A stretch of DNA of 64,000 nt from Rubrobacter xylanophilus (GTDB lineage: Bacteria; Actinomycetota; Rubrobacteria; Rubrobacterales; Rubrobacteraceae): NCBI RefSeq assembly GCF_007164525.1, contig NZ_AP019791.1, positions 1,041,501 to 1,105,500 of the forward strand, read 5' to 3'. Under the pieces are notes generated by a model, which saw only the letters and a program-made list of their open reading frames with translations, made no database searches and had not been told where the DNA came from. Positions 1 through 64,000 of this stretch are shown here, piece by piece. A program made the translations under genes and the position numbers. How positions within the stretch are numbered: the stretch's first letter is position 1; every line of letters begins with the position of its first letter.

Positions 1-864
1 GAGGAAGGAGGCGAAGGCGGCCGAGCCGAGTATACCTACGGCCACCTTGCGGTAGCGGGCGTGCACGATCATGGCGAGGCAGGCCCCCGGAAGCCCGAAC
101 ATCATGACCAGGAAGAACCCCGACATGAAGAACCCGGCGGTGGGGTCCCCCGCAAAGTACCGGGTGAGGTCCCCGTGCACCGGTCCGTCCGGCCCCTGGT
201 AGGTTCCGAGCTGGAACCAGACGTAGGTGTTCAGGACGTGGTGCAGCCCCACCGGGATGAGGAGCCGGTTGAGGAAGCCGTAGATCCCGGTCCCAACCGC
301 GCCGAGCCCGACTATCGCCTGACCGGCGGCGTTCACGACCTCCTGAACCGGAGGCCAGACGAGCCCGAAGACCGCGCCGAGCACCAGCGCGGCGAGCGCG
401 GTAACGATGGGCACGAAGCGCCGCCCGCCGAAGAAGGCCAGATAGTCCGGCAGGCGTATGTCGTGGAACCTCCTGTAGAGGCCCGCCGCCACGAGCCCGG
501 CGATGATGCCGGAGAGGACGCCCATGTTTATGTTCGGGTCCGGCTCGCCGTCCACCTGCGGGATGACAGCCTCGAACACCCCGTCGAACACCAGAAACCC
601 GACCAGTCCGGCGAGCGCCGCCGCCCCGTCTCCCCCCGCCAGCCCGAAGGCTATGCCGACGGCGAAGATCATGGAGAGGTTGTCGAAGACGGCCTGCCCG
701 GCGGCCGCCATCCAGGGAAGATCCAACAGATCCTGCTGCCCCAGCCTCAGCAAAAGCGCCGCCGCCGGAAGCACCGCGATCGGAAGCATCAGCGAACGCC
801 CAAGGCTCTGTAGAGCCCCCAGAACCCGCTCCCAGCCGAATCCCCCCACAGCCGTCGTGCCCAT
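1..864 (-). CDS. nagE: PTS EIIC permease, N-acetylglucosamine type (partial)
   Basis: Reverse-strand frame open from an ATG at 864 to the window edge, so the C-terminus (and any EIIB domain) is missing. Translation begins MGTTAVGGFGWERVLGALQS and is a polytopic membrane protein of the glucose/GlcNAc EIIC family. Visible family landmarks are the N-terminal LMLPIAVLPAAALLLRLG helix, the substrate-side stretch DIRLPDYLAFFGGRRFVPI (around residue 145) and PVGLHHVLNTYVWFQLG (around residue 210), which favours GlcNAc over glucose. It would import and phosphorylate an amino sugar using phosphate from the EI and HPr encoded just upstream. A purine-rich GGGGAGGCGG precedes the ATG. Substrate is inferred from family resemblance only. 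Confidence 0.85.
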   Translation of the reverse strand, partial: MGTTAVGGFGWERVLGALQSLGRSLMLPIAVLPAAALLLRLGQQDLLDLPWMAAAGQAVFDNLSMIFAVGIAFGLAGGDGAAALAGLVGFLVFDGVFEAVIPQVDGEPDPNINMGVLSGIIAGLVAAGLYRRFHDIRLPDYLAFFGGRRFVPIVTALAALVLGAVFGLVWPPVQEVVNAAGQAIVGLGAVGTGIYGFLNRLLIPVGLHHVLNTYVWFQLGTYQGPDGPVHGDLTRYFAGDPTAGFFMSGFFLVMMFGLPGACLAMIVHARYRKVAVGILGSAAFASFL

Positions 865-897
865 GCTCCGCCTCCCCTACCTCTTCGAAGTCGTCAT

Positions 898-914
898 GTG
901 GACTATACTACCAC
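898..914. promoter_or_regulatory. Inverted repeat over a putative promoter upstream of the EIIC gene
   Basis: In the 92 bp between EI and EIIC the reverse strand reads GTGGTAGTATAGTCCAC, with GTGG/CCAC arms around a possible -10 (TATAGT) and a weak TTTGCC about 18 bp upstream. The shape recalls GntR/HutC-type (NagR/DasR) operators used on GlcNAc genes, but the spacing differs from those consensus sites, so this is a candidate only. Confidence 0.3.
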
Positions 915-956
915 CCTGTAGATAGGGCAAAGGCTTCCGGGAGTTCAAAGAAGGGT

Positions 957-2591
957 TCAGAGCCTGGAGATCACCCTCTTGGCCCGCGGTATGGAGGGTG
1001 GGCTCATGGAGAGCTCGGTGACGCCGAGCCGGATGAGATGGGGGATCATGTCGGGGTCCCCGGCGGCCTCGCCGCAGGCTCCTACCCAGATCCCCTCCTT
1101 CTTCGCGGCCTCGCAGGTGAGCCGGACGAGCTCCAGGACGGCCGGATGGTCGGCCCGGTAGAGGTGACGCAGCAGTTCGTTGCCCCGGTCGGCGGCCAGG
1201 GTGTACTGGATGAGATCGTTGGTCCCGATGGAGAAGAAGGAGACCTCGCGGGCGAGCTCCGCGGCGAGGATGGCGGCGGCGGGGGTCTCCACCATCACCC
1301 CGACCTCCAGCGGGCCGCAGGAAGTTCCCTCCTCCTCGAGTTCCCGGCGACACTCCTCCAGGTGCGCCTTCGCCGCCCGGACCTCCTCCACCCCCGTCAC
1401 CATCGGGAACATCACCTTCAGGTTGCCGTGGGCCGCCGCACGCAGAACAGCCCGCAGCTGGGTCCTGAAGAGGTCCGGCAAGTCCAGAGACATCCTTATC
1501 CCCCGCCACCCCAGGAACGGGTTCTCTTCTGCAGGACGGTCGATGCCCGGCAGGTCCTTGTCCCCGCCGACGTCCAGGGTGCGGACGATCACCGGCCTCT
1601 CCCCGAAAATCTCCGCAACCCGCCGGTAGGCAATGTACTGCTCCTCCTCGGAGGGCAGCTCCTCCCGTTCCATGAACAAAAACTCCGTCCGGAAGAGACC
1701 CACCCCCTCTGCTCCCCAGGCGAGCGCCTCCTCCGCCTCCTCCGGCGATCCCAGGTTGGCGGAGACCTCGATCCTAATCCCGTCTCGCGTGCGCGCCTCC
1801 ACGTGACGGTACTCCTCCAGCAGAGCGGCCTCGGAGGCCGCCTTCTTCCGCCGCCGCTCTAAGTCCTCCAGCGTGTCCGGGTCCGGGTCGGCGACGGCGT
1901 AGCCCCCGGTGCCGTCCACGGCCACGACGGAGGCCCCGAAAGCCTCCTCCAGCCGGTCCCCAACCCCCACCACCGCCGGTATCCCGAAAGAGCGGGCCAT
2001 TATCGCGACGTGGGAGGTGCGCGAGCCTTCGGCGGTCACGAAGCCTAAGACCCTCTCCCGGGGAAGCCGGGCGGTGTCCGAGGGCAGGAGGTTGCGGGCC
2101 AGGATCACCGAAGGGCGCTCGAGGCCCTCCAGCCCCGAGGAGGAGCCGCCGACCAGCTCGGCGGCGATCTGGGCGGACACGTCGCGCACGTCGTCGGCCC
2201 GCGCCGCCATGTACTCGTCGTCCATGGCGACAAAGGCCTCGGCGTACTCCTCGCCCACGGCGAGCACCGCGGAAGCAGCGCTCTCCCCCTCCTCGCGCAC
2301 CCGCTGCTCCACCTCGGCGGTGAGCTCCGGATCAGCAGCGAGCTCCGCGTGCGCCTCGAAGATGGCCGCCTCCTCCCCACTCCCCGCCTCCCGCAGCCCG
2401 GCGGCGGTCTTGAGGAGACGCTCCCGAACGGTCTCCACGGCCCGCCGGAAACGCGAGACCTCCTCCTCCACGGCCTCCCCGGGGATGCTCCCCGCCTCCG
2501 GCTCCGGGCCGCGGGGAGCGTACACGTAGGCGGGCCCCACGGCTATCCCCTCGGAGGCCGCCACGCCGGAGAGGCGCACGGAGCCGCCCAT
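957..2591 (-). CDS. ptsI: Phosphoenolpyruvate-protein phosphotransferase, PTS Enzyme I
   Basis: A 544-residue cytoplasmic enzyme that transfers phosphate from phosphoenolpyruvate to HPr. Domains in order: an N-terminal HPr-binding helical domain, the swivelling phosphohistidine domain with the active-site motif GSRTSHVAIMAR (His194), and a C-terminal TIM-barrel with FRTEFLFMER, MVETPAA and GTNDLIQYTLAADRGN. The length is slightly short of the usual 570 but all catalytic blocks are present. The start at 2591 lies 6 bp after the HPr stop, so the two are co-transcribed. EIIC follows 92 bp further on, possibly in the same unit or behind its own promoter. Confidence 0.95.
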   Translation of the reverse strand: MGGSVRLSGVAASEGIAVGPAYVYAPRGPEPEAGSIPGEAVEEEVSRFRRAVETVRERLLKTAAGLREAGSGEEAAIFEAHAELAADPELTAEVEQRVREEGESAASAVLAVGEEYAEAFVAMDDEYMAARADDVRDVSAQIAAELVGGSSSGLEGLERPSVILARNLLPSDTARLPRERVLGFVTAEGSRTSHVAIMARSFGIPAVVGVGDRLEEAFGASVVAVDGTGGYAVADPDPDTLEDLERRRKKAASEAALLEEYRHVEARTRDGIRIEVSANLGSPEEAEEALAWGAEGVGLFRTEFLFMEREELPSEEEQYIAYRRVAEIFGERPVIVRTLDVGGDKDLPGIDRPAEENPFLGWRGIRMSLDLPDLFRTQLRAVLRAAAHGNLKVMFPMVTGVEEVRAAKAHLEECRRELEEEGTSCGPLEVGVMVETPAAAILAAELAREVSFFSIGTNDLIQYTLAADRGNELLRHLYRADHPAVLELVRLTCEAAKKEGIWVGACGEAAGDPDMIPHLIRLGVTELSMSPPSIPRAKRVISRL

Positions 2592-2597
2592 CCCCGG

Positions 2598-2858
2598 CTA
2601 GACCTCCTCGGAGGTCACGACCCTGACCAGCGCCTCGACGGCCTCCTCCGCATCCTCGCCCTCGGCCCGGATCACCACCCGGTCGCCCTTCTTGGCCCCG
2701 AGCGTCATCAGCTTCAGCGGGCTCTTGGCGTTGGCCTCCCTGCCGTCCTTTACGACCACGATGTCCGAGACGAACTGCTTGGCCGTGCTCACGAACTTCG
2801 CGGCGGGCCTGGCGTGAAGCCCCGCCTCGGGCACCACCGTCACCTCCCGTTCGACCAT
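2598..2858 (-). CDS. ptsH: Phosphocarrier protein HPr
   Basis: An 86-residue HPr. The phosphoacceptor His15 sits in EAGLHARPAAKF, and Ser46 sits in NAKSPLKLM at the position phosphorylated by HPr kinase in Gram-positive bacteria, so serine-type regulation is possible if a kinase exists elsewhere. The ATG at 2858 is chosen because GATGAGGAG lies just upstream. The frame extends 21 codons further (to 2921) but that stretch has no HPr similarity. First gene of the ptsH-ptsI unit. Confidence 0.95.
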   Translation of the reverse strand: MVEREVTVVPEAGLHARPAAKFVSTAKQFVSDIVVVKDGREANAKSPLKLMTLGAKKGDRVVIRAEGEDAEEAVEALVRVVTSEEV

Positions 2859-3033
2859 AAGGCTCCTCATCCTGCACGAAGAAGTACTACAGGCTGCGCT
2901 CATCCTCGGTCCCAGGACCACCCCGCAGTCTATAACACAAAGCGGCGAACCGCCCGGTGCACACGCGGCGGAGAGCGGCGGTCACGGATGACCCTCACCC
3001 CCTACCCGGAACCGGGCTCTGAGGGAGAGGATT
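2859..3033 (-). promoter_or_regulatory. Leader/promoter region of ptsHI with an inverted repeat
   Basis: Non-coding gap between HPr and the hydrolase stop. On the reverse strand it holds TTATAGACT (possible -10) and, nearer the gene (2909-2920), an inverted repeat GGTCC/GGACC with a 2-bp centre. The repeat loosely resembles sugar-responsive GntR sites. Function is inferred only. Confidence 0.3.
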
Positions 3034-3804
3034 TCAGCCGCCCCGCGCCGCCTTCGCGTGCCGCTCGAAGAACTCCGCCGCGCGGCGGAGGATGAGGTCC
3101 GCGTCGTTGTCCAGCGTGGCGACGTGGTAGGAGTCCTCGAGCCAGAGCACCTCCCTCTCGGCGCTCGCCACGCGGCCCGCAATATACTCCGTGTTCGCCG
3201 GCGGGACGACGTGGTCCTCGCGCGAGACCACCGCGAGCATCGGGCACACGATGCGGGGCAGGAGCTCCTCCGCGGCCTTCATCAGGGCGAAGAGCTCCTT
3301 TATCGTCGGCACCGGGACCACCGGGTAAGCCAGCTCGGTCACGCCGGAAGCCTTGATGTCGTTGCCGACGCCCGGGACCTCGGCGGGCGCATCCTCCGCG
3401 AAGGCGAGGGAGGCCAGGTCCGGGTTGTTCACGAAGACGGCCGCGTTGATGGGCACGATCCCCGCGAACATCTCCGGGTGCCGGCCGGCCATGTACAGCG
3501 TGAGCGTCCCGCCCATCGAGAGCCCGGCCATGAACAGCGTCTCGCACCGCTCCCGCAGCCAGGAGGCGGCCCCCTCGATGTCCGCGACCCAGTCCGCCGC
3601 CGTGGCCGCCGCCATCTCCTCCGGCGTGGTCCCGTGCCCCCTCAGGCGCGGGAGCGCCACGGTGAAGCCGCGCTCCGCGAGCCCCTCGGCCAGCGGGCGC
3701 ATGCTCTGCGGCGAGCCCGTGTAGCCGTGTGAGACCAGCACGCCCGCCCTGCCTCCCTCGGCGTAGAACGGCTCCGCCCCCTCCATCACCCGAGCCTCGC
3801 TCAT
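3034..3804 (-). CDS. Alpha/beta hydrolase, carboxylesterase / monoacylglycerol-lipase type
   Basis: A 256-residue soluble alpha/beta hydrolase. The oxyanion-hole segment VLVSHGYTGSPQSMRPLAE is followed by the nucleophile elbow GLSMGG (Ser96). The acid is probably in VVSREDHVVPP and the histidine in DSYHVATLDND near the C-terminus. The organisation resembles thermostable Bacillus-type carboxylesterase/monoglyceride lipase. An upstream ATG at 3810 touches the GGGAGGG ribosome site, so the ATG at 3804 (7-nt spacing) is preferred. Last gene of the ammonia-lyase operon, 12 bp after the SDR stop. Its role there may be ester or CoA-thioester hydrolysis, which is not demonstrable from sequence. Confidence 0.8.
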   Translation of the reverse strand: MSEARVMEGAEPFYAEGGRAGVLVSHGYTGSPQSMRPLAEGLAERGFTVALPRLRGHGTTPEEMAAATAADWVADIEGAASWLRERCETLFMAGLSMGGTLTLYMAGRHPEMFAGIVPINAAVFVNNPDLASLAFAEDAPAEVPGVGNDIKASGVTELAYPVVPVPTIKELFALMKAAEELLPRIVCPMLAVVSREDHVVPPANTEYIAGRVASAEREVLWLEDSYHVATLDNDADLILRRAAEFFERHAKAARGG

Positions 3805-3816
3805 TCGCATCCCTCC

Positions 3817-4584
3817 CTAACGCGGCGCCATCCGCAGAGCGCCGTCGAGGCGTATGACCTCGCCGTTGAGCATCTCGTTCTCGACGATGTGCCGCGCGAG
3901 CGCCGCGTACTCCCCGGGTCTGCCGAGGCGTGGCGGGAACGGCACCTGCCTGCCCAAAGACTCACGCGCCGCCTCCGGGAGGGCGGCGAGCATCGGGGTG
4001 TCGAAGATCCCGGGGGCGATGGTGACGACCCTTATGCCGTGCTCGGCCAGCTCGCGCGCGACGGGCAGTGTCATGGCGACGACGCCGCCCTTTGAGGCCG
4101 AGTAGGCGGCCTGCCCGATCTGACCGTCGAAGGCGGCGACGCTGGCGGTGTTAACGATCACGCCCCGCTCGCCACCCTCCGTCGGCTCGTTCCCGGCCAT
4201 GGCGGCCGCCGCGAGCCGGATCGCGTTGAACGTCCCGACGAGGTTTATCTGCACGGCGCGCACGAAGTCCTCGAGCGGGTGTACGCCCTTCCTGCCGAGC
4301 ACCTTCTTCGCCGGACCTATCCCGGCGCAGTTGACGAGGCCGTGCAGCCCGCCGAAGCTCTCCACGGCCGCGTCCACCGCCCCCTGCACGCTGTCCCCGT
4401 CGGTGACGTCGGTGCGGACGAAGCGCGCCCTCTCCCCTATCTCCGAGGCCGTCTCCTTGCCGGCCTCCTCGTTCACGTCGGCGAGCACCACGCTCGCCCC
4501 ACCCTCCGCGAACAGGCGGGCGGTCGCCGCCCCGAGGCCCGAGCCCCCACCGGTGACGAGAAACGTCCTGTTCTCCAGCTGCAA
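3817..4584 (-). CDS. Short-chain dehydrogenase, 3-hydroxyacyl-CoA dehydrogenase (type II) like
   Basis: A 255-residue classical SDR. The nucleotide-binding [12 protein letters not shown] motif is at residue 11, followed by an acidic VVLADVNEE that favours NAD, then NCAG, the Ser in NTASVAAF and the YSASKGG catalytic Tyr/Lys. The overall pattern, including [20 protein letters not shown] near the end, matches 17-beta-HSD10-like 3-hydroxyacyl-CoA dehydrogenases. It starts at a TTG with a strong GGAGGGGG site 5 bp upstream, 18 bp after the thiolase stop. In this operon it would oxidise a 3-hydroxyacyl-CoA intermediate before thiolysis (inference). Confidence 0.85.
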
Positions 4585-4602
4585 GTCCCCCTCCTCTCTC
4601 CG

Positions 4603-5787
4603 TCAGTCCTCGACGCGCAAGACCAGCGCGGCCCCACTGTCCCCGGCGGCGCAGCCGGTGAAGAGCCCCACGCCTCCGCCCCGCAGCCTGAGCTCCTCGA
4701 CGAGCTCGGCGACGAGGCGCAGCCCCGTCGGCCCCTGCGGATGCCCGTAGACGAGGCTGGAGCCGTAGTTGTTCATCTTATCCTGCGGGAAGCCTAGCTT
4801 CCGGGAGAGGTGGACGTCGTTGACGGCGAAGGGGTTGTGGGTCTTTATCGCGTCCACGCCGTCCATCGAGAGCCCGGCCGCCTCCAGCGCGGCCAGGGCC
4901 GCGGGGACGGGTGCCTTGGGCATCCGGGCCCTCTCGACCCGCGCGAAGCCGACGGCGAGCAGCCTCACCACCCCCTCTCCCCCGCCGAGCTCGCGCGCCC
5001 GCTTCCCCGTGGTGACCAGCGCCCCCGCAGCCCCGTCGGCGGGGTGGGTCTGGCTCCCGAAGGTCACGACCCCGCCCCCGGTAACCGGCTTGAGCTTCGC
5101 GAGCCCTTCACGGGTGGTCGGGTAGACGCCGTGGTCCTCCTCTAGCAGAAGCGGCTTTCCGCGGGGGCGCGGTACCTCCACCGGGACCATGTAGCGCCTC
5201 TGGAAGGCGCGGTCGCCCGCGAGGGCCTCCCGGTACTGCTCGTAGCGCAGCAGGGTCACCTCGTCGAGCTCCTCGCGGGTGATCCCCTCCTCCGCGGCCA
5301 CGGCCTCGGCGGTGGCGACCATGGACTCTCCGGCCCAGGGGTCGCGGGCGAAGGCGTCGAGCACCCAGTGTTCCACCTCCGGAGCACCGCCCATGCCGGA
5401 GGGATTGGGGTAGAGGAGGGTGGGGCCGTTGGAGGTGCGGTCGGCGGTGACGACGAGGGTGGGCTCGGGGCCCGCGGAGGCGGCGGCCGCGGCGAGACAG
5501 GCCACCGAGGTGGCGCAGGCCTGCGAGATCATCGGTCCGGTCACCGCCGGGGCCCCGAGGCGGGCGGCGAGGGTGGGGGCGCCGTAGAAGATCTCCTTCT
5601 GGGGGACGGTCCATCCGAAGACGAGAGAGCCCGTCTCCCCGGGGTCGAATCCCCGCTCCTCGAGCGCCCGCCCGGTGACCCGGACGGCGAGCTCCAGGCC
5701 GCTCACCTCGGCGAGCGGCCCCTGCCAGCGGGCGAAGGGCGAGGACCAGAGGAAACCTGCGGGGATGCAGGCGTCCCGGAACCTCAT
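4603..5787 (-). CDS. Thiolase-family acyltransferase
   Basis: A 394-residue thiolase-fold enzyme with nucleophile Cys91 in ISQACATSVACLAAAA. The second-site block is NNYGSSLVYGHPQGPTG (His of the GHP motif) and the C-terminal cysteine lies in GLFTGCAAGDSGAA. The C-terminal cysteine loop is divergent from the usual CxGGGQG, so this belongs to a non-standard subgroup rather than a biosynthetic acetyl-CoA acetyltransferase. Its start overlaps the ligase stop by 4 bp (ATGA), implying coupled translation. Expected reaction: CoA-dependent cleavage of a 3-oxoacyl-CoA. With the lyase and ligase, 3-oxo-3-phenylpropionyl-CoA is a reasonable candidate substrate. Confidence 0.85.
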   Translation of the reverse strand: MRFRDACIPAGFLWSSPFARWQGPLAEVSGLELAVRVTGRALEERGFDPGETGSLVFGWTVPQKEIFYGAPTLAARLGAPAVTGPMISQACATSVACLAAAAASAGPEPTLVVTADRTSNGPTLLYPNPSGMGGAPEVEHWVLDAFARDPWAGESMVATAEAVAAEEGITREELDEVTLLRYEQYREALAGDRAFQRRYMVPVEVPRPRGKPLLLEEDHGVYPTTREGLAKLKPVTGGGVVTFGSQTHPADGAAGALVTTGKRARELGGGEGVVRLLAVGFARVERARMPKAPVPAALAALEAAGLSMDGVDAIKTHNPFAVNDVHLSRKLGFPQDKMNNYGSSLVYGHPQGPTGLRLVAELVEELRLRGGGVGLFTGCAAGDSGAALVLRVED

Positions 5788-7415
5788 TCGGCACCCTTCT
5801 GCTTGCGGGCGCGCTCCTCCTGGGCGAGCACCCTCCTCAAGAGCTTGCCCACCGCGCTCTTGGGCAGCTCCTCCCGAAACTCCACCGCTTTGGGTACCTT
5901 GTAGGGGGCAAGCTCGCCCCTGCAGTGCTCCACGAGATCTTCCTCCGTGAGGGCGCTCCCTTCCTTCCTGACCACAAAGGCCTTCACCACCTCCCCCCGG
6001 TAGGGGTCGGGACTCCCCACTACGACCGCCTCCACAACCTCCGGGTGGGCGTAGAGCACCTCTTCGACCTCCCGGGGATAGACCTTGTAGCCGCTTACGT
6101 TGATCATGTCCTTCTTGCGGTCGACGATGTACAGGTAGCCCTCTTCGTCCATCCGGACGATGTCGCCCGTGTAGAGCCAGCCGTCCCTGAGGGCCTTCTC
6201 GGTCTCCCCGGGCATGTTCCAGTAGCCCTTCATGACCTGGGGGCCTTTCACGAGGAGTTCGCCGGGCTCGCCCGGGGGCATCTCCCGCTCCCCGGTCTCG
6301 GGGTCCACGACGCGCACGTCGGTACCGGGGATCGGCACCCCGACGCTCCCGGGAACCGGGCCCCTGAGGTAGGTGTTGAACGAGACCGGCGCCCCCTCGG
6401 AGAGGCCGTAGCCCTCCCAGATGTCGCGGCCGGTCTTCTGCTTGAAGGAGCGCATGAGCCCCACGGGCACGCTGGCCCCGCCGGAGGTGTAGAGCAGGAC
6501 CTCGTCGAGCCCGTACTTCTCCATCTCCGGGTAGCTGTGCAGCGCCATGTACAGGGTGGCGACCCCGGCGAGCATTATGGGCCTCTCGCGCTTTATGAGC
6601 TGCATCATCTCGTCGGGCTGGAACTTCGGGACGAGCAGCAAATTCCAGCCGTGCCGGAGGCTGAAGAGCAGCACCATGGTCATCCCGAAGATGTGGAAGA
6701 GCGGGGCCACGGCGACGACCCTGCCGTTCTCGGGGAAGTCCTCGGGGTTCTCGATGAGGAGGTCTATGGTCTGCTGCACCCCGCCGAGCAGGTTACGGTG
6801 GGTGAGCATCGCGCCCTTGGAGATCCCGGTGGTCCCGCCGGTGTACTGGATGGAGGCCAGGTCCTCAACCGGGTCTATCTCCACTTCGGGCGGCGGACCG
6901 GAGGCCGAATCCAGAAAGCGCTCGAAGGAGAGATCTCCGTCGGCCAGGCCGCCCTCGGGCTCCCCGACGCACACCACGCGTCGCAGTGGGGTGCGCGGCT
7001 GGACGTCCTTGACCTTCGGGTACATGGCGGCGTGCACCACGGCGGTCTCCGTGCCGGAGTTGGAGAGGATGTGCTCCAGCTCGCGCCCGACGTAGAGGGG
7101 GTTTATCTGGGTCGCGGCCGCCCCGGTGCGCACGATGCCGAAGAAGCCTATGACGTACTCCGGGCAGTTGGGGAGCATGAGCCCCACCCGGTCGCCCTTG
7201 CGCACCCCGGCCCCGTGCAGCGCGGCGGCGAAGCCTTCCGAGAGCTCGAGCAGCTCCCGGTAGGAGATCGCGCGCTCCCCCATGGTCAGAGCGGTGTGCG
7301 AGGGGAAGCTGCGTGCCGCGTTCTCCAGAAAGGCGGGCAGGCTCTCCTCGATGACCCTGGGCGGTATCCTGTCCCCGTAGACCTTCAGCCAGGGACGTCC
7401 CTCTTCCCGCAGCAT
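5784..7415 (-). CDS. AMP-forming acyl-CoA ligase (long-chain / aryl acid type)
   Basis: A 543-residue class I adenylate-forming enzyme. The P-loop-like motif IQYTGGTTGISKGAMLTHRN is near residue 185, with YGLSEGAPVSFN (A5), GWLYTGDIVRMDEEGY (A7), DRKKDMINVSGYKVYPREVE (A8) and the catalytic Lys in PKSAVGKLLRR (A10). It resembles FadD-type ligases, which include 4-coumarate/cinnamate ligases, so chain class cannot be fixed from sequence. AAAGGAGGAG precedes the ATG. Position directly after an ammonia-lyase gene (19 bp) suggests activation of an arylpropenoic acid such as cinnamate. Confidence 0.9.
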   Translation of the reverse strand: MLREEGRPWLKVYGDRIPPRVIEESLPAFLENAARSFPSHTALTMGERAISYRELLELSEGFAAALHGAGVRKGDRVGLMLPNCPEYVIGFFGIVRTGAAATQINPLYVGRELEHILSNSGTETAVVHAAMYPKVKDVQPRTPLRRVVCVGEPEGGLADGDLSFERFLDSASGPPPEVEIDPVEDLASIQYTGGTTGISKGAMLTHRNLLGGVQQTIDLLIENPEDFPENGRVVAVAPLFHIFGMTMVLLFSLRHGWNLLLVPKFQPDEMMQLIKRERPIMLAGVATLYMALHSYPEMEKYGLDEVLLYTSGGASVPVGLMRSFKQKTGRDIWEGYGLSEGAPVSFNTYLRGPVPGSVGVPIPGTDVRVVDPETGEREMPPGEPGELLVKGPQVMKGYWNMPGETEKALRDGWLYTGDIVRMDEEGYLYIVDRKKDMINVSGYKVYPREVEEVLYAHPEVVEAVVVGSPDPYRGEVVKAFVVRKEGSALTEEDLVEHCRGELAPYKVPKAVEFREELPKSAVGKLLRRVLAQEERARKQKGAE

Positions 7416-7434
7416 TTTCCGGCTCCTCCTTTCC

Positions 7435-9042
7435 CTAGAATCCCAGCGCCCGGGAGAGCTCCCGGGAACGGATCATCTCCACCACCCGGCGGATGTCCTC
7501 CTCCATCCGCCGGTCCCCGTCGAGGAAGGACACCCGCTCGCGCACCATCCGGTGGGCCTCCCGCGTCCTCGGGGACATCTCCTGTCTTCCCCGCAGGTCC
7601 AACGCCTGACAGACGGCGATGAGGTGGATGGCGGCCACGTTCTGCACGAGCTCCACGATGGTCCTGGCGTCCCGCGCCGCTATGGTCCCCATGCTGACCT
7701 TGTCCTGGTTGTGGGCCTCGGTGGAGCGGGAGTGGACGCTCACCGGGTTCGAGAGCTTGCAGGCCTCGGCGACCAGGGAGGAGCAGGCGAGCTGCATCCC
7801 CTTGAAGCCGTGATGCAACCCCGCCCGCGGATCGTCCGGGTCGAAACGGGGGATGAGGTTGGGCGTGAGACCGTTGTTGAACTTCTCGTCCACCACGAGC
7901 TCCAGCTGCCGGTCCATCAGGTCGGCGACGCTGGCGAGCGCCACCTTAAGGGAGTCCATGGCCTGCACGATGTGCCCGCCGTAGAAGTTGCCCCCGCTGT
8001 GGACGGTGCGCCCTTCCGCGTCGAAGAGCGGGTTGTCGTCGGAGGAGTTGATCTCGACCTCCACCCACCGCCGGACCCAATCGAGGGTGTCCCTGAGCAC
8101 CCCGTTTACGTGCGGCGCGCAGCGGATGGAGTATTTGTCCTGGATGTTGCGCTCGAGCTCCCTGTAGCCTCTCCCCCCGAGGCCGTCGCCGGAGAGTACC
8201 TGATCTATCTCCGTGGAGAGCCCCGAACCCTCCAGCAGCTCCCGGATGACGCGCGCGCTCTCCGCCTGCCCCGGATGCGGCTTGTTCTCGTGGATGAACG
8301 GGTGGAAGTGCGCCCGGTTGCCGAGCAGCGCCTCGGAGGCCATCGCGGTGCACAGGTCGCAGACGAAGGCCACCTCCTCGGCATCCCACACTGCGAGCAC
8401 AGCGAAAGCGCTCATGAAGGAGGTGCCGTTGGTCAGCGCGAGCCCCTCCTTGGCCTCGAGCTCCACGGGCTCGAGCCCCAGCTCCTCCATAACCTCCCCG
8501 ACGGGACGCCAATCCCCGCGGTGGAGCACCTCGCCGTGGCCGGTGAGCGCGGAGCCCACATAAGAGAGCGGGACGAGATCCCCGCTCGCCCCGCACGATC
8601 CCCGCTCCGGAATGGGCGGTAGCAGGTCGTGGTTTATGAACGCCAGCAGCAGCTCCACGAGCTCCCGACGAACCCCGGAGTTGCCCCGGGCCAGACAGTT
8701 GGCCCGCAGCAGCATGGTCGCCCGCACGACCTCGGGAGGCGCCAGCGGCCCCACTCCGTTGCCGAGGAAACGCAAGATGTTCTTCTGTAGCTCGGCGGTC
8801 TTCCCTGCGGAGATCTGACGGTGCGCACTATCCCCGAAGCCCGTGGTGACCCCGTAGATGGGCCGCCCGGAGGAGATCAACTCCCGCTTCAGCCCGTTGG
8901 TCTCCTCTACACCGCGGATCGCCCCGCCGGATAGTACACACTCGCCGGAGCCCCCCCGCGCTACAGTAACTACATCTTCCAACCCCAGCGAACGACCGTC
9001 CAGCTCCAGCCTGTAACCAGACACAGGTAAGGTCTCACTCAT
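7435..9042 (-). CDS. Aromatic amino acid ammonia-lyase (MIO family), Phe-type pair
   Basis: A 535-residue HAL/PAL/TAL-family lyase. The MIO cofactor triad Ala-Ser-Gly is at 152-154 in GSCGASGDLVPLSYVG, and the catalytic Tyr63 is in YGVTTGFGD. The substrate-selectivity pair, at RFLGNGVG (Phe92-Leu93), is F-L, as in phenylalanine-specific enzymes. HAL normally has S-H and TAL H-L. It would deaminate L-phenylalanine to trans-cinnamate plus ammonia. The ATG at 9042 aligns with family N-termini, and the frame runs 30 codons further upstream without similarity. First gene of a five-gene operon with CoA ligase, thiolase, SDR and hydrolase. Selectivity is inferred from two residues. Confidence 0.85.
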   Translation of the reverse strand: MSETLPVSGYRLELDGRSLGLEDVVTVARGGSGECVLSGGAIRGVEETNGLKRELISSGRPIYGVTTGFGDSAHRQISAGKTAELQKNILRFLGNGVGPLAPPEVVRATMLLRANCLARGNSGVRRELVELLLAFINHDLLPPIPERGSCGASGDLVPLSYVGSALTGHGEVLHRGDWRPVGEVMEELGLEPVELEAKEGLALTNGTSFMSAFAVLAVWDAEEVAFVCDLCTAMASEALLGNRAHFHPFIHENKPHPGQAESARVIRELLEGSGLSTEIDQVLSGDGLGGRGYRELERNIQDKYSIRCAPHVNGVLRDTLDWVRRWVEVEINSSDDNPLFDAEGRTVHSGGNFYGGHIVQAMDSLKVALASVADLMDRQLELVVDEKFNNGLTPNLIPRFDPDDPRAGLHHGFKGMQLACSSLVAEACKLSNPVSVHSRSTEAHNQDKVSMGTIAARDARTIVELVQNVAAIHLIAVCQALDLRGRQEMSPRTREAHRMVRERVSFLDGDRRMEEDIRRVVEMIRSRELSRALGF

Positions 9043-9088
9043 ACCTATCACCCCTTCGTTTCCCCAAGACACCCTGTATCGGGAAGTG

Positions 9089-9102
9089 TTTGACCGGTTA
9101 GT
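9089..9102. promoter_or_regulatory. Operator-like pseudopalindrome upstream of the ammonia-lyase operon
   Basis: TTTGACCGGTTAGT lies 47-60 bp before the lyase start. It matches 7 of 10 defined positions of the ACYGNNCGNNCRGT pattern also seen at the paaA, ALDH and paaH/crotonase promoters. The flanking sequence contains CAGTTTAA and GATACA-like elements but no convincing sigma-A pair. Confidence 0.4.
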
Positions 9103-9141
9103 CAGTTTAACAGATCGGGGCGCTGCCGGCAAGCGGGGTGG

Positions 9142-9582
9142 TCAGGAGTGTGGGGTGCTGTGGCGGTGGGCGATCTCGGCGGCCTCGGCGAGGAAGCGGG
9201 CGACGGCCTCGCGCTCGGAAGGGGACATCCTTTCCTCGAGGGCCTGTATATCCAGTATGTAGGGCCGCAGGCGGCGAAAGGGCTCGTCGACCCCCTTCCC
9301 GGTGACGCGGACAAGAGAGCTGCGGCGGTCGGCGGGGTTCGGCGCGCGCTCCACGTACCCCCTCTGCTCCAGACGATCCACCAGAGCCGTCACCGCCCCC
9401 GGGCTCATCGAGAGCCGCGCCCCAAGCTCCCCCATCGTCATCGGCCCCGCAGACTGCAGGTGCTCCAGCGCCGCAAGCTCCGAAACCTCCAGCCCCATCC
9501 GCTTGGCCAGCGTAAAAAGGTACCGGACCACCGCCGAAGAGTGGACCCGCATCAGAGCCCCTATCCCCCCGAATCTTGACAT
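9142..9582 (-). CDS. MarR-family transcriptional regulator
   Basis: A 146-residue winged-helix protein. The DNA-binding region spans LAALEHLQSAGPMTMGELGARLSMSPGAVTALVDRLEQRGYVERAPNPADRRSSLVRVT, with the signature wing DRR, flanked by N- and C-terminal dimer helices. The ATG at 9582 directly abuts a long palindrome and has no Shine-Dalgarno. An internal ATG at 9552 follows GGGGGATAGGGG and is an alternative start. It lies between the lyase operon (same strand) and a divergent membrane-protein gene. Autoregulation through the palindrome is likely, and control of the lyase operon is possible because MarR proteins often sense aromatic acids. Confidence 0.85.
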   Translation of the reverse strand: MSRFGGIGALMRVHSSAVVRYLFTLAKRMGLEVSELAALEHLQSAGPMTMGELGARLSMSPGAVTALVDRLEQRGYVERAPNPADRRSSLVRVTGKGVDEPFRRLRPYILDIQALEERMSPSEREAVARFLAEAAEIAHRHSTPHS

Positions 9583-9609
9583 CAAATATTTTTACAGTAA
9601 AAATATTTG
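9583..9609. promoter_or_regulatory. 27-bp palindromic operator between divergent genes
   Basis: Two perfect 13-bp arms, CAAATATTTTTAC and GTAAAAATATTTG, meet around a single A. The site is A/T-rich in a very GC-rich region, lies immediately upstream of the MarR start and ends 33 bp before the TspO-like start. This is the classical position for a MarR dimer site repressing both directions. Confidence 0.7.
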
Positions 9610-9641
9610 GCCATAGAACAAGTGTAGCAGGGAGGTTTCCC

Positions 9642-10403
9642 TTGGGCAATCCGGTGCGGCGGGTGGCGAACGTGGCTGGTGCGGTGTTCCAGATCGCCGC
9701 GGGTCCTCTCGGGGGGTGGCTGGCCGGGGTTGGCGTGGGTGAGGTTTCCCGGCAGAACCCGACGCCGGTGGTTCCGGCGGGGTATGCGTTCTCCATCTGG
9801 GGTCCGATCTTCGCGCTGTGTCTGGCGTATGCGGTGTGGCAGGCGCTACCCGGGGTCCGGGTTCCCGGAGTTCTGGGGTGGTCTACGGCCGGGGCGTTCT
9901 TTCTGAGTGGCGTGTGGGAGCTGTTGTTCCCCCTCCGGCTCTTCGTCGGGGCGCAGGTAGTTCTCACCGGGAGCTTTCTGTGCGCGGGGGCGGCGTATCT
10001 GGGGTTGCGCGGCGTCGAGGGGAGAGCCGGGCGATGGCTCGCCGGGCTTTCGGTGGGGTTGCTCTTCGGGTGGCTCTCTGCGGCGACCTTCGTGGGGCTC
10101 GCGACCACCGTGGAGGGGCTCGGCGCGGGGATCGGGGCCGGGATCGCCTCGTCTCTGTTGCTCGTCGCGGGGGTGGTCGTGGCCGCTGCGGCGGCGGTGC
10201 GGGCGGTACCGGCACAGGGACGGGTGGCGTGCGGGGCGGCGGGACTCTGGGCCTTCTTCGCCGTGATCGCCGGCCAGGGCGGCGACTCGCCGCTCGCGGC
10301 GGCGGCTGCGGCGCTCGCGGCGGTGTTCGTGGTCGCCGCGCTGGCCGCCGGCCTATACGGGAGGATCTCACCGGCCGGGGGAAGGCGAGAGGCGCGAGGA
10401 TAA
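9642..10403 (+). CDS. TspO/MBR-like (tryptophan-rich sensory) membrane protein
   Basis: A polytopic membrane protein of 253 residues with several hydrophobic helices. The segment NPTPVVPAGYAFSIWGPIF (about residue 41) resembles the TspO/MBR family hallmark around the first loops. TTG at 9642 is chosen because GGGAGG lies 6-11 bp upstream. The longer frame reading back through the palindrome lacks a ribosome site. Divergent from marR across the 27-bp palindrome and followed 35 bp later by an ABC exporter pair, so all three may be induced together. Ligand and transport role are unknown. Confidence 0.65.
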   Translation: MGNPVRRVANVAGAVFQIAAGPLGGWLAGVGVGEVSRQNPTPVVPAGYAFSIWGPIFALCLAYAVWQALPGVRVPGVLGWSTAGAFFLSGVWELLFPLRLFVGAQVVLTGSFLCAGAAYLGLRGVEGRAGRWLAGLSVGLLFGWLSAATFVGLATTVEGLGAGIGAGIASSLLLVAGVVVAAAAAVRAVPAQGRVACGAAGLWAFFAVIAGQGGDSPLAAAAAALAAVFVVAALAAGLYGRISPAGGRREARG

Positions 10404-10438
10404 TCAGGGAGCATGGGAAGAGGCGAGGAGGCGGCATC

Positions 10439-11401
10439 TTGAAAGACGCAGTGGGAGCGGCGATCCGGGCTTCCGGGCTCGTGCGGCGCTTCGGAGAGAG
10501 CGCGGCGGTGGACGGGGTGGATCTCGAGGTGGGATACGGGGAGATCTACGGCTTCCTCGGTCCCAACGGGGCCGGGAAGACCACCACCGTGCGGATGCTT
10601 GTCACCCTGCTCGCCCCGACGGAGGGCGGGGCGTGGGTGGCCGGGCACGACGTGGTGCGCGAGCCGAGCGCCGTGCGGCTGCGCATCGGGGTCGCGCTGC
10701 AGGAGGCCGCGCTCGACGCGAAGCAGACCGGGCTCGAGATCCTGCGGCTCCAGGGGAGGCTCTACGGGCTCGGCCGGGAGGAGATAGACGGGCGGATCTC
10801 GCAGCTGCGCGGCCTCATAGACATCGGTGACGCCCTAGAGCGCCGGGTGGGGAGCTACTCCGGGGGGATGCGCCGGAGACTGGATCTGGCCGCGGCGCTC
10901 ATCCACAACCCCGAGGTGCTCTTCCTCGACGAGCCCACCACTGGCCTCGACCCCGTCAGCCGGGCCCGGGTGTGGGAGGAGGTGCGCCGGCTCAACCGCG
11001 AGCTCGGGGTGACCATCTTCCTCACCACCCAGTACCTGGAGGAAGCCGACCGGCTCGCCGACAGGGTCGGGATCATCGACCGGGGACGCATCGTCGCCGA
11101 GGGCACCCCGGAGGAGCTCAAGCGCTCCGTGGGGCAGGACCTCATCGTGGCCCGGGTACGGGGCAGCCTCGACGGGGCCGTCGAGCGCCTCAGGGGTCTC
11201 CAAGCCGTAGAACGGGTCGAGACGCACGGGGAGGAGATCACCATCGCCACCCCCGACGGTCCGCGGGCGGTCGGCAGGGTCGCCGTCGAGCTCGCCCGCT
11301 CCGGGGCGGCCGTCGAGCGGCTCACCCTGCGCACCCCGACCCTCGACGACGTGTTCCTGGAGGTGACCGGCAACCGGATGTCCCCAGGAGAGGAGGTATA
11401 G
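10439..11401 (+). CDS. ABC transporter ATP-binding protein, DrrA type
   Basis: A 320-residue ATPase of the drug-exporter (DrrA/ABC-2) class. Walker A is GPNGAGKTTT (about residue 45), the signature is YSGGMRRRLDLA, Walker B is VLFLDEPTTGLDP and the H-loop region is TIFLTTQYLEEADRLADR. A typical C-terminal extension ends in RTPTLDDVFLEVTG. The TTG start follows GAGGAGGCGG. One base separates its stop from the permease start. Together they would export a lipophilic compound or toxin. Confidence 0.9.
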   Translation: MKDAVGAAIRASGLVRRFGESAAVDGVDLEVGYGEIYGFLGPNGAGKTTTVRMLVTLLAPTEGGAWVAGHDVVREPSAVRLRIGVALQEAALDAKQTGLEILRLQGRLYGLGREEIDGRISQLRGLIDIGDALERRVGSYSGGMRRRLDLAAALIHNPEVLFLDEPTTGLDPVSRARVWEEVRRLNRELGVTIFLTTQYLEEADRLADRVGIIDRGRIVAEGTPEELKRSVGQDLIVARVRGSLDGAVERLRGLQAVERVETHGEEITIATPDGPRAVGRVAVELARSGAAVERLTLRTPTLDDVFLEVTGNRMSPGEEV

Positions 11402-11402
11402 G

Positions 11403-12206
11403 GTGCAGCGGGCAGCAGCTGAGAAGTCCGGCGTCCGGGCCCGTCCGGCGGGGTTCTGGAGAGATCTCACGAGCGTCGCGGGACGCGCGCTGCGGGCGGT
11501 CCCGCGGGAGCCCGAAGTCCTCATCCCCTCGCTCATCGTGCCGCTCTTCTTCTTCGCGGTCAACGTGGGCGCGCTCTCGGACATCTCCTCGTTCGCCGGG
11601 ATAGAGGACTACGAGGCCTTCCAGCTCCCCGTGGCCATCGTCTTCGCCGTGACCGGCGTATCCCGGGCCTCCGCGCTCGTCACCGACATCCAGAGCGGCT
11701 ACTTCGACCGGCTGCTCGTCTCTCCGGTCAACCGCTACAGTTTGCTGCTCGGGCTGATGGTCGCAGACTTTGCGCTGGTCATAGCGCTCTCCATCCCCGT
11801 GCTCGCCCTGGGGTTCCTGCTCGGGGTCGGGTTCGCGACCGGCCCCTTAGGGGTGCTGGCCTTCCTGCTGCTCGCGGGGCTGTGGGGGCTCGCCTTCACC
11901 GGCTTCCCCTACGCGATAGCCCTGCGCACCGGCAACCCGGCGGCGGTCAACTCCTCGTTCATCCTCTTCTTCCCGTTCGCCTTCCTGACGACGACCTTCC
12001 TGCCGCAGGAGGCCCTCACCGGCTGGCTCGCCACCGTCGCCGACTACAACCCGGTGACCTACCTGCTGGCCGGGCTGCGGTCGCTGATCAGTGAGGGCTG
12101 GGCGCCCTCGGACCTGCTCTCCGCCCTCATCGCCGTCGCTACGGTAGGCCTCGTCTCCTTCGGGCTGGCCTTCAGCGCCCTGCGCGCCCGGGTGCGGCGC
12201 AGTTAG
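11403..12206 (+). CDS. ABC-2 type transporter permease
   Basis: A 267-residue membrane protein with about six hydrophobic segments, including a first helix at SLIVPLFFFAVNVGALS and the ABC-2 region where VTGVSRASALVTDIQSGYFDRLL precedes a conserved PVNR. GTG start at 11403, one base after the ATPase stop. Partner of the preceding DrrA-type ATPase. The 3' end overlaps the convergent adenine deaminase by 4 bp. Confidence 0.88.
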   Translation: MQRAAAEKSGVRARPAGFWRDLTSVAGRALRAVPREPEVLIPSLIVPLFFFAVNVGALSDISSFAGIEDYEAFQLPVAIVFAVTGVSRASALVTDIQSGYFDRLLVSPVNRYSLLLGLMVADFALVIALSIPVLALGFLLGVGFATGPLGVLAFLLLAGLWGLAFTGFPYAIALRTGNPAAVNSSFILFFPFAFLTTTFLPQEALTGWLATVADYNPVTYLLAGLRSLISEGWAPSDLLSALIAVATVGLVSFGLAFSALRARVRRS

Positions 12207-13969
12207 AGCGGGGGACCAGCAGGGGCGAGCACCCGCCCGGACTTCACCTCCAGAAGCCCGCGCGGGGTCAGCCGAACCGCGGGCAGAAAGTCGCAGGTCA
12301 GGAAGAGCAGGGTGTAGAGGATGTCGTGGAAGGGATAGCCGCGGGACCTGAGCTCGCCGGAGAGGCGCCGGTTGTGTGAGACCACCTCCGCGAAGCTCCC
12401 CGGGGACATCATCCCGCAGACGGGCAGGGGCAGCTCGAAGACCACCCGGCCGTCCGCGACGATGGCTATCCCGCCGCCCATCTGTCGCACGCGGGCGGCA
12501 GCCCGGCCCATCGCCCGGGGGTCACGCCCGACGACGAGCAGCTGGGTGGTGGTGTTGTAGGTGCTGGCGAGGCCCTCGAGGCGCTCCCCGGCGAAATTTG
12601 AGAGCAACGCCCGGCTCACGCCTCTCCCCTCCCGGTCCACCAGCGCCGCGTAGAGCAACTCTCCGGGCGCCCCGCGCAGCCGTACGAGCCCCTCCGCCTC
12701 CGGGAGGCTCTCCTCCCGGAGGCGGGTTATGACCGCAGAGACCAGCTCCACGACCGGTATCTTCCCGCGGGGGTCGGTGGACCGCGGCGGATAGAGGCGC
12801 GGGTCCTCCAGCGGGAGGGAGGGATCGAACCGCGGGCGGGCGCCGTAGCCCTCCCAGTCGGGGGAGGGCAGCGGCACCAGGAGGTCTCCCCCCTCGGCCA
12901 CGATCCGGCCGCCGCAGATCACGGTCTCCGGCCGAAAGGAGGAGAGATCCGGTAGAAGGAGGATGTCCGCCCGGCGGCCGGGGGCGAGGCCGCCCAGTTC
13001 GTGATCCCGGCGCATCCAGGTCGCCGGGTTGAGGGTGACCATCCGGAGGGCCTGTATCGGGTCGACCCCGCCCTCCACGGCGGTCCGGAGCAGGCCGTCG
13101 ACGAGACCGTGCTCGGCGATGTGCTCCGGGCTCGAGCCGTCGGTCGTCAGGATCAGGCGCCGGGTGCTCACCCCCTCCTCGGTGACCGCCCGAAGCAGCT
13201 CCGGCAGGTCGGGCCTGAGCGAGCTGTGGCGGAGCATGGTCCAGAGCCCCAGGCGGAGGCGCGAGAGCGCCTCGCCGGCGGAGATGGCCTCGTGGTCGGC
13301 CGTGATCCCGGCGGCGACCAGCGCCGGCAGGCGCGCCTCGGAGGCCCCGCCGGTGTGCCCGTCGGAGACCTTGTTCGCCTGCCGGGCCCGGGCGATCCCC
13401 TCCAGCAGGTGCCCGTCCCCGGCGGCCAGGGCGGGCCAGCGCGTGATCTCGGCCGTCCCGATCACGTCCTCCCTGGCGAGCAGGTCGGCCGCCGCCTCGG
13501 GCGAGAAGAGCCGCCGCTCCCCAGGAAACTCGGACTGCGAGATGAGTCGGGCCACCCACAGGTAGTTGACGGGAAGCCCCCGCAGGTCGTCGAGCATCCA
13601 GGCGAGGCGCTCGGGTCCCATCTGCAGGTGGAAGAAGAGGGTGTCGGCCACCACGGTGGTGGTCCCGAGCGTGGCCGCCACCCCGGCGAGGCTCACCGGA
13701 TCGTAGAGCACCCAGGGGTGGGTGTGGGCCTCGATGTAGCCGGGGGCGACGATGGCGTCACCGGCCTCCACGACGTGGGTGTCCGGCCCGGGCGCGGGAG
13801 GACTCTGACCGACGTAGGCTATGGCACCTCCACTGACCGCCACGTCCGCCCGCAGCAGCTCGCCCGAGTACACGTTCGCCACCGTCCCGCCCCGCACGAG
13901 GAGGTCCGGGGGTTCCTCTCCCCGGGCGACCGCCAGCAGGCGCCGGTGCTCTTCGGAGCCCACCCTCAC
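12203..13969 (-). CDS. ade: Adenine deaminase-like amidohydrolase
   Basis: A 588-residue amidohydrolase, the usual size for adenine deaminase. The N-terminal composite beta domain contains LLVRGGTVANVYSGELL. The metal-binding barrel has APGYIEAHTHPW (residue ~75), H in DGHTGGASEARLPALVAAGITADHE and D in LTTDGSSPEH. The C-terminal Ade-type domain is present. The usual HVHIES is replaced by HTHPWVL, so substrate could differ from adenine. The GTG start overlaps the MBL hydrolase stop (GTGA), so it is coupled to the acyl-CoA dehydrogenase/MBL unit. Confidence 0.75.
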   Translation of the reverse strand: MRVGSEEHRRLLAVARGEEPPDLLVRGGTVANVYSGELLRADVAVSGGAIAYVGQSPPAPGPDTHVVEAGDAIVAPGYIEAHTHPWVLYDPVSLAGVAATLGTTTVVADTLFFHLQMGPERLAWMLDDLRGLPVNYLWVARLISQSEFPGERRLFSPEAAADLLAREDVIGTAEITRWPALAAGDGHLLEGIARARQANKVSDGHTGGASEARLPALVAAGITADHEAISAGEALSRLRLGLWTMLRHSSLRPDLPELLRAVTEEGVSTRRLILTTDGSSPEHIAEHGLVDGLLRTAVEGGVDPIQALRMVTLNPATWMRRDHELGGLAPGRRADILLLPDLSSFRPETVICGGRIVAEGGDLLVPLPSPDWEGYGARPRFDPSLPLEDPRLYPPRSTDPRGKIPVVELVSAVITRLREESLPEAEGLVRLRGAPGELLYAALVDREGRGVSRALLSNFAGERLEGLASTYNTTTQLLVVGRDPRAMGRAAARVRQMGGGIAIVADGRVVFELPLPVCGMMSPGSFAEVVSHNRRLSGELRSRGYPFHDILYTLLFLTCDFLPAVRLTPRGLLEVKSGRVLAPAGPPL

Positions 13970-14976
13970 GGCCGGAGCGGGGCGTAGATCGCAGGCTCCT
14001 CCTCCAGAAGCTCCGCCCGGCCCTCGTCCGCCAGGTGCTCCAGGTGGGCGAGGGTCTCGGCGAGGGCGAAGCGGAGCTGGTGCGGCGAGAGCTCCTCAGC
14101 GGGGAAGACCCTCCGGGCGATCTCGTACGGGGTCGCCGGGCATCCTCCGAAGGCCGCGTGCATCACCTCGAGCCGCTGCGCGTGGTGGGAGACCAGCTCA
14201 TCCACCCGGCCCGGAAGGTCGTGGAAGAGCGGGCCGTGCCCCGGCAGCACCAGATCGGCCGAAAGCCCGCTCAGCTCCCGGATCGAGGACAGGTAGCGCC
14301 GCAGGGGGCGGGGCGCGGTGTACGGCCAGAGCCCGATGTTCGGCGTTATCTTCAGCAGGAGCTGGTCCCCGGCGACGAGCATCCCGCGCTCCTCGTCGTG
14401 CAGGACGAAGTGGTAGTCCGAGTGGCCAGGGGTGTGGATGATCCGGGCCACCACCTCCCCCAGGCGGAGCTTCTCGCCGGGGTTAAGCGGCACGATCTCC
14501 TCAGGCACCCGGATCCCCAGGTCCGTCGTCCCGGCGGTGGGCCGGGCGGTCTCCTCGTCCATCCCGTTGCGCACCAGAAAGCGGACGAACTCCCCGAGAT
14601 CCCGCTCCGGATCCCACACCCTCCGGGCCACCTCGGCCTCCCGGGCGAGCATGAGGACCGGGGCCCCGGAGCGCTCCTGCAGCCAGCGGGCGAGCCCTAT
14701 GTGGTCCGGGTGCAGGTGGGTGACCACGATCCTCTCCACCCCGCGCCCCAGATCCAGGCCGACCCCGGAGGCCGCCGCCTCCCAGACCTCCCGGGCGGCC
14801 GGGTAGTCGAAGCCCGGGTCGACCACCGTCCAGCCCCCGGAACCGGCGAAAAGGTAGGAGGAGACGAAGCGCAGCGGGAAGGGCACCGGGAGCTTCAGCT
14901 GGTAGACGCCCTCGGCGACCGCCGCGATCTCCCCCACCGGCTGGCCGCCGAGCCGCGAGGGAGCCACGCCGCTCAA
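13966..14976 (-). CDS. MBL-fold metallohydrolase (paralogue 1)
   Basis: A 336-residue metallo-beta-lactamase-fold hydrolase. Zinc ligands are in VTHLHPDHIG (HxHxDH), HTPGHSDYHFVLHDE, AGDQLLLKITPN and PGHGP. A helical C-terminal domain ends LAETLAHLEHLADEGRAEL. The TTG at 14976 is selected because the resulting N-terminus aligns with the ATG-started paralogue at 46455-47489, both carrying the xxxVAPSRL motif. It overlaps the GcdH stop by 4 bp. Probably a thioesterase or glyoxalase-II-like hydrolase acting on a CoA ester or lactone, given its tie to acyl-CoA dehydrogenases in both clusters (inference). Confidence 0.85.
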   Translation of the reverse strand: MSGVAPSRLGGQPVGEIAAVAEGVYQLKLPVPFPLRFVSSYLFAGSGGWTVVDPGFDYPAAREVWEAAASGVGLDLGRGVERIVVTHLHPDHIGLARWLQERSGAPVLMLAREAEVARRVWDPERDLGEFVRFLVRNGMDEETARPTAGTTDLGIRVPEEIVPLNPGEKLRLGEVVARIIHTPGHSDYHFVLHDEERGMLVAGDQLLLKITPNIGLWPYTAPRPLRRYLSSIRELSGLSADLVLPGHGPLFHDLPGRVDELVSHHAQRLEVMHAAFGGCPATPYEIARRVFPAEELSPHQLRFALAETLAHLEHLADEGRAELLEEEPAIYAPLRP

Positions 14977-16178
14977 CGGAACGCCTCGATCCCGGTCAGC
15001 GCGGCTCCCACCACGAGGGTGTGCACTTCGTCGGTCCCCTCGTAGGTGCGCACGCTCTCCAGGTTGTTCGCGTGTCTCAAGGGCGGGTAGTCCAGCGTCA
15101 CCCCGTTGCCGCCCAGGATCGTGCGCGCCTCCCGGGCGACCTTGATCGCCTCCCGCACGTTGTTGAGCTTGCCGAGCGAGATCTGCTGGTGCTTCAGGGT
15201 GCCCGCGTCCTTCATCCTCCCGAGGTGCAGCGCCAGAAGCAGCCCCTTCTGGATCTCCACGACCATGTCCGCGAGCTTTTTCTGGGTGAGCTGGAAGGAG
15301 GCGATGGGCCTCCCGAACTGCTCCCGCCGCAGCGCGTACTCGAGCGCGCACTCGTAGCAGTCCCTCGCCGCCCCCATCGAACCCCAGATGATACCGTAGC
15401 GCGCCTCGTTGAGACAGCCGAACGGAGCCCGAAGTCCCACCGCGCCGGGTAACACGGAATCCCCCGAAACCCTCACGTCCCGCAGCTCGACGTCGCACTG
15501 CACGCTCGCGCGCATGCTGAGCTTGGGCTCTATATTCCTGGCTGCGAAGCCCGGTGTTCCGGTGGGGACCAGGAAGCCCCTCACCGGGTTGCCCTCCTCG
15601 TCGGTGCGCGCCCAGATCACCGCCACGTCCGCGATGGAGGCCATCCCGATCCAACGCTTCGAGCCGCTTATGACCCAGTCCGCCCCCTCCCTGCGGGCGA
15701 AGGTCTTCATGCTCGCCGGGTCGCTCCCGGCCCCGGGCTCGGTGAGGCCGAAACAGCCTACCGCCTCGCCGCGGGCCATCCTCGGCAGCCACTCCCGCTT
15801 CTGCTCCTCGGAGCCGTACCTGTGGATGGCGCTCATCGCCAGCGAGCCCTGCACGCTCACGAACGTCCTTATCCCGGAATCCCCCGCCTCGAGCTCCATG
15901 CACGCGAGCCCGTACTCCACCGCGCTCCTCCCGGCGCAGCCGTATCCCTCGAGGTGCATCCCCAGAAGCCCGAGCTCCCCCATCTCCGGGACGAGCTCCC
16001 TCGGGAAATGCGCCCTCTCGTACCACTCCTTTATGTGCGGCCGAACCCTCTCCCGCACGAAGGAGCGGACCCGATCGCGGACCGCAAGCTCCTCTTCGGA
16101 CAGGAAGGCATCGAGCCCCAGAAAGTCGTGCGGGTCTACGGCGCGCGCCGCGATCCCGCCGCCGGCCCTTGCGGACAT
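14973..16178 (-). CDS. gcdH: Acyl-CoA dehydrogenase, glutaryl-CoA dehydrogenase type
   Basis: A 401-residue FAD acyl-CoA dehydrogenase. Features characteristic of glutaryl-CoA dehydrogenase are RTFVSVQGSLAM with the arginine that contacts the distal carboxylate, CFGLTEPGAGSDPASMKT, the FAD contacts REQFGRPIASFQLTQKKLADM, and the catalytic Glu in RTYEGTDEVHTLVVGAALTG. GGAGGATGCTGG precedes the ATG. It heads the gcdH-MBL-ade unit, and a possible -10 (TATAGACT) lies in the 70-bp gap to the TetR gene. Likely oxidises (and may decarboxylate) glutaryl-CoA or a related dicarboxyl-CoA, a lower step of aromatic or lysine catabolism. Confidence 0.85.
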   Translation of the reverse strand: MSARAGGGIAARAVDPHDFLGLDAFLSEEELAVRDRVRSFVRERVRPHIKEWYERAHFPRELVPEMGELGLLGMHLEGYGCAGRSAVEYGLACMELEAGDSGIRTFVSVQGSLAMSAIHRYGSEEQKREWLPRMARGEAVGCFGLTEPGAGSDPASMKTFARREGADWVISGSKRWIGMASIADVAVIWARTDEEGNPVRGFLVPTGTPGFAARNIEPKLSMRASVQCDVELRDVRVSGDSVLPGAVGLRAPFGCLNEARYGIIWGSMGAARDCYECALEYALRREQFGRPIASFQLTQKKLADMVVEIQKGLLLALHLGRMKDAGTLKHQQISLGKLNNVREAIKVAREARTILGGNGVTLDYPPLRHANNLESVRTYEGTDEVHTLVVGAALTGIEAFR

Positions 16179-16248
16179 CCAGCATCCTCCAAACGCTCTC
16201 GGTTCAAACCCCGTACCCCCGAAGTCTATAGCAGCGGCGGGGTATCCT

Positions 16249-16920
16249 TCAGGCGCAGTCCTCCCGGGAGGACCACTTCCCCTCCCGTCCGTCGCCGGAG
16301 GTCAGGTAGGAGAGCACCGCCCGTTCGCAGAGGCTCCGGTAGCGGGCGTGGGTCTTCTCCCAGTCCCGCTCCAGTACCCACTGGATGAACAGCCCGTCGA
16401 TGAGGGCCCGGACCACGGTCGCGGCCTCCCGGGTCTCGCCCACCCGGAAGACCCCCTCCTCTTTGCCGAGCCGGACCACCTCCTCGTACAGGCCGGTCAC
16501 GATCTCCTGGAAGGTCGCCCCCACGTCCCCGAAGCGGTCCGTGCGGGCGGCGTGCCCCAGGAAGTCGAAGAAGACCAGGTAGAAGCTGCGGTTGGAGACG
16601 GGGTCTATGAAGATCGCATCCACCATCGCCGAGACCTTCTCCTCGGCCCCCTCCGCCCGGGACATGGCCTCCCGGATGCGCCGGGCCACCCGGGCGAGCA
16701 CCCAGCGCATGGTCGTGACCATCAGGTTCTCCTTGGAGGCGAAGTAGTAGGGTAGGATGGCCTTGCTGACCCCGGCCTCGTCGGCGACGTCCTGCAGGGA
16801 GAGGTTGTTCATCCCTTTCTCGCCCATGACCTTGTAGGCGCTGCGCACGAGGCGCTCCTGCTTGGGCGGCAGCGCCTCGACCTCGAGCGCGGCCGGAGCG
16901 AAGCCCTTGCCCCGCTCCAT
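16249..16920 (-). CDS. TetR-family transcriptional regulator
   Basis: A 223-residue TetR protein. The N-terminal HTH runs through SLQDVADEAGVSKAILPYYFASKENLM (residues ~40-66), followed by an all-helical ligand domain. It begins 2 bp after the stop of the enoyl-CoA hydratase and is therefore the last gene of the paa operon. It is the best local candidate for the repressor that binds the shared ACYGNNCGNNCRGT sites, including the one inside the paaA promoter, probably released by an aryl-CoA. That link is inference from position. Confidence 0.85.
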   Translation of the reverse strand: MERGKGFAPAALEVEALPPKQERLVRSAYKVMGEKGMNNLSLQDVADEAGVSKAILPYYFASKENLMVTTMRWVLARVARRIREAMSRAEGAEEKVSAMVDAIFIDPVSNRSFYLVFFDFLGHAARTDRFGDVGATFQEIVTGLYEEVVRLGKEEGVFRVGETREAATVVRALIDGLFIQWVLERDWEKTHARYRSLCERAVLSYLTSGDGREGKWSSREDCA

Positions 16921-16922
16921 CT

Positions 16923-17699
16923 CTAGCCCCGCCTCCCGAACTCGGGCCTGCGCTTCTCGGTGAACGCCCTTATGCCTTCCTGCGCATCCGGGCTCTCGAA
17001 GAGCCCCTCGATGAGCTCCCGCTCCAGCGCGAGCCCCTCCTCCAGAGACCGCTCGATCCCCTCGTGCACCGCGCGCTTTATCTTGCCGATGGCCTCGGAG
17101 GCCCCGCGCGCCAACCCCTCGGCGTACTGGCGGGTGCGCTCCTCGAGCTCCCCGGCCGGGAAGAGGCGGTCCAGGATGCCGAGCTCGTGGGCCTCGGCGG
17201 GCGAGAGCCTGCGCCCGGTGACCATGAGATCCAGGGCCCGGCTCCGGCCGATGAGGCGCGGCAGGCGCTGGGTCCCGCCGTTGCCGGGCAGCAGCCCGAG
17301 CGTGACCTCCGGCAGCCCCAGGTAGTACTCGCCCTCGGCCCCGAAGCGCAGGTCGCAGGCGAGCGCGATCTCCAGCCCCCCGCCCAGGGCGGTGCCGGAG
17401 ATCTGGGCGATGAACACCTTGGGCACCTCCGCTATCCGGGCCAGGTTCCGGTGGGCCTCCCGGATCATGCGCATGTTCTCCTCGGTGGTCGAGGCCGCGA
17501 AGGCCTTCACGTCGGCCCCGGCCGAGAAGAAGCGCTCGTTGGCGCTGCGCAGGACGACCGCCCCGGCCCCCGCGTCCTCCTCGGCCGCCCGGACGGCCTC
17601 CCCCAGTTCGCGCATGAACTCGTAGTCGTAGCTGTTGGCCGGGGGCCTGTCCAGGGTGATGTACCCGACGACCCCCTCCCGGTCGTAGCTGACCGCCAT
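16923..17699 (-). CDS. Enoyl-CoA hydratase/isomerase
   Basis: A 258-residue crotonase. The oxyanion hole is RFFSAGADVKAF, the first catalytic Glu is in GTALGGGLEIALACD and the second is in GLPEVTLGLLPGNGGTQRL, so both hydratase glutamates are kept. The start at ATG 17699 is chosen because similarity begins there. The reading frame continues over 130 codons upstream only as a shadow of the ALDH. It lies in the paa operon after an aldehyde dehydrogenase and would act as a PaaF/PaaG-like hydratase or isomerase on ring-opened CoA esters. Confidence 0.88.
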   Translation of the reverse strand: MAVSYDREGVVGYITLDRPPANSYDYEFMRELGEAVRAAEEDAGAGAVVLRSANERFFSAGADVKAFAASTTEENMRMIREAHRNLARIAEVPKVFIAQISGTALGGGLEIALACDLRFGAEGEYYLGLPEVTLGLLPGNGGTQRLPRLIGRSRALDLMVTGRRLSPAEAHELGILDRLFPAGELEERTRQYAEGLARGASEAIGKIKRAVHEGIERSLEEGLALERELIEGLFESPDAQEGIRAFTEKRRPEFGRRG

Positions 17700-17716
17700 G
17701 TGGGATCCCCCCTCCG

Positions 17717-19162
17717 CTAGTCCAGTCCTCCTATGACAACCGACTTGCTCTCGAGATAATACTCCAGGGCCTCCGGCCCGTGCTCGCGGCCTACGCCGGA
17801 ATCCTTCACGCCGCCGAAGGGCAGCTCGTCGTAGCCGTAGTGCAGCTGGTTGACCCACGTCATCCCGGCCTCTATCTCCTGGGCGGCACGATGGATCCAG
17901 CGGATGTTCCGGGTCCAGATGGAGGAGCCGAGCCCGTAGCGGGAGTCGTTGGCGAGCCGCAGGGCCTCGTCGAGATCCCCGACCCGGAAGACCGGAAGCA
18001 GCGGCCCGAAGGTCTCCTCGCGCACCACCCGGCTGTCGTGCGGAGCCCCCTCGATGACCGTCGGCGGGAAGAAGTACCCCTTCTCGCCGCTCCACTCGCC
18101 CTGGTAGACGACCTCAGCTCCCCGGCTCACCGCCTCCTCCAGCTGGGAGGAGACCTGATCCCGGTAGCGGGCGCTGTTCATCGGGCCCATCCTTATCTTG
18201 GGCTTCTCGGCCTTCGTGAGCCCATCACCGAGCTCGTAGCGGGAGACCCGCCTGATCAAGCCCTCCATGAACTCGTCGTAGACCTCCTCGAAGACGTAGA
18301 CCCGCTTGGCCGCGAGGCACGCCTGCCCCGCGTTGAAGAACCGCCCGATGTTCACCCCCTTGACGGCGGCGTCCACGTCGGCGTCGGGGCAGACGATGAC
18401 CGGGTCCGATCCCCCGAGCTCCACGCTCACCCGCTTGAACCGCGGGCCGGCGAGCTCCATGATCCTGCGCCCCACCTCGGTCGAGCCGGTAAAGGCCACC
18501 CGGCGCACGTCCGGGTGCGCCACGAGCGCCTCGCCGACCTCGGGCCCCTCGCCCGTCACCACGTTGAACACCCCGGCCGGGAGCCCGGCCTCGGCGAAGA
18601 GCTCAGCGACCCTGAGGGTGGCCAGCGGGGTGGTCTCCGCCGGCTTGACGACCACGGTGTTCCCCCCCGCGAGCGCCGGCCCGACCTTGGTCCCCATGAG
18701 GGTGAGCGGGAAGTTGAACGGCACGATCGCCGCGCACACCCCCACCGGGCGCTTTATGACCATCCCGTAGCTCCTGCCCAGGCTGGAGGGCAACGGAGCG
18801 TAGGCGCCCCGGATCTTGCTCGCCAGATCGGCGTAGAAGTCCATGCCGTGAATGAAGTGGTGCAGCTCGCCCATGGCCTCGGAGAGGGGCTTGCCCTGCT
18901 CCCGCACGAGCAACTCGGCGATCTCACGCCCCCGCTCCTTCACGGCCGCGATGCCGGCCCGCATGATAGCGGCCCGCTCGTCGGGATCTTTACCGGACCA
19001 CTCCGCGAGCGCGCCCTTCGCAGCGGCGACCGCCGCCTCCGCGTCCTCGGCGGTACCCTTGGGAACGGTGTCTATGACCTCCTCGGTGGCGGGGTTGACG
19101 ACCGGCATCTCCCCGCCGCTCTTTGCCGAGACCCGCTCGCCACCTACGAGAAGCTGAGCCAT
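17717..19162 (-). CDS. NAD(P)-dependent aldehyde dehydrogenase
   Basis: A 481-residue ALDH. Landmarks are IVPFNFPLTLMGTKVGPAL, the nucleotide-fold FTGSTEVG, the general-base Glu in VSVELGGSDPV and the nucleophile Cys in FFNAGQACLAAKR. It lacks the C-terminal MaoC-like hydratase domain of PaaZ, so it is not a full PaaZ. Similar to the ALDH at 25974-27419, probably an ancient paralogue. ATG at 19162 lies 1 bp after the stop of the preceding hexapeptide gene. In the paa operon it may oxidise a semialdehyde from ring cleavage. Confidence 0.88.
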   Translation of the reverse strand: MAQLLVGGERVSAKSGGEMPVVNPATEEVIDTVPKGTAEDAEAAVAAAKGALAEWSGKDPDERAAIMRAGIAAVKERGREIAELLVREQGKPLSEAMGELHHFIHGMDFYADLASKIRGAYAPLPSSLGRSYGMVIKRPVGVCAAIVPFNFPLTLMGTKVGPALAGGNTVVVKPAETTPLATLRVAELFAEAGLPAGVFNVVTGEGPEVGEALVAHPDVRRVAFTGSTEVGRRIMELAGPRFKRVSVELGGSDPVIVCPDADVDAAVKGVNIGRFFNAGQACLAAKRVYVFEEVYDEFMEGLIRRVSRYELGDGLTKAEKPKIRMGPMNSARYRDQVSSQLEEAVSRGAEVVYQGEWSGEKGYFFPPTVIEGAPHDSRVVREETFGPLLPVFRVGDLDEALRLANDSRYGLGSSIWTRNIRWIHRAAQEIEAGMTWVNQLHYGYDELPFGGVKDSGVGREHGPEALEYYLESKSVVIGGLD

Positions 19163-19163
19163 A

Positions 19164-19715
19164 TCACATCCCTCCCTTCCCGGGTTCGCCCGCGAGGGCC
19201 CCGAGCTCTCTGATGTACCTGAGGCGCAGCGCCCGGTACTCCCGGGCCGCACCCTCTACCCAGTCCCCGGAGCTACCGCCGAGCTCCTTCTTCACCCGGG
19301 CGGGCACCCCGGCGGCGAGTACCCCGGCGGGGATCTCCTGCCCCTCGCGCACCACGGTGCCCGCCGCGAGCATCGCCCGGGCGCCGACCCGGGCCCGCTG
19401 CAGAACCACCGCGCCCATCCCAACCAGCGCCCCATCCTCGACGGTGCAGCCCTCCAGCATCGCCATGTGCCCCACGGTGACCCCGGAACCCACCAGCGTC
19501 GGCCGGTCCTCCGCGGTGTGGATCACGCAGTTGTCCTGCACCGCGCTCCCGCGCCCGATGACGATGCGGTTGAAGTCCGCGCGCAGCACCGCACCGAACC
19601 AGATGCTGGCCTCCTCCTCGATGACCACGTCCCCGATGAGCACCGCCGTCGGGGCGACGAAGGCCCCGGGGGCCACCTGCGGCTCTTTCCCTTCGAACGG
19701 GTAGAGGTATGCCAT
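19164..19715 (-). CDS. paaY: Gamma-carbonic-anhydrase-like hexapeptide protein, PaaY type
   Basis: A 183-residue left-handed beta-helix protein of hexapeptide repeats. The zinc-type histidines are visible in NCVIHTAEDRP and VTVGHMAML. The third position, usually a His in a LHGC motif, is Glu here (MAMLEGC), so metal binding may be changed or lost. PaaY proteins occur in many phenylacetate clusters as thioesterase-like accessories. The ATG at 19713-19715 overlaps the zinc-ribbon stop by one base. Confidence 0.75.
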   Translation of the reverse strand: MAYLYPFEGKEPQVAPGAFVAPTAVLIGDVVIEEEASIWFGAVLRADFNRIVIGRGSAVQDNCVIHTAEDRPTLVGSGVTVGHMAMLEGCTVEDGALVGMGAVVLQRARVGARAMLAAGTVVREGQEIPAGVLAAGVPARVKKELGGSSGDWVEGAAREYRALRLRYIRELGALAGEPGKGGM

Positions 19716-19837
19716 TACTTGCGGATCGCCTCGAAGGGGTTGTGGCAGTCCCGGCAGATGTACTGCGAGACCATGAGGTGCGGCCCGAACTCGGCGACCT
19801 TCTCCACCTCCCCGGAGCCGCACCAGGGACAGCTCAC
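19715..19837 (-). CDS. Stand-alone PaaD-type C-terminal zinc ribbon (40 aa)
   Basis: A 40-residue ORF read VSCPWCGSGEVEKVAEFGPH to its midpoint and ending DCHNPFEAIRK. Four cysteines form CPWC and CRDC knuckles. The pattern (CPxCGS, E, FG, xYxCxxC, PFE) is that of the C-terminal zinc ribbon of full-length PaaD, whose N-terminal MIP18/DUF59 domain is encoded separately at 21072-21377. The GTG at 19837 overlaps the paaC stop (GTGA), and an adjacent GTG at 19840 is an alternative. GGGGGAGAGGA lies upstream. Together with the short PaaD it would support metal-centre maturation or folding of the PaaA oxygenase. Confidence 0.8.
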   Translation of the reverse strand: MSCPWCGSGEVEKVAEFGPHLMVSQYICRDCHNPFEAIRK

Positions 19838-20667
19838 CACACGGTCCTCTCCCCCTTCTCCTCCAGCCGGCGCTGCAGCCGGTTCCATCTCTCCCACGGC
19901 AGCTCTCCATACTCCCATCGCTTCTCGCCCTCCTCCCATCTGACGGGCAACCGTACCCCCGCCTCCTCGAGCGGCGGCACTACGCGGCTCAGGTACTCCT
20001 GCCGCATCTGCTCGTTGCCCATGGAGACGAGCCCTTCCCTCCTGAGGGCCTCGATGCCGCCCTCGCCCTCCGGGCCGAACCACAAGAGCATCTCGGGCAA
20101 CAGCTCGTCCACCCGCTCCTGCAGGCGCTCCCGGCCGCGCCCGACCCCGCACAGCTGGCGCACGAGCCCCTCGGCGTAGGTGGCGGTGAGCCGCTCCTCC
20201 TCCAGGATCCGGCGCGCCCGCCGGGCGAGCGCCTCGTAGCGTGAGCCGGAGACCGCCCCGAGCACCACGTCCACCCCCGGGCTCACGAGCGCGAGCGCCG
20301 CCACCACGTGCGACCAGCTGGGGAAGGGCTCGTCCAGGAAGCTCACGCAGTAGCGCCGCCGCCGGTCGGTCTCGTCCCTCAGACCGGCCGGCGGGTTTGG
20401 CCAGGGCAGCTCCTCGAGCAGCGGGTAGAGGGCCCGCGAGTGGCCGAGCTTGTCCTGAGCTATGGCCGCGCAGGCCACCGAGGTCTCCAGCAGCGGGGCG
20501 GCGTCGGCCCACTCGGAGACCCTGCGCCCCAGAAAGTACTCGTTGTCCGCCAGCACGGCGATGATGTTGACGAGGGCCGCGAGCGCCTCGTCGTCCCCGA
20601 CCGAGAACTCCCCCAGCGAGCTGCGGGCCGGGGCGACCTCCTCGGTCCCTTCGAACCTCTCGTTCAT
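19834..20667 (-). CDS. paaC: Phenylacetyl-CoA epoxidase structural subunit PaaC
   Basis: A 277-residue helical protein of the PaaA/PaaC fold. Similarity to PaaC is clear from LADNEYFLGRRVSEWADAAP and IAQDKLGHSRALYPLLEELPW. PaaC lacks a di-iron centre in characterised systems and pairs with PaaA as a structural subunit. ATG at 20667 overlaps the stop of the second paaB-like gene by 4 bp. The longer upstream frame is a shadow. Part of the paaA-D-B-B-C operon. Confidence 0.9.
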   Translation of the reverse strand: MNERFEGTEEVAPARSSLGEFSVGDDEALAALVNIIAVLADNEYFLGRRVSEWADAAPLLETSVACAAIAQDKLGHSRALYPLLEELPWPNPPAGLRDETDRRRRYCVSFLDEPFPSWSHVVAALALVSPGVDVVLGAVSGSRYEALARRARRILEEERLTATYAEGLVRQLCGVGRGRERLQERVDELLPEMLLWFGPEGEGGIEALRREGLVSMGNEQMRQEYLSRVVPPLEEAGVRLPVRWEEGEKRWEYGELPWERWNRLQRRLEEKGERTVW

Positions 20668-20867
20668 GCCTCGACCTCCGTCCCGGACTCCTCCCGGATG
20701 GCCCACTCGACCTCGTCCGCCGGGATGAGCACCATCTCGAGCCACTCCCGCCCGAACCGCTCGAGGGCGAGCCTCCTCGCCTCCTCCGCCCCGGGAGCCT
20801 CGAGCGTCCCCCGCTGCTCCAGGGGATCGTCGTAAAGGTTGCGCGCGAAGACCATGTACTCCGGCAT
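20664..20867 (-). CDS. Second PaaB-like small protein (67 aa)
   Basis: A 67-residue protein beginning MPEYMVFARNLYDDPLEQRG, with a EEARRLALERF helix and a C-terminal IPADEVEWAIREE. Its layout (Y-x-VF start, a Gly-Thr strand, an A/E-rich helix, then a V/I-P-x-x-x-V strand) parallels the preceding PaaB-like gene 12 bp upstream, so the two look like tandem paralogues. No separate function can be read. It may be a second bridging subunit or a variant forming a heteromeric PaaB layer. Confidence 0.7.
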   Translation of the reverse strand: MPEYMVFARNLYDDPLEQRGTLEAPGAEEARRLALERFGREWLEMVLIPADEVEWAIREESGTEVEA

Positions 20868-20879
20868 CCTCTCCCCCCG

Positions 20880-21071
20880 CTACTCCGGGTCTATGACCCG
20901 GACGATGGCCCGCTCGGGTACCACGAACATCTCCTTCCAGCGCCACTCATCGTACATGAGGCGGGCGTAGACGGCCGCCTCCTCGGGGCTGGAGGCCCGC
21001 ACGTTGCCGTTGTGCCTGAGGGGATGTCCGGGCCGGGCGGTGAACACCTCGTAGTTCTCGAGCCGCTGCAC
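20880..21071 (-). CDS. paaB: Phenylacetyl-CoA epoxidase subunit PaaB (63 aa)
   Basis: A 63-residue PaaB-like protein. YEVFTARPGHPLRHNGNV at residue 7 matches the PaaB core (YEVFVRxxxGLxHxHVGS), followed by ASSPEEAAVYARLMYDE and FVVPERAIVRV. Shorter than the usual ~95 residues, mostly at the C-terminus. GTG at 21071 follows the paaD stop with no gap. In the complex PaaB bridges PaaAC dimers. Confidence 0.85.
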   Translation of the reverse strand: MQRLENYEVFTARPGHPLRHNGNVRASSPEEAAVYARLMYDEWRWKEMFVVPERAIVRVIDPE

Positions 21072-21377
21072 CTAGACCACCCCGACCTCGCGCAGCTTCT
21101 TCCGGCCGAGCGGGGTTATGTCCCTCCGCGACCAGGAATCCCAGACCACCTCGATGTCCACCTCCCCCACATCCTCCATCCGCAGGAGCCGCTCCCGGAT
21201 GTCGTCCTGGATCATGTCCATCGCCGGACACCCCATGCAGGTGTAGGTGAGCTTTATCCGGACGATCTCCCCCTCCACCTCGATGCCCCTTATGAGCCCG
21301 AGATCTACGAGGCTTATGGGGTACTCGGGGTCGAGCACCTCCCGCAGGGCGTCCCGAACCTCCTCCACACCAGGCAT
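21072..21377 (-). CDS. paaD: PaaD N-terminal (MIP18/DUF59) protein, short form
   Basis: A 101-residue DUF59 domain protein. LDPEYPISLVDLGLIRGIEV and LTYTCMGCPAMDMIQDDI carry the family residues including the CxxCPA cysteines. Canonical PaaD continues with a C-terminal zinc ribbon. Here the protein stops after ITPLGRKKLREVGVV and the ribbon is a separate gene downstream of paaC. ATG at 21377 shares one base with the paaA stop (TGATG). Probable metal-centre assembly factor for the epoxidase. Confidence 0.88.
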   Translation of the reverse strand: MPGVEEVRDALREVLDPEYPISLVDLGLIRGIEVEGEIVRIKLTYTCMGCPAMDMIQDDIRERLLRMEDVGEVDIEVVWDSWSRRDITPLGRKKLREVGVV

Positions 21378-22327
21378 CAGGCCGCCGCCCCCGCGCCGTA
21401 GAGCTCCTTGTAACCGCGCTGCAGGTGCTCGACGAACTCCTCGTTCTTGGGCCCGCGCGCCTTCCAGCGCCTGAGCACCTCGTCCCAGCCTATCTGACCC
21501 TCCTCGAAGAGCCACCGCTTCTCCTCGGCGTCGAAGCGCGCCGGAAACGGACAGTCTATGACGTAGCGGCCCTGCTCCTCGTCGTAGTGGGCCGGCACCT
21601 CAAGCCCCAGCGACTCGCACAGCGGCACCGTGGAAGACATCCAGGTCTGCCGGAGCTGGTCGTTGGTGGAGCCCTTGTAGCCGTACTCTATCTGCTCGTT
21701 GTGGCGCTTTTTGTCGTCGGGGAGCCCGAACCACTCGAGCGTGAGCACGAACATCCAGTCGACCGCCCGCTGCAGCTCCCGCTTTTTCTCCGGGTCCTGC
21801 GAGAGCACCCGCATCCACTTCTCCCCGTGCCGCAGGTGGAAGTTCTCCTCCCGATCCACCTTCACCAAAGCCCGCTTCCACGGCCCGTAGGAGCAGTTGC
21901 GGTGGATGTCCGAGAGCAGCACGAACCCCGCCCGATCGTAGAAGCCGTTGGCCACCACCAGCTCGGTGAAGCTCTCCAGCGGCACGTCGAAGGCGTAGGG
22001 ATGCTTGAACTGGTGCGGCTCGCGCCCGTAGACGAGCTCCTCGGTGTCCACCCCGAGATCGCGGAGCATCCGGTAGGCGATGTGCGCGTGCCCCAGCTCG
22101 TCCTGCACGATCCCCATCACCGTGATGTAGTTGTTCACCCCGGGAAGCGTGGAGAAGTCCCGCACCGCATGCATGTACGCCGGAGCGCTTATCAGCTCGG
22201 TGTCCGCCGAGACGATGAGCGTCCGCTTCAGCCCCTCGATGTACCGCTCGGTGGCCTGCTCCGGATCCTCGATGAGCCTCCCGTCCCTGATCCTCTCCAG
22301 AAGTGCTTCCTCGCTTACCGCCGTCAT
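21377..22327 (-). CDS. paaA: Ring-epoxidase catalytic subunit PaaA
   Basis: A 316-residue di-iron oxygenase subunit. The ferritin-like metal motifs are visible: VQDELGHAHIAYRML (ExxH) and VDREENFHLRHGEKW (second ExxH). In known systems PaaABCE epoxidises the aromatic ring of phenylacetyl-CoA. First gene of the operon, driven by a strong promoter containing an operator (22358-22386). No PaaE reductase, PaaK ligase or PaaZ is present in the window, so either they lie elsewhere or the enzyme serves another aryl-CoA. Confidence 0.93.
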   Translation of the reverse strand: MTAVSEEALLERIRDGRLIEDPEQATERYIEGLKRTLIVSADTELISAPAYMHAVRDFSTLPGVNNYITVMGIVQDELGHAHIAYRMLRDLGVDTEELVYGREPHQFKHPYAFDVPLESFTELVVANGFYDRAGFVLLSDIHRNCSYGPWKRALVKVDREENFHLRHGEKWMRVLSQDPEKKRELQRAVDWMFVLTLEWFGLPDDKKRHNEQIEYGYKGSTNDQLRQTWMSSTVPLCESLGLEVPAHYDEEQGRYVIDCPFPARFDAEEKRWLFEEGQIGWDEVLRRWKARGPKNEEFVEHLQRGYKELYGAGAAA

Positions 22328-22357
22328 GCTCCCTCACTCTCCTCGACTTCTCCAACA

Positions 22358-22386
22358 AATATAACTGACCGGACAGTCAAAGTCAA
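22358..22386 (-). promoter_or_regulatory. paaA promoter with embedded operator
   Basis: Reverse strand: TTGACT (-35, 22386-22381), a 17-bp spacer and TATATT (-10, 22363-22358), 31 bp before the paaA ATG. The spacer contains ACTGTCCGGTCAGT (22377-22364), an imperfect palindrome with two mismatched positions. A repressor bound there would exclude RNA polymerase. Confidence 0.75.
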
Positions 22387-23264
22387 CTCCCTTCCTCGAG
22401 CCTGCGGCGGGTGCTTTCGGGGAAGCGGTAGACGCGCAGGGCGTTTTTCCAGAAGATGTGGTGCAGGGTTTCGCGGTCCAGGCCGAGGTTGCGGACGGCA
22501 TCGGCGTTGGCGCGGGGTCCGGGGACGCCGGGCCAGTCGGTACCGAAGATCATCTTTCTCGCCAGCCGCTGCAGGTCGTAATTCTTGTAGTAATCGGGCA
22601 GTTTCTTCGGGGGCAGTCCGGAGATCTCGATCCAGACGTTCTCGCGCATCAGGGTCAGGAAGGCGGCGGCGTCGTACCACCAGCCGCGCCCGCCGTGAGC
22701 GAGGACGATGGTGAGGCTCGGGAAGTCGCGGGCGACGTCCTCGATGAGGGCGGGGTCGGCGTAGCGGTTGGTGGAGCCGGGGAAGACGCTCGTGCCGCAG
22801 TGGAAGACCACGGGTATGCCCTCGGCCTCGCAGAAGGCGTAGACCGGGTAGAGCATCCGGTCGTTGGGGGCGAAGGAGCCGTGGACCGGGTGCAGCTTCA
22901 GGCCCACGGCGCCGAAGGAGAGCTGGCGCTTCAGTTCGGCCACGGGGGGGTAGTGGTAGTGGGGGTTCAGGTTCGCCATCGGGAGGAAGCGCTCGGGGTT
23001 ATGCTCCAGGATCGGGAAGAGATCCTCGATGGGCTGGATGCCGGTGGCCTTCGGGCTGTACTCGCAGAAGAGCACCGCCACGTCCACGCCCTCCCCCTCC
23101 ATGTAGCGGTCGAAGCGTTCCGGGACGAGGGTGCCCTCCTGGTCGTAGAGCTCCTTCATGGAGGGGGAGCCGTAGCGCGCGGCCCAGTCCTTCCAGGACT
23201 CCTTGAGGGTGGGCAGTCGGGCGGCGTGGACGTGGGCGTCTATGAGCGGGATGCCGTCGAGCAA
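22383..23264 (-). CDS. TIM-barrel amidohydrolase (amidohydrolase-2 family)
   Basis: A 293-residue metal-dependent hydrolase. DAHVHAARLP (HxH) is at the N-terminus, KLHPVHG near residue 130, VFHCG, LAHGGRG and the terminal acid in FGTDWPGVPG, the pattern of ACMSD / 2-pyrone-dicarboxylate-type hydrolases and decarboxylases. Last gene of the ALDH-ligase-alcohol dehydrogenase operon, 4 bp after the preceding stop. Its stop coincides with the -35 region of paaA. Substrate unknown: a carboxylated aromatic or ring-opened lactone are possibilities. Confidence 0.75.
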   Translation of the reverse strand: MLDGIPLIDAHVHAARLPTLKESWKDWAARYGSPSMKELYDQEGTLVPERFDRYMEGEGVDVAVLFCEYSPKATGIQPIEDLFPILEHNPERFLPMANLNPHYHYPPVAELKRQLSFGAVGLKLHPVHGSFAPNDRMLYPVYAFCEAEGIPVVFHCGTSVFPGSTNRYADPALIEDVARDFPSLTIVLAHGGRGWWYDAAAFLTLMRENVWIEISGLPPKKLPDYYKNYDLQRLARKMIFGTDWPGVPGPRANADAVRNLGLDRETLHHIFWKNALRVYRFPESTRRRLEEGS

Positions 23265-23268
23265 GGTC

Positions 23269-24375
23269 CTACCCCCGGCTCGTGCGCAGGATGGGCTTCA
23301 CCGCCGCGCCCTCTTCGGCGTCGCGTGCGGCCTCGTTGATCCCCTCGAGGTCGTAGAACCTCACGAGGCGGTCCAGCGGGAAGCGCCCCTGCGCGTGCAG
23401 CTCCACCAGGCGCGGGATGAACACGTCCGGCACCGAGTCGCCCTCCACTATCCCGCGTATGGTCTTTCCGGGCACCAGCACGTCGTTCATGTCGAAAGAC
23501 GCCTCCGTCCCGAGGCGGGCGGCCCCGATCACGCCGCAGGTCCCCAAGGGCCCCAGGGCGTCTATCGCCTGGCGCAGCACGGCGGGCACCGCCGTGGTCT
23601 CCAGCGAGAAATCCGCCCCGCCGCCCGTTATCTCCTTCACCGCCTTCACGGCGTCCGTCTCGGCCCCGTTCACCACGTGCGTCGCGCCGAGCTCGCGGGC
23701 CAGCTCCAGCCGCCCGGGCCTTACATCCACCCCGACGATCGTGGTGCACCCGGCGACCCTCGCGGCCATGACCGCGCTCAGGCCCACCGCGCCCGTGCCG
23801 AAGACCACGATGCTGGAGCCGGCCTCCGGGTGGAGGGTGTTCAGCACCGCGCCCGCGCCGGTCTGGACGCCGCAGCCCAGAGGGCCCAGGATCTCCAGCG
23901 GCGCCTCTTCGGGGACCTTCACCACGTTGCGCTCCGTGGCCAGGGCGTGGGTGGCGAAGGAGGACTGGCCGAAGAAGTGCCCGTGCACGGAGGCCCCGTC
24001 GGCGCTGATGGGGCTGGACCCGTCGAGGCGGGCACCGCCGAAGTTGAGGGCGAAGAAGTTCAGGCAGTAGGAGGGCCTGCCGCGCAGGCAGGTGGCGCAC
24101 TTGCCGCAGGAGGCGAAGGTCAGCACCACCCGGTCACCGGGCTCCACCTTCGTGACGCCCTCGCCGACCTCCTCGACGACGCCCGCTCCCTCGTGGCCCA
24201 GGACGCAGGGCAGCGGCACCGGGTACCACTGGTCGCGGCAGATCAGGTCCGTGTGACACATCCCCGTGGCGACGACGCGCACCAGCACCTCGCCCGCCCG
24301 CGGGCTCTCCAGTTCCAGCTCCTCAACCGAGAACGGGCTCTCCTTCTCGCGGGCAACGGCCGCCGTGATCCTCAT
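23269..24375 (-). CDS. Zinc-dependent aryl-alcohol dehydrogenase
   Basis: A 368-residue medium-chain dehydrogenase. Catalytic zinc ligands lie in GMCHTDLICRD and GHEGAGVVEEVG, structural-zinc cysteines in CGKCATCLRGRPSYC, and the nucleotide fold in VFGTGAVGLSAVMAA with an acidic GVDVRPGRL suggesting NAD. The signature LGPLGCGVQTGAGAVLN is typical of benzyl-alcohol dehydrogenases (XylB/AreB type). Fits an alcohol to aldehyde to acid to acyl-CoA series with the two upstream genes. Confidence 0.85.
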   Translation of the reverse strand: MRITAAVAREKESPFSVEELELESPRAGEVLVRVVATGMCHTDLICRDQWYPVPLPCVLGHEGAGVVEEVGEGVTKVEPGDRVVLTFASCGKCATCLRGRPSYCLNFFALNFGGARLDGSSPISADGASVHGHFFGQSSFATHALATERNVVKVPEEAPLEILGPLGCGVQTGAGAVLNTLHPEAGSSIVVFGTGAVGLSAVMAARVAGCTTIVGVDVRPGRLELARELGATHVVNGAETDAVKAVKEITGGGADFSLETTAVPAVLRQAIDALGPLGTCGVIGAARLGTEASFDMNDVLVPGKTIRGIVEGDSVPDVFIPRLVELHAQGRFPLDRLVRFYDLEGINEAARDAEEGAAVKPILRTSRG

Positions 24376-24390
24376 TCCCTTCCCCTTTCC

Positions 24391-25974
24391 CTAGACCAGC
24401 TCGTCTTCCTGCCGGGGCACCCGCGCTTCGGGCTCCGGGGTGCGCAGCTTGAAGCGTTGGATCTTGCCGGTGACCGTCTTCGGGAGCTCCTCCACGAACT
24501 CCACCAGGTGCGGGTACTGGTAGCGCTTCAGCCGCTCCTTGCACCAGCCCTGCAGGTCCGCGACCAGAGCCTCCGAGGGCTCGTGCCCCTCGCGGAGCAC
24601 GACGTAGGCCTTTATCCTCGTCAGCCCGCCGACCGGAACCCCCACCGCCGCGGCCTCCATCACCGCGGGGTGCTCGCCCAGGGTGTTCTCCACCTCCACC
24701 GGCGAGACCCACAGGCCACTGACCTTGATCATGTCGTCCGCCCGGCCCTCGTACCAGAAGAAGCCGTCCTCGTCCTGCCGGTACCAGTCCCCGGCAGCGA
24801 GCCACTCCCCCTGCATGGTCTTCTTGGTCTTCTCGTGGTTGCGCCAGTAGTAGGCCGCGGCCGAGTCGCCCTTGACGTACAGGAAGCCGGGCTTCCCCCG
24901 TTCGACGGGCCGCTCGTTCTCGTCCAGCAGCTTCGCCTCGTAGCCGGGCACCGGGATCCCGCTGGAGCCCGGCTTGACCCTCTCGGGGGTGTTGGAGATA
25001 AAGATGTGCAGCATCTCCGTGGAGCCGATGCCGTCCAGGATGACCGACCCGAACGTCTCCTTCCACCGGCGCCAGATGGAGGAGGGAAGCGCCTCGGCCG
25101 CAGAGACGCACAGCCGGATGGAGGAGAGGTCGCGCTCCTCTGCTCCGGGGTGGTTGAGGATCGCGTTGTAGAGCGTCGGCACCGAGAAGAAGAGCGTCGG
25201 CCTGTACCGCTCGATGGTCTCCAGGATCGCCTGCGGCACCGGCTTTCCGGGGTAGAGCACCGTCGAGGCCCCGGCCCAGTACGGGAAGGAGATGTTGTTC
25301 CCGAGGCCGTAGGCGTGGAAGAGCTTGGAGGCCGAGAAGGTTATATCTGATTCTGTGATCCCCAAGACGTTCTTCGCGTAGGTCTCGCAGGTGTAGATGA
25401 TGTCGTGGTGCAGGTGGACGGCCCCCTTGGGCCTGCCGGTCGAACCGGAGCTGTAGAGCCAGAAGGCCGGGTCGTCCCTGTGCGTCTTCGCCGGCGCGAG
25501 CTCGTCCTCCCCGCCCTCGAGCAGCTCCTCGAGCGTCCTCCTGCCCTCGACGCCGCCGTTGGCAACGATGACCTCGACCGGCTCCTCGTAGCCTTCGAGC
25601 CCCTCGCGCACCTTCTCGTGGAGCATCTCGTCCACCACGACGACGCGCGAGCGGCTGTTCTCGACGAAGAAGCGGTACTCGTCCGAGCGAAGCAGGGTGT
25701 TCACCGGGATCGGAACGGCGCCCATCCGCATAGCGCCGAAGAAGGCGACCGGGAAGGAGGGCGTGTCGTTGAGGACGAGCAGCACCCGGTCCTCCGGTCT
25801 CACCCCCAGCTCCCTCAGGGCGTGCCCGAACCTGTTTATGCGCCGGGCGAGCTCGCCGTAGGTCACCTCCTCCTCTCCGCAGCGGATGGCGACCTTCTCC
25901 GCCCGCCCGGCCTCCAGGTTGCGGTCGACCAAAAGGCTCGCGTTGTACCACTCAGGTATCTCTATCATCGCCAT
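24391..25974 (-). CDS. Benzoate-CoA ligase family protein
   Basis: A 527-residue class I adenylate-forming ligase. YSSGSTGRPKGAVHLHHDI is the P-loop motif (about residue 171), FSASKLFHAYGLGNNISFP and GIGSTEMLHIFISN are characteristic of benzoate/aryl-CoA ligases, ADDMIKVSGLWVSPVEVEN is A8, and the catalytic Lys is in LPKTVTGKIQRFKLR. ATG at 25974 shares one base with the ALDH stop (TGATG). The long upstream extension of the frame is non-coding. Predicted to form benzoyl-CoA or a substituted analogue from the acid made by the upstream ALDH. Confidence 0.87.
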   Translation of the reverse strand: MAMIEIPEWYNASLLVDRNLEAGRAEKVAIRCGEEEVTYGELARRINRFGHALRELGVRPEDRVLLVLNDTPSFPVAFFGAMRMGAVPIPVNTLLRSDEYRFFVENSRSRVVVVDEMLHEKVREGLEGYEEPVEVIVANGGVEGRRTLEELLEGGEDELAPAKTHRDDPAFWLYSSGSTGRPKGAVHLHHDIIYTCETYAKNVLGITESDITFSASKLFHAYGLGNNISFPYWAGASTVLYPGKPVPQAILETIERYRPTLFFSVPTLYNAILNHPGAEERDLSSIRLCVSAAEALPSSIWRRWKETFGSVILDGIGSTEMLHIFISNTPERVKPGSSGIPVPGYEAKLLDENERPVERGKPGFLYVKGDSAAAYYWRNHEKTKKTMQGEWLAAGDWYRQDEDGFFWYEGRADDMIKVSGLWVSPVEVENTLGEHPAVMEAAAVGVPVGGLTRIKAYVVLREGHEPSEALVADLQGWCKERLKRYQYPHLVEFVEELPKTVTGKIQRFKLRTPEPEARVPRQEDELV

Positions 25975-27419
25975 CACCCCCGGGAAGCGCGCCTCACCAC
26001 CACAGACTTCGTCTCCGTGTAGTACTCGAGGGCCTCCATGCCGTGCTCCTTGCCGTAGCCGGACTGCTTCCAGCCCCCGAACGGGAGCTCGTCGTAGATG
26101 ATCTGGGGTGAGTTGATCCAGGTGTACCCCGCCTCGATCCGCTCGGCGGCCTCGGTGGCCCGGTCGAGGTCCGCCGTCCATATCGAAGACCCGAGCCCGT
26201 AGATGGAGCCGTTGGCCCGCTCTATGGCCTCTTCGAGGTCCGCGACCTTCCAGATGGGGAGCGCGGGCCCGAAGACCTCCTCGGTGGCCACCCGGGAGTC
26301 GTGGGCGGGCTCCAGCAGAAGCGTCGGCTCGTAGAAGTTGCCCTTCTCGAAGACCTCGCCCTCCGGCCGCCTCCCCCCGGCGAGCACCCGGGCTCCGGAC
26401 TCGACGGCGTCTCTCACCTGCCCCTCCAGCAGCTCCCGTCCCTCCGGGGTGTGCAGCGGCCCGATGATGGTGCCCTCGGCGGTGCCGGGGCCGACCCTGA
26501 GCCGCCTCACCTTCCCGACAAGCTTCTCGACGAACTCCTCTGCCACGCTCTCGAAGACGTACAGCCGCTTCACGGCGAGGCACGCCTGCCCGCAGTTGAA
26601 GAAGCGCCCCACGCTCGCCGCGCTCGCCGCCCGGTCGAGGTTCGCGTCGTCGCAGACGATCATGGGATCAGAGCCCCCGAGCTCCAGGGTGACCCGCTTG
26701 AGATCCCCCGCCGCGAGCGCCGCGAGCTTCCTGCCGACCGGGGTGGAGCCGGTGAAGGCCACCTTGCGCACCAGCGGATGCCCGGCGAGCGCCTGCCCGG
26801 TGGTGGGCCCGTCGCCGGTCACCACGTTGAACACCCCGGCCGGAAGCCCGGCCTCGTGCATGATCCCCGCGATCCGGAGCGTGGTGAGCGGGGTGGTTTC
26901 GGCGGGCTTGGCGACGACCGCGTTGCCGGCCACGAGCGCAGGCCCGAGCTTGTTGGCGAGCAGCGTGGTCGGGAAGTTCCACGGCACGATGGCCCCCACC
27001 ACGCCCACCGGACGCCGCAGGATTAGGCCGTAGGCCCCCTCGTCCAGATCCGGCACGTACCCGCCCCGGATGTTCTTGGCCAGCCCGGCGTAGTGCTCCA
27101 GGGTGTGAACGAAGCGCCGGATCTCGATCCTCGCCTCCCGCAGCGGCTTGCCCTGCTCACCCGTCAGAAGCGGTGCCAGCTCGTCCCGCGCCGCGAGAAC
27201 CGCCCGCGCAGCCTCGCCGAGTATCTCCCCGCGTTTCGACGCCGGAAGCTGCTGCCAGCCGGAGAGCGCCTCGCGCGCATTGCGCACCGCAGCATCCACC
27301 TCCGGCTCGCCGCAGACCGGTACGGTATCCACCTCCTCACCGGTCGCCGGATCTACCACCGGGATCCGCTCAAGCCCGGAAAGCGCCAGGTACTCCCCAC
27401 CAACAAACGGCTCAGCCAT
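25974..27419 (-). CDS. Aldehyde dehydrogenase (aryl-aldehyde type inferred)
   Basis: A 481-residue ALDH with IVPWNFPTTLLANKLGPALVAGN, FTGSTPVG, LELGGSDPMIV (general base) and FFNCGQACLAVKRLYV (nucleophile). First gene of a four-gene operon. Its promoter contains a TTGACA / TAGACT pair with operator sites. Context with an aryl-alcohol dehydrogenase and benzoate-CoA-ligase-type gene suggests benzaldehyde-like substrates. Sequence alone does not fix the aldehyde. Confidence 0.88.
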   Translation of the reverse strand: MAEPFVGGEYLALSGLERIPVVDPATGEEVDTVPVCGEPEVDAAVRNAREALSGWQQLPASKRGEILGEAARAVLAARDELAPLLTGEQGKPLREARIEIRRFVHTLEHYAGLAKNIRGGYVPDLDEGAYGLILRRPVGVVGAIVPWNFPTTLLANKLGPALVAGNAVVAKPAETTPLTTLRIAGIMHEAGLPAGVFNVVTGDGPTTGQALAGHPLVRKVAFTGSTPVGRKLAALAAGDLKRVTLELGGSDPMIVCDDANLDRAASAASVGRFFNCGQACLAVKRLYVFESVAEEFVEKLVGKVRRLRVGPGTAEGTIIGPLHTPEGRELLEGQVRDAVESGARVLAGGRRPEGEVFEKGNFYEPTLLLEPAHDSRVATEEVFGPALPIWKVADLEEAIERANGSIYGLGSSIWTADLDRATEAAERIEAGYTWINSPQIIYDELPFGGWKQSGYGKEHGMEALEYYTETKSVVVRRASRG

Positions 27420-27519
27420 GCGAGATCCCTCCCATACTCCTGTCCGATGACCGCGTGAAAACCCGCCAGATCCCCAAGAGAACTCACCCCTTACCTCTCC
27501 TGCATGTTACACGGAGATC

Positions 27520-27562
27520 AGTCTAAACAACCGGTCAGACACTTGTCAACCGAACGTTCAGT
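27520..27562 (-). promoter_or_regulatory. Promoter and operators of the ALDH / aryl-CoA ligase operon
   Basis: Reverse strand TTGACA (27549-27544), 18-bp spacer, TAGACT (27525-27520). A near-perfect operator ACCGAACGTTCAGT (27549-27562) overlaps the upstream edge of the -35, and a weaker half-palindrome AACCGGTCAGA lies in the spacer. The same pattern occurs at the paaA promoter. Confidence 0.65.
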
Positions 27563-28694
27563 CAGCGGCGCGATCTCTGAGGCCGGGAGCGGCGACGTAG
27601 GCATCGCCGCGGAGGTTTCGGAGGGAGTCGAGGGTATCGAGGATCTGCCGGGCGCCGAGCTCCCGGGCCCAGGCGAAGGGGCCTTTGGGATAGTTGGCGC
27701 CGAGCTGCATCGCCCGGTCGATGTCTTCGGCGGAGGCCACGCGCTCTTCGAGGGCGAAGAAGGCCTCGTTGACGACGCAGGAGATGATACGCAGGGCTAT
27801 CTCGGGGGAGGGCTGCTGGGTGTCTTCTTCCCGTCGTTTCTGGCCTTCCGGGCCGTAGTCGTAGAAGCCGCGGCCGGTCTTTCTGCCGAGCAGGCCGGCC
27901 TCGACCATCGAGCGCTGCAGGTGCGAAGGCCGGAAGCGGGAGTGGCAGTAGTACCGCTCGAAGAGCGACTCCGAGACGGCGAGGTTGACGTCGTGGCCGA
28001 TGAGGTCGGCGAGCTCCAGCGGCCCCATACGGAACCCCTCTTCCCGGAGGGAGGCGTCTATGCGGGCGGGGCTCTCGCCGGTCTCGGCGAGCCGCAGGGC
28101 CTCCAGGTAGAAGGGGCGGGCGACCCGGTTGACGATGAAGCCCGGGGTGTCCGAGACGCGCACCGGTGTCTTTCCCATGCGGCGGGCCGTCTCCTCGGCC
28201 CGCGAGAGGGCCTCCTCCCCGCTGCGGGGTGCCCGGACGACCTCCACCAGCCGCATCACGGGCGCGGGGTTGAAGAAGTGCATCCCCACCACCCGCTCCG
28301 GCCGGGCGGTGGAGGCGGAGATCCGGGCCACCGACAGGGAGGAGGTGTTGGTGGCGAGCACCGCCTCCTCCCCCACCACCCGCTCCAGGGCGGAGAAAAC
28401 CTCCCGCTTGACCCCGAGGTCCTCGACCACGGCCTCCACCACGAGCGAGGCTCCGGCACACGCCTCCAGCGAGGTAGACGCCGAGATGCGGCTCAGGATC
28501 TCATCCCGCTCCCCGGAGGAGATCCTGCCGCGCTCCACCCGCCGCTCCAGACCGGCCCGGACGGCCCCCATCCCCCTCTCCAACGCCTCCCCGGAGACGT
28601 CGACCATCACCACCTCGAACCCGGAGGCCGCAGCACTCTGCACGATGCCAGACCCCATCGTCCCCGCCCCTACCACAGCCAGCTTCCCGGACAT
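27558..28694 (-). CDS. paaH: 3-hydroxyacyl-CoA dehydrogenase, PaaH type
   Basis: A 378-residue two-domain enzyme. The NAD fold begins VVGAGTMGSGIVQSAAASG, with NTSSLSVARI and the catalytic HFFNPAPVMRLVEVVRA. The C-terminal helical domain is duplicated (GPLELADLIGHDVNLAV, then a second partial 3HCDH-like repeat from about residue 295), longer than the usual 285-residue form. Divergent from the crotonase at 28793 across a region holding an operator. Oxidises 3-hydroxyacyl-CoA in the lower aromatic pathway. Confidence 0.87.
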   Translation of the reverse strand: MSGKLAVVGAGTMGSGIVQSAAASGFEVVMVDVSGEALERGMGAVRAGLERRVERGRISSGERDEILSRISASTSLEACAGASLVVEAVVEDLGVKREVFSALERVVGEEAVLATNTSSLSVARISASTARPERVVGMHFFNPAPVMRLVEVVRAPRSGEEALSRAEETARRMGKTPVRVSDTPGFIVNRVARPFYLEALRLAETGESPARIDASLREEGFRMGPLELADLIGHDVNLAVSESLFERYYCHSRFRPSHLQRSMVEAGLLGRKTGRGFYDYGPEGQKRREEDTQQPSPEIALRIISCVVNEAFFALEERVASAEDIDRAMQLGANYPKGPFAWARELGARQILDTLDSLRNLRGDAYVAAPGLRDRAAD

Positions 28695-28718
28695 CTTCCC
28701 TGCCTCCCCAATTTCCTG

Positions 28719-28732
28719 TTTGTACGGACAGT
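28719..28732. promoter_or_regulatory. Operator-like site between divergent paaH and crotonase genes
   Basis: TTTGTACGGACAGT matches 8 of 10 defined positions of ACYGNNCGNNCRGT. A rightward -10 (TATACT) 17 bp after CGGACA lies just downstream, so the site overlaps that -35 region. Confidence 0.5.
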
Positions 28733-28792
28733 CAGTTTTTGAGGCATTATACTGCGGCAGGGAGTTTGGGCGGAAGAGAGGAGCATAGGTCA

Positions 28793-29596
28793 GTGGAGTG
28801 GGATTTCGAGCATCTTGAGGTGACCGTGGAGGGCAGGGTGGCGGTGGCCCGCCTGAAACGGCCGGAGCGGTACAACGCCATCGGGGTTCGGCTGGCGGAG
28901 GAGCTCAACCGGTTCGTGGAGGGCGTGGAGGGGACTGATGTGCGGGCGGTGATCCTCACGGGCGCCGGGGACCGGGCGTTCTGTTCGGGGGTGGATCTCA
29001 AGGAGCGCCGCGAGATGAGCCCGGAGGAGCGCTGGGACCACAACCGGGCGGTCAACGGGTTCGTCTCCCGGCTGGCGCGGCTACAAGTGCCCACCATCGC
29101 CGCCATAAACGGCCTCGCGCTGGGCGGGGGTTTTGAGATGACGCTCGGGTGCGACTTCAGGATCGCTGCCGAGCACGCCGAGTTCGCACTGCCGGAGGTG
29201 GGCCTGGGGATCATACCCGGCGCCGGGGGGACCCAGCGGCTGCCGCGGCTGGTGGGGCCCTCGCGGGCCAAGGAGCTCATCCTCACCGCCCGCCGCATAG
29301 ACGCCCGGCGGGCGCTGGAGATGGGCATCCTCAACGCGGTCGTCCCCGCCGACAGGCTCATGGAGGAAGCGCGGTCGCTGGCCGAGGAGGCGGCGGCCAA
29401 CAGCCCCCTCGCGGTCGCCTACGCCAAGGCCGCCGTGGACGTCGCGATGGAGACCTCCCTCGAGCAGGGCCTGCGCTTCGAGACTGCGGCCATCCGCACC
29501 ACGCTGGACTCCGAGGACTACCGGGAGGGGCTCGCCGCCTTCGCCGAGCGCCGGAGGCCCGAGTTCCCCCCGCTCAAAGGCAGGAGGGTCACCTGA
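28793..29596 (+). CDS. Enoyl-CoA hydratase (canonical crotonase)
   Basis: A 267-residue crotonase with both glutamates: GLALGGGFEMTLGCDFR and FALPEVGLGIIPGAGGTQRLPR. The oxyanion hole is RAFCSGVDLKE. GTG at 28793 is taken because GAGAGGAG lies 9 bp upstream and family similarity begins there. The frame is open further upstream into the promoter. Divergently paired with paaH, so hydration and oxidation of the same intermediate are likely. Confidence 0.87.
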   Translation: MEWDFEHLEVTVEGRVAVARLKRPERYNAIGVRLAEELNRFVEGVEGTDVRAVILTGAGDRAFCSGVDLKERREMSPEERWDHNRAVNGFVSRLARLQVPTIAAINGLALGGGFEMTLGCDFRIAAEHAEFALPEVGLGIIPGAGGTQRLPRLVGPSRAKELILTARRIDARRALEMGILNAVVPADRLMEEARSLAEEAAANSPLAVAYAKAAVDVAMETSLEQGLRFETAAIRTTLDSEDYREGLAAFAERRRPEFPPLKGRRVT

Positions 29597-29639
29597 CCCG
29601 AGCAAGTCCGCCACTCCTCGGCTATCCTTTGCCGGTCGG

Positions 29640-29906
29640 ATGGGCGAAGAAGGCGGTCAGAGAGGCGGACGCGGGAGGCTCAGGGGTGGCTGTCTGGGCA
29701 TGCTGCTCGAGCTCGCCTTCTGGGTGGCATCGACCGTCCTGATCTCCGTGGGCACCTTCCTCCTGCTCTTCGGCCTTCTCCGCTCCGACCCGCCGCCGGA
29801 GCCAGAGACCGTCGCGGCGATCCTGGCGGTGCCGGTGGGGGCCTACGCCTTCCTCCGGGTCGGGCGGAGCATCCTGCGCGACCTGTGCGGCGGCAAGACG
29901 GAGTAG
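29640..29906 (+). CDS. Small hypothetical membrane protein
   Basis: Up to 88 residues with a Gly/Arg-rich N-terminus, then two hydrophobic helices (LELAFWVASTVLISVGTFLL and VAAILAVPVGAYAFLRVG). Start uncertain: ATG 29640 lacks a clear ribosome site, while ATG 29700 follows GGAGGCTCAGGGG at a long distance. Not recognised. It lies 10 bp before an MFS gene and may be co-transcribed. Confidence 0.5.
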   Translation: MGEEGGQRGGRGRLRGGCLGMLLELAFWVASTVLISVGTFLLLFGLLRSDPPPEPETVAAILAVPVGAYAFLRVGRSILRDLCGGKTE

Positions 29907-29916
29907 AGCATCCCGA

Positions 29917-31089
29917 GTGGAAAGGGCCAGAGAACGGCGGGCTCAGGCGGGATCCCTCCTCACCCGGCCGCTCCTCCTGCTGACCTTCGCGGCCTTCGCC
30001 TCGCTCTTCGGCTTCCAGCTGCTGCTCTCGGTGGTGCCGCTCTACGCCGAGCGGGCCGGGGGCGGGAGCGCCGGGGCCGGGCTCGCCACGGCGGCCTTCA
30101 TGCTCTCCACCGTCCTCACCCAGGCCCAGATGCCCCGTATCCTGAACCGCTTCGGCTACCGAGCCTCTCTCGCCGGGGGGCTCCTGCTGCTCGGCCCGCC
30201 CGCCCTCCTCTACGCCCCGTCACGGAGCCTGCCGGCCATCCTGGCCCTCACCCTGCTGCGGGGCGTCGGCTTCGGGGTGGTCACCGTGATCTTCGCCGCC
30301 CTCGTCGTGGAGCTGGCCCCGCCGGGACGCCACGGCGAGGCTCTGGGGCTGATGGGGGTGGCGCTCACGCTGCCGACGATCTTCTGCAACTCGCTCGGCC
30401 TCTGGCTCGCCGAGAGGGAGGGCTACTGGCCGGTCTTCCTCCTCGGGGCCGCCGCGCCGGCCCTCGGCCTCGCCGCCGCCGTCGGGATCCCACCGGTGGG
30501 CCCCGGCAAGGAACGGGAAGCCCCAGGCTTCCTCTCCGGGCTGCGGCGCGGCCCGCTGCTGCGCATCCTGCTGCTGTTCTCGGCCGTGACCCTCGCCTCG
30601 GGGGTGGTGGTCACCTTCCTCCCCCTCGCCCGTCCCGGCACCGGGCCCTTCTCGGCCGCGGGGGCCCTCCTCGCCGTCGGGCTGGCCTCCACCGCCGGGA
30701 GGTGGTGGGCCGGGCGCTTCGGCGACCGCCGCGACCCGGCGCTCCTGCTCGCCCCCGGGCTCGCCCTGTGCGCGGCCGGAATGGCCGCCCTACCCGGTCC
30801 CGGTCCCCTCCTGCTCGGCGGCGCGCTCGCCTTCGGGGCGGGCTTCGGCCTGCTGCAGAACGCCACCCTCATGGTCGTCATGCGGCGCGTCCGACCGAAC
30901 GAGCGCGGGCTGGGCAGCACGCTGTGGAACGCCGCCTTCGACGCCGGAACCGGCCTCGGAGCGCTCTCCTTCGGCCTCGTCTTCTCCTCCCTGGGCTTCG
31001 CCGGCTCCTTCTACCTCTGCGCCGCCCTCGTCGCCTCGGCCCTCTCCCTGGCTTACCTGGACCGCCACAAAGCGCCCGCCGGCGATTAG
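29917..31089 (+). CDS. MFS transporter
   Basis: A 390-residue protein with about 12 hydrophobic segments. The family loop motif is degenerate (NRFGYRASLAGGLLLLG between helices 2 and 3, and GRWWAGRFGDRRDPALLL in the second half). Start GTG 29917. Substrate not recognisable. A drug or metabolite efflux role would fit the family. Confidence 0.8.
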   Translation: MERARERRAQAGSLLTRPLLLLTFAAFASLFGFQLLLSVVPLYAERAGGGSAGAGLATAAFMLSTVLTQAQMPRILNRFGYRASLAGGLLLLGPPALLYAPSRSLPAILALTLLRGVGFGVVTVIFAALVVELAPPGRHGEALGLMGVALTLPTIFCNSLGLWLAEREGYWPVFLLGAAAPALGLAAAVGIPPVGPGKEREAPGFLSGLRRGPLLRILLLFSAVTLASGVVVTFLPLARPGTGPFSAAGALLAVGLASTAGRWWAGRFGDRRDPALLLAPGLALCAAGMAALPGPGPLLLGGALAFGAGFGLLQNATLMVVMRRVRPNERGLGSTLWNAAFDAGTGLGALSFGLVFSSLGFAGSFYLCAALVASALSLAYLDRHKAPAGD

Positions 31090-31167
31090 ATCCCTTTACC
31101 CATATATATCTGGGCGTCTCCGGGTACATAGTCACAGACAAGCGGGCGAACGGAAGGAGGCAACCTC

Positions 31168-32514
31168 ATGGCCGACGGCTACGACGTCGTGGTGATCGGG
31201 ATGGGCCCCGGTGGCGAGGTGGCGGCGAGCCGTTTGATCTCGGGCGGCAAGAGGATCGCCGTGGTGGAGCGCGAGCTCATCGGGGGCGAGTGCGGCTACT
31301 GGGCGTGCATACCCTCGAAGACGCTCCTGAGGCCGCCGGAGGTGAGAAACGAGGCGCGGCGGGCCTTCGGAACGGACACCCCCGCGCTGATGCTCGAAGA
31401 GGTCTTCGATTACCGGGACTACATGATCCGCCACCTCGACGACGCCGCGCAGGTCGAGGGCTACGAGAAGCAGGGCGCGCGGGTCTTCAAGGGCGAGGGC
31501 CGCATCGCCGGACCCGGACGGGTGGAGGTGAACGGCGAGACCATCGAAGCCGGGCACATCATCCTCGCGACCGGCTCCGAGCCCAACGTGCCTCCCATCA
31601 AGGGCCTGGACGAGGTCACCGTCTGGACCAACCGCGAGGTGACGACGAGCCGCGAGGTGCCGGGGCGCGCCCTCATCGTCGGCGGGGGGCCGAACGGCAT
31701 AGAGGCCGCCCAGTGGCTCACCCGCTTCGGCTCGGAGGTGACGATCGTCCAGTCGGCGGACCACCTGATAAACCGCGAGGATGCGCAGGTGGGCGAGCTC
31801 GCACGGAAGTACCTCGAGGAGGAGGGCGTGCGGGTGCTCACGGGCCGGAAGGCGGTCCGTGCCCGGAGAAACGGGGAGGCTGCGACCATCGAGCTCGACG
31901 ACGGGACGCAGGTGGAGGCGGACGTGGTCGTGGTCGCCGCCGGGCGCACCCCGCGCACGGAGGGGATAGGCCTGGAGAACGTCGGGATCGAGCTCCAGGA
32001 TGGAAGGCTCCCGATAGACGATCGCTGCCGGCTCGCCGAGGGGGTGTGGGCCCTGGGGGACGTGACGGGGGTGGCGCTCTTCACCCACGTCGCCAAGTAC
32101 CAGGGCCGCATCGTCGCGGACAACATCCTCGGCAGAGAGCGGCGGGCAGACTACCGGGGCATCCCTCGTGTGGTCTTCTCGGACCCGGAGATCGCCGCCT
32201 GCGGGCTCACAGAAGAGCAGGCCCGGGCGCAGGGCATCGACGCCGCCGTCGCCACTGTGGATCTCGCCAAAGTGCTCGCCCGGCCCTACACCTACGAGGA
32301 GGACCCGCGCGGCACGCTCTCGCTCGTCGCGGACAGGGAGCACGGGGTGCTCGTCGGGGCGTGGGCAGTCGCGCCGCTGGCGGGTGAGTGGATCCACGAG
32401 GCCGCCCTCGCGATCCGGGCGGAGATCCCCATCGAGAAGCTCCTCGATTCGGTGGCCCAGTTCCCCACCTACTCCGAGGCGTACCTCCAGGCCCTGGAGA
32501 AGCTGGAGCTCTAG
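31168..32514 (+). CDS. FAD/NAD-dependent disulfide-oxidoreductase family protein (Lpd/MerA-like)
   Basis: A 448-residue flavoprotein of the dihydrolipoamide dehydrogenase / mercuric reductase fold. The FAD fold is VVVIGMGPGGEVAA, the NAD fold LIVGGGPNGIEAAQW and the second FAD site WALGDVTGVALFTHVAKYQG. The redox motif reads GGECGYWACIPSKTLLRP instead of the usual [13 protein letters not shown]. Both cysteines are kept but the intervening residues differ, placing it in an uncharacterised branch. GGAAGGAGGC precedes the ATG. It is separated from merA by about 840 bp and two small genes, so a shared role in metal or thiol stress is only a possibility. Confidence 0.8.
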   Translation: MADGYDVVVIGMGPGGEVAASRLISGGKRIAVVERELIGGECGYWACIPSKTLLRPPEVRNEARRAFGTDTPALMLEEVFDYRDYMIRHLDDAAQVEGYEKQGARVFKGEGRIAGPGRVEVNGETIEAGHIILATGSEPNVPPIKGLDEVTVWTNREVTTSREVPGRALIVGGGPNGIEAAQWLTRFGSEVTIVQSADHLINREDAQVGELARKYLEEEGVRVLTGRKAVRARRNGEAATIELDDGTQVEADVVVVAAGRTPRTEGIGLENVGIELQDGRLPIDDRCRLAEGVWALGDVTGVALFTHVAKYQGRIVADNILGRERRADYRGIPRVVFSDPEIAACGLTEEQARAQGIDAAVATVDLAKVLARPYTYEEDPRGTLSLVADREHGVLVGAWAVAPLAGEWIHEAALAIRAEIPIEKLLDSVAQFPTYSEAYLQALEKLEL

Positions 32515-32549
32515 GCGACGAGAGCAGAGAGAACGCAGAGGAGGCACAA

Positions 32550-33068
32550 ATGAACATCCGCAGAACGGCGGCGGACGTCGGCATAGGGATGATCGGCGGC
32601 TATGTGGGCACGAAGATCATGGAGCGCGTGTCCATGAGGCTCTACGAGCTGGAGTCCGAGGAGGACCGCAGGCAGGAAGAGGAGGTCCGCCCCGGACCTC
32701 CCTTCGAGATCGCGGCCAGGAAGACGACCGAAGCTCTGGGACTGGAGCTCTCGGAGCCGCAGATCCAGGCGCTCGCCACCTACGGCTTCCACTACGGCCT
32801 GGGAATGGCCTGGGGACCGGCCTACACCTTATTGAGGAGGTGGACGGACCTCGGCCCCGTCTCCGCCGGACTCCTCGTGGGCGCCGCGATGTCCCTCATC
32901 GTGGACGAGGGGATGACGCCCTACTTCGGCTTCAGCGCCCCCAACCGCTCCTACCCCCTCTCGACACACCTCAGGGGCTTCGCCGCCCACCTGGCTTTCG
33001 GGCTCGGCGTCGCCGCCACCGCGGAGACGCTCTACCGGCTGGGCCGCAACGCAGCCGAAAGGGAATGA
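32550..33068 (+). CDS. DUF1440/YagU-like membrane protein
   Basis: A 172-residue protein. The N-terminal VGIGMIGGYVGTKIMERVSM resembles the start of DUF1440-type proteins, followed by a charged EEDRRQEEEVRPG and three further hydrophobic helices (YGFHYGLGMAWGPAYTLLR; SAGLLVGAAMSLIVDEG; LAFGLGVAATAETLYRLG). GCAGAGGAGGC precedes the ATG. Starts 35 bp after the flavoprotein stop, so probably one transcript. Function unknown. Confidence 0.6.
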   Translation: MNIRRTAADVGIGMIGGYVGTKIMERVSMRLYELESEEDRRQEEEVRPGPPFEIAARKTTEALGLELSEPQIQALATYGFHYGLGMAWGPAYTLLRRWTDLGPVSAGLLVGAAMSLIVDEGMTPYFGFSAPNRSYPLSTHLRGFAAHLAFGLGVAATAETLYRLGRNAAERE

Positions 33069-33123
33069 CCCGGAGAAGACATGCCCGTCGGACACCACCG
33101 GAACTGATGAAAAGGGGGTCGAG

Positions 33124-33276
33124 ATGATGCCCGGACGCAGAGGCAGCAAGATGCAGAAGATCATGCCGCTCGTGGGGATGACCTTCATGGCAACCCAAAC
33201 CGTGACCTCGATCCTGGAGGTCGTGTACCTGATCCGTATATACAGAAAACTGAACTCCCGAAACGCCGGACAGTGA
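33124..33276 (+). CDS. 50-residue putative membrane miniprotein
   Basis: ATG at 33124 preceded by AAAAGGGGGTCGAG, stop at 33276. The protein begins MMPGRRGSKMQKIMPLVGMT, has one hydrophobic helix (VGMTFMATQTVTSILEVVYL) and a basic tail ending RKLNSRNAGQ. It sits between the DUF1440-like gene and the mer promoter. Unrecognised: a real gene by ribosome site and helix, but it could be spurious. Confidence 0.45.
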   Translation: MMPGRRGSKMQKIMPLVGMTFMATQTVTSILEVVYLIRIYRKLNSRNAGQ

Positions 33277-33298
33277 AAAGATCGAAGCTCCCCTTCCA

Positions 33299-33329
33299 TT
33301 GACAAATTTGCCTATCCAAATATTATTTG
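33299..33329 (+). promoter_or_regulatory. mer operon promoter with ArsR-type operator
   Basis: TTGACA (33299-33304), 16-bp spacer, TATTAT (33321-33326), about 30 bp before the merA GTG. The A/T-rich inverted repeat CAAATA-T-TATTTG (33317-33329) covers the -10, and TTTGCCTA occurs twice around it. Consistent with repression by the ArsR/SmtB protein encoded third in the operon. Confidence 0.7.
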
Positions 33330-33357
33330 CCTAAACGAATTTAACGGAGGTAGCTTT

Positions 33358-35004
33358 GTGAGCCTGAAGCGGATGAAGATCGGTGGCATGACGTGCTCCC
33401 ACTGCGAGGTTGCGGTGAGTCGGGCGCTGGAGGGCGCCGGGGCGCGCGGGGTTTCGGCGGACTTCCGCCGGGGCGAGGCGGTCTTCGAGGCCCCGGAGGG
33501 GGTGGACGAGGAAGGGCTGCGGAGAGCCGTCCGGGAGGCCGGCTACGAGCCCCGTTCGCTGGAGGACGTCCGGGAGCGCCAGGCCCGGGTAGAGACCGGG
33601 GGTGGCGGTTATGACTACGATCTGGCCGTGATCGGCTCGGGCAGCGCGGCGTTCGCGGCGGCGATCCGGGCCTCGGACGAGGGGGCGCGCGTCGCGATGG
33701 TCGAGCGCGGGACGGTCGGAGGGACGTGCGTGAACGTCGGGTGCATCCCCTCCAAGAACCTGCTCGCGGCGGCGGAGGCCTACCATCGGGCGGGGAGCAA
33801 CCCGTTCCGGGGCGTCGAGACCACGGCCGGGGCGGTGGACTTCGGGGCGCTCGTCGGGATGAAGTCCGGGGTGGTCTCGAAGCTGCGCAAGGAGAAGTAC
33901 GAGGATCTCGCCGCGGAGTACGGGTTCGAGATCATCCGCGGAGAGGCCCGCTTCATCTCGCCGGAGGCCATCGAGGTCGGGGGTAAAAAGATCACGGCGC
34001 AGAGTTACCTGATCTCGACGGGGGCCAGGCCGTGGGTGCCCCCGGTAGAAGGTCTCGAGGAGGCCGGCTACCTCACCTACGAGAGCGCGATGGAGCTCGA
34101 TGAGCTCCCCGAGTCGCTCGTCGTCATCGGCGGCAACTACATCGGGCTCGAGATGGGCCAGCTCTTCGCCGACCTCGGGAGCCGGGTCACCATCGTGGAG
34201 ATGCTCGACCGGCTCGCCCCCGGCGAGGAGCCGGAGGTCTCGCGCTGGATCGAGGAGGTCCTGCGGGAGCAGGGCGTCGAGGTCCTCACCTCCGCGCGGG
34301 TCGAGCGCGTCGAGGGCGGCGAAAACAACAGGCTGGTGATCGCCTCCTCGGGCGGCGAGGAGCGGAAGATCGCAGCCTCCGAGATCCTGGTCGCCACCGG
34401 CCGCCGCCCGGTGCTCGACGGGCTCGGGCTGGAGGAGGCCGGGATAGAGCGCGACGAACGCGGCGCCCTGGTGCTGGACGACGAGCTCCGGACGACCAAC
34501 CCCAGGGTCTTCGCGGCGGGGGACGTCACCGGAGCCCCGCAGTTCGTCTACGTCGCCGCCGCGCAGGGCACCCTCGCCGCCGAGAACGCCCTCCTCGGCG
34601 CCGGACGCGCGATGGACTACGCAGCACTGCCGCGGGTCACGTTCACCACGCCGAACATCGCCGCCGTCGGCCTCACCGACGCCCAGGCGCACGAGGAAGG
34701 GTACGCGTGCGAGTGCCGGGTGCTGGACCTGGAGAACGTCCCCCGGGCCATCGTCAACCTCGACACCCGCGGGATGGTCAAGCTCGTCGCCGAGAAGGAG
34801 AGCGGGAAGGTCTTAGGGGTGCACGCCGTCGGCGAGAACGCCGGGGAGATCATCCTCGCGGGGGTGTACGCGGTGAAGTTCGGCCTCACCGTGCAGGATC
34901 TCGCCGACACCTGGGCGCCGTACCTGACGATGTCCGAGGGAATAAAGCTCGCCGCCCAGTCCTTCGGGCGCGACGTCTCGAAGCTCTCGTGCTGCGCGGC
35001 ATAG
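33358..35004 (+). CDS. merA: Mercuric reductase with N-terminal heavy-metal-binding domain
   Basis: A 548-residue MerA. The N-terminal HMA domain has [11 protein letters not shown] (Cys13, Cys16), followed by a linker and the flavin disulfide reductase core beginning [16 protein letters not shown]. The redox pair is [14 protein letters not shown], the NAD fold [14 protein letters not shown], and the C-terminal mercury-accepting vicinal pair SKLSCCAA, which is diagnostic. Reduces Hg(II) to Hg(0) with NADPH in the cytoplasm. GTG start after ACGGAGG. First gene of the mer operon. Confidence 0.95.
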
Positions 35005-35018
35005 GAAGAAGGAGAACG

Positions 35019-35576
35019 ATGGGCTACGAAGATACAAGGCTGCCGGAGGAGATGCGGGAGCGGCTGCGGGAGGTCTTTGGGCTCTCCGGGGACATCGGGC
35101 TCGAGACGCTCGGCGACTTGAGCGACGCCTTCGCCCGCAAGTTCGCGGGCCCGCGGGCGGAGGACCTCCTCTCGCAGGAGAAGACCCGCCACGAGGCGCA
35201 CCTGCCCGGCGAGACCCTCCACACCCACTGCTTCGTGGACGCGCTGATGCTCCCGTTCGCGCTGCGCGGCGAGCCGGTCGAGGTCCGCTCGCAGAGCCCG
35301 GCGGGCGGCGAGGTCACCGCACTCGTCACCGAGGACGGGGTGGAGGCGACCCCAGAGGGTGCGGTCGTCTCCTTCGGCGTGGCGAGGGAAGGAGCCGGAC
35401 CGGTGCAGGCTACCCTGTGCCCGTACCTCAACGCCTTCCGCTCGCTCGAGGATTATGAACGGTGGGCGAAGGAGAAGGAGTCCGAGGCGATCACGCTCGC
35501 CCTGCCGCTGGAGGACGCCTTCGCCCTCGCCCGCGACTGGGTCGGAGCGGCGGGGACGCCGGGCTGCTGCTGTTGA
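35019..35576 (+). CDS. merB: Alkylmercury lyase (organomercurial lyase)
   Basis: A 185-residue MerB-family protein. The catalytic triad is visible: Cys71 and Asp74 in [13 protein letters not shown] and Cys134 in [10 protein letters not shown]. The Cys-Cys spacing of 63 equals that of the well-known enzyme (Cys96/Cys159, Asp99). It ends in GTPGCCC, a further possible metal site. Cleaves the C-Hg bond of organomercurials so that MerA can reduce the ion. ATG after GAAGAAGGAG, 14 bp after merA. Confidence 0.88.
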
Positions 35577-35594
35577 GCGGAGGAGGTTTTTAGG

Positions 35595-35999
35595 ATGCGG
35601 AAGAGCGCGCAGGGAGAGAGGGTGCCGCTCGCGGGGGCGAGGATCGGAAAGGAGAGCCCGGACATGAAGGTCGCGGCCAAGCTCTTCGACGGCTTCGCCG
35701 ACCCGACGAGGATGTCCATCCTCGCGTACCTGGCACGCCGCGGCGAGGCGAGCGTCTCGGAGATCGTCGAGGCCGTCGGCGCGACCCAGCCGCGGGTCTC
35801 GGTACATCTGCAGTGCCTTTCGTGGTGCGGCTACGTGCGGGGGCGGCGCGAGGGGAGGCGAGCCTACTACGCGATAGCCGACGAGCGGGTGCTGGAGATC
35901 CTCAGGCTCGGCGACGAGCTTCTCGCGGACAACCGGGAGCACGTCGAGGCGTGCGAGATCACTGGCGAGTGCACGTGGACCGGGGAGCGGTGCCGATGA
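35595..35999 (+). CDS. ArsR/SmtB-family metal-responsive repressor
   Basis: A 134-residue winged-helix protein. The DNA-binding helices are in ASVSEIVEAVGATQPRVSVHLQCLSWCGYVRGRREGRRAYYA, with cysteines inside and just after the recognition helix and a Cys-rich tail EACEITGECTWTGERCR. This pattern suits a Hg(II) or soft-metal sensor of ArsR type rather than MerR. Third gene of the mer operon and probable repressor of the promoter at 33299. Its stop overlaps the next start (ATGA). Confidence 0.85.
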   Translation: MRKSAQGERVPLAGARIGKESPDMKVAAKLFDGFADPTRMSILAYLARRGEASVSEIVEAVGATQPRVSVHLQCLSWCGYVRGRREGRRAYYAIADERVLEILRLGDELLADNREHVEACEITGECTWTGERCR

Positions 36000-36319
36000 G
36001 GCGGAAGATCGTGGGCTACGCGCTGGCGGCGAGCGCGGTCGTCGCCTGCCCGTGCCACCTGGCCATCATCCTCCCGATCCTGATCGGGCTGCTCGGCGGC
36101 ACCGCGCTGGGAGCGGCGCTCGCGGCCCATACGGGACTCGTCGTCGCCGGGGCGAGCGCGTACTTCGTCGCCGCGCTCGCGGTGGGTCTCTACCTCGCGG
36201 GACGCAAGAAGAAGGAGCAGGGGCCGGAAGCGTGCCGCCGTCCGGTCCAACAACCGGCACCACCGATAAACGGCCGGGAGGATCCCGCCCTCGCCGCGAC
36301 AGTGGGAGAAAAGAGGTGA
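35996..36319 (+). CDS. merE: MerE-like mercury transporter with C-terminal extension
   Basis: A 107-residue membrane protein. GYALAASAVVACPCHLAIIL aligns with the GYLWGALAVLTCPCHLPIL stretch of MerE, including the paired cysteines used for mercury transfer. A second helix (LVVAGASAYFVAALAVGLYL) follows, then a hydrophilic tail of about 40 residues absent from classical ~78-residue MerE. ATG overlaps the arsR stop. Imports mercury to the cytoplasmic reductase. Confidence 0.75.
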   Translation: MRRKIVGYALAASAVVACPCHLAIILPILIGLLGGTALGAALAAHTGLVVAGASAYFVAALAVGLYLAGRKKKEQGPEACRRPVQQPAPPINGREDPALAATVGEKR

Positions 36320-36873
36320 AGAAAAGGCGCGGCGTTCTACTTGCAGTCGGATTGGCACTCCTCGCGCTCGCGGGCTGCGGCGCGCAGGTGAGCAGTAACG
36401 GCAGCCCGGGGTCCCCCGCGCCGCAAAGCGCATCTTCGGCCGGGTCCACCGCCACCGGCAGGGAGGCCCCGAACCTCAGCATAAAAACCCTCGATGGCGA
36501 GGAGTTCAACCTCAAGGACAAGCGCGGCGAGGTCGTCGCCCTCTACTTCATGGCCGGCTGGTGCGGCTCCTGCATCCCCGAGGCGCGGGCCTGGTCCGAG
36601 CTCTACCCGGAGTACAGGGACAAGGGGCTGGAGCTGCTCGTCGTCTCGGCCGACCCGAACGATACGCCGCAGACCATCGAGCGGTTCAGACGGGCCGGCG
36701 AAATACGGGAGCTCCCGTGGGCCATAGACGAGGCGGGAGGGTTCACCCGCGCGCTCGGCGTACGCGCCCTGGATTCGACCATCATCTTCGGCAGGGACGG
36801 AGAGGTGGTCTACCGCGATGCCGTCCCGACCGATGAGCGGACCCTGAGAAGAGAGATCGAGGAGGCCCTGTGA
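36316..36873 (+). CDS. TlpA/ResA-like thioredoxin-fold lipoprotein
   Basis: A 185-residue exported protein. The N-terminus KKRRGVLLAVGLALLALAGC ends in a lipobox (LALAGC, Cys21), followed by a Ser/Gly-rich linker and a redoxin domain with active site AGWCGSC (Cys83, Cys86). It would be a membrane-anchored thiol-disulfide reductase on the outer face. The GTG start overlaps the merE stop (GTGA), and its own stop overlaps ccdA, so it is translationally coupled to mercury genes. Electron partner: the CcdA-like protein downstream. Confidence 0.85.
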   Translation: MKKRRGVLLAVGLALLALAGCGAQVSSNGSPGSPAPQSASSAGSTATGREAPNLSIKTLDGEEFNLKDKRGEVVALYFMAGWCGSCIPEARAWSELYPEYRDKGLELLVVSADPNDTPQTIERFRRAGEIRELPWAIDEAGGFTRALGVRALDSTIIFGRDGEVVYRDAVPTDERTLRREIEEAL

Positions 36874-37631
36874 GCGAGCTTCAGTCCCTGCTGGCCGGCT
36901 GGCTCTCGAGCCTGGCCGGGGTGCTGCCCTTCGGTGTGGCCTTCGGGGCCGGGATGGTAGCCGCCGTGAACCCCTGCGGCTTCGCCATGCTCCCGGCCTA
37001 CCTCTCACTCTACCTCGGCGCCGAGGAGGAAGGCTTCGTGAAGCGCCCGGCGGCCGCGCGTCTGCTGCGGGCGCTGCTCGTCGGCGCGACCGTCTCGCTC
37101 GGCTTCGTGCTCCTCTTCTCCCTCGTGGGCGTCGCCGTCTCCTCCGGCGGGGTTGCGCTGCTCGCGGCGATGCCGGGGGTGGGGGTCCTCATCGGGGCAG
37201 CGCTCGTCGTGCTCGGGCTCTGGATGCTCGCCGGGCGCACCCTCCACGCCGGGGCCTTCGAGCGGTTCGCGGCGAAGTTGGGCGACCCAACCGACCTAAG
37301 CCTCAGGGGCTTCTTCCTCTTCGGCCTCGCCTACGGGATCGGCTCCCTCAGCTGCACCCTGCCGGTCTTCCTGATGGTCGTCGGGACCGGCATCGCCTCG
37401 GGCGGCATGCTCTCGGGCGCCGGGCAGTTTCTAGCCTTCGGGCTCGGGATGGCCTCCGTGCTCGTGGCGCTCACGCTGGCGCTCGCGCTCTTCAAGCAGG
37501 GCCTCGTGAAGCGGCTGCGTGGGGCGATGCCCTATGTGCGGTTCGTCTCGGCGGCCCTGCTCGTGTTGGCCGGCGCCTACGTGATCCATTACTGGCTCGC
37601 CTCGCAGACCGGGGGTGCGCTTCCGGGGTAG
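36870..37631 (+). CDS. CcdA-like thiol-disulfide transmembrane transporter
   Basis: A 253-residue membrane protein with about six helices. The paired redox cysteines are in AAVNPCGFAMLPAYLSL (Cys36) and IGSLSCTLPVFLMVVG (about Cys156), the CcdA/DsbD-beta signature. It moves reducing equivalents from cytoplasmic thioredoxin across the membrane, here presumably to the TlpA-like lipoprotein with which its start overlaps. Last gene of the mer operon. Confidence 0.88.
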   Translation: MSELQSLLAGWLSSLAGVLPFGVAFGAGMVAAVNPCGFAMLPAYLSLYLGAEEEGFVKRPAAARLLRALLVGATVSLGFVLLFSLVGVAVSSGGVALLAAMPGVGVLIGAALVVLGLWMLAGRTLHAGAFERFAAKLGDPTDLSLRGFFLFGLAYGIGSLSCTLPVFLMVVGTGIASGGMLSGAGQFLAFGLGMASVLVALTLALALFKQGLVKRLRGAMPYVRFVSAALLVLAGAYVIHYWLASQTGGALPG

Positions 37632-37673
37632 ACTTACGCCCGGGCTGCGAAGACGGATGAGAGAGGAGGCCAA

Positions 37674-38138
37674 ATGGCGCAGACGCCGCAGGAGGGGGAG
37701 CGCTTCCCCGAGCTCTCGTTTCTGACCGAGGACGACGAGAAAGTCTCCACCGGGGACCTGCTCGGGCAGACCACCGTCCTCTACTTCTACCCCAAGGACC
37801 AGACCCCGGGCTGCACCAGGGAGGCCTGCGCCTTCAGGGACCGGATGGAGGACTACGAACGGGCCGGGATAAAGGTCTACGGCGTCTCGCTGGATCCCCC
37901 CGAGTCCCACCGGCGCTTCCGGGAGCGCAACGGGCTCAACTTCCCCCTGCTCACCGACGAGGAGGGAAGGGCGGCGCGCAAGCTCGGCATCCTCTCCGAG
38001 AAGGGCTACGCCCGGCGGGTCACCTTCCTCCTGGACGCCGGGGGGACCGTCCTCCGGGTCTACCCCGAGGTCTCTCCCGAGACCCACGCCGACGAGGTGC
38101 TCGCCGCGGCTAGTAGCGGCGGCCCCTCTGCCGGTTGA
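37674..38138 (+). CDS. bcp: Peroxiredoxin, BCP/PrxQ type
   Basis: A 154-residue thiol peroxidase. The peroxidatic Cys47 and resolving Cys52 lie in DQTPGCTREACAFRD (atypical 2-Cys arrangement), with YFYPKDQTPG preceding. GAGAGGAGGC precedes the ATG. It is 42 bp after ccdA, so it may be read through from the mer operon. The last 29 bp overlap the convergent ACT-domain gene. Confidence 0.92.
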   Translation: MAQTPQEGERFPELSFLTEDDEKVSTGDLLGQTTVLYFYPKDQTPGCTREACAFRDRMEDYERAGIKVYGVSLDPPESHRRFRERNGLNFPLLTDEEGRAARKLGILSEKGYARRVTFLLDAGGTVLRVYPEVSPETHADEVLAAASSGGPSAG

Positions 38139-38787
38139 TATCGAAGCGGGCCGAGGAGGAGACCGCCATCACCGCCATCACGCCGCACTGCACCGGGTCG
38201 GTGACGACCAGGTCGGCGGCCTCCGGTACGCTCCCGGCCATGTTCAGCGAGAGCACGATGATGCCGCGCTCCCTTATCTCGTAGACCGCCTCGGCGACGT
38301 CCCCGCCCATGAGGGCCCCGGCCAGCACCAGCGCCACCGCCCGAGGCAGCCTGGCCACCGCCCTGACGGCGGCGGCCAGGTTCTCCTCCCCGACCAGGGG
38401 GATAGTGTCCACCGAGATCCTCTCGCCCCGGATGTTGTGCCGGTCGGCCTCGGCCACCGCCCCGACCACCACCTGCCCCACCTGGGCCCCGCCGCCGATC
38501 ACGATGATCCGCTTGCCGTAGACCTTGGCGAAGGAGGGGGCGCGCTCCACCTCCCGCACGATGGGCAGGGCCCGCAAGTCCTCGACGAGCACCTCCGGGG
38601 AGGAGAGCTCCTCCAGCTCGAAGTAGATGGAGCACTCCCCCCCGCGCCGTTCGGAGATGTCTATGTAGGTGATGTTGGCCCGGTGCTCGAAGATGACGCC
38701 GGTCAGCTTGTGGAGGATGCCGGGCTCGTCCGGGGCCCGTACTACGAGCGCAAAGGGGATCTCAAGCTGCGACGACCCTTCGCTCAT
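38110..38787 (-). CDS. ACT-domain protein with Rossmann-like C-terminal domain
   Basis: A 225-residue protein. The N-terminal ACT domain is at residues 9-80 (FALVVRAPDEPGILHKLTGV), followed by a region containing RIIVIGGGAQVGQVVVGAV and VLAGALMGGDVAEAVYEI that resembles the DUF5612-type extension. The ATG at 38787 is used because the upstream 44 codons have no ACT similarity. Probably a small-molecule (amino acid) sensor. No enzymatic motif seen. Convergent overlap with bcp. Confidence 0.65.
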   Translation of the reverse strand: MSEGSSQLEIPFALVVRAPDEPGILHKLTGVIFEHRANITYIDISERRGGECSIYFELEELSSPEVLVEDLRALPIVREVERAPSFAKVYGKRIIVIGGGAQVGQVVVGAVAEADRHNIRGERISVDTIPLVGEENLAAAVRAVARLPRAVALVLAGALMGGDVAEAVYEIRERGIIVLSLNMAGSVPEAADLVVTDPVQCGVMAVMAVSSSARFDINRQRGRRY

Positions 38788-38921
38788 GGCCGGATATTCT
38801 AGCCGAACGCAGAGAAGCGCGCGTTCGTCCTCGGCCTCGAGTTTCTTCCGGAGAAGCGTTTCCCGCAAGGCACGAAGGGGCAAACAAGCGAGAGGGGCAC
38901 CCGACAGGGAGTTTTGCATCC

Positions 38922-39607
38922 GTACCCGAGCTTCAGGACGTGGAGATCCTCAGGCGGCATATGGAGGAGCGCCCGGCGAGGCGGAGGATCTCTTCCGTCG
39001 AGGCGGGAGACTATCGGGTGCTCGGCGATTCCCCCGCAGGAAAGCTGCGCGAGTCTCTGGTGGGCCGGCGGTTCGAATCCCGCCACCGCTACGGCAACAT
39101 CGGCATCGAAGGCGGAGGACGGTTGTCGATGCGCTTCGGAATGGGAGAGAAGAAACCCCAACACGTCCGGCTACTCCTCGGCCTCGAAGACCGAAGTCGC
39201 CTCGCCTTCACCGACCAGCGGCCGATGGCAAGAGCGCATCCCGTCGAGAACCCGGAGAGCTCAGTGCGGCAGAAGGGGCTCGGCCCGAATGCGCTTCGCG
39301 TGGACTACCCCTCCTTCCGGAGCGCGGTGAAGTCCGTGCCGATGAACCTCCACCCACGAGCCGGCGTAGCCGGCCTCGAAGAGGCGAACCTCGAGAGGCT
39401 CTTCGCGGCGACCCGAGACGCGCCGCAGAATGCGGTAGACCGGGGAGCAAACCCGAAGAGATCCCCGAGACCTTCCTGCTCACCCGCCGGCGCAAAGAAG
39501 CCCGCTGTCCGCGGAGAAACGGCAGGAACCACAAGATGAAGATGGCCGGACGTACCGCCTGCCACTTGCCCAAGTGCCAGCCCGAAGGACCGGAGGAGGA
39601 AAAATGA
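38922..39607 (+). pseudogene. Decayed Fpg/MutM-type DNA glycosylase
   Basis: Reading from 38922 gives VPELQDVEILRRHMEER, the N-terminal Pro-Glu of formamidopyrimidine-DNA glycosylase but without a start Met. Later pieces are RLSMRFGM, LLLGLEDRSRLAFTDQRP, QKGLGPNALRVDYPSFRSAV and ERLFAATRDAPQNAVDRGA. The GNxYADE block is missing. Near 39450 the frame shifts, and the zinc-finger end (FLLTRRRKEARC, CHLPKCQ) continues in another frame with one Cys lost. It ends overlapping the uracil-DNA glycosylase start (ATGA). The ancestral gene pair was fpg-udg. Confidence 0.75.
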
Positions 39608-40194
39608 GCGACCGGGAAGCCTGGGAGCGGCTGCGGCGAAGCTCGGCCGGGAGGTTCGGCGAAGATTCGATCTTCGGGGAGGGTGAGCCTGGCGCCCGGC
39701 TGGCCGTCATAGGCGAGGCCCCGGGAAGGCGGGAGGTCGAGCTGAGCAGGCCGTTCGTCGGCAGGGCCGGGCGGCTCCTCGACGAGCTTTTGGAAGAGGC
39801 GGGCATAGACCGTTCGAAGGTCTACGTGACCAACGTCGTGAAGGTGCGCCCGACGAGAGAGAGCGGCGGCCGCCTCAAGAACCGGCCGCCGTGCGCCGGG
39901 GAGATCCGGGAGGGGCTGGAGGTGCTGGAGGAGGAGCTCAGGTTGATCGGCCCCAGGGTCCTCGTCCTGCTGGGGAGCACCCCGGCCAAGGCGCTCATAG
40001 ACCGCTCGTTCACCATGAGGGAGGGGCGAGGCAGGATGCTGGACTCCAGGCTGGGGCTTCCCGCGATCGCCACCTACCATCCGGCATATCTGCTCCGGGT
40101 GCGCGGCGCCGGAGGCGGGGACTACGACCGCCTCCGGCAACAGGTGGTGGAGGATTTGCGCACCGCCTGGGAGCGGGCCCAGAGCTCCGGTTGA
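39604..40194 (+). CDS. Uracil-DNA glycosylase superfamily protein lacking the Fe-S cysteines
   Basis: A 196-residue UDG-fold protein. The first motif is IGEAPGRREVELSRPFVGRAGRLLDELL (residues 36-63), the central VYVTNVVKVRP, and the second motif ATYHPAYLLRVRG. This is the family-4 layout, but the N-terminal CxxC is absent, KCRP reads KVRP, and the single cysteine (Cys97) is not at a cluster position. It therefore should not hold a 4Fe-4S cluster. ATG overlaps the stop of the decayed Fpg gene. Removes uracil or a related lesion if active. Confidence 0.8.
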   Translation: MSDREAWERLRRSSAGRFGEDSIFGEGEPGARLAVIGEAPGRREVELSRPFVGRAGRLLDELLEEAGIDRSKVYVTNVVKVRPTRESGGRLKNRPPCAGEIREGLEVLEEELRLIGPRVLVLLGSTPAKALIDRSFTMREGRGRMLDSRLGLPAIATYHPAYLLRVRGAGGGDYDRLRQQVVEDLRTAWERAQSSG

Positions 40195-41115
40195 GGTGAC
40201 GGGCACCGCTATCCGCGTCGTCTTTCGATACGCTACCCCTATCCCCTTCACGACTTCCGCCTCCGCATCGTGTTCCCGGGGCTCCAACAGTGGCATGTCC
40301 GAAGATTCCCGAAGACAGGGCTACGGCATCAGCGGGGTGACGCCCCCTCGCCCGGCAGTTGAGAGCCCGCTTCTCGTAGCGCATCGCTACAGCACGCCAC
40401 CGCTTGAGGCGCCTGACGCACCTCCCGACCACGCCGCGCCGGCGAGCCTCCCGGTGGCGGCCCAGGCGGCCGACTGGAGCGACCGGTAGACACCCGCGTG
40501 CTGATCCCTCTTCCCGAAGCCCGCGGGTGCGAAAGGAGTGTCGGAGCGCGCCCCGGACGGCTCCGGCCTCCCGAACGGGCACGGCATTAGGGAGATGTCC
40601 CGGCTACCCGGCAGGTCAGGGAGTACTGCGTTCCAGCGCCTCCGGCATCGCAGCGATGCAGTCCGGGTCCTCCTCGACCGAGCCCTCACACACGCCGTCG
40701 CGCTGCTGCGGTGGCACGCCGCCCTCCAGCTGCTGCAGTTCCTCGGGCGTGAGACACTGGAGCTGTCCGGTGCCGGGGATCTTCCCTATTTTGGGAATTC
40801 GGCTTATCTATAGGCAAAAGAAGAGAGCCGACGAGCGGACTCGAACCGCTGACCTGCTCATTACGAGTTTGAATCGGCCCCTTTTAGCCCGTATCGGCAC
40901 GTCCGGCAAACTGGCTGTTTTGCAGGTATTTCTTGCTATCCAGGGCGACGGCCCGTCCGTTGCGTACCGGCTCGTGTCAGCCGGGTTGCGGTACGGTTGC
41001 GGTAAGCTTTCTGGTCAGATGAAGCCCGGCAAATGGCTTCATCCGAGGCGTTGCGAGGACAGGAGGCGGTTCGTTCTGGCGCAGGATGCGGTATTCGGTG
41101 CCGTCTCCATCCCAT
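40195..41115. other. Gene-poor junction region with ORF remnants and the tRNA fragment
   Basis: No intact gene recognised. On the reverse strand, about 40795 to 40617, a start-less open frame encodes a Gln/Glu-rich stretch (LQCLTPEELQQLEGG...DPDCIAAMPEALERSTP) that could be the end of a truncated protein. Rightward frames here, including one reading ADERTRTADLLITS across the tRNA fragment, are typical translation artefacts of tRNA DNA. The region marks the boundary between chromosomal backbone and the island to the right. Confidence 0.5.
40826..40868 (-). repeat. 3' half of tRNA-Thr(CGU): attachment-site (att) remnant
   Basis: Reverse strand reads ACTCGTAATGAGCAGGTCAG, then CGGTTCGAGTCCGCTCGTCGG, then CT. 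It contains anticodon CGT in loop CTCGTAA, the 3' anticodon stem TGAGC, a T-arm AGCGG/CCGCT around TTCGAGT, and the acceptor 3' strand CGTCGGC. The 5' half is missing: TTCAA precedes instead of the expected GCTC stem. Such a 3' fragment is what remains at the far end of an element that integrated into tRNA-Thr. Orientation puts the element, and the intact tRNA, to the right. No intact copy is seen in the window. Confidence 0.75.
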
Positions 41116-41754
41116 TCAAAGAGATCTTCCTTCCCATTCCTTGAAACGGAGCTGCATCATATCCAGGGTGCGCTTTATCTCACCGTCGGGATTGCGCAGG
41201 TCTTGCCGCACGATCTTGCGCGGACGGTCGTAGATCCAGAGCGGATCGTGAGGGCACGTTGCCGGTATGGACGTGCTGTTCGTGGGATGCTGCGGCGCGA
41301 TCTCCAGGCGGCGAGTCCTCACGTCGTGGAGGACGGTGTTGTAGAGGAGCGGTTCGTGACGGCGATAGGGGTCGTGGTGCTCCCACCACCGGGCTGCGAA
41401 GCTCCAGGCTACTTCCAGGCGCCGATGTACGTCGTTCGGATCTATGCGGTACATCTGTCCGATATCGCGTGTAGTATCTGCGCCAGCCAGGCCGGTCACG
41501 TTCAGAGACACGGAGAGCGTCCCGTTCTCGTAGAGGTCGACCACGGCGAGATCGCGCCCTCCGCGCCAGTCGCCAGGGTTTCCTTGCGTGATGCGCAGCC
41601 GGGAGGCTTCTACCAGTGTGTTCTTGCCCTGGCCGTAATCGAAGATAGACGTTTCTCCTTCGTGGGCTAACCGTTGAACATTTCGCTGGAACGTGGTGTT
41701 CATGAAGTCTGTTGGGTCCACTACCTCTTCGTCCCGAGGCGTCGTCCACGCAAT
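41116..41754 (-). pseudogene. Unrecognised ORF, probably the 3' part of a broken gene
   Basis: The frame is open from just after the TAG at 41755 (IAWTTPRDEEVVDPTDFMN) to 41116. A GTG at 41721 could start a 201-residue protein. Distinct stretches are FDYGQGKNTLVEASRLRI and RDLAVVDLYENGTLSVSLNV. The coding quality continues upstream of the TAG in the same frame (RPMVAASNAERG...ERVEGIVWV), which suggests the TAG interrupts one longer protein fused by deletion to the methylase remnant. Function not recognised. Confidence 0.45.
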
Positions 41755-42224
41755 CTACACCCAGACGATGCCCTCTACCCTTTCCGGCCTCTCAGCTAAG
41801 GAGGCCTCAATACGCTCACGTGAGCCTCTTTCCGCGTTGCTGGCGGCTACCATGGGACGGCCTTCGCGCAGGCGGCACAGCACGCGCAGAACCTCGGGAT
41901 GGAAGGCCCAGCGTCAGAACTCTTTCTCGGGGACGTCATCCGGTTCGGTTACTTCGTCCAGGATCCGGCGAGCCGCGGCGACGATATAGCGAGGGAAGTG
42001 TTAGCGAGCTTGGCCTGGGAGAGGGCCACGGCGACGGGGCTGCTGTCCACGCCTATGGAGGGTAAGCCAAGAGTCCGGGCCGCGTAGTTGGTCGTGCCCC
42101 GACCGCAGAACGGGTCCACAACAAGCTGCCCAGGAGTCGCGTCGCGAAGAACCCCGAGCGAAAACTCCAGGGGGAACATCGTGAAGTACGGGCAGATGGC
42201 GTTGAGTCGCCCCTTTGCCTTCAT
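41755..42224 (-). pseudogene. DNA methylase (N-4/N-6 type) remnant
   Basis: ATG at 42224 overlaps the stop of the HerA-type gene. NAICPYFTMFPLEFSLGVL and the SAM-binding motif VVDPFCGRGTTNYAA (about residue 40) identify a DNA methyltransferase. Near 41990 the frame shifts. In the new frame IVAAARRILDEVTEPDDVPE and RWAFHPEVLRVLCRLREG continue, broken by an in-frame TGA at 41916-41914 where Trp is expected. The catalytic Asn/Asp-Pro-Pro-Tyr half is absent. Nonfunctional. Confidence 0.75.
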
Positions 42225-44016
42225 CCGTGTTGCGGATCTCCGCCGGCTCTCACGTATGTGGTGTTCCTCTGCTCGTTTATGTAGGAGTGCCAGGCCTTGC
42301 CCTGGGGACCGAATATTTCGTTGAGGGCCTTGGGTACAAGATCGTACGCAAGCTGATCTCTCCCTTCCAGCGTGTCCGGCAGTCTCTCCTTGAGGAACGC
42401 TTTGACAGTCCCGAAGCGACTCCACCGTTCCTGATCCTCTCAAGGAGATCGTCGGCTGCTCTCAAGGCTTGTATAGCGTTTCTCTCATAGGTTTCCTTGA
42501 CGTCGGGTTTCTCGATCGAATCGCCGTCCGAGGAGAACTCATCGAGGTCGAACTCTTCAAGATCGAGGAATGGGTCTTCCTCCGAGGTCGCCGCCGTCGC
42601 TCGCCCGTTGCCAGAAGCGCGACTTTCCGAGCCGGCGGTTTCGAGCATCGCCTCTTGAAGCTGCTGGTCGAACTCGCGCTTCATCTCGGCGGCGAAGGTC
42701 GGGACGGCGGCCCTGTCGTAGTTCTCATCGAGGCGACGGTACATTTGTTCGAACGACAGAGCGCGTATGGCTACGGGGTAAGGCTTACCCTCGACGGAGC
42801 TCCAGAAGACGCCCTGGCCGGGGATGGGCTCGTTGAGCAGGGCGCTCAGGAGATCCTCGCTGAAGTGGGCGTTGGCTTTGCGGACATTCACGAGGTCCGT
42901 GGCAGAGAGCAGGTGGAAGATGAACCAGTTATCGCCCTGGCTGAGGATATCGTTGGGGATGGAGCCGGGCTGCTGTGTGATGAGTAGCGCGCCGAGGGCG
43001 TACTTGCGGCCTTCCTTCACCCAGGCGATGTAGGGTTCGGCTGCGGTTGCGCGCTCGTTGAGAACGGCCTGAGCCTCCTCGACGACGGCGATGGTGGGAA
43101 TGGTCTTGGGCTCTCTGGTGGTGAACTGTTCCTGGTTGCGGTCGAAGATCTTGCGCAGGATCAGGCCGCTCAAGATGAGAGATTGCCCTTCGCGCATTTG
43201 GGAAACATCCACGACACACAGCTTGCCCTGGGTAAGCGCGTGCAACAGCTTGTCCATGAGCTGGCTGCTCTTGCCGTGTACGCTCCTGACGATTCTCGTC
43301 ATGTTCGAACGGGCGGCGAGGGCTTCCATCTCCTGGTTGTCGGTGAGATCCATTATGCGACTTATGTCAGAAATCGGGGTTTGGTTGCCGGTTTTGGCGA
43401 TCAGATTGACCAACTCTTCCCACCTGTTCTGACTCAGCCCCCTGAGCTTGTGAACGTTTTGCTGATTTTGCCGCTCAGGCGAGAGAGCGATACCGATAAC
43501 GTCCGATGGTTTCAATCTTCGGATGTCGAGCCTTATGCCATCGGCGACGAAGGACTGGTAGAAGTCGCTGGGGCCTTCGCGATCGGTGAAGACGACGATC
43601 TTGTCTTGCAGGTGTGGAACGTCGCAGAGTCCGGGGCGGCCCTTATCGTCGGGCCAGAAGTACTCACCGTCGGGGTCAAAGATCACGGTCCCGACCGGCA
43701 CTCGCTTGCCGCCGCGCTTCTCGACTGTTGGGGTTTCGGCGTAGAGCTTGCTGAAGAGCAGCTTGTTGAGGTTGGACTTGCCGAAACCAGCCCGCGCGAA
43801 GATGAACGAGCGGCGGGAGACGAGGCTCTCGATGGGGAACTCGACGAGGACCTCGGGCTCCTTTATCTGCATCCAGTCTTCGGCGGCCAGCTTGCCGCTG
43901 ACGCTTGCCACAGCGTCCATAAACCAGGGCTGGGGAAAATTCTCGAATAAAGAGAAAAAGAGGTGCTCCAGCTTGCGCCAAAAGACTCGGCCTCTTACAG
44001 TTTCGAAAAGAAACAT
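42221..44016 (-). pseudogene. HerA/DUF87-type ATPase with a C-terminal frameshift
   Basis: Walker A is ARAGFGKSNLNKLL (near residue 85), Walker B TIAVVEEAQAVL, and the arginine-finger region LLITQQPGSIPNDILSQ, the order seen in HerA-like DNA translocases. Near 42424-42430 one extra base shifts the frame: the annotated tail becomes Arg/Ser-rich, while the other frame continues RWSRFGTVKAFLKERL and LVPKALNEIFGPQGKAWHS to a TGA at 42221 that overlaps the methylase ATG. The N-terminal beta-barrel seems short or lost next to the divergent gldA. Ancestral role: DNA pumping, probably in a defence module with the methylase. Confidence 0.7.
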
Positions 44017-44040
44017 ATCCAATAAGGAAAGGCAGGAGTT

Positions 44041-45192
44041 GTGGCTTCTCGCGTAGATGCCTCTTTGGAGGTTGCGGTATTTGCAGCACCGGGCAAGTAC
44101 ATTCAAGGAAGGGGAGCAATAGGTCGCTTGGAAGACACTCTGGAGAACCTTGGGGCCAACATACCCCTTATCCTCTGTGATCCTGTCGCGTCGCAGATTC
44201 TGGGCGACACTCTCGATAGGATTCCGGATGCGGTACGCATTGAGTTTAATGGTGAGTGCTCCCCTGAGGAGATAGAGCGTGTTTCCAAAGAAGCCTCCGA
44301 AAGTGGGGTGGATGCGTTAGTCGGGGTTGGGGGTGGCAAAACCCTCGATACGGCCAAATCCGTTGCCCACCCAATGGGTCTCCCTCTTGTAATAGTACCT
44401 ACTATCGCCTCGACTGATGCTCCCACCAGCTCACTCTCTGTAGTCTATGAGGAGGATGGGTCCTTCAAGGAGTATCGTTTCTTCGGGCGCAATCCAGATG
44501 CGGTAATAGTAGATACGGCCGTTATTGCCCGGGCACCGGTTAGGTTTCTCGTCGCTGGCATAGGAGATGGCCTCAGCACCTACTTTGAGGCGGATGCTTC
44601 CTCTAAGACACGCAAGCAGACCATGGCAGGAGGAGCTCCCACTCAGGCAGCTCTCGCCATAGCTCGCCTCTGCTACGATACCCTACTCGAGTATGGGGTA
44701 GCCGCCCGGCTCGCCGTAGAGAGGCAGGCTGTAACACCGGCGCTTGATAAGGTCGTCGAGGCCAACACACTGCTCTCAGGGCTGGGGTTTGAGTCGGGGG
44801 GTCTTGCTGCGGCCCACTCGGTGCACAACGGGCTTACGGCCTTGGAGGGCACCCACCACTACTGGCACGGGGAGAAGGTTGCCTTTGGGGTTATCACAAT
44901 GCTCATGCTCGAAGAGCGCCCGGCGCGTCAGATAGAGGAGGTAGTGGACTTCTGTCTGGAGGTGGGGCTGCCTGTCACCCTAGGTGATATAGGACTTGAA
45001 GGTGTAAGCCGCGAAGAGCTTGAGAAGGTAGCAGATTTGGCCTGTGCCGAAGGAGAAACAATCCACAACGAGCCCTTCGAGGTTTACCCGGAGATGGTAG
45101 TGGATGCGATGCTCGCGGCGGATGCCTTCGGAGGCCAGCGTCGGGACGAGCTTGAAGGAATAGGTCGCAAGCTCCCTCCTGTGGCGGGGTAG
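44041..45192 (+). CDS. gldA: Glycerol dehydrogenase-like Fe/Zn alcohol dehydrogenase
   Basis: A 383-residue protein of the iron-containing ADH / glycerol dehydrogenase family. GVGGGKTLDTAKSVA is the NAD-binding motif (about residue 94), followed by PTIASTDAPTSSLSVVY. Metal ligands lie in GIGDGLSTYFEAD and HSVHNGLTAL with HHYWHGEKVAFG. GTG start after GGCAGGAG. More A/T in third positions than the genes left of the att site. Intact, between the broken HerA gene (divergent) and the broken integrase: island cargo. Confidence 0.88.
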   Translation: MASRVDASLEVAVFAAPGKYIQGRGAIGRLEDTLENLGANIPLILCDPVASQILGDTLDRIPDAVRIEFNGECSPEEIERVSKEASESGVDALVGVGGGKTLDTAKSVAHPMGLPLVIVPTIASTDAPTSSLSVVYEEDGSFKEYRFFGRNPDAVIVDTAVIARAPVRFLVAGIGDGLSTYFEADASSKTRKQTMAGGAPTQAALAIARLCYDTLLEYGVAARLAVERQAVTPALDKVVEANTLLSGLGFESGGLAAAHSVHNGLTALEGTHHYWHGEKVAFGVITMLMLEERPARQIEEVVDFCLEVGLPVTLGDIGLEGVSREELEKVADLACAEGETIHNEPFEVYPEMVVDAMLAADAFGGQRRDELEGIGRKLPPVAG

Positions 45193-45318
45193 GTTCTCGG
45201 CGAGGCTCGAAGCAAAAACTATCAGGGGCTATCGATTACCGAGATCTTCCAGGCAATCGCTAAAGCGCCGGTCAAACGGTTGACTCATAGCTCGGTAGCT
45301 ACAGTGCCTGGGCTTGAT

Positions 45319-46060
45319 ACGGTTAGGTGGTTCTCGGGCATTCTCGTTGTCTTGCACAAGGCGCTCGGCCAGGACGTGCGGGACGGCCTCATTCTCCGCA
45401 ACGTCACGGAGGCGGTGAAGGTCCCGCAGGTCAGGCACAAGGGGATAGAGCCCCTATCGGCCGAGGAGACGAAGAAGCTACTGGCGGCAGCCCGAGAGGA
45501 ACGCTTCGAGGCCCTGTACGTCCTGGCCGTGACGACGGGGCTGAGAGAGGGCGAGCTACCCGTCCTCTCAAGTGGGGCGACGTGGACCTGGAAGGCAGGG
45601 TGCTGTGCGTCCGGCGCGCGCTCACCCGAGTCAAGGGCAGCTACGCTCTGGGCGAGCCCAAGACCGCCAGGAGCCGTCGGAGCGCGAGCCTAACAGAGAC
45701 GGCCGTCAAGGCGCTGCGGGCGTACCTCGCTCGCTAGTTGGAGGAGATAGACCGGGTAGGCTCGCGCTATCAGGACGGTGGGCTCATCTTCGCCACGGAG
45801 AGAGGTACGATCGTAACCCGTCGAACTTCAGGAGTCGGTCCTTCGCGCCGCTGCTGGAGCGTGCGAAGCTGCCGGCCATCAGGTTCCACGACCTCCGGCA
45901 CACCTGCGCAACCCTGCTGCTCACAAAGAACGTCAACCCCAAGGTTGTCTCGGAGATGCTGGGCCACGCCAGCATCTCCTTCACCCTTGACACCTACTCA
46001 CACGTGCTGCTCAACATGCAAGATAGCGCGGCCCGGGCGCTGGAGGAAGCGCTGCGGTAG
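45319..46060 (+). pseudogene. Tyrosine recombinase (phage-type integrase) pseudogene
   Basis: The pieces lie in different frames. VLHKALGQDVRDGLILRNVT through TTGLREGE (first catalytic Arg) shifts near 45560 into LKWGDVDLEGRVLCVRRAL, which ends in a TAG near 45737. LEEIDRVGSRYQDGGLIFAT continues, then a further shift near 45815 leads to RFHDLRHTCATLLL (HxxR), EMLGHASISFTLDTYSHVL (His and catalytic Tyr) and a stop at 46060. The N-terminal arm/core domain is missing. It is the expected integrase of the element that used the tRNA-Thr site and is inactive. Confidence 0.85.
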
Positions 46061-46454
46061 CGTGCGTCAACCACAACTGCATCCGAGAACCCACTGGCCA
46101 ACGGTTTCCGGTATTTCGAGCGACGGACCAGGACGTGTCCAGGTCCGTCTTGATAGGCGAAGACAATGGCAAACTCCTGTAACTTGCTGATGTGCGCTTT
46201 GTCGCTTAACAAAGACCATCGGTGGAGCATTTACACCGGCAGCGTCTGCACCTCATCTATCCCGTGAGTCAGCGTGCTATAGGCCAAGAGTGGTCGTGCA
46301 CGGGCGGTTCTCGCTCGAGTGAGTGACGTCCTCTCTATCTCGAATCTGCTTCTGTCAGGAGCGACTGGGCTCCGTATCTCTCGATATCGCGAACCATCCT
46401 ACTGATCCGGAGATATTGCCTCTACCCAACACGAACCGAAGTGACGAAGCAGCA
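46061..46454. other. Intergenic stretch without recognisable gene
   Basis: About 390 bp between the integrase remnant and the MBL hydrolase stop. Open frames are short and show no family motif. No tRNA-Thr copy is visible here although it would be expected next to an integrase, so the element end was either lost or lies further right. Confidence 0.5.
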
Positions 46455-47489
46455 TCAACGATGGAGGTTTCGAGGACGAGCCCTAGCAATAGAGCGGTAG
46501 CGGACCACTCCGTTCTCAGTACGCTCCACTCGTCCATTGCTGGAGAGGTGTTCAAGGTGGGCGAGCGTTTCGGCGAGAGCGAAGCAATGTTCGTACAGCG
46601 AGAGGTCATCTCGAAAGACCCTCCGAGAAACCTCGAGCGGGGTCTTCGGGGTGTCCGAAAGCTCGTGGAGCATAACTTCGAGCCGCTCATCGTGGTGAGA
46701 GACCAGCTCACCGATGCGCCCGTCGAGGTCGTGGAAGATCGGCCCGTGTCCCGGTAGCACGAGTTCCACGTCCAGCCCGCGCAGTTTCTCCAGGTGCCTT
46801 ATGTAACGTGCTAACGGTCCTGGCTCAGTATCGTGCCAGAAGCCGACGTTCGGGGTCAATCCAAGCATGACGTGGTCGGCGGCGAAAAGGAGGCGCCTAC
46901 CTTCATCGTGCAGGATAAACTGGTGGTCGGCGTGTCCTGGGGCATGGATCACGGTGGCCTCGCTTCCGCCCAGAGCTACCTTCTCGCCTTCCCGCAGCGG
47001 CAGGATCTCGTCTGGCATCTCGAGCCTGGTGCGGGTCCCTTTTGCGGCCCGCTTCGCGAGATGCGGATCCATGCCGTAAAGGGTCAGATGCTCGGCCAGC
47101 TCTCCAACGGTCCGGTCGGTATCCCATACCCTGTGGGCGTGCGCGATCTCGCTTTCCAGCATATATACGGGCCCCTCGGAACGCTCCTGCAACCAACGGG
47201 CCGCTCCCAGGTGATCCGGATGGTAATGGCTTACCAAGATACGCGAAACATCCCGGTCGAGGTCACAACCCACGCTTTTGGCTCCGGCCTCCCACGCGGC
47301 CCGCCCCTCCGGCCAGTCGAAGCCAGCGTCTATGAGTGTCCAGCCTTCGTCTTCCTCGACGAGGTACGCCGAGACGAACACGAGCGGGAGCGGGACCGGC
47401 ACCTTCAACTGGTATACACCCTCGGCGACCCGAGAAGCTTCCCCCACCGGCTGACGGGCGAGCCTCGACGGGGCTACGTGCTCAGACAT
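46455..47489 (-). CDS. MBL-fold metallohydrolase (paralogue 2)
   Basis: A 344-residue paralogue of the protein at 13966-14976: the starts MSEHVAPSRLARQPVGEASR and MSGVAPSRLGGQPVGE align, and both carry a C-terminal LAETLAHLEHL. Zinc motifs are VSHYHPDHLGAARW, HAPGHADHQFILHDE, AADHVMLGLTPN and PGHGPIFHD. A long Arg-rich C-terminal tail (RSIARARPRNLHR) is extra. Probable CoA-thioester or lactone hydrolase of cluster 2, 59 bp after the alcohol dehydrogenase. Confidence 0.85.
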   Translation of the reverse strand: MSEHVAPSRLARQPVGEASRVAEGVYQLKVPVPLPLVFVSAYLVEEDEGWTLIDAGFDWPEGRAAWEAGAKSVGCDLDRDVSRILVSHYHPDHLGAARWLQERSEGPVYMLESEIAHAHRVWDTDRTVGELAEHLTLYGMDPHLAKRAAKGTRTRLEMPDEILPLREGEKVALGGSEATVIHAPGHADHQFILHDEGRRLLFAADHVMLGLTPNVGFWHDTEPGPLARYIRHLEKLRGLDVELVLPGHGPIFHDLDGRIGELVSHHDERLEVMLHELSDTPKTPLEVSRRVFRDDLSLYEHCFALAETLAHLEHLSSNGRVERTENGVVRYRSIARARPRNLHR

Positions 47490-47548
47490 CTATGGCTTCC
47501 TCCTTCAGTCATGGGATGCTGCAGAGCACCCGTACGAGGCACGACTTT

Positions 47549-48649
47549 TCAGAACAGTATGACGGCCCTCGCACCACTCTCCGAGGCGCAATAGGCCACG
47601 GCTTCGTTGACCTCTTCGAACTTAAACTTGGCCGAGACCAGCTGGTCCAGCTTGAGTAGCCCGGACTCGTAGAGACGACATACGAGGTCCACGTCTCTCA
47701 ACGTGCTAGCGGACCCGTAGAGGGAGCCCCGGATCGTCTTCTCTGTCATCACGATGCCCGTAAACGCCGGCACGTTGACGGTTACGGAACTGCCTCCCGC
47801 ACCGACTAGGATGGTCTGACCGCCCCGACGGGTCATGCGTATGGCGTCGCGAATCGTCTCTTGGCGACCGACGACTTCGAGAGCGACATCTGCCCCGCGA
47901 CCGGACGTGATCTCCCGGACCTTCTCGATGACCTCGTCTCCCGCCTCAATAGTGTGAGTTGCTCCGAATTGCTCGGCGAGCTCAAGCCTCTCGGGATGCA
48001 TGTCCACGGCGACTATCTGGGATGCGCCGCTGATCCTGGCCCCCTGGACGGCGTTGAGGCCCACCCCACCACACCCGACGACCGCCACCGTGTCGCCCGG
48101 CCGGATGTCGGCCGTGTTGACGGCCGCGCCGAATCCAGTTAGCACGCCGCAGCCAATAAGGGCCGCCGCGGCGATGTCCAGAGTGTCCGGGACCTTCACC
48201 GCTGCCCTTGCAGAGACCACGCAGCGCCTGGAGAACGTCCCGAGCCCGGCCATGTGATAAACGGGCTTGCCCTTCCACCTGAAACGCGTCGTGCCGTCGA
48301 GCAGTGTTCCCCTAGCCATCGCTCCCCCTGCCACCTCACACAGAGCCGGCTGGCCGTGGGTGCAGTAGAAGCACACCCCGCACTGGGCGAGCCAGGCGAG
48401 AACCACCCGGTCTCCCGGACGGACGTTCGTTACCCCATCCCCAACCTCGACCACGGTACCCGCGCCTTCGTGCCCTAGGACGACAGGGAAAGGGTTCGGA
48501 AGGGTCTCGTCGTATACGGAGATGTCCGAGTGGCACACCCCCGTCGCCCCGATTTCGACCATAACCTCACCGGAATGAGGGCCTTCTAGCTCCACATCTA
48601 CAAGTTCGAGCGGCCGCTTCGGAGACTCCAGTACCGCCGCCTCTGTCAT
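47549..48649 (-). CDS. Zinc-dependent alcohol dehydrogenase (cluster 2)
   Basis: A 366-residue medium-chain dehydrogenase with catalytic-zinc ligands in GVCHSDISVYDE and GHEGAGTVVEVG, and structural cysteines in CGVCFYCTHGQPALC. The nucleotide fold is VVGCGGVGLNAVQGARISG with VDMHPERL, indicating NAD. LIGCGVLTGFGAAVNTADI is the class-III-like loop. GGAGGCG precedes the ATG at 48649, and the 15 codons upstream of it are not conserved. Distant paralogue of the aryl-alcohol dehydrogenase at 23269. Confidence 0.88.
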   Translation of the reverse strand: MTEAAVLESPKRPLELVDVELEGPHSGEVMVEIGATGVCHSDISVYDETLPNPFPVVLGHEGAGTVVEVGDGVTNVRPGDRVVLAWLAQCGVCFYCTHGQPALCEVAGGAMARGTLLDGTTRFRWKGKPVYHMAGLGTFSRRCVVSARAAVKVPDTLDIAAAALIGCGVLTGFGAAVNTADIRPGDTVAVVGCGGVGLNAVQGARISGASQIVAVDMHPERLELAEQFGATHTIEAGDEVIEKVREITSGRGADVALEVVGRQETIRDAIRMTRRGGQTILVGAGGSSVTVNVPAFTGIVMTEKTIRGSLYGSASTLRDVDLVCRLYESGLLKLDQLVSAKFKFEEVNEAVAYCASESGARAVILF

Positions 48650-49024
48650 AAACACGCCTCCAGTACCCCCTGGTGTGCAAGCAGCGCGGCACACACGACT
48701 GCAGGAGCCCTACCAAACTCCGGGATCCTCCAATTGACAAGCCCCACAAGATCACCCCCGAATAATTTTACAATATATGTCACCCAGTTACCTAGTAAGT
48801 ATACTATATCCGGTGGTACGGTGGTGTCCGGATGAGACGTAAGCTTGCGACGAGAGAGCGAAATCCGGTTGGTTCTCCGAGAATGGTAAGAAGTGGACAT
48901 ACGGAGTTGGAAACTGCCCAGCAGCGAGGGAAGGATCCGAGGTCGTTCGTGGAACCGCCTCGAGTTCTTCGCACCACTGCTGGAACTCGAGATCCCATCT
49001 GGGCGGAGTGCAGCTCGCACCATC
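48650..49024. promoter_or_regulatory. Upstream region of cluster-2 alcohol dehydrogenase with a repeated 25-bp element
   Basis: Non-coding, A/T-rich. The element at 48765-48789 (begins ATTTTACAATATATG, ends GTCACCCAGTT) matches 21 of 25 positions of 50397-50421. Rightward it carries ATGTCA and, 17 bp on, TATACT (48802-48807 region), yet no rightward gene follows. Leftward, TTACTA and TATTGT lie at promoter spacing for the dehydrogenase. Confidence 0.45.
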
Positions 49025-50290
49025 TTACGCGAAAGAGTTGTGCCTGGTGATCTTGCGTCCGATCACTAGGGTCTGGACGTGGTCTGTACCTTCGAACGAG
49101 AAGGTGGCTTCCGCGTCGGCCTGCTGCCGGATGACCCGATTCTCCAGAAGGATGCCGTTGCTCCCCATTACGTCGCGGGCGGCCGCGGCTATCTGGCGGG
49201 TCTTGTAGGCGTTGTTCATCTTGGCCATTGAAGCCTGCTCCGGCTTCATCCGCCCATTGTCGATCAAGTTGCCGAGCCTCCAGCAAAGTAGTTGCATCGC
49301 GGTGATCTCGGTCAGCATCCATACCAGCTTCTGCTGCACGAGCTGGAAGGATGCTATAGGCTTGCCGAACTGTTCGCGGTCCATGGCGTACGCTAGGGCT
49401 GCCTCATAGCAAGCCATGGCCTGTCCGAGCGACGCACACGAAACGAGAAACCGTCCGTGGGTTAGCAACTTGCCGGCGTCACGAAACCCCCGGAATCCCT
49501 CTATGCGATTCTCGATTGGGACTCGCACGTCCTCTAGGGTAACGTCGAAGCTGGGCACCACCCGCGCCGCGCCCTTACCGGCCATGAACGAAGTTTCGAC
49601 GCCGGGAGAACCCTTCTCCACGAGGAACGCGCCGATCTCACCGTCTTCATCACGCGCCATCACCATGATGATGTCAGCGTCACGAGCGTTGCCGATCCAT
49701 CGCTTAGCGCCGTTTAGTATGTAGTGGTCCCCGTTGCGCCTGACGTGCGTCTTGAGGTGGGCAGCGTCGGACCCTACGTAGGGCTCCGTGAGCGCGAACG
49801 CGCCGAGCTTGTCCATCTTGGCCATCTCCGGCAACCAGCGCTGCCTGCACTCCTCCGATCCCCAGCTGTGAATAGCGCGCATCACCATGCCGGATGCTAC
49901 GGCGACAGCGAAAACCGCGATGTCGCCACGGGCCATCTCTGCGCTGACCAGCCCCTCCGCTACCGTGCTCATCCCCGGACAGCCGTACCCTTCCAGACTT
50001 CCACCCATCACACCCAAGCGTGCCAGACCCGGAATCAAGATGTCCTTCGGGTACTCCGCCCTCTCCCAGTAGCCCGCGATTACCGGCAGAACCTCGGCGT
50101 CGACGAACTCCCGCACACGGCTGCGCAAAGCCTGCTCCTCTTCTGTGAGCAACTCGTCAACGCCGTAGAAGTCGACAGGTGTCGCACCGGCGCCTAGCAC
50201 GTTCGTGCTACGAAGCGCGGTCTCCACGCTTGTACCGCCGTTCCGCGAAGCAAAATCCGCCTCTTCCCCGTGGGACGCTTTTCCGCTCAT
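49025..50290 (-). CDS. Acyl-CoA dehydrogenase, GcdH-like (cluster 2)
   Basis: A 421-residue FAD acyl-CoA dehydrogenase related to the one at 14973-16178 (shared LTEEEQALRSRVREF and LEGYGCPGMS style segments). AFALTEPYVGSDAAHLKTH is the FAD/substrate loop, REQFGKPIASFQLVQQKL the helix G region, and the catalytic Glu is in FSFEGTDHVQTLVIGRKIT. The glutarate-binding SVQ stretch is replaced by FAVAVASGMVMRAIHSWG, so it probably does not use glutaryl-CoA. It ends 375 bp from the alcohol dehydrogenase start and is divergent from the crotonase gene. Confidence 0.87.
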   Translation of the reverse strand: MSGKASHGEEADFASRNGGTSVETALRSTNVLGAGATPVDFYGVDELLTEEEQALRSRVREFVDAEVLPVIAGYWERAEYPKDILIPGLARLGVMGGSLEGYGCPGMSTVAEGLVSAEMARGDIAVFAVAVASGMVMRAIHSWGSEECRQRWLPEMAKMDKLGAFALTEPYVGSDAAHLKTHVRRNGDHYILNGAKRWIGNARDADIIMVMARDEDGEIGAFLVEKGSPGVETSFMAGKGAARVVPSFDVTLEDVRVPIENRIEGFRGFRDAGKLLTHGRFLVSCASLGQAMACYEAALAYAMDREQFGKPIASFQLVQQKLVWMLTEITAMQLLCWRLGNLIDNGRMKPEQASMAKMNNAYKTRQIAAAARDVMGSNGILLENRVIRQQADAEATFSFEGTDHVQTLVIGRKITRHNSFA

Positions 50291-50396
50291 CTCTCGCTCC
50301 CATCACTCGTAGACACATTCGCTGAGCGAGCACTCATCGCTCAAACCCCTCCAGCAAGCCGTCCTCCGATCTCCGACAACGGTATATACTAAGTTT

Positions 50397-50437
50397 ATTT
50401 TACAAAAATTGTCACTCAGTTTCAATTATGGTATCTT
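50397..50437 (+). promoter_or_regulatory. Divergent promoter region with cluster-2 repeated element
   Basis: Second copy of the 25-bp element (50397-50421, beginning ATTTTACAAAAATTG). TTGTCA (50409-50414) within it forms a -35, with TATCTT (50432-50437) after a 17-bp spacer, directed at the crotonase at 50504. Binding of a regulator to the element would block the -35. Confidence 0.6.
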
Positions 50438-50503
50438 ATTGTGCGGTGGTGGCAGAGGCGATGTCTGACAATTCGGCGTCAGGTACAAAGGAGAGTTAAC
50501 GAG

Positions 50504-51325
50504 ATGGAGTTGAAGGTTACTCGCTACTCGGTAGACGAGTCGGGGGTCGCGACTGTCTGGCTGGATAGACCTGAGCGTCGCAACTCGTGGACGGGTCGAA
50601 TGCACGACGAGTACCGTTGGATCATGAAGCAACTCGACGACGACCCGAGGGTTCGGGTAATCGTTCTTACGGGTTCCGGCGAGAGCTTCTGTGTCGGCGC
50701 TGACAGCAAAGCTCTGCAGAGCTACGTGGGCGCGGACAGGTACGATCCGGCGCTGTCCGAGGATGCGGAGCGTCCCGGCTATGGGGTGCGTCCGGAATTC
50801 GATGCCGACATGGCGTGGCAGTTCGGGATGCGGCCTCCGATCATCGCGGCGGTCAACGGGGCCTGTGCGGGCATCGCCGTTGCGCTGGTCAGCTTCTGCG
50901 ACATCCGGTTCGCGGTCGAAGGAGCCAAGGTCACCACGGCGGCCCCGAAGCTGGGGCTCCCGGCGGAGTACGGACTGTCCTGGATCATCCCCCGTCTCGT
51001 GGGCGTGACGCACGCGGCAGATATACTCCTGAGCGGGCGCGTCCTTCTCGCCGAAGAGTTGAAGTCGATGGGCTTCTTCAACAACGTCTTCCCGAAGGAC
51101 GAGTTCGAGGAGCGCGTCTACGAGTACGCCCACATGCTCGCGGGGCTGTCCCCAGCGTCTACGAGCACCACCAAGCGCCAGCTCTACGAAGACCTCATCC
51201 GCACTAACGTGGGTGAGTCCATCGAGCACAGCAAAAAGCTCATCGAGAAGCTGATGCAGGGCCCCGACTACAAGGAGGGCGTGACCGCCTTCCTCGAGAA
51301 GCGCGAACCACGTTTCGTTCGATGA
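50504..51325 (+). CDS. Crotonase-family protein lacking hydratase glutamates
   Basis: A 273-residue crotonase fold. SFCVGADSKAL forms the oxyanion hole, but the usual GGGxE reads NGACAGIAVALVSFCD and the second acid region reads TTAAPKLGLPAEYGLSW. Neither catalytic Glu of enoyl-CoA hydratase is present. The LPAEYGLSWIIPRLVG pattern defines a distinct subgroup. ATG preceded by AAAGGAGAG. Might act as an isomerase, thioesterase or C-C hydrolase on CoA esters. First gene of a rightward set with two ligases and a CoA transferase. Confidence 0.8.
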   Translation: MELKVTRYSVDESGVATVWLDRPERRNSWTGRMHDEYRWIMKQLDDDPRVRVIVLTGSGESFCVGADSKALQSYVGADRYDPALSEDAERPGYGVRPEFDADMAWQFGMRPPIIAAVNGACAGIAVALVSFCDIRFAVEGAKVTTAAPKLGLPAEYGLSWIIPRLVGVTHAADILLSGRVLLAEELKSMGFFNNVFPKDEFEERVYEYAHMLAGLSPASTSTTKRQLYEDLIRTNVGESIEHSKKLIEKLMQGPDYKEGVTAFLEKREPRFVR

Positions 51326-51367
51326 TCACGCAGAAAAACACCAGCGGAAGCCAACGCGGAGCAGAGA

Positions 51368-53011
51368 ATGCCTGAAACGAACTCCGAAGAGATGAAAACA
51401 TCGACCGTCGGCAAGGCGCCACGTTGGTCGCGCGAGGTAGTAAGAGCCGAGGTAGCCGGGTACCCGAGCCTGATTTACGCGGAGCGACCGCGGTCCGTAC
51501 CGGAGTTGCTCGTCGACGCCCGGCGTTGGCGAGGTAGGGAGCATCTGGTTCAGGGGGAGCGCAGGATCACCTTCGAGGCACACGAGAGGGCCGTGGCGCG
51601 CGTCGCGTGGCGGCTAAAGGCAGCCGGGATCCGCCCGAAAGACCGGGTGCTGCTGTTCGGTGCGAACCAGATCGAGTGGGTTGTGGCCTTCTGGGCGGTG
51701 CAGTGCCTCGGCGGGGTCGCGGTGCTCGGCAACGCCTGGTGGAGCGAGCCGGAGTTACGCGAGGTGACAGTGTCGATACAGCCGGCCCTGGCACTGACCG
51801 ATTCGCCACGCCCGGCCGGTCTGCCGGAGGGGGTTCCGTGCCTGCACTTCGGCGACCTGAGACACCTGGTCGACGACGGCGGTAGAGGAAACGAACCCGG
51901 ACTCGATATCGCAGCCATCGAAGAGAACGACCCTTCGATGATCATCTTCAGTTCGGGAACGACGGGCGTCGCAAAGGGCGTCATACTCTCGCACCGATCC
52001 GTCGTCTGCAATCTGCAGAACCTACTCGTGCTCACCGGACGTCTGCCAAACGAGTTACCAGAGTCTCATCCTGGTACGGTGAGCCTGCTGTCCGTACCGC
52101 TCTTTCATCTTGCGGGGATACAGGTGGCGTGCAGCACCCTTTTGACCGGCGGTTCGCTGATCTTCCTGGAGGGAAGGTTCGATGCGGGCGAGGTACTCCG
52201 ACTCATAGAGAAGGAGAGGGTCAGGGTCTGGGGCAGCGTGCCGACGATGGTCTCGCGTGTCATAGACCATCCCGATTTCGCTCGATTTGACACCTCGAGT
52301 CTATCGTCGATCCCGATGGGTGGCGCGAGCGTATCTAGCGAACTGCGCGAAAAGGTGCACCGAGCCTTTCCGAGCGTTCGCGGGGGCGGCGGGTCGCTCT
52401 ACGGTCTTACAGAGGCGGGGGGCGTGCTGGCTGCTGGCTCCGGCCCGGAGATGGCGAAGAGGCCAGGCTGTGTCGGGCGTCCCTTACCGGTGGTAGAGAT
52501 CAAGATCAAGGACCCCTCTCCGGAGGGGGTTGGGGAGATCCTGGCTCGCACACCGACGGCGATGAGCGGCTACTGGGGCAAGGATTCCTCTACGGTATCT
52601 CCTGAGGGTTGGCTCTCTACGGGGGATCTCGGACGCATGGACGAGGAGGGCTACCTTTACGTCGTCGGTCGGTCGAAGGACATCATCATACGCGGGGGTG
52701 AGAATATTGCCAGCGGCCACGTCGAACGCCACCTCCTGACGCACCCCGACGTCGAAGAAGCTGCGGTGGTCCCTATCCCCCACCCCGACCTGGGAGAAGA
52801 AGTCGGGGCAGCGATAGTGCTCCGTCCCAGGGCGAAGGCTGGCGCGGAGGAGATAAAGGCCCACGTCGCGAAGAGCCTTGCCCGCTTCGAAGTCCCTTCG
52901 AGGTGGTGGATCCGGCGGCAGCCTCTGCCGACGAACCCAACCGGCAAGATCCTTCGTCGCGAGGTGCTCAGAGAATGGTTGGAGCGAGGCGGGAGGGACA
53001 TCATGGACTGA
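51368..53011 (+). CDS. AMP-forming acyl-CoA ligase (cluster 2, intact)
   Basis: A 547-residue ligase. IIFSSGTTGVAKGVILSHRS is the P-loop (about residue 195), YGLTEAGGVLAAG A5, GWLSTGDLGRMDEEGY A7, SKDIIIRGGENIASGHVE A8 and PTNPTGKILRREVL A10 with the catalytic Lys. FadD-like. It follows the crotonase by 42 bp. Probably activates the free-acid substrate of cluster 2, and it could cover the loss of the next ligase. Confidence 0.9.
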   Translation: MPETNSEEMKTSTVGKAPRWSREVVRAEVAGYPSLIYAERPRSVPELLVDARRWRGREHLVQGERRITFEAHERAVARVAWRLKAAGIRPKDRVLLFGANQIEWVVAFWAVQCLGGVAVLGNAWWSEPELREVTVSIQPALALTDSPRPAGLPEGVPCLHFGDLRHLVDDGGRGNEPGLDIAAIEENDPSMIIFSSGTTGVAKGVILSHRSVVCNLQNLLVLTGRLPNELPESHPGTVSLLSVPLFHLAGIQVACSTLLTGGSLIFLEGRFDAGEVLRLIEKERVRVWGSVPTMVSRVIDHPDFARFDTSSLSSIPMGGASVSSELREKVHRAFPSVRGGGGSLYGLTEAGGVLAAGSGPEMAKRPGCVGRPLPVVEIKIKDPSPEGVGEILARTPTAMSGYWGKDSSTVSPEGWLSTGDLGRMDEEGYLYVVGRSKDIIIRGGENIASGHVERHLLTHPDVEEAAVVPIPHPDLGEEVGAAIVLRPRAKAGAEEIKAHVAKSLARFEVPSRWWIRRQPLPTNPTGKILRREVLREWLERGGRDIMD

Positions 53012-53170
53012 CGCAATGCCTGGCGCGCACGCTGAGGCCAACCTAGATCTAAAGAGAGCGAAATCCTCAGTACGAATCTACGTCAGGGGTGATTGCGCGG
53101 AACGAGATTACCAGGCTGAAGAAGAGCTGAGGAATTACTCTAGTAAAGTGAACGAGGAGGAGTAAAGAGG

Positions 53171-54841
53171 GTGGGTCAAAGAATAAGTCTGACCGAATCG
53201 TACTGGCCGGCCGACGAGAGCGAGCCGATACTCGACATCACGCTGGGTCAGTTGCTGCGCGAGGTGGTGGCGGAGGTTCCGGATCGCGACGCGCTCGTGG
53301 AGGGCGTTCCGGAAGAATCCAGGCGTCGCAGATGGACGTACTCCCAGTTGCTGTCCGAAGCCGAGGACGTAGCGGCCGCCCTTCTGGGACGGTTCAAGCC
53401 GGGTGAGCGGATCGCGATCATGGCGCCCAACATACCCGAGTGGGAGATACTCCAGCTCGGCATGGCGCTTTCTGGCCTAATCATGGTCACAGTGAACCCC
53501 GCGTTCAAGCAACGCGAGCTTTCCTACATACTGGGTCAGTCGAGGGCTTCGGCATTGTTTCACGTAGAAGACTACCGCGGAACGGATTTGACGACGATCA
53601 TAGAGAAGATTCGGCCCGAACTACCCGAGCTCCGAGAAATCATAAGCATTTCGGCGTGGAACGACTTCGTCGGGTCCGGCGACCGGACGATCAAGTTGCC
53701 AGAAGTGAAGCCCGAAGATCCCGTGCAGATACAGTACACGTCCGGGACTACAGGGTTCCCGAAAGGTGCAATGCTCAACCACCGTGGGGTGGTGAACACC
53801 GCCAGGTTCACCGCGGAGCGCGCGGGCCTGGAGCGCGGCGGCACGTGGGTGAACGCGATGCCCATGTACCACATAGGCGGAAGCGTGGTCGCCGCCATCG
53901 GAACAATGGCGCATCAAGGGAAGCACGTACTAGTCCCGGGCTTCGAACCCGGGTCTTTTCTGGAGCTTTTCGAGAGCGAACGGGGCACGTTCTCCCTCGT
54001 GGTGCCCACCATGCTCCTCGCGATGCTCAACCACGAAGACCTTCCCAAGAGGAACCTGTCGAGCCTCCGCACCATCATGTCCGGGGCCTCGGCGGTGTCC
54101 CCCGCGCTCGTGAGGCGCACCAAGGCCGAGTTGGGATGCGAGTTTTCGATCCTCTTTGGCCAAACCGAATTGCACGGTGTCATCGCCACGACGCATCCGA
54201 GCGATTCTCCCGAGGACCAATCCGAAACCGTCGGACAGCCTTTGCCCCAAGCCGAGGTTAAAATCGTCGACATCGACACGGGCGAGGTGGTCCCCGTCGG
54301 GGAGCAGGGCGAGATCTGTGCCCGGGGTTACCAGACGATGATCGGGTACTTCGGGATGCCGGAAGCGACCGAGGAAGTGTTGGAGGCTGATGGGTGGCTA
54401 CACACCGGTGATCTGGGCACCATGGATGAGCGTGGCTACCTGCGGATCACGGGCAGGTTGAAGGACATGATCATCCGCGGTGGGGTTAATATCTATCCGC
54501 GCGAGATCGAGGACCTGCTCGCAGAACATCCCAAGGTCGCCAGCGCCATCGTGGTCGGCGTGCCCGACGAGACCTGGGGTGAGCAAATAGCCGGCGTGAT
54601 ACAGGCGGCAAAACCCGACGAACCCCCCACACCCGAAGAGCTGCACGAGTACTGCCGGGTTCATCTGGCGGCCCACAAGACTCCCAAACTGTAGTTCTTC
54701 GTCGACGAATACCCGACGACGGCGTCCGGCAAGATCCAGAAGTTCGTCCTCCAGGAGAAAATTGAGAAGGGCGAGCTAACCCCTTACGTCGTCGAGAAGA
54801 GGAGCTCCCGTGCCGCCCAATCGCCCCGCGACACTCCATAG
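53171..54841 (+). pseudogene. Acyl-CoA ligase interrupted by an amber codon
   Basis: The frame starts at a GTG (53171, after AACGAGGAGG) and is collinear with medium-chain/AMP-binding ligases: IQYTSGTTGFPKGAMLNHRG, GWLHTGDLGTMDERGY and KDMIIRGGVNIYPREIED. A TAG at 54692-54694 follows HKTPKL. In the same frame FFVDEYPTTASGKIQKFVL continues to a TAG at 54839-54841. The expected residue at the stop is Trp/Tyr-like, so a TGG to TAG change is probable. The truncated 507-residue product lacks the A10 catalytic Lys and could adenylate at most poorly. Confidence 0.85.
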
Positions 54842-55663
54842 ACCACCCGTCGCGTCCCTGCTGAATGGAACGGGGGCGCGACTCTTCCGCATTGATCTGA
54901 CGTTATCGTCGCAGATGTGGCCGAGAAACCAGGAGGCCTCGTGAACGCAACCCAGGATGCCTGGCGAACACCGCTCAAGGGCATGAAAATCGTAACTCTG
55001 GCGGTAAACCTCCCGGGGCCGCTGGCGTGCGCGAGGCTTGCGGCCGCCGGCGCCGAAGTCGTCAAGGTCGAACCACCCGGTGGAGACCCGCTGGCACGCG
55101 TCAGCTCCGAATACTACAGGAGTTTGAGCGCTGGCCAGGAGGTCGTTATCCTGGACCTTAAAACGCCCGACGGTCGCACCACCCTCCACGACCTGCTCGC
55201 GGACGCAGACCTGTTGCTGACGGCCAGCAGACCGTCCGCCCTCACCAGGCTCGGACTCTCGTGGGCCGCGTTGCACGCTCGTTTCCCAGCGCTTTGCCAG
55301 GTTTCTATAGTCGGGTATTCGCCTCCGGACGAAGACTTGCCGGGCCACGATCTCACTTATCAGGCCACCGCGGGGCTTATCGTGCCGCCGCAAATGCCAC
55401 GAGTTCTCACGGCGGATCTCGCGGGCGGGGAGATAGCCGCCCGCGAAGCTGTCTCCTTGCTTTTGGCCCGCGCGAGAGGGTTCGGTGCCGGATACTCACA
55501 GGTCGCACTCTCGCGGGTGGTTGGGGACTTCGCGGAGCCCTTCAGATTGGGCCTGACCGCCCCCGGAGGTGTCCTAGGCGGCGGCTCGCCACGCTACCGC
55601 ATATACCTGGCAAAAGAAGGCTACGTTGCGCTAGCCTGAATTATTCATAGAGGAGGTTGAAGA

Positions 55664-55727
55664 GGAGGAGCCTACTCCTGTATACGGTCTAGTTGCTCTG
55701 TAACTGACCAAAGAAGGAGGCTCCTCC
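55664..55727 (+). promoter_or_regulatory. Inverted repeat in the IS leader overlapping the ribosome site
   Basis: GGAGGAGCCT (55664-55673) and AGGCTCCTCC (55718-55727) are exact complements. The second arm abuts the transposase GTG and includes its Shine-Dalgarno region. Transcription entering from outside could fold this and hide the ribosome site, limiting transposase translation. Confidence 0.45.
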
Positions 55728-57077
55728 GTGGGTGATTGTGCCACACAAAAGATGCGCTTTGAAACCACGCCGCTTGCGCTTGAGGCGGCCTTCGATGGCG
55801 GCAAGCTCACCTCCGACGGAGGGCTCATCTGGTTGGCCAAAGCGGATGAAGAACTCGGGAATCTGTGCGAAAAGATCGCCTCTCACGTTCCCGAGTGGCG
55901 AAAGGGACCTTCCATCAGGCACTCGCTTGTGAGGCTGGTCAGGCAGCGAGTCTTGCAGATAGCGTGCGGCTATGAGGACCAAAACGACTCAGACACCTTG
56001 AGGAGAGATCCGCTCTTGAAGTTGGTCTGCGGGTCTCTGCCGGAGACAGACGGGGACCTGGCAAGCCAGCCCACCATCTCTCGCCTTGAGAACGCACCCG
56101 ACGCCAGAGCCTGCCTGCGCATGGCCGAAGCGTTGAGTGAACTCTACCTCAGGGAGCGCAGCAAGGACGGTGCGCCTCCTGAGCGCATCCTTCTGGACTT
56201 TGACGCAACCGACGACCCCGCCCACGGCGATCAGGAAGGTGCTTACTACCATGGCTACTACGAAGAGCACATCCTCCACCCCTTGTTGGTCTTCGACGGG
56301 GACACCGGTCAGCTCATCACAGCGGTTTTGAGGGCTGGCAACACCCATGCCAGCCGTGGGGCGTTGGCGGTTCTAAGGCGCATCGTGAGGAGACTCAGGG
56401 AGGCGTGGGGAGAAGAGGTGCAGATCGAGATCAGGGCGGATGCGGGCTTCGCGGTGCCAGAGATCTACGACTACTGCGAGAAGGAGGGCATCGGCTACAC
56501 CATAGGCCTCATCTCCAATCCCAGGCTCGAAGAGATCGCCCAAGATCTCCTTGAGCAGGCAAAACGGGAGTCTGAGGAGAGAGAGGGCGAGAAGGTGAGG
56601 CTGGTTTCTGGTGGCTCATACCGGGCTCTTAGTTGGGAGCATGCCCGTCGGGTCATCTACAAAGCGGAGGTTTTGGAGAAGGGCACGAACACCCGCTTTG
56701 TGGTTACGAGCCGCTCCGATGAGCCGGAGGAGCTCTACGACTGGTACATCAGACGCGGAGAAGCAGAGGGGTGGATAAAGGACTTCAAGCGAGCGCTGAA
56801 AGCCGACCGATTGAGCTGCCATCGTTTCTGGGCGAACCAGTTCCGGCTCATCTTGCACGCGGCGGCCTACTGGCTAATGGACGCTTTACGTAGGAAGCTG
56901 GTTGAGGTGGGCGTGAGGCGAATGCAGCTGGACACGCTTCGACTCTCACTCATTAAGATCGGTGGCAGGGTACGCCAGCTGCTCACGAAGGTACGCCTGC
57001 ATCTGGCCTCGGGGCACCCGGGCCAACGCCTCTGGCACGTGCTCTCCTCAGCAGACCCGGAACTCGCTCATGAATAA
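55728..57077 (+). CDS. IS1380-family transposase
   Basis: A 449-residue DDE transposase. The N-terminal RFETTPLALEAAFDGGKLTS leads into a catalytic core with LLDFDATDDPAHGDQEGAYY (first Asp), VQIEIRADAGFAVPEIYDY (second Asp) and RRGEAEGWIKDFKRAL (Glu), as in IS1380. No frameshift. GTG start 8 bp after AAGGAGG. Cuts and pastes the element, duplicating 4 bp of target. Confidence 0.93.
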   Translation: MGDCATQKMRFETTPLALEAAFDGGKLTSDGGLIWLAKADEELGNLCEKIASHVPEWRKGPSIRHSLVRLVRQRVLQIACGYEDQNDSDTLRRDPLLKLVCGSLPETDGDLASQPTISRLENAPDARACLRMAEALSELYLRERSKDGAPPERILLDFDATDDPAHGDQEGAYYHGYYEEHILHPLLVFDGDTGQLITAVLRAGNTHASRGALAVLRRIVRRLREAWGEEVQIEIRADAGFAVPEIYDYCEKEGIGYTIGLISNPRLEEIAQDLLEQAKRESEEREGEKVRLVSGGSYRALSWEHARRVIYKAEVLEKGTNTRFVVTSRSDEPEELYDWYIRRGEAEGWIKDFKRALKADRLSCHRFWANQFRLILHAAAYWLMDALRRKLVEVGVRRMQLDTLRLSLIKIGGRVRQLLTKVRLHLASGHPGQRLWHVLSSADPELAHE

Positions 57078-57262
57078 TTCAGGCTAGCCGCGTTCGAGTC
57101 GCACTTTTGGGAAAGACTCCTTCGGGAACTTGGAATCGCCGATGGGAACGGGCGAAGCGTCGAGCAAGCGTTCTTGGGCCGGAGTGCCGAGCATTGGGAA
57201 AAGTGGGCAATCGAACGAGGCCTGCCCATCGTTGCCATTCCGGACCCACTCGGTGATGCACC

Positions 57263-58288
57263 CTAGCGCACGGTTCGAGGGGCGAGCCTGGACAGGATGC
57301 TCGCGGCCTCCTCTGCCATCGTAGGGATAAACTCGGACACTTTGATGACGTCAGCAATAGCGCTGGCAACTTGCCCGGCCATGACGAGGCCGTTCTCGAC
57401 GTCACCCTTGGTCTGGGCAAGCTGCATGCGCTCGATCTTCCACCGTGCCATTTCGGCTGAGCTGTGACGCGAACTAGCGTCCTTCATCAGCTCGGCCGAA
57501 GCCTTGTTGCGCAGGCCCCGGCAGGGTCCGTAGACGCCGTCAAACGCGACGTCGTCGCCCTCCTGTGCATCGAGCAGTGTCTGGATGTAGTTGGGATGCC
57601 AGTCGGAGTTCTCCTCGCTGGCGATGAAGCGGGTGCCCATTGCAACCGCGTCGGCACCCAAGCATAGGGCCGCCGCAAGCGTCCGGCCGTCCCGCGCGCC
57701 CCCGGAAAGTACCACGGGGACGTCGACCGCCTCCGTCACGTTGGGCAGGAGCACGAACGTGTGGACGGCCTTGCTCGGGGCGTGGCCCCCCATCTCGAAG
57801 CCCGAGGCTATGATCACGTCGACGCCCGCCTCCTGCGCCTTTATCGCCTGACGAGTGGTGCCGACCTTGTGCTGGCTGATCATGCCGGCGTCCTTGATCA
57901 TCCGCACGTAGTGGCCGGGGAAGCCGGCGGAGGTGGTGAGGACGGCGAGCTGTCGTTCGAGCTGACCATCCGAACGCCGGGCTTCAAGCACGGCGTTGAT
58001 GTATACGTCGGTGAAGGGCAACACTTTGCCGTCCGCGTCCACCCCGACAGGGATATTTACGGCAAACTTCTTCGTTGTCAGCGACGCACATTCCTCGATG
58101 TGCTCTCGGAGGGTGCGCGCCCCCTGCTTCAGATCCTCCGGCATGCCGGGGATGCTCACCGTTCCAAGGCCGCCAGCCTCTGAGACCGCGGCGGCGAGCT
58201 TGGACGTTTTGAACGGCCCGAGCCCTTCCTGGACGATGGGGTACTCGATACCCAGCAGCTTGGTGTAGCGGTTTGTGATCGGACCCAT
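57263..58288 (-). CDS. Nitronate-monooxygenase (NPD) family FMN protein
   Basis: A 341-residue TIM-barrel flavoprotein. YPIVQEGLGPFKTSKLAAAVSEAGGLG is the N-terminal motif, followed by VNIPVG, IIASGFEMGGHAP (with His), VVLSGGARDGRTLAAALCLGADAVAMGTRFIAS (FMN phosphate site). In CoA-ester catabolic clusters such proteins can act as acyl-CoA double-bond dehydrogenases/reductases (IpdC-like in steroid catabolism) rather than nitronate oxidases. GAGAGGAGGAG precedes the ATG. Its stop overlaps that of the convergent CoA transferase remnant. Confidence 0.82.
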   Translation of the reverse strand: MGPITNRYTKLLGIEYPIVQEGLGPFKTSKLAAAVSEAGGLGTVSIPGMPEDLKQGARTLREHIEECASLTTKKFAVNIPVGVDADGKVLPFTDVYINAVLEARRSDGQLERQLAVLTTSAGFPGHYVRMIKDAGMISQHKVGTTRQAIKAQEAGVDVIIASGFEMGGHAPSKAVHTFVLLPNVTEAVDVPVVLSGGARDGRTLAAALCLGADAVAMGTRFIASEENSDWHPNYIQTLLDAQEGDDVAFDGVYGPCRGLRNKASAELMKDASSRHSSAEMARWKIERMQLAQTKGDVENGLVMAGQVASAIADVIKVSEFIPTMAEEAASILSRLAPRTVR

Positions 58289-58499
58289 CTCTCCTCCTCT
58301 CGTATTTACGATCCGGCCCGAGAAACCTGGCAACCTTCAAACTCGTACTTGACGTGAGTGGGCCGAGAACCGGAACGTTTAATGTACGCCGCGTTCGGAG
58401 CCGAAAGGTACGAAAACGTACCGTTACGTTGGGCAGAAGTATCGCCGCGGAGCGTTTCGCCCGGATCTGCCACAGGAAAGGGGCCGAGTGGCTCGCTCG

Positions 58500-59912
58500 T
58501 TACCATCGGGACCGGGCGGTATACAATACTTGTAGCTCCGTGAACCCAGACAGCCCCCACGGACCGTTCTCGACGCCGATACCGCTCCATTTTCTTCCCC
58601 CGAATGGTAGGTGAGGGTGGATGGCGAGGTGAGAGTTGATGTAGGAGGTCCCGCACTCCAGTTGGCCGGCTACCTCGGCGGCACGGTCGGTGTCGGAGCT
58701 CCAGACCGAACCGCAGAGCCCGAAGTGGGTGGCGTTGGCCCGTTCAATGGCGTCGTCGAGATCACTGTAGGGGATGACCGGGAGCGCAGGCCCGAACTGT
58801 TCCTCGTCCACGATGCGGGTGCCTTCCGACACCCCGGTGAGGATGGTGGGTTCGAAGAAGTAGCCGTCTCTCTCCATGGCTTTGCCACCCGCGACCGCCG
58901 TCGCGCCGTTCGCAAGCGCATCGTCCACGAGTTCCCTGACGCGTTCGAACTGCGGCTTGTTGTTGATCGGCCCGAGCTGAACCCCTTTCTGGGTTCCCTC
59001 TCCTACCCGTACCTTCCGGGCACGGGCGGCGAGTGCCTCGACGAGGTCGTCGTGCAGCGCCTCCGGCACGTACACGCGCTTGATGCCGGCGCAGATCTGA
59101 CCGCAATTGATAAATGCTCCCCAGAAAATACCGCCCGAGATAGCCGCGGGGTCGGCGTCATCTAGCACTATCGCCGGGTCATTTCCGCCCAGCTCTAAGG
59201 TAACGCGCTTGAGGTCGGGCGCTGCGGCCGCCGCGACGGCCTTGCCGGTAGCTACCGATCCAGTGAAGCTGATCTTGCGCACCGTGGGGTGGCTAGTCAT
59301 CCACGCTCCTAGCTCGTCGCCACCGCTGACGACGTTCACCACCCCCGGCGGCAACACCGCGTTGATCACCTCCCCAAACTTCAGCGTAGAGAGTGGCGTG
59401 AACGGGGAGGGCTTGAGCACAACCGTGTTTCCCGCAACCAGCGCAGGACCGATCTTCCATCCCGCAAGGAGCAGTGGGTAGTTCCAGGGCGTGATCGCCG
59501 CGACCACGCCAAGGGGACGCCGCACGACCTCAGCATAGGCGGTCTCGTCGTCTTGGATCACCTCGCGCGGCAGAGGCAGATCAGCCGAGACCTCAAGCCA
59601 CAACGCAGTCTGGGAAACCTCGTACGCTGCAGCTGGAACCGGTTTACCCTGCTCGGCGGAAAGTATGTCGGCCAACTCGTCCTGCGACTCCATGATCGCC
59701 GCAGCCGCCCTGCGCAATGCCTCTCGCCGGGGTTCCTCATCCCTGCGCCAGTCGACGAACGCCCTCGCGGCCGCATCGACCGCCTTGTCGAGTTGCTGCC
59801 TCGTGCAGTCGGGAGCCTCCGCAAAGACCTTCCCCGTAGCCGGGTTGATCACCCCGAACGTATCCGTCGCGGTGAGCGGCTCACCCCCGACCGTCATCAC
59901 GGTCCTAACCAT
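58500..59912 (-). CDS. Aldehyde dehydrogenase (cluster 2)
   Basis: A 470-residue ALDH with ITPWNYPLLLAGWKIGPALV, FTGSVATGKAV, VTLELGGNDPAIV (general base) and FINCGQICAGIKRVYV (nucleophile Cys). Cys position and the C-terminal HPHLPFGGRKWSGIGVENG are standard. GGAGGAGAT precedes the ATG. Between the CoA transferase and the NPD protein, 211 bp from the latter. Possibly oxidises the aldehyde made by the alcohol dehydrogenase at 47549. Confidence 0.9.
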   Translation of the reverse strand: MVRTVMTVGGEPLTATDTFGVINPATGKVFAEAPDCTRQQLDKAVDAAARAFVDWRRDEEPRREALRRAAAAIMESQDELADILSAEQGKPVPAAAYEVSQTALWLEVSADLPLPREVIQDDETAYAEVVRRPLGVVAAITPWNYPLLLAGWKIGPALVAGNTVVLKPSPFTPLSTLKFGEVINAVLPPGVVNVVSGGDELGAWMTSHPTVRKISFTGSVATGKAVAAAAAPDLKRVTLELGGNDPAIVLDDADPAAISGGIFWGAFINCGQICAGIKRVYVPEALHDDLVEALAARARKVRVGEGTQKGVQLGPINNKPQFERVRELVDDALANGATAVAGGKAMERDGYFFEPTILTGVSEGTRIVDEEQFGPALPVIPYSDLDDAIERANATHFGLCGSVWSSDTDRAAEVAGQLECGTSYINSHLAIHPHLPFGGRKWSGIGVENGPWGLSGFTELQVLYTARSRW

Positions 59913-59959
59913 ATCTCCTCCGATCTTCGTCTCTACCTCCGATCCCCGTCTCTAACCGT

Positions 59960-59982
59960 GGGCGCCCGGTCTTCGGGCGCCC
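59960..59982 (-). terminator. GC-rich hairpin between CoA transferase and ALDH genes
   Basis: GGGCGCCCG and CGGGCGCCC form a perfect 9-bp stem with a 5-nt loop. No T-run follows, so it may be a factor-dependent or attenuating structure rather than a classical terminator. Confidence 0.45.
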
Positions 59983-60034
59983 AGCGTCCCACTGGGAGAG
60001 GCCTCCGTAACCTGAGATCCCAGGTTCCACCGAG

Positions 60035-61318
60035 TTACTTCTTGCCTTCGTTGCCCCACTCGGCTGTCTGCCTGACGAGGCCTTCTATCTGCTCATCGCT
60101 GTATCCGAGAGAACTCAGGACCTGGCGCGTCTGCTCTCCAACCTCCGGTGCACCTCGGACCTTCGTCCTGGAGCAACCATCGAAGCGGATGGGCGAGTCC
60201 ACCGATTCGACTACGCTCCCCGAAGATCCCTGTTCGACCTCGATCCACGCCCCGACGGCCCGCGCCTGGGGGTCCTCGATCACCTCAGCGGGTGTCTGCA
60301 CCGGCGCCCACCACACGTCGTGCTGGTCGAATATCTCGATCCACTCGTGGAGGGGTTTCGTCGCGAAAGCCTCGTCGAAGATCGCGATGACCTCTCCCCG
60401 GTTCTTGGAGAGGCTGCGTTCGTCCTTGAAGCGCTCATCGTCGAGCAGATCAGTGCGCCCGATCGCCGCCAGCACGTTAGGTATATGCCGCGATCCCTCG
60501 ACCCCGACCAAGAAGAACCAGCGATCGTCGGCGGCGCGGTACGAGTTGTAAAGCGGCGTCGGGCAGACCTCACGCCGCGCGGGCGGGCGGGGGTTCCCAC
60601 CCATCGCCTTGACCCCCAGCACCCCGCCCAAAGCCCACATACCCGTGCGCAGCAGGGAAGCTTCGACGAATCGGCCCTTCCCTGTACCCTGGCGCTCTAC
60701 CAGAGCTGCGAGGATGCCAGAAGCAGCGGAGAGCGCGGTGAAGGTGTCCCCCATCCCCTGCATCAGAGTTGCAGGCGGGGTGCCGCGCGTCGTGATCTGA
60801 TGGGAGACGCCCGCACGGCCGAAGAACGCAGCCAGGTCGTAACCCGGGCGCTCCTGGTCGGGGCCTCCCCACCCATAGGCCGTGAGAGAGCAGTAGACAA
60901 GCCTCGGGTAGCGGTTCGTCACGGCCTCCGGCGTCAGACCGAGCCGCTTCAGGGCGCTCGGCCGCAGGTTGGTCAGCAGCACGTCCGCCTCTTCGAGAAG
61001 ACGGTCGAAGACCTCACGCCCCGGTCCGGTCCGGATCTCGATCGCAACAGATTTCTTTCCTCGGTTCGCTGAGATAAAGGCACCGTTCGGAGTTTCCGGC
61101 TTGAAGCCCATCGCGCCGAAGACTCTCCGCATCGGATCTCCGCCGGGAGCCTCGACCTTTATGACCTCCGCCCCCCAGTCGGACAGTAGACCTCCGGCCG
61201 CCGGACCCGCCATCCAGTGTGCGAGCTCGACGACCCTTATCCCGCGCAGCGGAGCGGGTGCTCTCCCGCCTTTTCCCACAGTCTCCAGACCTTCCGGCCG
61301 GATCTCCCTGCTGCTCAC
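60035..61318 (-). CDS. CaiB/BaiF family III CoA transferase (intact)
   Basis: A 427-residue enzyme. LRGIRVVELAHWMAGPAAGGLLSDWGAEVIKVE is the N-terminal motif, ANRGKKSVAIEI and NLRPSALKRLGL follow, and the catalytic Asp is in ERPGYDLAAFFGRAG, with VWWAPVQTPAEVIEDPQARA near the C-terminus. The GTG overlaps the P450 stop (GTGA). Transfers CoA between carboxylic acids. In this unit it may activate the acid formed by P450 oxidation. Confidence 0.9.
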   Translation of the reverse strand: MSSREIRPEGLETVGKGGRAPAPLRGIRVVELAHWMAGPAAGGLLSDWGAEVIKVEAPGGDPMRRVFGAMGFKPETPNGAFISANRGKKSVAIEIRTGPGREVFDRLLEEADVLLTNLRPSALKRLGLTPEAVTNRYPRLVYCSLTAYGWGGPDQERPGYDLAAFFGRAGVSHQITTRGTPPATLMQGMGDTFTALSAASGILAALVERQGTGKGRFVEASLLRTGMWALGGVLGVKAMGGNPRPPARREVCPTPLYNSYRAADDRWFFLVGVEGSRHIPNVLAAIGRTDLLDDERFKDERSLSKNRGEVIAIFDEAFATKPLHEWIEIFDQHDVWWAPVQTPAEVIEDPQARAVGAWIEVEQGSSGSVVESVDSPIRFDGCSRTKVRGAPEVGEQTRQVLSSLGYSDEQIEGLVRQTAEWGNEGKK

Positions 61319-62553
61319 GCATCCACCCTTTCGCCGACCTTAAAGTCCACGCGGTTGGGTCCGCGTACCTGGCCTCCGCTCCACGTGATATTCTCTGGAT
61401 CGGTCAGGTAGTAGTCAGGCATCGCCCGAAGCCACTCCTCGAGGCTGACTCGGAGCTCGAGCTTGGCCAGGCCTGCTCCGAGACAGCGGTGTGCGCCCCA
61501 ACCGAAGGTGATGTGGCGGTTCTTCTCACGATCTATCCTGATCTCGTTTGGGTCCTCGAAGACCTTCGGGTCCCGATTCGCTGCAGCGAACGGCAGGATG
61601 AGACGTTCCCCGGCGTGGATGCAACGACCGTGAAGCTCCACATCCTCCTTTGCAATACGGGCTATGGTGACCGGCGCATAGACCCTGAGCAGTTCTTCAA
61701 CCGCGCTCGTCATGAGGTCGGGTTCGGCTACCAACCGCTTGCGGTCCTCCGGATAAGTCGCCAGGTGCCACAAGCTGGCCCCGATGGCACTCCACGTCGT
61801 ATCTGCTCCCGCAATAAGGATCAGGAAGCACATTCCGAGCCGATCCTTTTCACTCAGCGGCCGTCCGTTTATCTCGGCGGTCGTCGTTGCAACGTAGCTA
61901 ACGAGATCGTCACCAGGGTTTTCCCTGCGCTCCGCAAAAAGGATCTTGAAGTAGTCGAGGATCTCGCGCACGACCGCGTTACGAACTCTCTGATCCTGCG
62001 GCCCGATTCTCACCAACCTGACCATCCAGTCGATGAAGCGCTCTTCGTTGTCGCGCGGCACGCCGAGCAGCCGGGTGAGCACCGCTATGGTCAGATGCCG
62101 AGCAAAGTCCCCTACCGCATCGCCCTCTCCGCGCTCTGCAAGCCCTTCTGAGAGGATCCTAGCTTCCTTGCGGACGAACGGCTCCAGCTCGGCGATCTTC
62201 TGGGACGTGAAGTACGGCTGCAGTAACCTCCTATAGCTCCGGTGTTCAGGAGGATCAGACGTTAGAGGCGGGATGAAGAGACCGCCACCCGGTCGCGGAA
62301 CCGGTCCACCGACCTCAACCGCTCTCGATGAGAACCGCTCCGGGTCACGAGCGATCTGGCGAATATCGTCGTACTCTACCGGCATCCACGACCCTCCCCA
62401 GAGGTCGCTGTGCGCCACCGGGCATCCCCCCTCGCGCATCTTATCCCACAGCGAGAACGGGTCGTCGGTGAACTCCGAAGAGAAGATATCGTAGTTGTCC
62501 GCCCACTTACATCCGTGCGGCTCTGACTTCCTCTTCTTACCTGGCTCAGCCAT
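61315..62553 (-). CDS. Cytochrome P450 (bacterial class)
   Basis: A 412-residue soluble P450. ILIAGADTTWSAIGASLWHLA is the I-helix oxygen-activation motif, EELLR the ExxR, and ITFGWGAHRCLGAGLAKLEL the heme-ligand loop with Cys near residue 358. ERFSSRAVEV and FIPPLTSDPPEHRSYRRLLQP are typical of bacterial fatty-acid/terpenoid P450s. No ferredoxin or reductase gene is adjacent. It likely hydroxylates the lipophilic substrate of cluster 2. Divergent from the crotonase at 62699. Confidence 0.93.
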   Translation of the reverse strand: MAEPGKKRKSEPHGCKWADNYDIFSSEFTDDPFSLWDKMREGGCPVAHSDLWGGSWMPVEYDDIRQIARDPERFSSRAVEVGGPVPRPGGGLFIPPLTSDPPEHRSYRRLLQPYFTSQKIAELEPFVRKEARILSEGLAERGEGDAVGDFARHLTIAVLTRLLGVPRDNEERFIDWMVRLVRIGPQDQRVRNAVVREILDYFKILFAERRENPGDDLVSYVATTTAEINGRPLSEKDRLGMCFLILIAGADTTWSAIGASLWHLATYPEDRKRLVAEPDLMTSAVEELLRVYAPVTIARIAKEDVELHGRCIHAGERLILPFAAANRDPKVFEDPNEIRIDREKNRHITFGWGAHRCLGAGLAKLELRVSLEEWLRAMPDYYLTDPENITWSGGQVRGPNRVDFKVGERVDA

Positions 62554-62627
62554 CTATTCCTCCGATCACTACCCTACTCCATCCCTGTGCAACAGTGCCA
62601 AAGCGACTACGTTACCCTTACCAGGAC

Positions 62628-62652
62628 TTTATACTACAATATTTGGTATAAA
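62628..62652. promoter_or_regulatory. Inverted repeat in the P450/crotonase divergent promoter
   Basis: TTTATAC (62628-62634) and GTATAAA (62646-62652) are exact complements separated by 11 bp of A/T-rich sequence. A/T-rich promoter elements for both directions lie here. Likely a regulator site, possibly for the PaaX-type protein at the right edge. Confidence 0.5.
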
Positions 62653-62698
62653 CTGTCAAAATATGTAGATGAACAGGGCAAGACGCGAGGAGGCAAAC

Positions 62699-63586
62699 GT
62701 GGCCGATGAGGTGATTCTGGAGAAGGATGGGGCAATTGCGAGGTTGATCCTCAACCGACCGGAGAAGCACAACGCGCTGAGCTTCGCAGGACTAGATGAG
62801 CTTGTTGAGGCCCTGCACAAGGCTGAGGATGACGACGAGATTAAGGTGATCATCCTCAAAGGACGTGGCCCGTCTTTTTGCGCCGGCCACGACTACGACG
62901 ATGCGGTGCGGTCCTACGGGCTTGCGCGAGAGGGCTCAGCGAACACGGCAGAAGGCGAGTCGGGAGAGTCCGAACAGAAGCCACGGCGCCCGAGCCAGCG
63001 CTCCCGGCTCCAGCGCGACCGGAAGCTGGCCGAGAACTACATGGCGTTCCAGTACTCGATCAAGCCGATCATCGCCCAGGTCCATGGTCACTGCATTGGT
63101 GCGGGGATGTACCTGGTGGAGCTCGTGGACCTAGCGATCGCCGCCGACACGGCGAAGTTCAGTCATGCCGAACAGAGGCTAGGTCTGGCCGGGAACACCT
63201 GGCAGTTGAACGCACAGATCCTCATGTACGGTCCGAAAAGGGCGCGGGAGGTATTGCTTCTAGCGGAGGAGTTCAACGGTCGGAGGGCTGCCGAGCTGGG
63301 TCTCGTCAACCGCTCTGTCCCGGAAAACGACCTCGAGTCAACCGTCGAGTCGTGGGCGCGCAAGGTGGCAAGGCACCCGAAGGACGCACTGGTAATGGGC
63401 AAGGCTGTCCATCAGATGGCGCTGGACGATCTCGGCTACACGCAGCAGTTCTGGCGTGGCTATGTCGGGCACTCGCTCAGCACGAACATCAAGTACGAGC
63501 CAGAGGACTACAACTTCCTGCGGGAACGGAGTCAGCGCGGCACGCGCGGTGCTTTCCACGGGCGAGAAGAGCACTTCGGAGGCTAA
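62699..63586 (+). CDS. Crotonase-family protein with non-canonical active site
   Basis: A 295-residue crotonase fold with a long charged insert (about residues 80-110, rich in Ser, Arg, Gln). The oxyanion hole is SFCAGHDYDDA. The first hydratase Glu is replaced (GAGMYLVELVD, Tyr), whereas an acid remains at the second (HAEQRLGLAG). GTG at 62699 has GAGGAGGC 5 bp upstream and is preferred over ATG 62669. Enoyl-CoA isomerase or hydrolase activity is possible, but standard hydration is unlikely. Confidence 0.8.
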   Translation: MADEVILEKDGAIARLILNRPEKHNALSFAGLDELVEALHKAEDDDEIKVIILKGRGPSFCAGHDYDDAVRSYGLAREGSANTAEGESGESEQKPRRPSQRSRLQRDRKLAENYMAFQYSIKPIIAQVHGHCIGAGMYLVELVDLAIAADTAKFSHAEQRLGLAGNTWQLNAQILMYGPKRAREVLLLAEEFNGRRAAELGLVNRSVPENDLESTVESWARKVARHPKDALVMGKAVHQMALDDLGYTQQFWRGYVGHSLSTNIKYEPEDYNFLRERSQRGTRGAFHGREEHFGG

Positions 63587-63656
63587 CGCACTCGGGGTCC
63601 AGGCATCCGAGCCTGGCATGTAGTACAGGTCTACCTCCTGACTCGAGGTGCCCAAT

Positions 63657-64000
63657 CTAGCGCTCGTTGAGCTCGTGCCACCTGTCATGGGCGGCTTCGT
63701 GCCAAGCAGCGCGGCGCTCCTGAAAGAACGCGGCCGCCCGACGCCCGATCCAGTCCGGGGGAAGTAGGCTGTCCGGAAGCTGGGGGTCTATGAACGGAAG
63801 CCTCTGCCAGTCGTTCACCAGCCGGACCTGAGCGAAGAGGATCGAGTCTTCGTCCTCGAGCCGGAGTCCCTCATAGTTCTTCAGTAGCTCTTCATAGTAC
63901 TCCGCGATCGAGTCCAGGTTCCAGGCGCGGTCGACCAACTCATGGTCGCTGAGCCCGATGCCGGTGGAAGACCCCACGAACGAGAACGTAGAGTCGGATA
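63657..64000 (-). CDS. PaaX-type transcriptional regulator, C-terminal part
   Basis: Open frame running off the right edge, stop at 63657. ELVDRAWNLDSIAEYYEELL, FAQVRLVNDWQRLPFIDPQLP and LLPPDWIGRRAAAFF are the C-terminal PaaX domain pattern. The helix-turn-helix N-terminus would lie beyond 64000. An internal GTG at 63977 gives a 106-residue product but is not the real start. PaaX proteins are aryl-CoA-responsive repressors, so this one may control cluster 2. Confidence 0.75.
   Translation of the reverse strand, partial: SDSTFSFVGSSTGIGLSDHELVDRAWNLDSIAEYYEELLKNYEGLRLEDEDSILFAQVRLVNDWQRLPFIDPQLPDSLLPPDWIGRRAAAFFQERRAAWHEAAHDRWHELNER

Follow-up and report, generated by a model that had tools for sequence, protein, structure and literature searches.

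What does a phenylalanine ammonia-lyase (PAL) do in Rubrobacter, where its gene shares an operon with genes for CoA-ester chemistry? Bacterial phenylalanine breakdown is usually drawn via phenylpyruvate and phenylacetate or via tyrosine. We examined the locus within a window comprising the whole 64,000-nucleotide stretch of Rubrobacter xylanophilus DNA, and we consider it likely that the operon serves deamination-first catabolism of phenylalanine and cinnamate to benzoyl-CoA, followed by ring epoxidation by a Paa-type oxygenase. The five open reading frames that a sequence-only reading had placed between 3034 and 9042 are all present on the minus strand (Table 1), with coding-like GC content by codon position in each. 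Intergenic distances of 19, -4 (an overlap), and 18 bp were as described, whereas the last gap is 12 bp only if the hydrolase starts at its second ATG and 6 bp otherwise. The families assigned to the first four genes also stood, with the lyase, AMP ligase, thiolase, and SDR each matching their own model (Lyase_aromatic, 573 bits; AMP-binding, 301; thiolase N/C, 63/79; adh_short, 172); the fifth gene matches Hydrolase_4 (87 bits).

Table 1. Features of the operon, its upstream region, and the neighboring cluster
Feature	Coordinates	Strand	Basis
Alpha/beta hydrolase (Hydrolase_4)	3034..3810, or 3034-3804 from second ATG	-	Family profile, relatives' loci
SDR, type-II 3-hydroxyacyl-CoA dehydrogenase-like	3817..4584	-	Profiles, structure relatives
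Thiolase, proposed 3-oxo-3-phenylpropionyl-CoA (benzoylacetyl-CoA) thiolase	4603..5787	-	Profiles, alignment, fold
AMP-forming acyl-CoA ligase, 4-coumarate-CoA-ligase-like; proposed cinnamate-CoA ligase	5784..7415	-	Profiles, structure relatives
PAL, 535 aa	7435..9042	-	Profiles, motifs, ortholog
Operator-like site TGACTAACCGGTCA before lyase, 1 mismatch to TGACTGWCCGGTCA	9091..9104	-	Pattern scan
MarR-family regulator, upstream of lyase, start probably about 9582	9142..9585	-	Profiles; found also in G001
Perfect palindrome, 13+13 nt, between MarR and divergent gene; possible MarR operator	9583..9609		Sequence
MBL-fold hydrolase	13966..15000	-	Family lookup
Acyl-CoA dehydrogenase	14973..16178	-	Family lookup
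TetR-family regulator	16249..16920	-	Family lookup
Enoyl-CoA hydratase/crotonase; candidate cinnamoyl-CoA hydratase or ring-opening hydrolase	16923..17702	-	Family lookup
Aldehyde dehydrogenase	17717..19165	-	Family lookup
PaaY-like hexapeptide protein	19164..19706	-	Family lookup
PaaC-like subunit (PF05138)	19834..20664	-	Family lookup
Small PaaB-like subunit 2	20664..20867	-	Position, relatives
Small PaaB-like subunit 1	20880..21071	-	Position, relatives; no HMM match
PaaD-like protein	21072..21380	-	Nearest named model haloarchaeal PaaD
PaaA-like di-iron oxygenase subunit, divergent clade; proposed benzoyl-CoA epoxidase	21377..22327	-	Profiles, tree, alignment, fold
Operator-like site TGACTGTCCGGTCA before PaaA, 0 mismatches	22366..22379	-	Pattern scan
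Amidohydrolase_2 family protein	22383..23264	-	Family lookup
Zinc-type alcohol dehydrogenase	23269..24375	-	Family lookup
Benzoate-CoA ligase family protein	24391..25956	-	TIGR02262
Aldehyde dehydrogenase 2 (ALDH2)	25974..27419	-	Family lookup
Two weak operator-like sites before ALDH2, 3 mismatches each	27528..27564	-	Pattern scan
3-Hydroxyacyl-CoA dehydrogenase, PaaH-like, below cut-off	27558..28694	-	Family lookup
Operator-like site between divergent PaaH-like and ECH2 genes, 2 mismatches	28721..28734	-	Pattern scan
Enoyl-CoA hydratase ECH2; second candidate cinnamoyl-CoA hydratase	28739..29596	+	Family lookup

The lyase-ligase-thiolase order is kept in five of eight relatives' loci (L028, L031, L032, L034, L035), and lyase-ligase is kept in L030 as far as the contig end. 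The conserved genes in these loci share 68-90% protein identity, which indicates a conserved operon rather than a chance arrangement. The SDR comes next in L028, L031, and L032 and is missing at this position in L034 and L035; L029 (R. taiwanensis) keeps the lyase and SDR and has other proteins as ligase and thiolase, and the L033 contig stops after the lyase. No hydrolase match occurs in any of the eight loci, with L030 and L033 truncated. The proposed place of the hydrolase in the pathway is thus not supported, and it is probably an accessory gene.

The lyase carries the MIO tripeptide ASG at residues 152-154 and the pair F92 L93, which under the published selectivity rule marks a PAL (FL) as opposed to a histidine (SH) or tyrosine (HL/HQ) ammonia-lyase (PMC3903478). 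In published assays, RxPAL of Rubrobacter xylanophilus accepted L-Phe as a substrate (PMC3903478). The ortholog in genome G001, which we infer to be RxPAL, shares 90% identity with the window lyase, whose MIO serine, residue 153, matches the RxPAL numbering. The FL motif and this ortholog uphold the earlier assignment of the PAL step, with activity on L-Phe predicted through RxPAL. Exclusive action on histidine, which would have spoken against the route, is disfavored by the FL motif and by a separate SH-type (HutH-like) lyase elsewhere in the same genome; the hutH model scores 465.6 bits, below its cut-off of 539.15. The PAL model TIGR01226, which spans 680 positions and which we take to be built on plant and fungal enzymes, scores 373.7 bits against a cut-off of 519.15. 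The best-named model is the tyrosine ammonia-lyase BagA/FevW (764.6 bits, below its cut-off of 1000), which is blind to the selectivity motif, scoring two YH lyases at 884 and 703 and one FL lyase at 708. Tyrosine may be a further substrate.

For the steps after cinnamate, the thiolase retains Cys91, His317 (in HNPF), His349, and Cys379, and the two cysteines and two histidines at these positions are intact in 15 of 15 copies. HNPF or HDPF stands in these copies in place of NEAF, the motif usual for thiolases. An Ltp2-type retro-aldolase was rejected given the four intact catalytic residues and a predicted fold that matches thiolases. The nearest solved structures to the SDR are type-II 3-hydroxyacyl-CoA dehydrogenases. 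The five-gene operon contains no hydratase gene, and the suggestion that a crotonase elsewhere supplies this step finds two candidates in the window, which lie roughly 8 kb and 20 kb away from the lyase gene; the PAL, ligase, and thiolase genes are themselves adjacent. Judged from sequence, cinnamate is the predicted substrate of the ligase, and phenyl-substituted CoA esters are those of the SDR and thiolase.

A second cluster, 5-20 kb from the operon, encodes a PaaADBBC-type di-iron oxygenase together with a benzoate-CoA ligase, aldehyde dehydrogenases, crotonases, and a TetR regulator; a PaaE-type reductase did not turn up in the family look-ups. Both gene sets bear the same operator-like pattern, with best scores (out of 14) of 13 before the lyase, 14 before PaaA, 12 before the PaaH-like gene, and 11 before ALDH2. 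The pattern was picked after promoters had been inspected; among 50 control upstream regions, none reached 11 and seven reached 10. In relatives, it recurs before the lyases of G002 and G014 (12 each), sits at background before those of G001 and G011 (10), and is missing before those of G010, G007, L063, and L065 (best 8-9). In G271, a site scoring 13 lies directly ahead of the thiolase gene, and in G242 (12) and G290 (13), sites precede runs of genes that include the thiolase; the thiolases of G281, G356, and G192 had no such site nearby. The TetR regulator would be the owner of this operator. Of 396 genomes, 14 have a thiolase ortholog, and 11 of these 14 also carry the divergent PaaA described below (Fisher 1.8e-12, shared ancestry not corrected for); the G290 thiolase lies 1.8 kb from a benzoate-CoA ligase gene. 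Linkage to the benzoate-CoA ligase/oxygenase cluster and the operator shared with it support benzoyl-CoA as the product, and the comparison of relatives supports the proposed route from phenylalanine, in which the steps after the lyase are predicted.

The oxygenase belongs to a clade labeled phenylacetate degradation in nearly all annotated records examined. Against TIGR02156, the phenylacetyl-CoA epoxidase equivalog (cut-off 280 bits), window PaaA scores 116.2, and the five divergent members scanned (window, L152, L153, L198, L201) score 110-139, whereas three canonical PaaA of other Actinomycetota (L161, L163, L165) score 421-528; PaaC (85 vs 133) and PaaD (70 vs 108) also fall below their equivalog cut-offs. 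Counting the window's own copy, 25 of the 396 Actinomycetota genomes carry a divergent PaaA (62-100% identity); the remaining matches are at 26-34%, and the split from canonical PaaA is supported at 100/100. Five genomes (G061, G125, G242, G290, G316) carry one of each kind. Members come from Rubrobacteraceae, Solirubrobacterales, other Actinomycetota, Thermus plasmids, and, more distantly, haloarchaea. As a point against the joint pathway, five of seven full-length Solirubrobacterales loci have no PaaA within about 9 kb. The lysine bridge of phenylacetyl-CoA epoxidase, Lys68 with Glu49 (PMC4498308), is lost in all 30 divergent PaaA, where Tyr and Ile/Val/Met stand instead, and kept in six of six canonical rows. 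Phe108 of E. coli PaaA is kept in 30 of 30 and Lys103 in 27 of 30, and E. coli PaaA is the nearest fold. All 30 also retain the acidic and histidine residues at the di-iron site positions Glu42, Glu72, His75, and Asp126.

These features bear on the alternative that survives best, although we still regard it as unlikely: that the operon yields benzoyl-CoA, which is hydrolyzed, lost, or used elsewhere, while the Paa-type complex, as a divergent form of phenylacetyl-CoA epoxidase, belongs to a phenylacetate breakdown cluster. The PaaA, PaaC, PaaD, PaaY, and PaaH-like genes with a TetR gene do resemble paa clusters, and the retained Phe108 and Lys103 and the PaaA fold agree with it. Against it stand the low equivalog scores, the absent lysine bridge, the two PaaA kinds side by side, and the benzoate-CoA ligase in the cluster. 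PaaK likewise exceeds its cut-off in none of eight genomes (best here, 28.9 bits), though nearer relatives occur below cut-off in G011 (468 bits) and G001 (263 bits). On balance, we lean toward the complex being a further aerobic aryl-CoA epoxidase lineage that is specific for benzoyl-CoA and operates without the lysine bridge or BoxB/BoxC; in Rubrobacter, it would open the ring as the second half of a full PAL-first pathway for phenylalanine catabolism within one TetR regulon.

The ligase of the cluster scores 610.9 bits against TIGR02262 (cut-off 375.25), a subfamily model not specific to one substrate. Ligases at least 53% identical occur in 14 of 24 divergent-PaaA stretches, and in one further stretch of G290; they are missing from 10 of the 24, three of which are contigs under 9 kb. 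Another, at 65%, accompanies divergent PaaA on Thermus plasmid pTF24b. Since TIGR02262 admits several substrates and the ligase is nearly as close to anthranilate-CoA ligase (480 vs 488 bits), the cluster could act on substituted benzoyl-CoA (anthraniloyl- or hydroxybenzoyl-CoA), the PAL operon being a neighbor with another product. We find this improbable, because the operon is tied to the oxygenase through the operator pattern they share and through co-occurrence of the thiolase, and kynureninase, a source of anthranilate, exceeds its cut-off in one of eight genomes, not this one. Among other ring-opening systems, BoxB (TIGR03225) exceeded its cut-off in none of nine genomes, and BoxC (TIGR03222) and the gentisate route in none of eight, with no control genome exceeding any of these cut-offs either. 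A Rieske-type family of the catechol/benzoate dioxygenase route exceeded its cut-off in five of eight genomes (51.9 bits in this one; none in G002, G014, and G025), and that route may operate where such a match occurs. The enzymes usual for ring opening did not turn up in this genome, and the unusual oxygen-using complex, seemingly controlled by the same switch as the operon, probably opens the ring.

A biosynthetic role, in which PAL provides cinnamoyl-CoA or benzoyl-CoA for a secondary product, has precedent in EncP and the enc beta-oxidation genes for enterocin in Streptomyces maritimus (PMC8773403), yet it appears quite improbable here, as no polyketide synthase or similar gene was found among those looked up (3-9.6 and 13.9-32.5 kb) and the neighbors are ring-degradation genes bearing the same operator pattern. 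That the ligase, thiolase, and SDR serve fatty-acid oxidation beside a lyase placed by chance is very hard to credit: the HMMs that score the ligase highest are named 'long-chain-fatty-acid--CoA ligase', but the best 25 of 106 matches are all below cut-off, its nearest solved structure is 4-coumarate-CoA ligase (4CL), ahead of fatty-acid ligases, and the lyase-ligase-thiolase order is conserved.

In the pathway that we deduce, including the substrates after cinnamate, the regulator, and the oxygenase reaction, PAL would convert L-Phe to trans-cinnamate and ammonia, the operon ligase would form cinnamoyl-CoA, and a crotonase of the neighboring cluster would hydrate it. The SDR would then oxidize 3-hydroxy-3-phenylpropionyl-CoA, and the thiolase would release acetyl-CoA and benzoyl-CoA, with benzoate-CoA ligase as a second feed into the latter. 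Attack on benzoyl-CoA by the di-iron oxygenase would give a ring product that crotonases and aldehyde dehydrogenases could open and oxidize, feeding beta-oxidation, and both halves would be governed by a TetR regulator whose operator resembles TGACTGWCCGGTCA. If correct, this complete deamination-first route would explain why Rubrobacter keeps PAL and would offer thermophile enzymes for chemistry on cinnamate and benzoate. Should the oxygenase act on benzoyl-CoA, 'phenylacetic acid catabolic protein' labels are wrong for the clade in Actinomycetota, Thermus, and haloarchaea, and BoxB-free benzoate use becomes testable, for example, in Thermus thermophilus strains with the plasmid cluster.

The literature searched, with most subscription journals outside its scope, showed no Paa-type benzoyl-CoA epoxidase among the matches listed or in passages of PMC4498308, PMC13186573, PMC9493321, and PMC9007349 and, by title and abstract among the matches listed, no bacterial PAL catabolism. 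RxPAL, which shares 90% identity (with G001 as the presumed source), MIO Ser153, and the FL motif with the window lyase, is treated as a biocatalyst in PMC3903478, whose main text lacks the words operon and CoA. Relative to PaaABCDE, the Rubrobacter complex has in common the PaaA fold, the di-iron positions, PaaC, PaaD, and small PaaB-like subunits, but forms a separate clade at ~30% identity without the lysine bridge, a PaaK above cut-off, or a PaaE among the genes looked up. BoxAB/BoxC would share the proposed substrate, although BoxB is only a distant fold match to window PaaA (TM 0.56-0.59 by query). EncP/H/I/J set a precedent for converting Phe through cinnamate and shortening cinnamoyl-CoA to benzoyl-CoA, and the enc cluster also has a benzoate-CoA ligase, EncN; it is biosynthetic and, as described in PMC8773403, lacks a hydroxyacyl-CoA dehydrogenase gene, whereas the Rubrobacter operon has an SDR and shows linkage to a ring oxygenase. 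The plant CoA-dependent benzoyl-CoA route follows the same chemistry as proposed here, with plant enzymes and no operon, and this benzoate-making chemistry is apparently used by a Rubrobacter-group bacterium to break down phenylalanine.

An operon proposed by the sequence-only reading to convert phenylalanine to benzoyl-CoA has all five of its genes present as described on the minus strand of a single-contig, 3.02-Mb genome. Across 535 residues, its lyase is 90% identical to the ortholog in G001, a genome we take to be R. xylanophilus DSM 9941. The selectivity pair is FL, a combination found in 38 of 106 lyase rows (YH in 43, SH in 15, FM in 4, and others in 6; 108 loci were submitted and certain genomes are represented twice), and the second lyase of the genome is SH-type. 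The MIO serine is residue 153, matching the S153A control described for RxPAL, the R. xylanophilus phenylalanine ammonia-lyase for which L-Phe is reported as an assayed substrate (PMC3903478). No NCBIfam model matched the window lyase above its cut-off: BagA/FevW was best, at 764.6 versus 1000, and the PAL model reached 373.7 versus 519.15. BagA/FevW scores do not tell the motif types apart. The 43 YH rows lie among loci L062–L131 and L204, and the two scanned scored 703 and 884 on BagA/FevW, below cut-off.

The closest solved-structure relatives of the ligase and SDR are, respectively, 4-coumarate-CoA ligase 3a9u (299 bits) and 3-hydroxyacyl-CoA dehydrogenases (368 bits). Named models fit the thiolase poorly (176.5 bits versus a cut-off of 240.55); Cys91, His317, His349, and Cys379 are retained in all 15 copies, including those of the window and a second G001 copy, and the predicted structure (pLDDT 84) resembles thiolases. 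This second G001 copy is shorter, adjoins a PaaK-like ligase, and lies ~98 kb from the first. The hydrolase had no match in the loci of eight relatives, two of them incomplete. In R. taiwanensis, the lyase and the same SDR (73%) are kept, the ligase is unrelated (27%), and the thiolase is a different protein scoring above the TIGR01930 cut-off. Judged from these sequences, the region has undergone an apparent gene replacement inside one pathway; the use of another ligase and another thiolase suggests conservation of the function and not of the individual proteins.

Features of the window, with positions and strand
Feature	Position	Strand	Content
Lyase operon	3034-9042	minus	Ammonia-lyase, ligase, thiolase, SDR, hydrolase
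Operator-like site of the lyase	9091-9104		One mismatch to the pattern
Palindrome	9583-9609		Perfect, 13+13 nt, AT-rich; start of MarR gene, between MarR and divergent gene
Second cluster, genes in order	13966-28694	minus	MBL hydrolase, acyl-CoA dehydrogenase, TetR, crotonase, aldehyde dehydrogenase, PaaY-like, PaaC-like, two small PaaB-like, PaaD-like, PaaA-like, amidohydrolase, alcohol dehydrogenase, benzoate-CoA ligase family, aldehyde dehydrogenase 2 (ALDH2), PaaH-like dehydrogenase
ALDH2	25974-27419	minus	Aldehyde dehydrogenase 2
ECH2	from 28739	divergent to second cluster	Crotonase
GC shift	40000-64000		GC ~0.69 to ~0.61, staying so to the window end; pattern resembling a genomic island or a segment acquired by transfer

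A second cluster, encoding a PaaADBBC-type di-iron oxygenase, could extend the route. The lyase would form cinnamate from Phe, an activity known for the ortholog taken to be RxPAL, and cinnamoyl-CoA would then be hydrated by a candidate crotonase at 16923-17702 or 28739-29596, oxidized, and thiolyzed to benzoyl-CoA; epoxidation, ring opening, aldehyde oxidation, and beta-oxidation would follow. The benzoate-CoA ligase family gene of this cluster scores 610.9 bits against a cut-off of 375.25. Lyase and PaaA are 12.3 kb apart in the window, 12.4 kb in G001, 7.4 kb in G002 and G014, and 27.3 kb in R. taiwanensis, and are on separate contigs in G007, G011, and G025. They also occur together inside a 19.6-kb stretch in a Thermoleophilaceae MAG (L063) and Solirubrobacter CPCC 204708 (L065). 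PaaA was not listed in the lyase stretches of L060, L061, L064, L102, and L113; L059 and L075, likewise examined, are short contigs.

PaaA matches among 396 Actinomycetota genomes comprised 25 genomes at 62–100% identity, the window counted, with the remainder at 26–34%; five genomes hold one PaaA of each set. In the tree, the two sets split with 100/100 support, and an Agrobacterium row forms a long branch of unsure placement. TIGR02156 (cut-off 280) gave 110–139 bits for five members of the window clade (window, G061, G105, Thermus plasmid, and Haladaptatus) and 421–528 bits for three PaaA of the other set. Residues described for PaaA include Phe108, Lys103, and a lysine bridge of Lys68 with Glu49, Glu72, and Asp126 (PMC4498308). 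The bridge is kept in 6/6 canonical rows; all 30 divergent-clade rows have Tyr at Glu49 and Ile, Val, or Met at Lys68. Phe108 is kept in all 30 and Lys103 in 27, with Arg in the other 3. In one clade row, L151, an in-frame stop cuts the sequence short.

The divergent PaaA extends beyond Actinomycetota. Thermus plasmid pTF24b carries a relative (74% identical) clustered with benzoate-CoA ligase (65%), two aldehyde dehydrogenases, crotonases, PaaY, and TetR; on a second Thermus plasmid, pHB5018c, the examined stretch stops short of the region holding the benzoate-CoA ligase and its companions. Haloarchaeal plasmids encode relatives at 48–56% on 12 and 38% on one, and in Haladaptatus an annotated benzoate-CoA ligase family gene (41%) adjoins PaaA. 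Two haloarchaeal plasmid loci (L200 and L201) place the cluster beside paired UbiD-family decarboxylases, and the Haloterrigena cluster additionally has two CoA-transferase genes and formate dehydrogenase; the UbiD/PaaA clusters perhaps provide a phthalate to benzoyl-CoA route. An Agrobacterium plasmid (L202) has a distant relative (38%) together with genes annotated as coniferyl aldehyde dehydrogenase and PaaI-family thioesterase.

Benzoate-CoA ligase (at least 53%) is present in 14 of 24 PaaA stretches, plus one further G290 stretch, and absent from 10, three of which are contigs shorter than 9 kb. The thiolase ortholog occurs in 14/396 genomes, and divergent PaaA in 11 of these versus 14 of the 382 without thiolase (Fisher, 1.8e-12, with kinship ignored and an identical genome set for both searches assumed from the tallies). 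The exceptions are G022, G281, and G192; in G022, the contig with the lyase starts partway through the second cluster, and the assembly may therefore lack the PaaA portion. Among 35 Rubrobacteraceae (G018 and G372 excluded), PaaA is present in 8/9 genomes with the lyase versus 8/26 without it (p = 0.005).

The pattern TGACTGWCCGGTCA, picked after the window promoters had been viewed, precedes PaaA in the window genome with 0 mismatches (14/14). The lyase site scores 13, the PaaH-like/ECH2 intergenic region 12 (two mismatches), and the ALDH2 upstream region 11 (three mismatches); the observed scores were equalled in 0, 0, 0, and 16 of 400 shuffles for lyase, PaaA, PaaH-like, and ALDH2. Fifty comparison upstream regions from the window all stay below 11, and seven of them reach 10. 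Sites with at most three mismatches number 11 across the window, at chance level (9.8 expected); the signal is the identity and location of the best-scoring sites, not the raw count. All 14 Rubrobacteraceae PaaA promoters scored (window included; G013 and G025 left out) reach 12–14, as do six more Actinomycetota (13–14); two Thermus reach 11, two haloarchaeal promoters 9, and L063 and L065 9 and 10. Other lyase promoters score 12 in G002 and G014 (1/400 shuffles for G002), 11 in G025 (13/400), 10 in G001 and G011, and 8–9 in four others. A 13/14 site lies directly upstream of the thiolase in G271, and sites precede thiolase-bearing gene strings in G242 (12) and G290 (13); the pattern was not found in the thiolase stretches of G281, G356, and G192. 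Separately, the palindrome at the MarR gene is a possible MarR operator, and its G001 counterpart is just partly alike.

Searches for other enzymes gave BoxB above cut-off in 0/9 genomes and BoxC in 0/8, with no control genome above cut-off in either search; gentisate dioxygenase in 0/8, again with no control above cut-off; and PaaK in 0/8, in a search with a control genome above cut-off. No PaaE-like reductase was found among genes whose families were looked up.

The window pattern is like the PaaR operator reported for Burkholderia cenocepacia, ACCGACCGGTCGGTT (PMC9493321), in kind. The AlphaFold model of the window PaaA (pLDDT 91) is nearest E. coli PaaA (TM 0.84) and less near BoxB (TM 0.56–0.59). 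PaaA and BoxB are reported to reject each other's substrates (PMC4498308). In enterocin biosynthesis, as described, EncP supplies cinnamate, EncI and beta-oxidation steps yield benzoyl-CoA, and EncN activates benzoate (PMC8773403). The upper half of the proposed route represents a catabolic version of established chemistry, and the lower half may involve a new oxygenase specificity.

What the first reader, a model, noticed from the sequence alone, without database searches (positions are those of the whole stretch)
20664..21071. Two tandem PaaB-like subunits
Two consecutive short proteins (63 and 67 residues) share the PaaB outline: Y-x-VF start, Gly strand, Ala/Glu helix, VP/IP strand. Characterised epoxidases have one PaaB. 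A duplicated, diverged pair could form a hetero-PaaB bridge and change oligomer or substrate specificity.
Basis: partly seen in the sequence, partly recalled or inferred. Interest (0 to 1): 0.6.

Follow-up and report, generated by a model that had tools for sequence, protein, structure and literature searches.

The report
Duplicated bridge subunit in divergent epoxidase
A heat-loving Rubrobacter carries a distant cousin of the enzyme that attacks aromatic rings in phenylacetate breakdown, and where the known enzyme has one small bridging protein this one has two different ones, a pairing kept intact in relatives as far away as Thermus.

Summary
The 63- and 67-residue genes lie at the stated coordinates inside a tightly packed operon (A-D-B1-B2-C-Zn ribbon-gamma-CA). 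Single-sequence HMM scores against PaaB are sub-threshold (18.6 and 13.3 bits; cut-off 27). Family profiles, however, link both to PaaB and to each other (94-97% probability; reversed controls about 1% or less), and the best PDB matches of both AlphaFold models are the solved PaaB structures. The pair occurs in all 23 bacterial loci read (Rubrobacteraceae, six other actinobacteria, Thermus plasmids). It arose once and early: B2 forms a single clade. Haloarchaeal and Agrobacterium relatives have one B.

The host enzyme is not a canonical phenylacetyl-CoA epoxidase. It belongs to a separate clade (100/100) that keeps the di-iron ligands but has lost the 'lysine bridge' (Lys68/Glu49). Homology searches found no PaaE reductase, PaaK or BoxB in the genome, and a benzoate-CoA ligase lies alongside. 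I infer a benzoyl-CoA-type epoxidase.

These active-site changes are shared with the single-B relatives, so B2 does not explain the substrate change. A B1-B2 heterodimeric bridge is the best mechanism (about 50%) but is untested. New variant of a known kind.

The parts
20880..21071 (-). B1: PaaB-fold subunit, 63 aa, counterpart of the single B of haloarchaeal relatives
   Evidence: PF06243 E=0.0023; hhalign 96% to PaaB, 98.8% to haloarchaeal single B; fold match to 3egr and 4iit_B
20664..20867 (-). B2: second, diverged PaaB-fold subunit, 67 aa
   Evidence: PF06243 E=0.1, TIGR04031 E=2e-6; hhalign 94% to PaaB and 97% to B1; fold match to 3egr and 4iit_B
21377..22327 (-). A: PaaA-like di-iron catalytic subunit, divergent clade, lysine bridge lost
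   Evidence: PF05138 214 bits; TIGR02156 116 of 280 bits; ligand and Lys68/Glu49 analysis; tree
21072..21377 (-). D: MIP18/PaaD N-terminal-type protein
   Evidence: PF01883 75.6 bits; NF041868 and TIGR02159 below cut-off
19834..20667 (-). C: PaaC-like structural subunit
   Evidence: PF05138 128 bits; TIGR02158 86 of 133 bits
19715..19837 (-). Zinc ribbon of PaaD type as a separate 40-aa gene
   Evidence: PF23451 53.7 bits, over the cut-off of 27
19164..19715 (-). Gamma-carbonic-anhydrase / PaaY-like protein
   Evidence: NF050158 161.6 and TIGR02287 147.6 bits, both below cut-off
17717..19162 (-). Aldehyde dehydrogenase, conserved neighbour (start estimated from the translation)
16923..17705 (-). 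Enoyl-CoA hydratase/isomerase, conserved neighbour (start estimated from the translation)
16249..16920 (-). TetR-type regulator, conserved neighbour
22383..23264 (-). Amidohydrolase (PF04909), conserved neighbour
24391..25971 (-). Benzoate-CoA ligase family protein, conserved neighbour (start estimated from the translation)
   Evidence: TIGR02262 609 bits, cut-off 375

Best explanation
B1 and B2 are two paralogous PaaB-type subunits of a divergent PaaA/PaaC-type di-iron aryl-CoA monooxygenase (shown by homology, fold and operon). B1 is the counterpart of the ordinary single B. B2 comes from one old duplication in the bacterial branch of this clade (shown by trees, within their resolution). The mechanism I think most likely (inferred): B1 and B2 pair as a heterodimer that takes the place of the PaaB homodimer and joins two A-C heterodimers, giving an asymmetric bridge; the complex epoxidises the ring of benzoyl-CoA or a near relative, with electrons from a ferredoxin-type donor instead of PaaE.
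For: Homology and fold of both proteins. Pair present in all 23 bacterial loci read, across Actinomycetota and Thermus, including an unannotated copy in Thermus pHB5018c. Close packing with overlapping or nearly adjacent genes, which suggests coupled translation. Purifying selection on both: median dN/dS 0.15 for B1, 0.33 for B2. Single origin of B2: A tree 99/99, B2 clade 97/95. Canonical PaaB is a dimer joining two PaaA-PaaC lobes (PMC4498308), and one canonical actinobacterial locus (L073) encodes two PaaB domains in one chain. Clade-wide loss of Lys68/Glu49 with all six di-iron ligands kept in the window protein and all but one member. No full-length PaaE match, only lone ferredoxin-type hits; no PaaK over cut-off and no BoxB; benzoate-CoA ligase alongside; 2Fe-2S ferredoxin gene next to the operon in most haloarchaeal relatives.
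Against: No complex was modelled or measured, so heterodimerisation is inference. B2 evolves faster than B1, and in four loci (L016, L017, L018, L020) its helix region looks shortened or proline-rich, which suits a looser partner as well as a bridge half. The acidic charge of B2 is absent or weak in Thermus (-3.4 and -0.3), so simple charge complementarity is not the rule. The substrate is read from neighbouring genes only, and the electron donor in bacteria is not identified.
Confidence: 0.5

Rival explanations
1. B1 alone forms the usual homodimeric bridge, and B2 is an accessory or coupling subunit that docks elsewhere, for example near the concave surface where PaaE is thought to bind in the canonical complex, helping a ferredoxin deliver electrons or gating the active site.
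For: B1 is closest to the single B that suffices in haloarchaea; B2 evolves faster and tolerates change in its helix; no PaaE found; gels of the canonical complex gave 3-4 B per two A (PMC4498308), so extra B sites are conceivable.
Against: The single-B relatives also lack the lysine bridge, so B2 is not needed for that kind of electron supply. B2 keeps the PaaB fold.
Confidence: 0.27
2. B1 and B2 each form homodimers, giving two alternative complexes with different properties.
For: Both keep the PaaB fold.
Against: They are encoded side by side in one operon in every locus read, a fixed arrangement that suggests joint use.
Confidence: 0.1
3. B2 is a relic or regulatory by-product of duplication without a subunit role.
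For: Faster evolution and helix loss in four loci.
Against: Kept intact in 23 of 23 bacterial loci over deep divergence, with dN/dS well below 1.
Confidence: 0.05
4. The operon is an ordinary phenylacetyl-CoA epoxidase that merely has two PaaB genes.
For: PaaA/PaaC family membership, PaaY-like and PaaD-like neighbours.
Against: Scores under all epoxidase equivalog cut-offs, separate clade, lysine bridge lost, no PaaE or PaaK; the six non-Rubrobacteraceae hosts carry a second, canonical-like PaaA besides it.
Confidence: 0.08

Closest known systems
1,2-phenylacetyl-CoA epoxidase PaaABC(D)E (E. coli, Klebsiella; PDB 3PW1, 4IIT)
   Same: PaaA- and PaaC-like subunits, all six di-iron ligands and Lys103/Lys214/Asn218, PaaB-fold small subunit, PaaD-like MIP18 and zinc-ribbon domains, PaaY-like neighbour.
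   Different: Two B subunits instead of one, both lacking the C-terminal ~30 residues of PaaB; no lysine bridge; no PaaE found; PaaD split in two genes; benzoate-CoA ligase instead of PaaK; about 30% identity in A.
Single-B members of the same clade on haloarchaeal plasmids (Haladaptatus, Haloterrigena, Halalkalicoccus; 47-56% identity in A)
   Same: Same A-D-B-C order, short B, lysine bridge lost, benzoate-CoA-ligase-like gene near in most.
   Different: One B only; a 2Fe-2S ferredoxin gene sits next to the operon in most.
Benzoyl-CoA 2,3-epoxidase BoxAB
   Same: Inferred substrate type and aryl-CoA epoxidation chemistry.
   Different: No BoxB match in this genome; subunit make-up is Paa-like.
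TIGR04031 'Htur_1727 family rSAM-partnered candidate RiPP'
   Same: Best NCBIfam match of both B1 and B2; a member scores above the Pfam PaaB cut-off.
   Different: The member looked at stands next to radical-SAM genes, not in an epoxidase operon.

Membership tests
PaaB (PF06243 / TIGR02157) | Score above the curated Pfam cut-off | tested here: not met
   18.6 and 13.3 bits against 27; genome-wide PF06243 search finds nothing at E<=0.001
PaaB (PF06243 / TIGR02157) | Homology at profile level | tested here: met
   94-96% probability, reversed controls 0.07-1.0%
PaaB (PF06243 / TIGR02157) | PaaB fold | tested here: met
   Top Foldseek hits 3egr_A, 3egr_B, 4iit_B, probability 1.00
PaaB (PF06243 / TIGR02157) | C-terminal ~30-residue tail of canonical PaaB | tested here: not met
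   Both proteins end soon after the third strand
PaaB (PF06243 / TIGR02157) | Dimer bridging two PaaA-PaaC heterodimers | not testable with these tools
   No complex prediction was available
Phenylacetyl-CoA epoxidase (TIGR02156/TIGR02158) | Equivalog cut-offs for A and C | tested here: not met
   116/280 and 86/133 bits
Phenylacetyl-CoA epoxidase (TIGR02156/TIGR02158) | Di-iron ligands Glu42, Glu72, His75, Asp126, Glu155, His158 in A | tested here: met
   Conserved in the window protein
Phenylacetyl-CoA epoxidase (TIGR02156/TIGR02158) | Lysine bridge Lys68 with Glu49 | tested here: not met
   Ile and Tyr here; replaced in every member of the clade, kept in every canonical sequence aligned
Phenylacetyl-CoA epoxidase (TIGR02156/TIGR02158) | PaaE reductase in the genome | tested here: not met
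   TIGR02160: only two ferredoxin-domain hits of 59-61 bits, cut-off 421
Benzoyl-CoA epoxidase BoxB (TIGR03225) | BoxB match | tested here: not met
   No match in the genome
Benzoyl-CoA epoxidase BoxB (TIGR03225) | Activity on benzoyl-CoA | not testable with these tools
   Inferred from the benzoate-CoA ligase neighbour only

The most novel reading that the evidence does not exclude
An obligate B1-B2 heterodimer forms an asymmetric bridge in a benzoyl-CoA epoxidase built on the PaaABC plan, which uses neither the lysine bridge nor a PaaE reductase; the two active sites of the complex would then be inequivalent.
Probability: 0.3. Interest if true: 0.65.

Novelty: new variant of a known kind. 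Interest (0 to 1): 0.5.

Why it matters
It marks out a branch of the PaaA/PaaC epoxidases for which I found no name, spread over Rubrobacteraceae, other actinobacteria, Thermus plasmids, haloarchaeal plasmids and Agrobacterium, that lacks the lysine bridge proposed for electron transfer. It supplies a natural test of what PaaB does: two clearly different PaaB paralogues kept together for a long time, beside sister systems with one B. If the benzoyl-CoA assignment holds, it would be a second type of aerobic benzoyl-CoA epoxidase besides BoxAB.

Tried and rejected
Single-sequence phmmer of B1 and B2 against the PDB found no PaaB; the profile and fold routes were needed. Charge complementarity as a general pairing code was rejected because Thermus B2 is near neutral. 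The idea that B2 caused the substrate shift was rejected because single-B relatives share the A-subunit changes. A recent tandem duplication was rejected: B1 and B2 share only 32% over 37 residues, and B2 forms an old separate clade. No paper on a two-PaaB epoxidase or on this Rubrobacter cluster was found in the library; the library lacks most subscription papers.

Full report
Setting. The window is G000:C1:1041501-1105500 of a 3.02 Mb genome; its closest named kin are Rubrobacter species. On the minus strand lies a compact operon: A (21377-22327), D (21072-21377), B1 (20880-21071), B2 (20664-20867), C (19834-20667), a 40-residue zinc ribbon (19715-19837) and a gamma-carbonic-anhydrase-like gene (19164-19715). 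Most neighbours overlap by a few bases or abut; B1 and B2 are 12 bp apart. This suggests coupled translation and similar supply of all subunits (inference).

Are the two really PaaB-like? I collected 23 B1, 23 B2 and 29 canonical PaaB sequences and compared profiles: B1-PaaB 96.2%, B2-PaaB 94.3%, B1-B2 97.4%; reversed controls 0.07-1.0%. AlphaFold models built from Rubrobacteraceae alignments give strand-strand-helix-strand in both. Against the PDB, the first three hits of both models are the PaaB chains 3egr_B, 3egr_A and 4iit_B (TM 0.72-0.79 for B1, 0.62-0.64 for B2; probability 1.00); everything else is far weaker. Foldseek E-values are modest (best 3e-3), as expected for about 60 residues. 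Both proteins lack the C-terminal tail of canonical PaaB.

Is the pair conserved? In a search of 296 genomes of the phylum, 81 have a PaaA relative; 20 hold a close relative of this A (64-100% identity), namely 14 Rubrobacteraceae (this genome included) and six members of other families. In one the contig ends after A; in the other 19, B1 and B2 follow in the same order. Two further Rubrobacteraceae and two Thermus thermophilus plasmids (A 74% identical) also carry both, giving 23 of 23 loci. In Thermus pHB5018c the B2 gene is not annotated but is present at L056:13417-13632, overlapping the end of B1; in pTF24b it is annotated as a hypothetical protein. Both genes are under purifying selection (median dN/dS 0.15 and 0.33 over Rubrobacteraceae pairs; short genes, so these are rough).

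Relatives with one B. Haloarchaeal plasmids (A 47-56% identical), a Natrialbaceae plasmid and an Agrobacterium plasmid (A 38% each) encode A-D-B-C with one short B. In the A tree the whole group is separated from canonical PaaA at 100/100; the two-B members form one clade at 99/99, and the single-B ones lie outside it. In the B tree all B2 form one clade (97/95) with a long stem, and B1 lies with the single B sequences (only 80 columns, so finer branching is unresolved). The simplest reading is one early gain of B2; loss in the single-B lines is not excluded, since the root inside the clade rests on long branches.

What enzyme is it? A and C hit PF05138 strongly but fall well short of the phenylacetyl-CoA epoxidase equivalog cut-offs. 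Aligned with E. coli PaaA, the window's A keeps the six iron ligands named in PMC4498308, plus Lys103, Lys214 and Asn218, but the lysine-bridge residues Lys68 and Glu49 are replaced: Ile and Tyr here, other residues elsewhere in the clade, while every canonical sequence aligned keeps both. One distant member, L061, shows Gln instead of Glu155 in this alignment. The lysine bridge was suggested to serve electron transfer from PaaE (PMC4498308). Fittingly, the genome has no full PaaE match, only two ferredoxin-domain hits elsewhere, and most haloarchaeal clusters carry a 2Fe-2S ferredoxin gene next to the operon. No PaaK over its cut-off and no BoxB were found. The conserved neighbours include a benzoate-CoA ligase family protein (609 bits, cut-off 375), enoyl-CoA hydratases, aldehyde dehydrogenases and an amidohydrolase. 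An aromatic-amino-acid ammonia-lyase-like gene, a CoA ligase and a thiolase-like gene lie further along the window. A benzoyl-CoA-type substrate is therefore the best guess, resting on gene context alone.

How might two B subunits work? In the Klebsiella complex each PaaB sits in a cleft of one PaaA-PaaC heterodimer, and two PaaB molecules dimerise to join the lobes (PMC4498308, read). The same review quotes PaaA2B3-4C2E1 from SDS-PAGE, so more than two B per complex is conceivable. Two paralogues made side by side suggest a heterodimeric bridge. A parallel exists: a canonical actinobacterial locus (L073) encodes two PaaB domains in one chain, only the second with the C-terminal tail. Against a strict bridge role, B2 evolves faster and its helix region looks shortened or proline-rich in four loci. 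The main rival is that B2 is an accessory subunit. B2 is acidic in all actinobacterial loci read (-6 to -15) but not in Thermus.

What the pair does not explain. The changes in the active site and the benzoate-CoA-ligase context are already present in single-B relatives, so a role of B2 in substrate choice has no support here.

Verdict. Real, conserved and apparently undescribed in the papers I could search; a new variant of a known kind. My estimates: both proteins are PaaB paralogues, about 0.95; hetero-bridge, about 0.5; benzoyl-CoA as substrate, about 0.5.

Noticed in passing
L092:5947-6291 (Halomontanus rarus plasmid): The 'Htur_1727 family rSAM-partnered candidate RiPP' (TIGR04031) scores above the Pfam PaaB cut-off (32.9 vs 27 bits), so this RiPP-labelled family appears to be PaaB-like proteins next to radical-SAM genes.
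   Followed up: partly
L073, open frame from about 1087 (+): A canonical paa locus encodes two PaaB domains fused in one chain; only the second has the C-terminal tail.
   Followed up: partly
window 21072-21377 and 19715-19837: PaaD is split into two genes (MIP18 domain and zinc ribbon) on either side of B1-B2-C; an NCBIfam haloarchaeal model (NF041869) names such a separate zinc ribbon PaaE.
   Followed up: partly
L056:13417-13632: An unannotated B2 gene in Thermus thermophilus plasmid pHB5018c; the zinc ribbon that follows C also lacks its own annotation.
   Followed up: yes
window 7435-9132: Aromatic-amino-acid ammonia-lyase-like gene near an acyl-CoA ligase and a thiolase-like gene; possible phenylalanine-to-benzoyl-CoA feeder route.
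   Followed up: no
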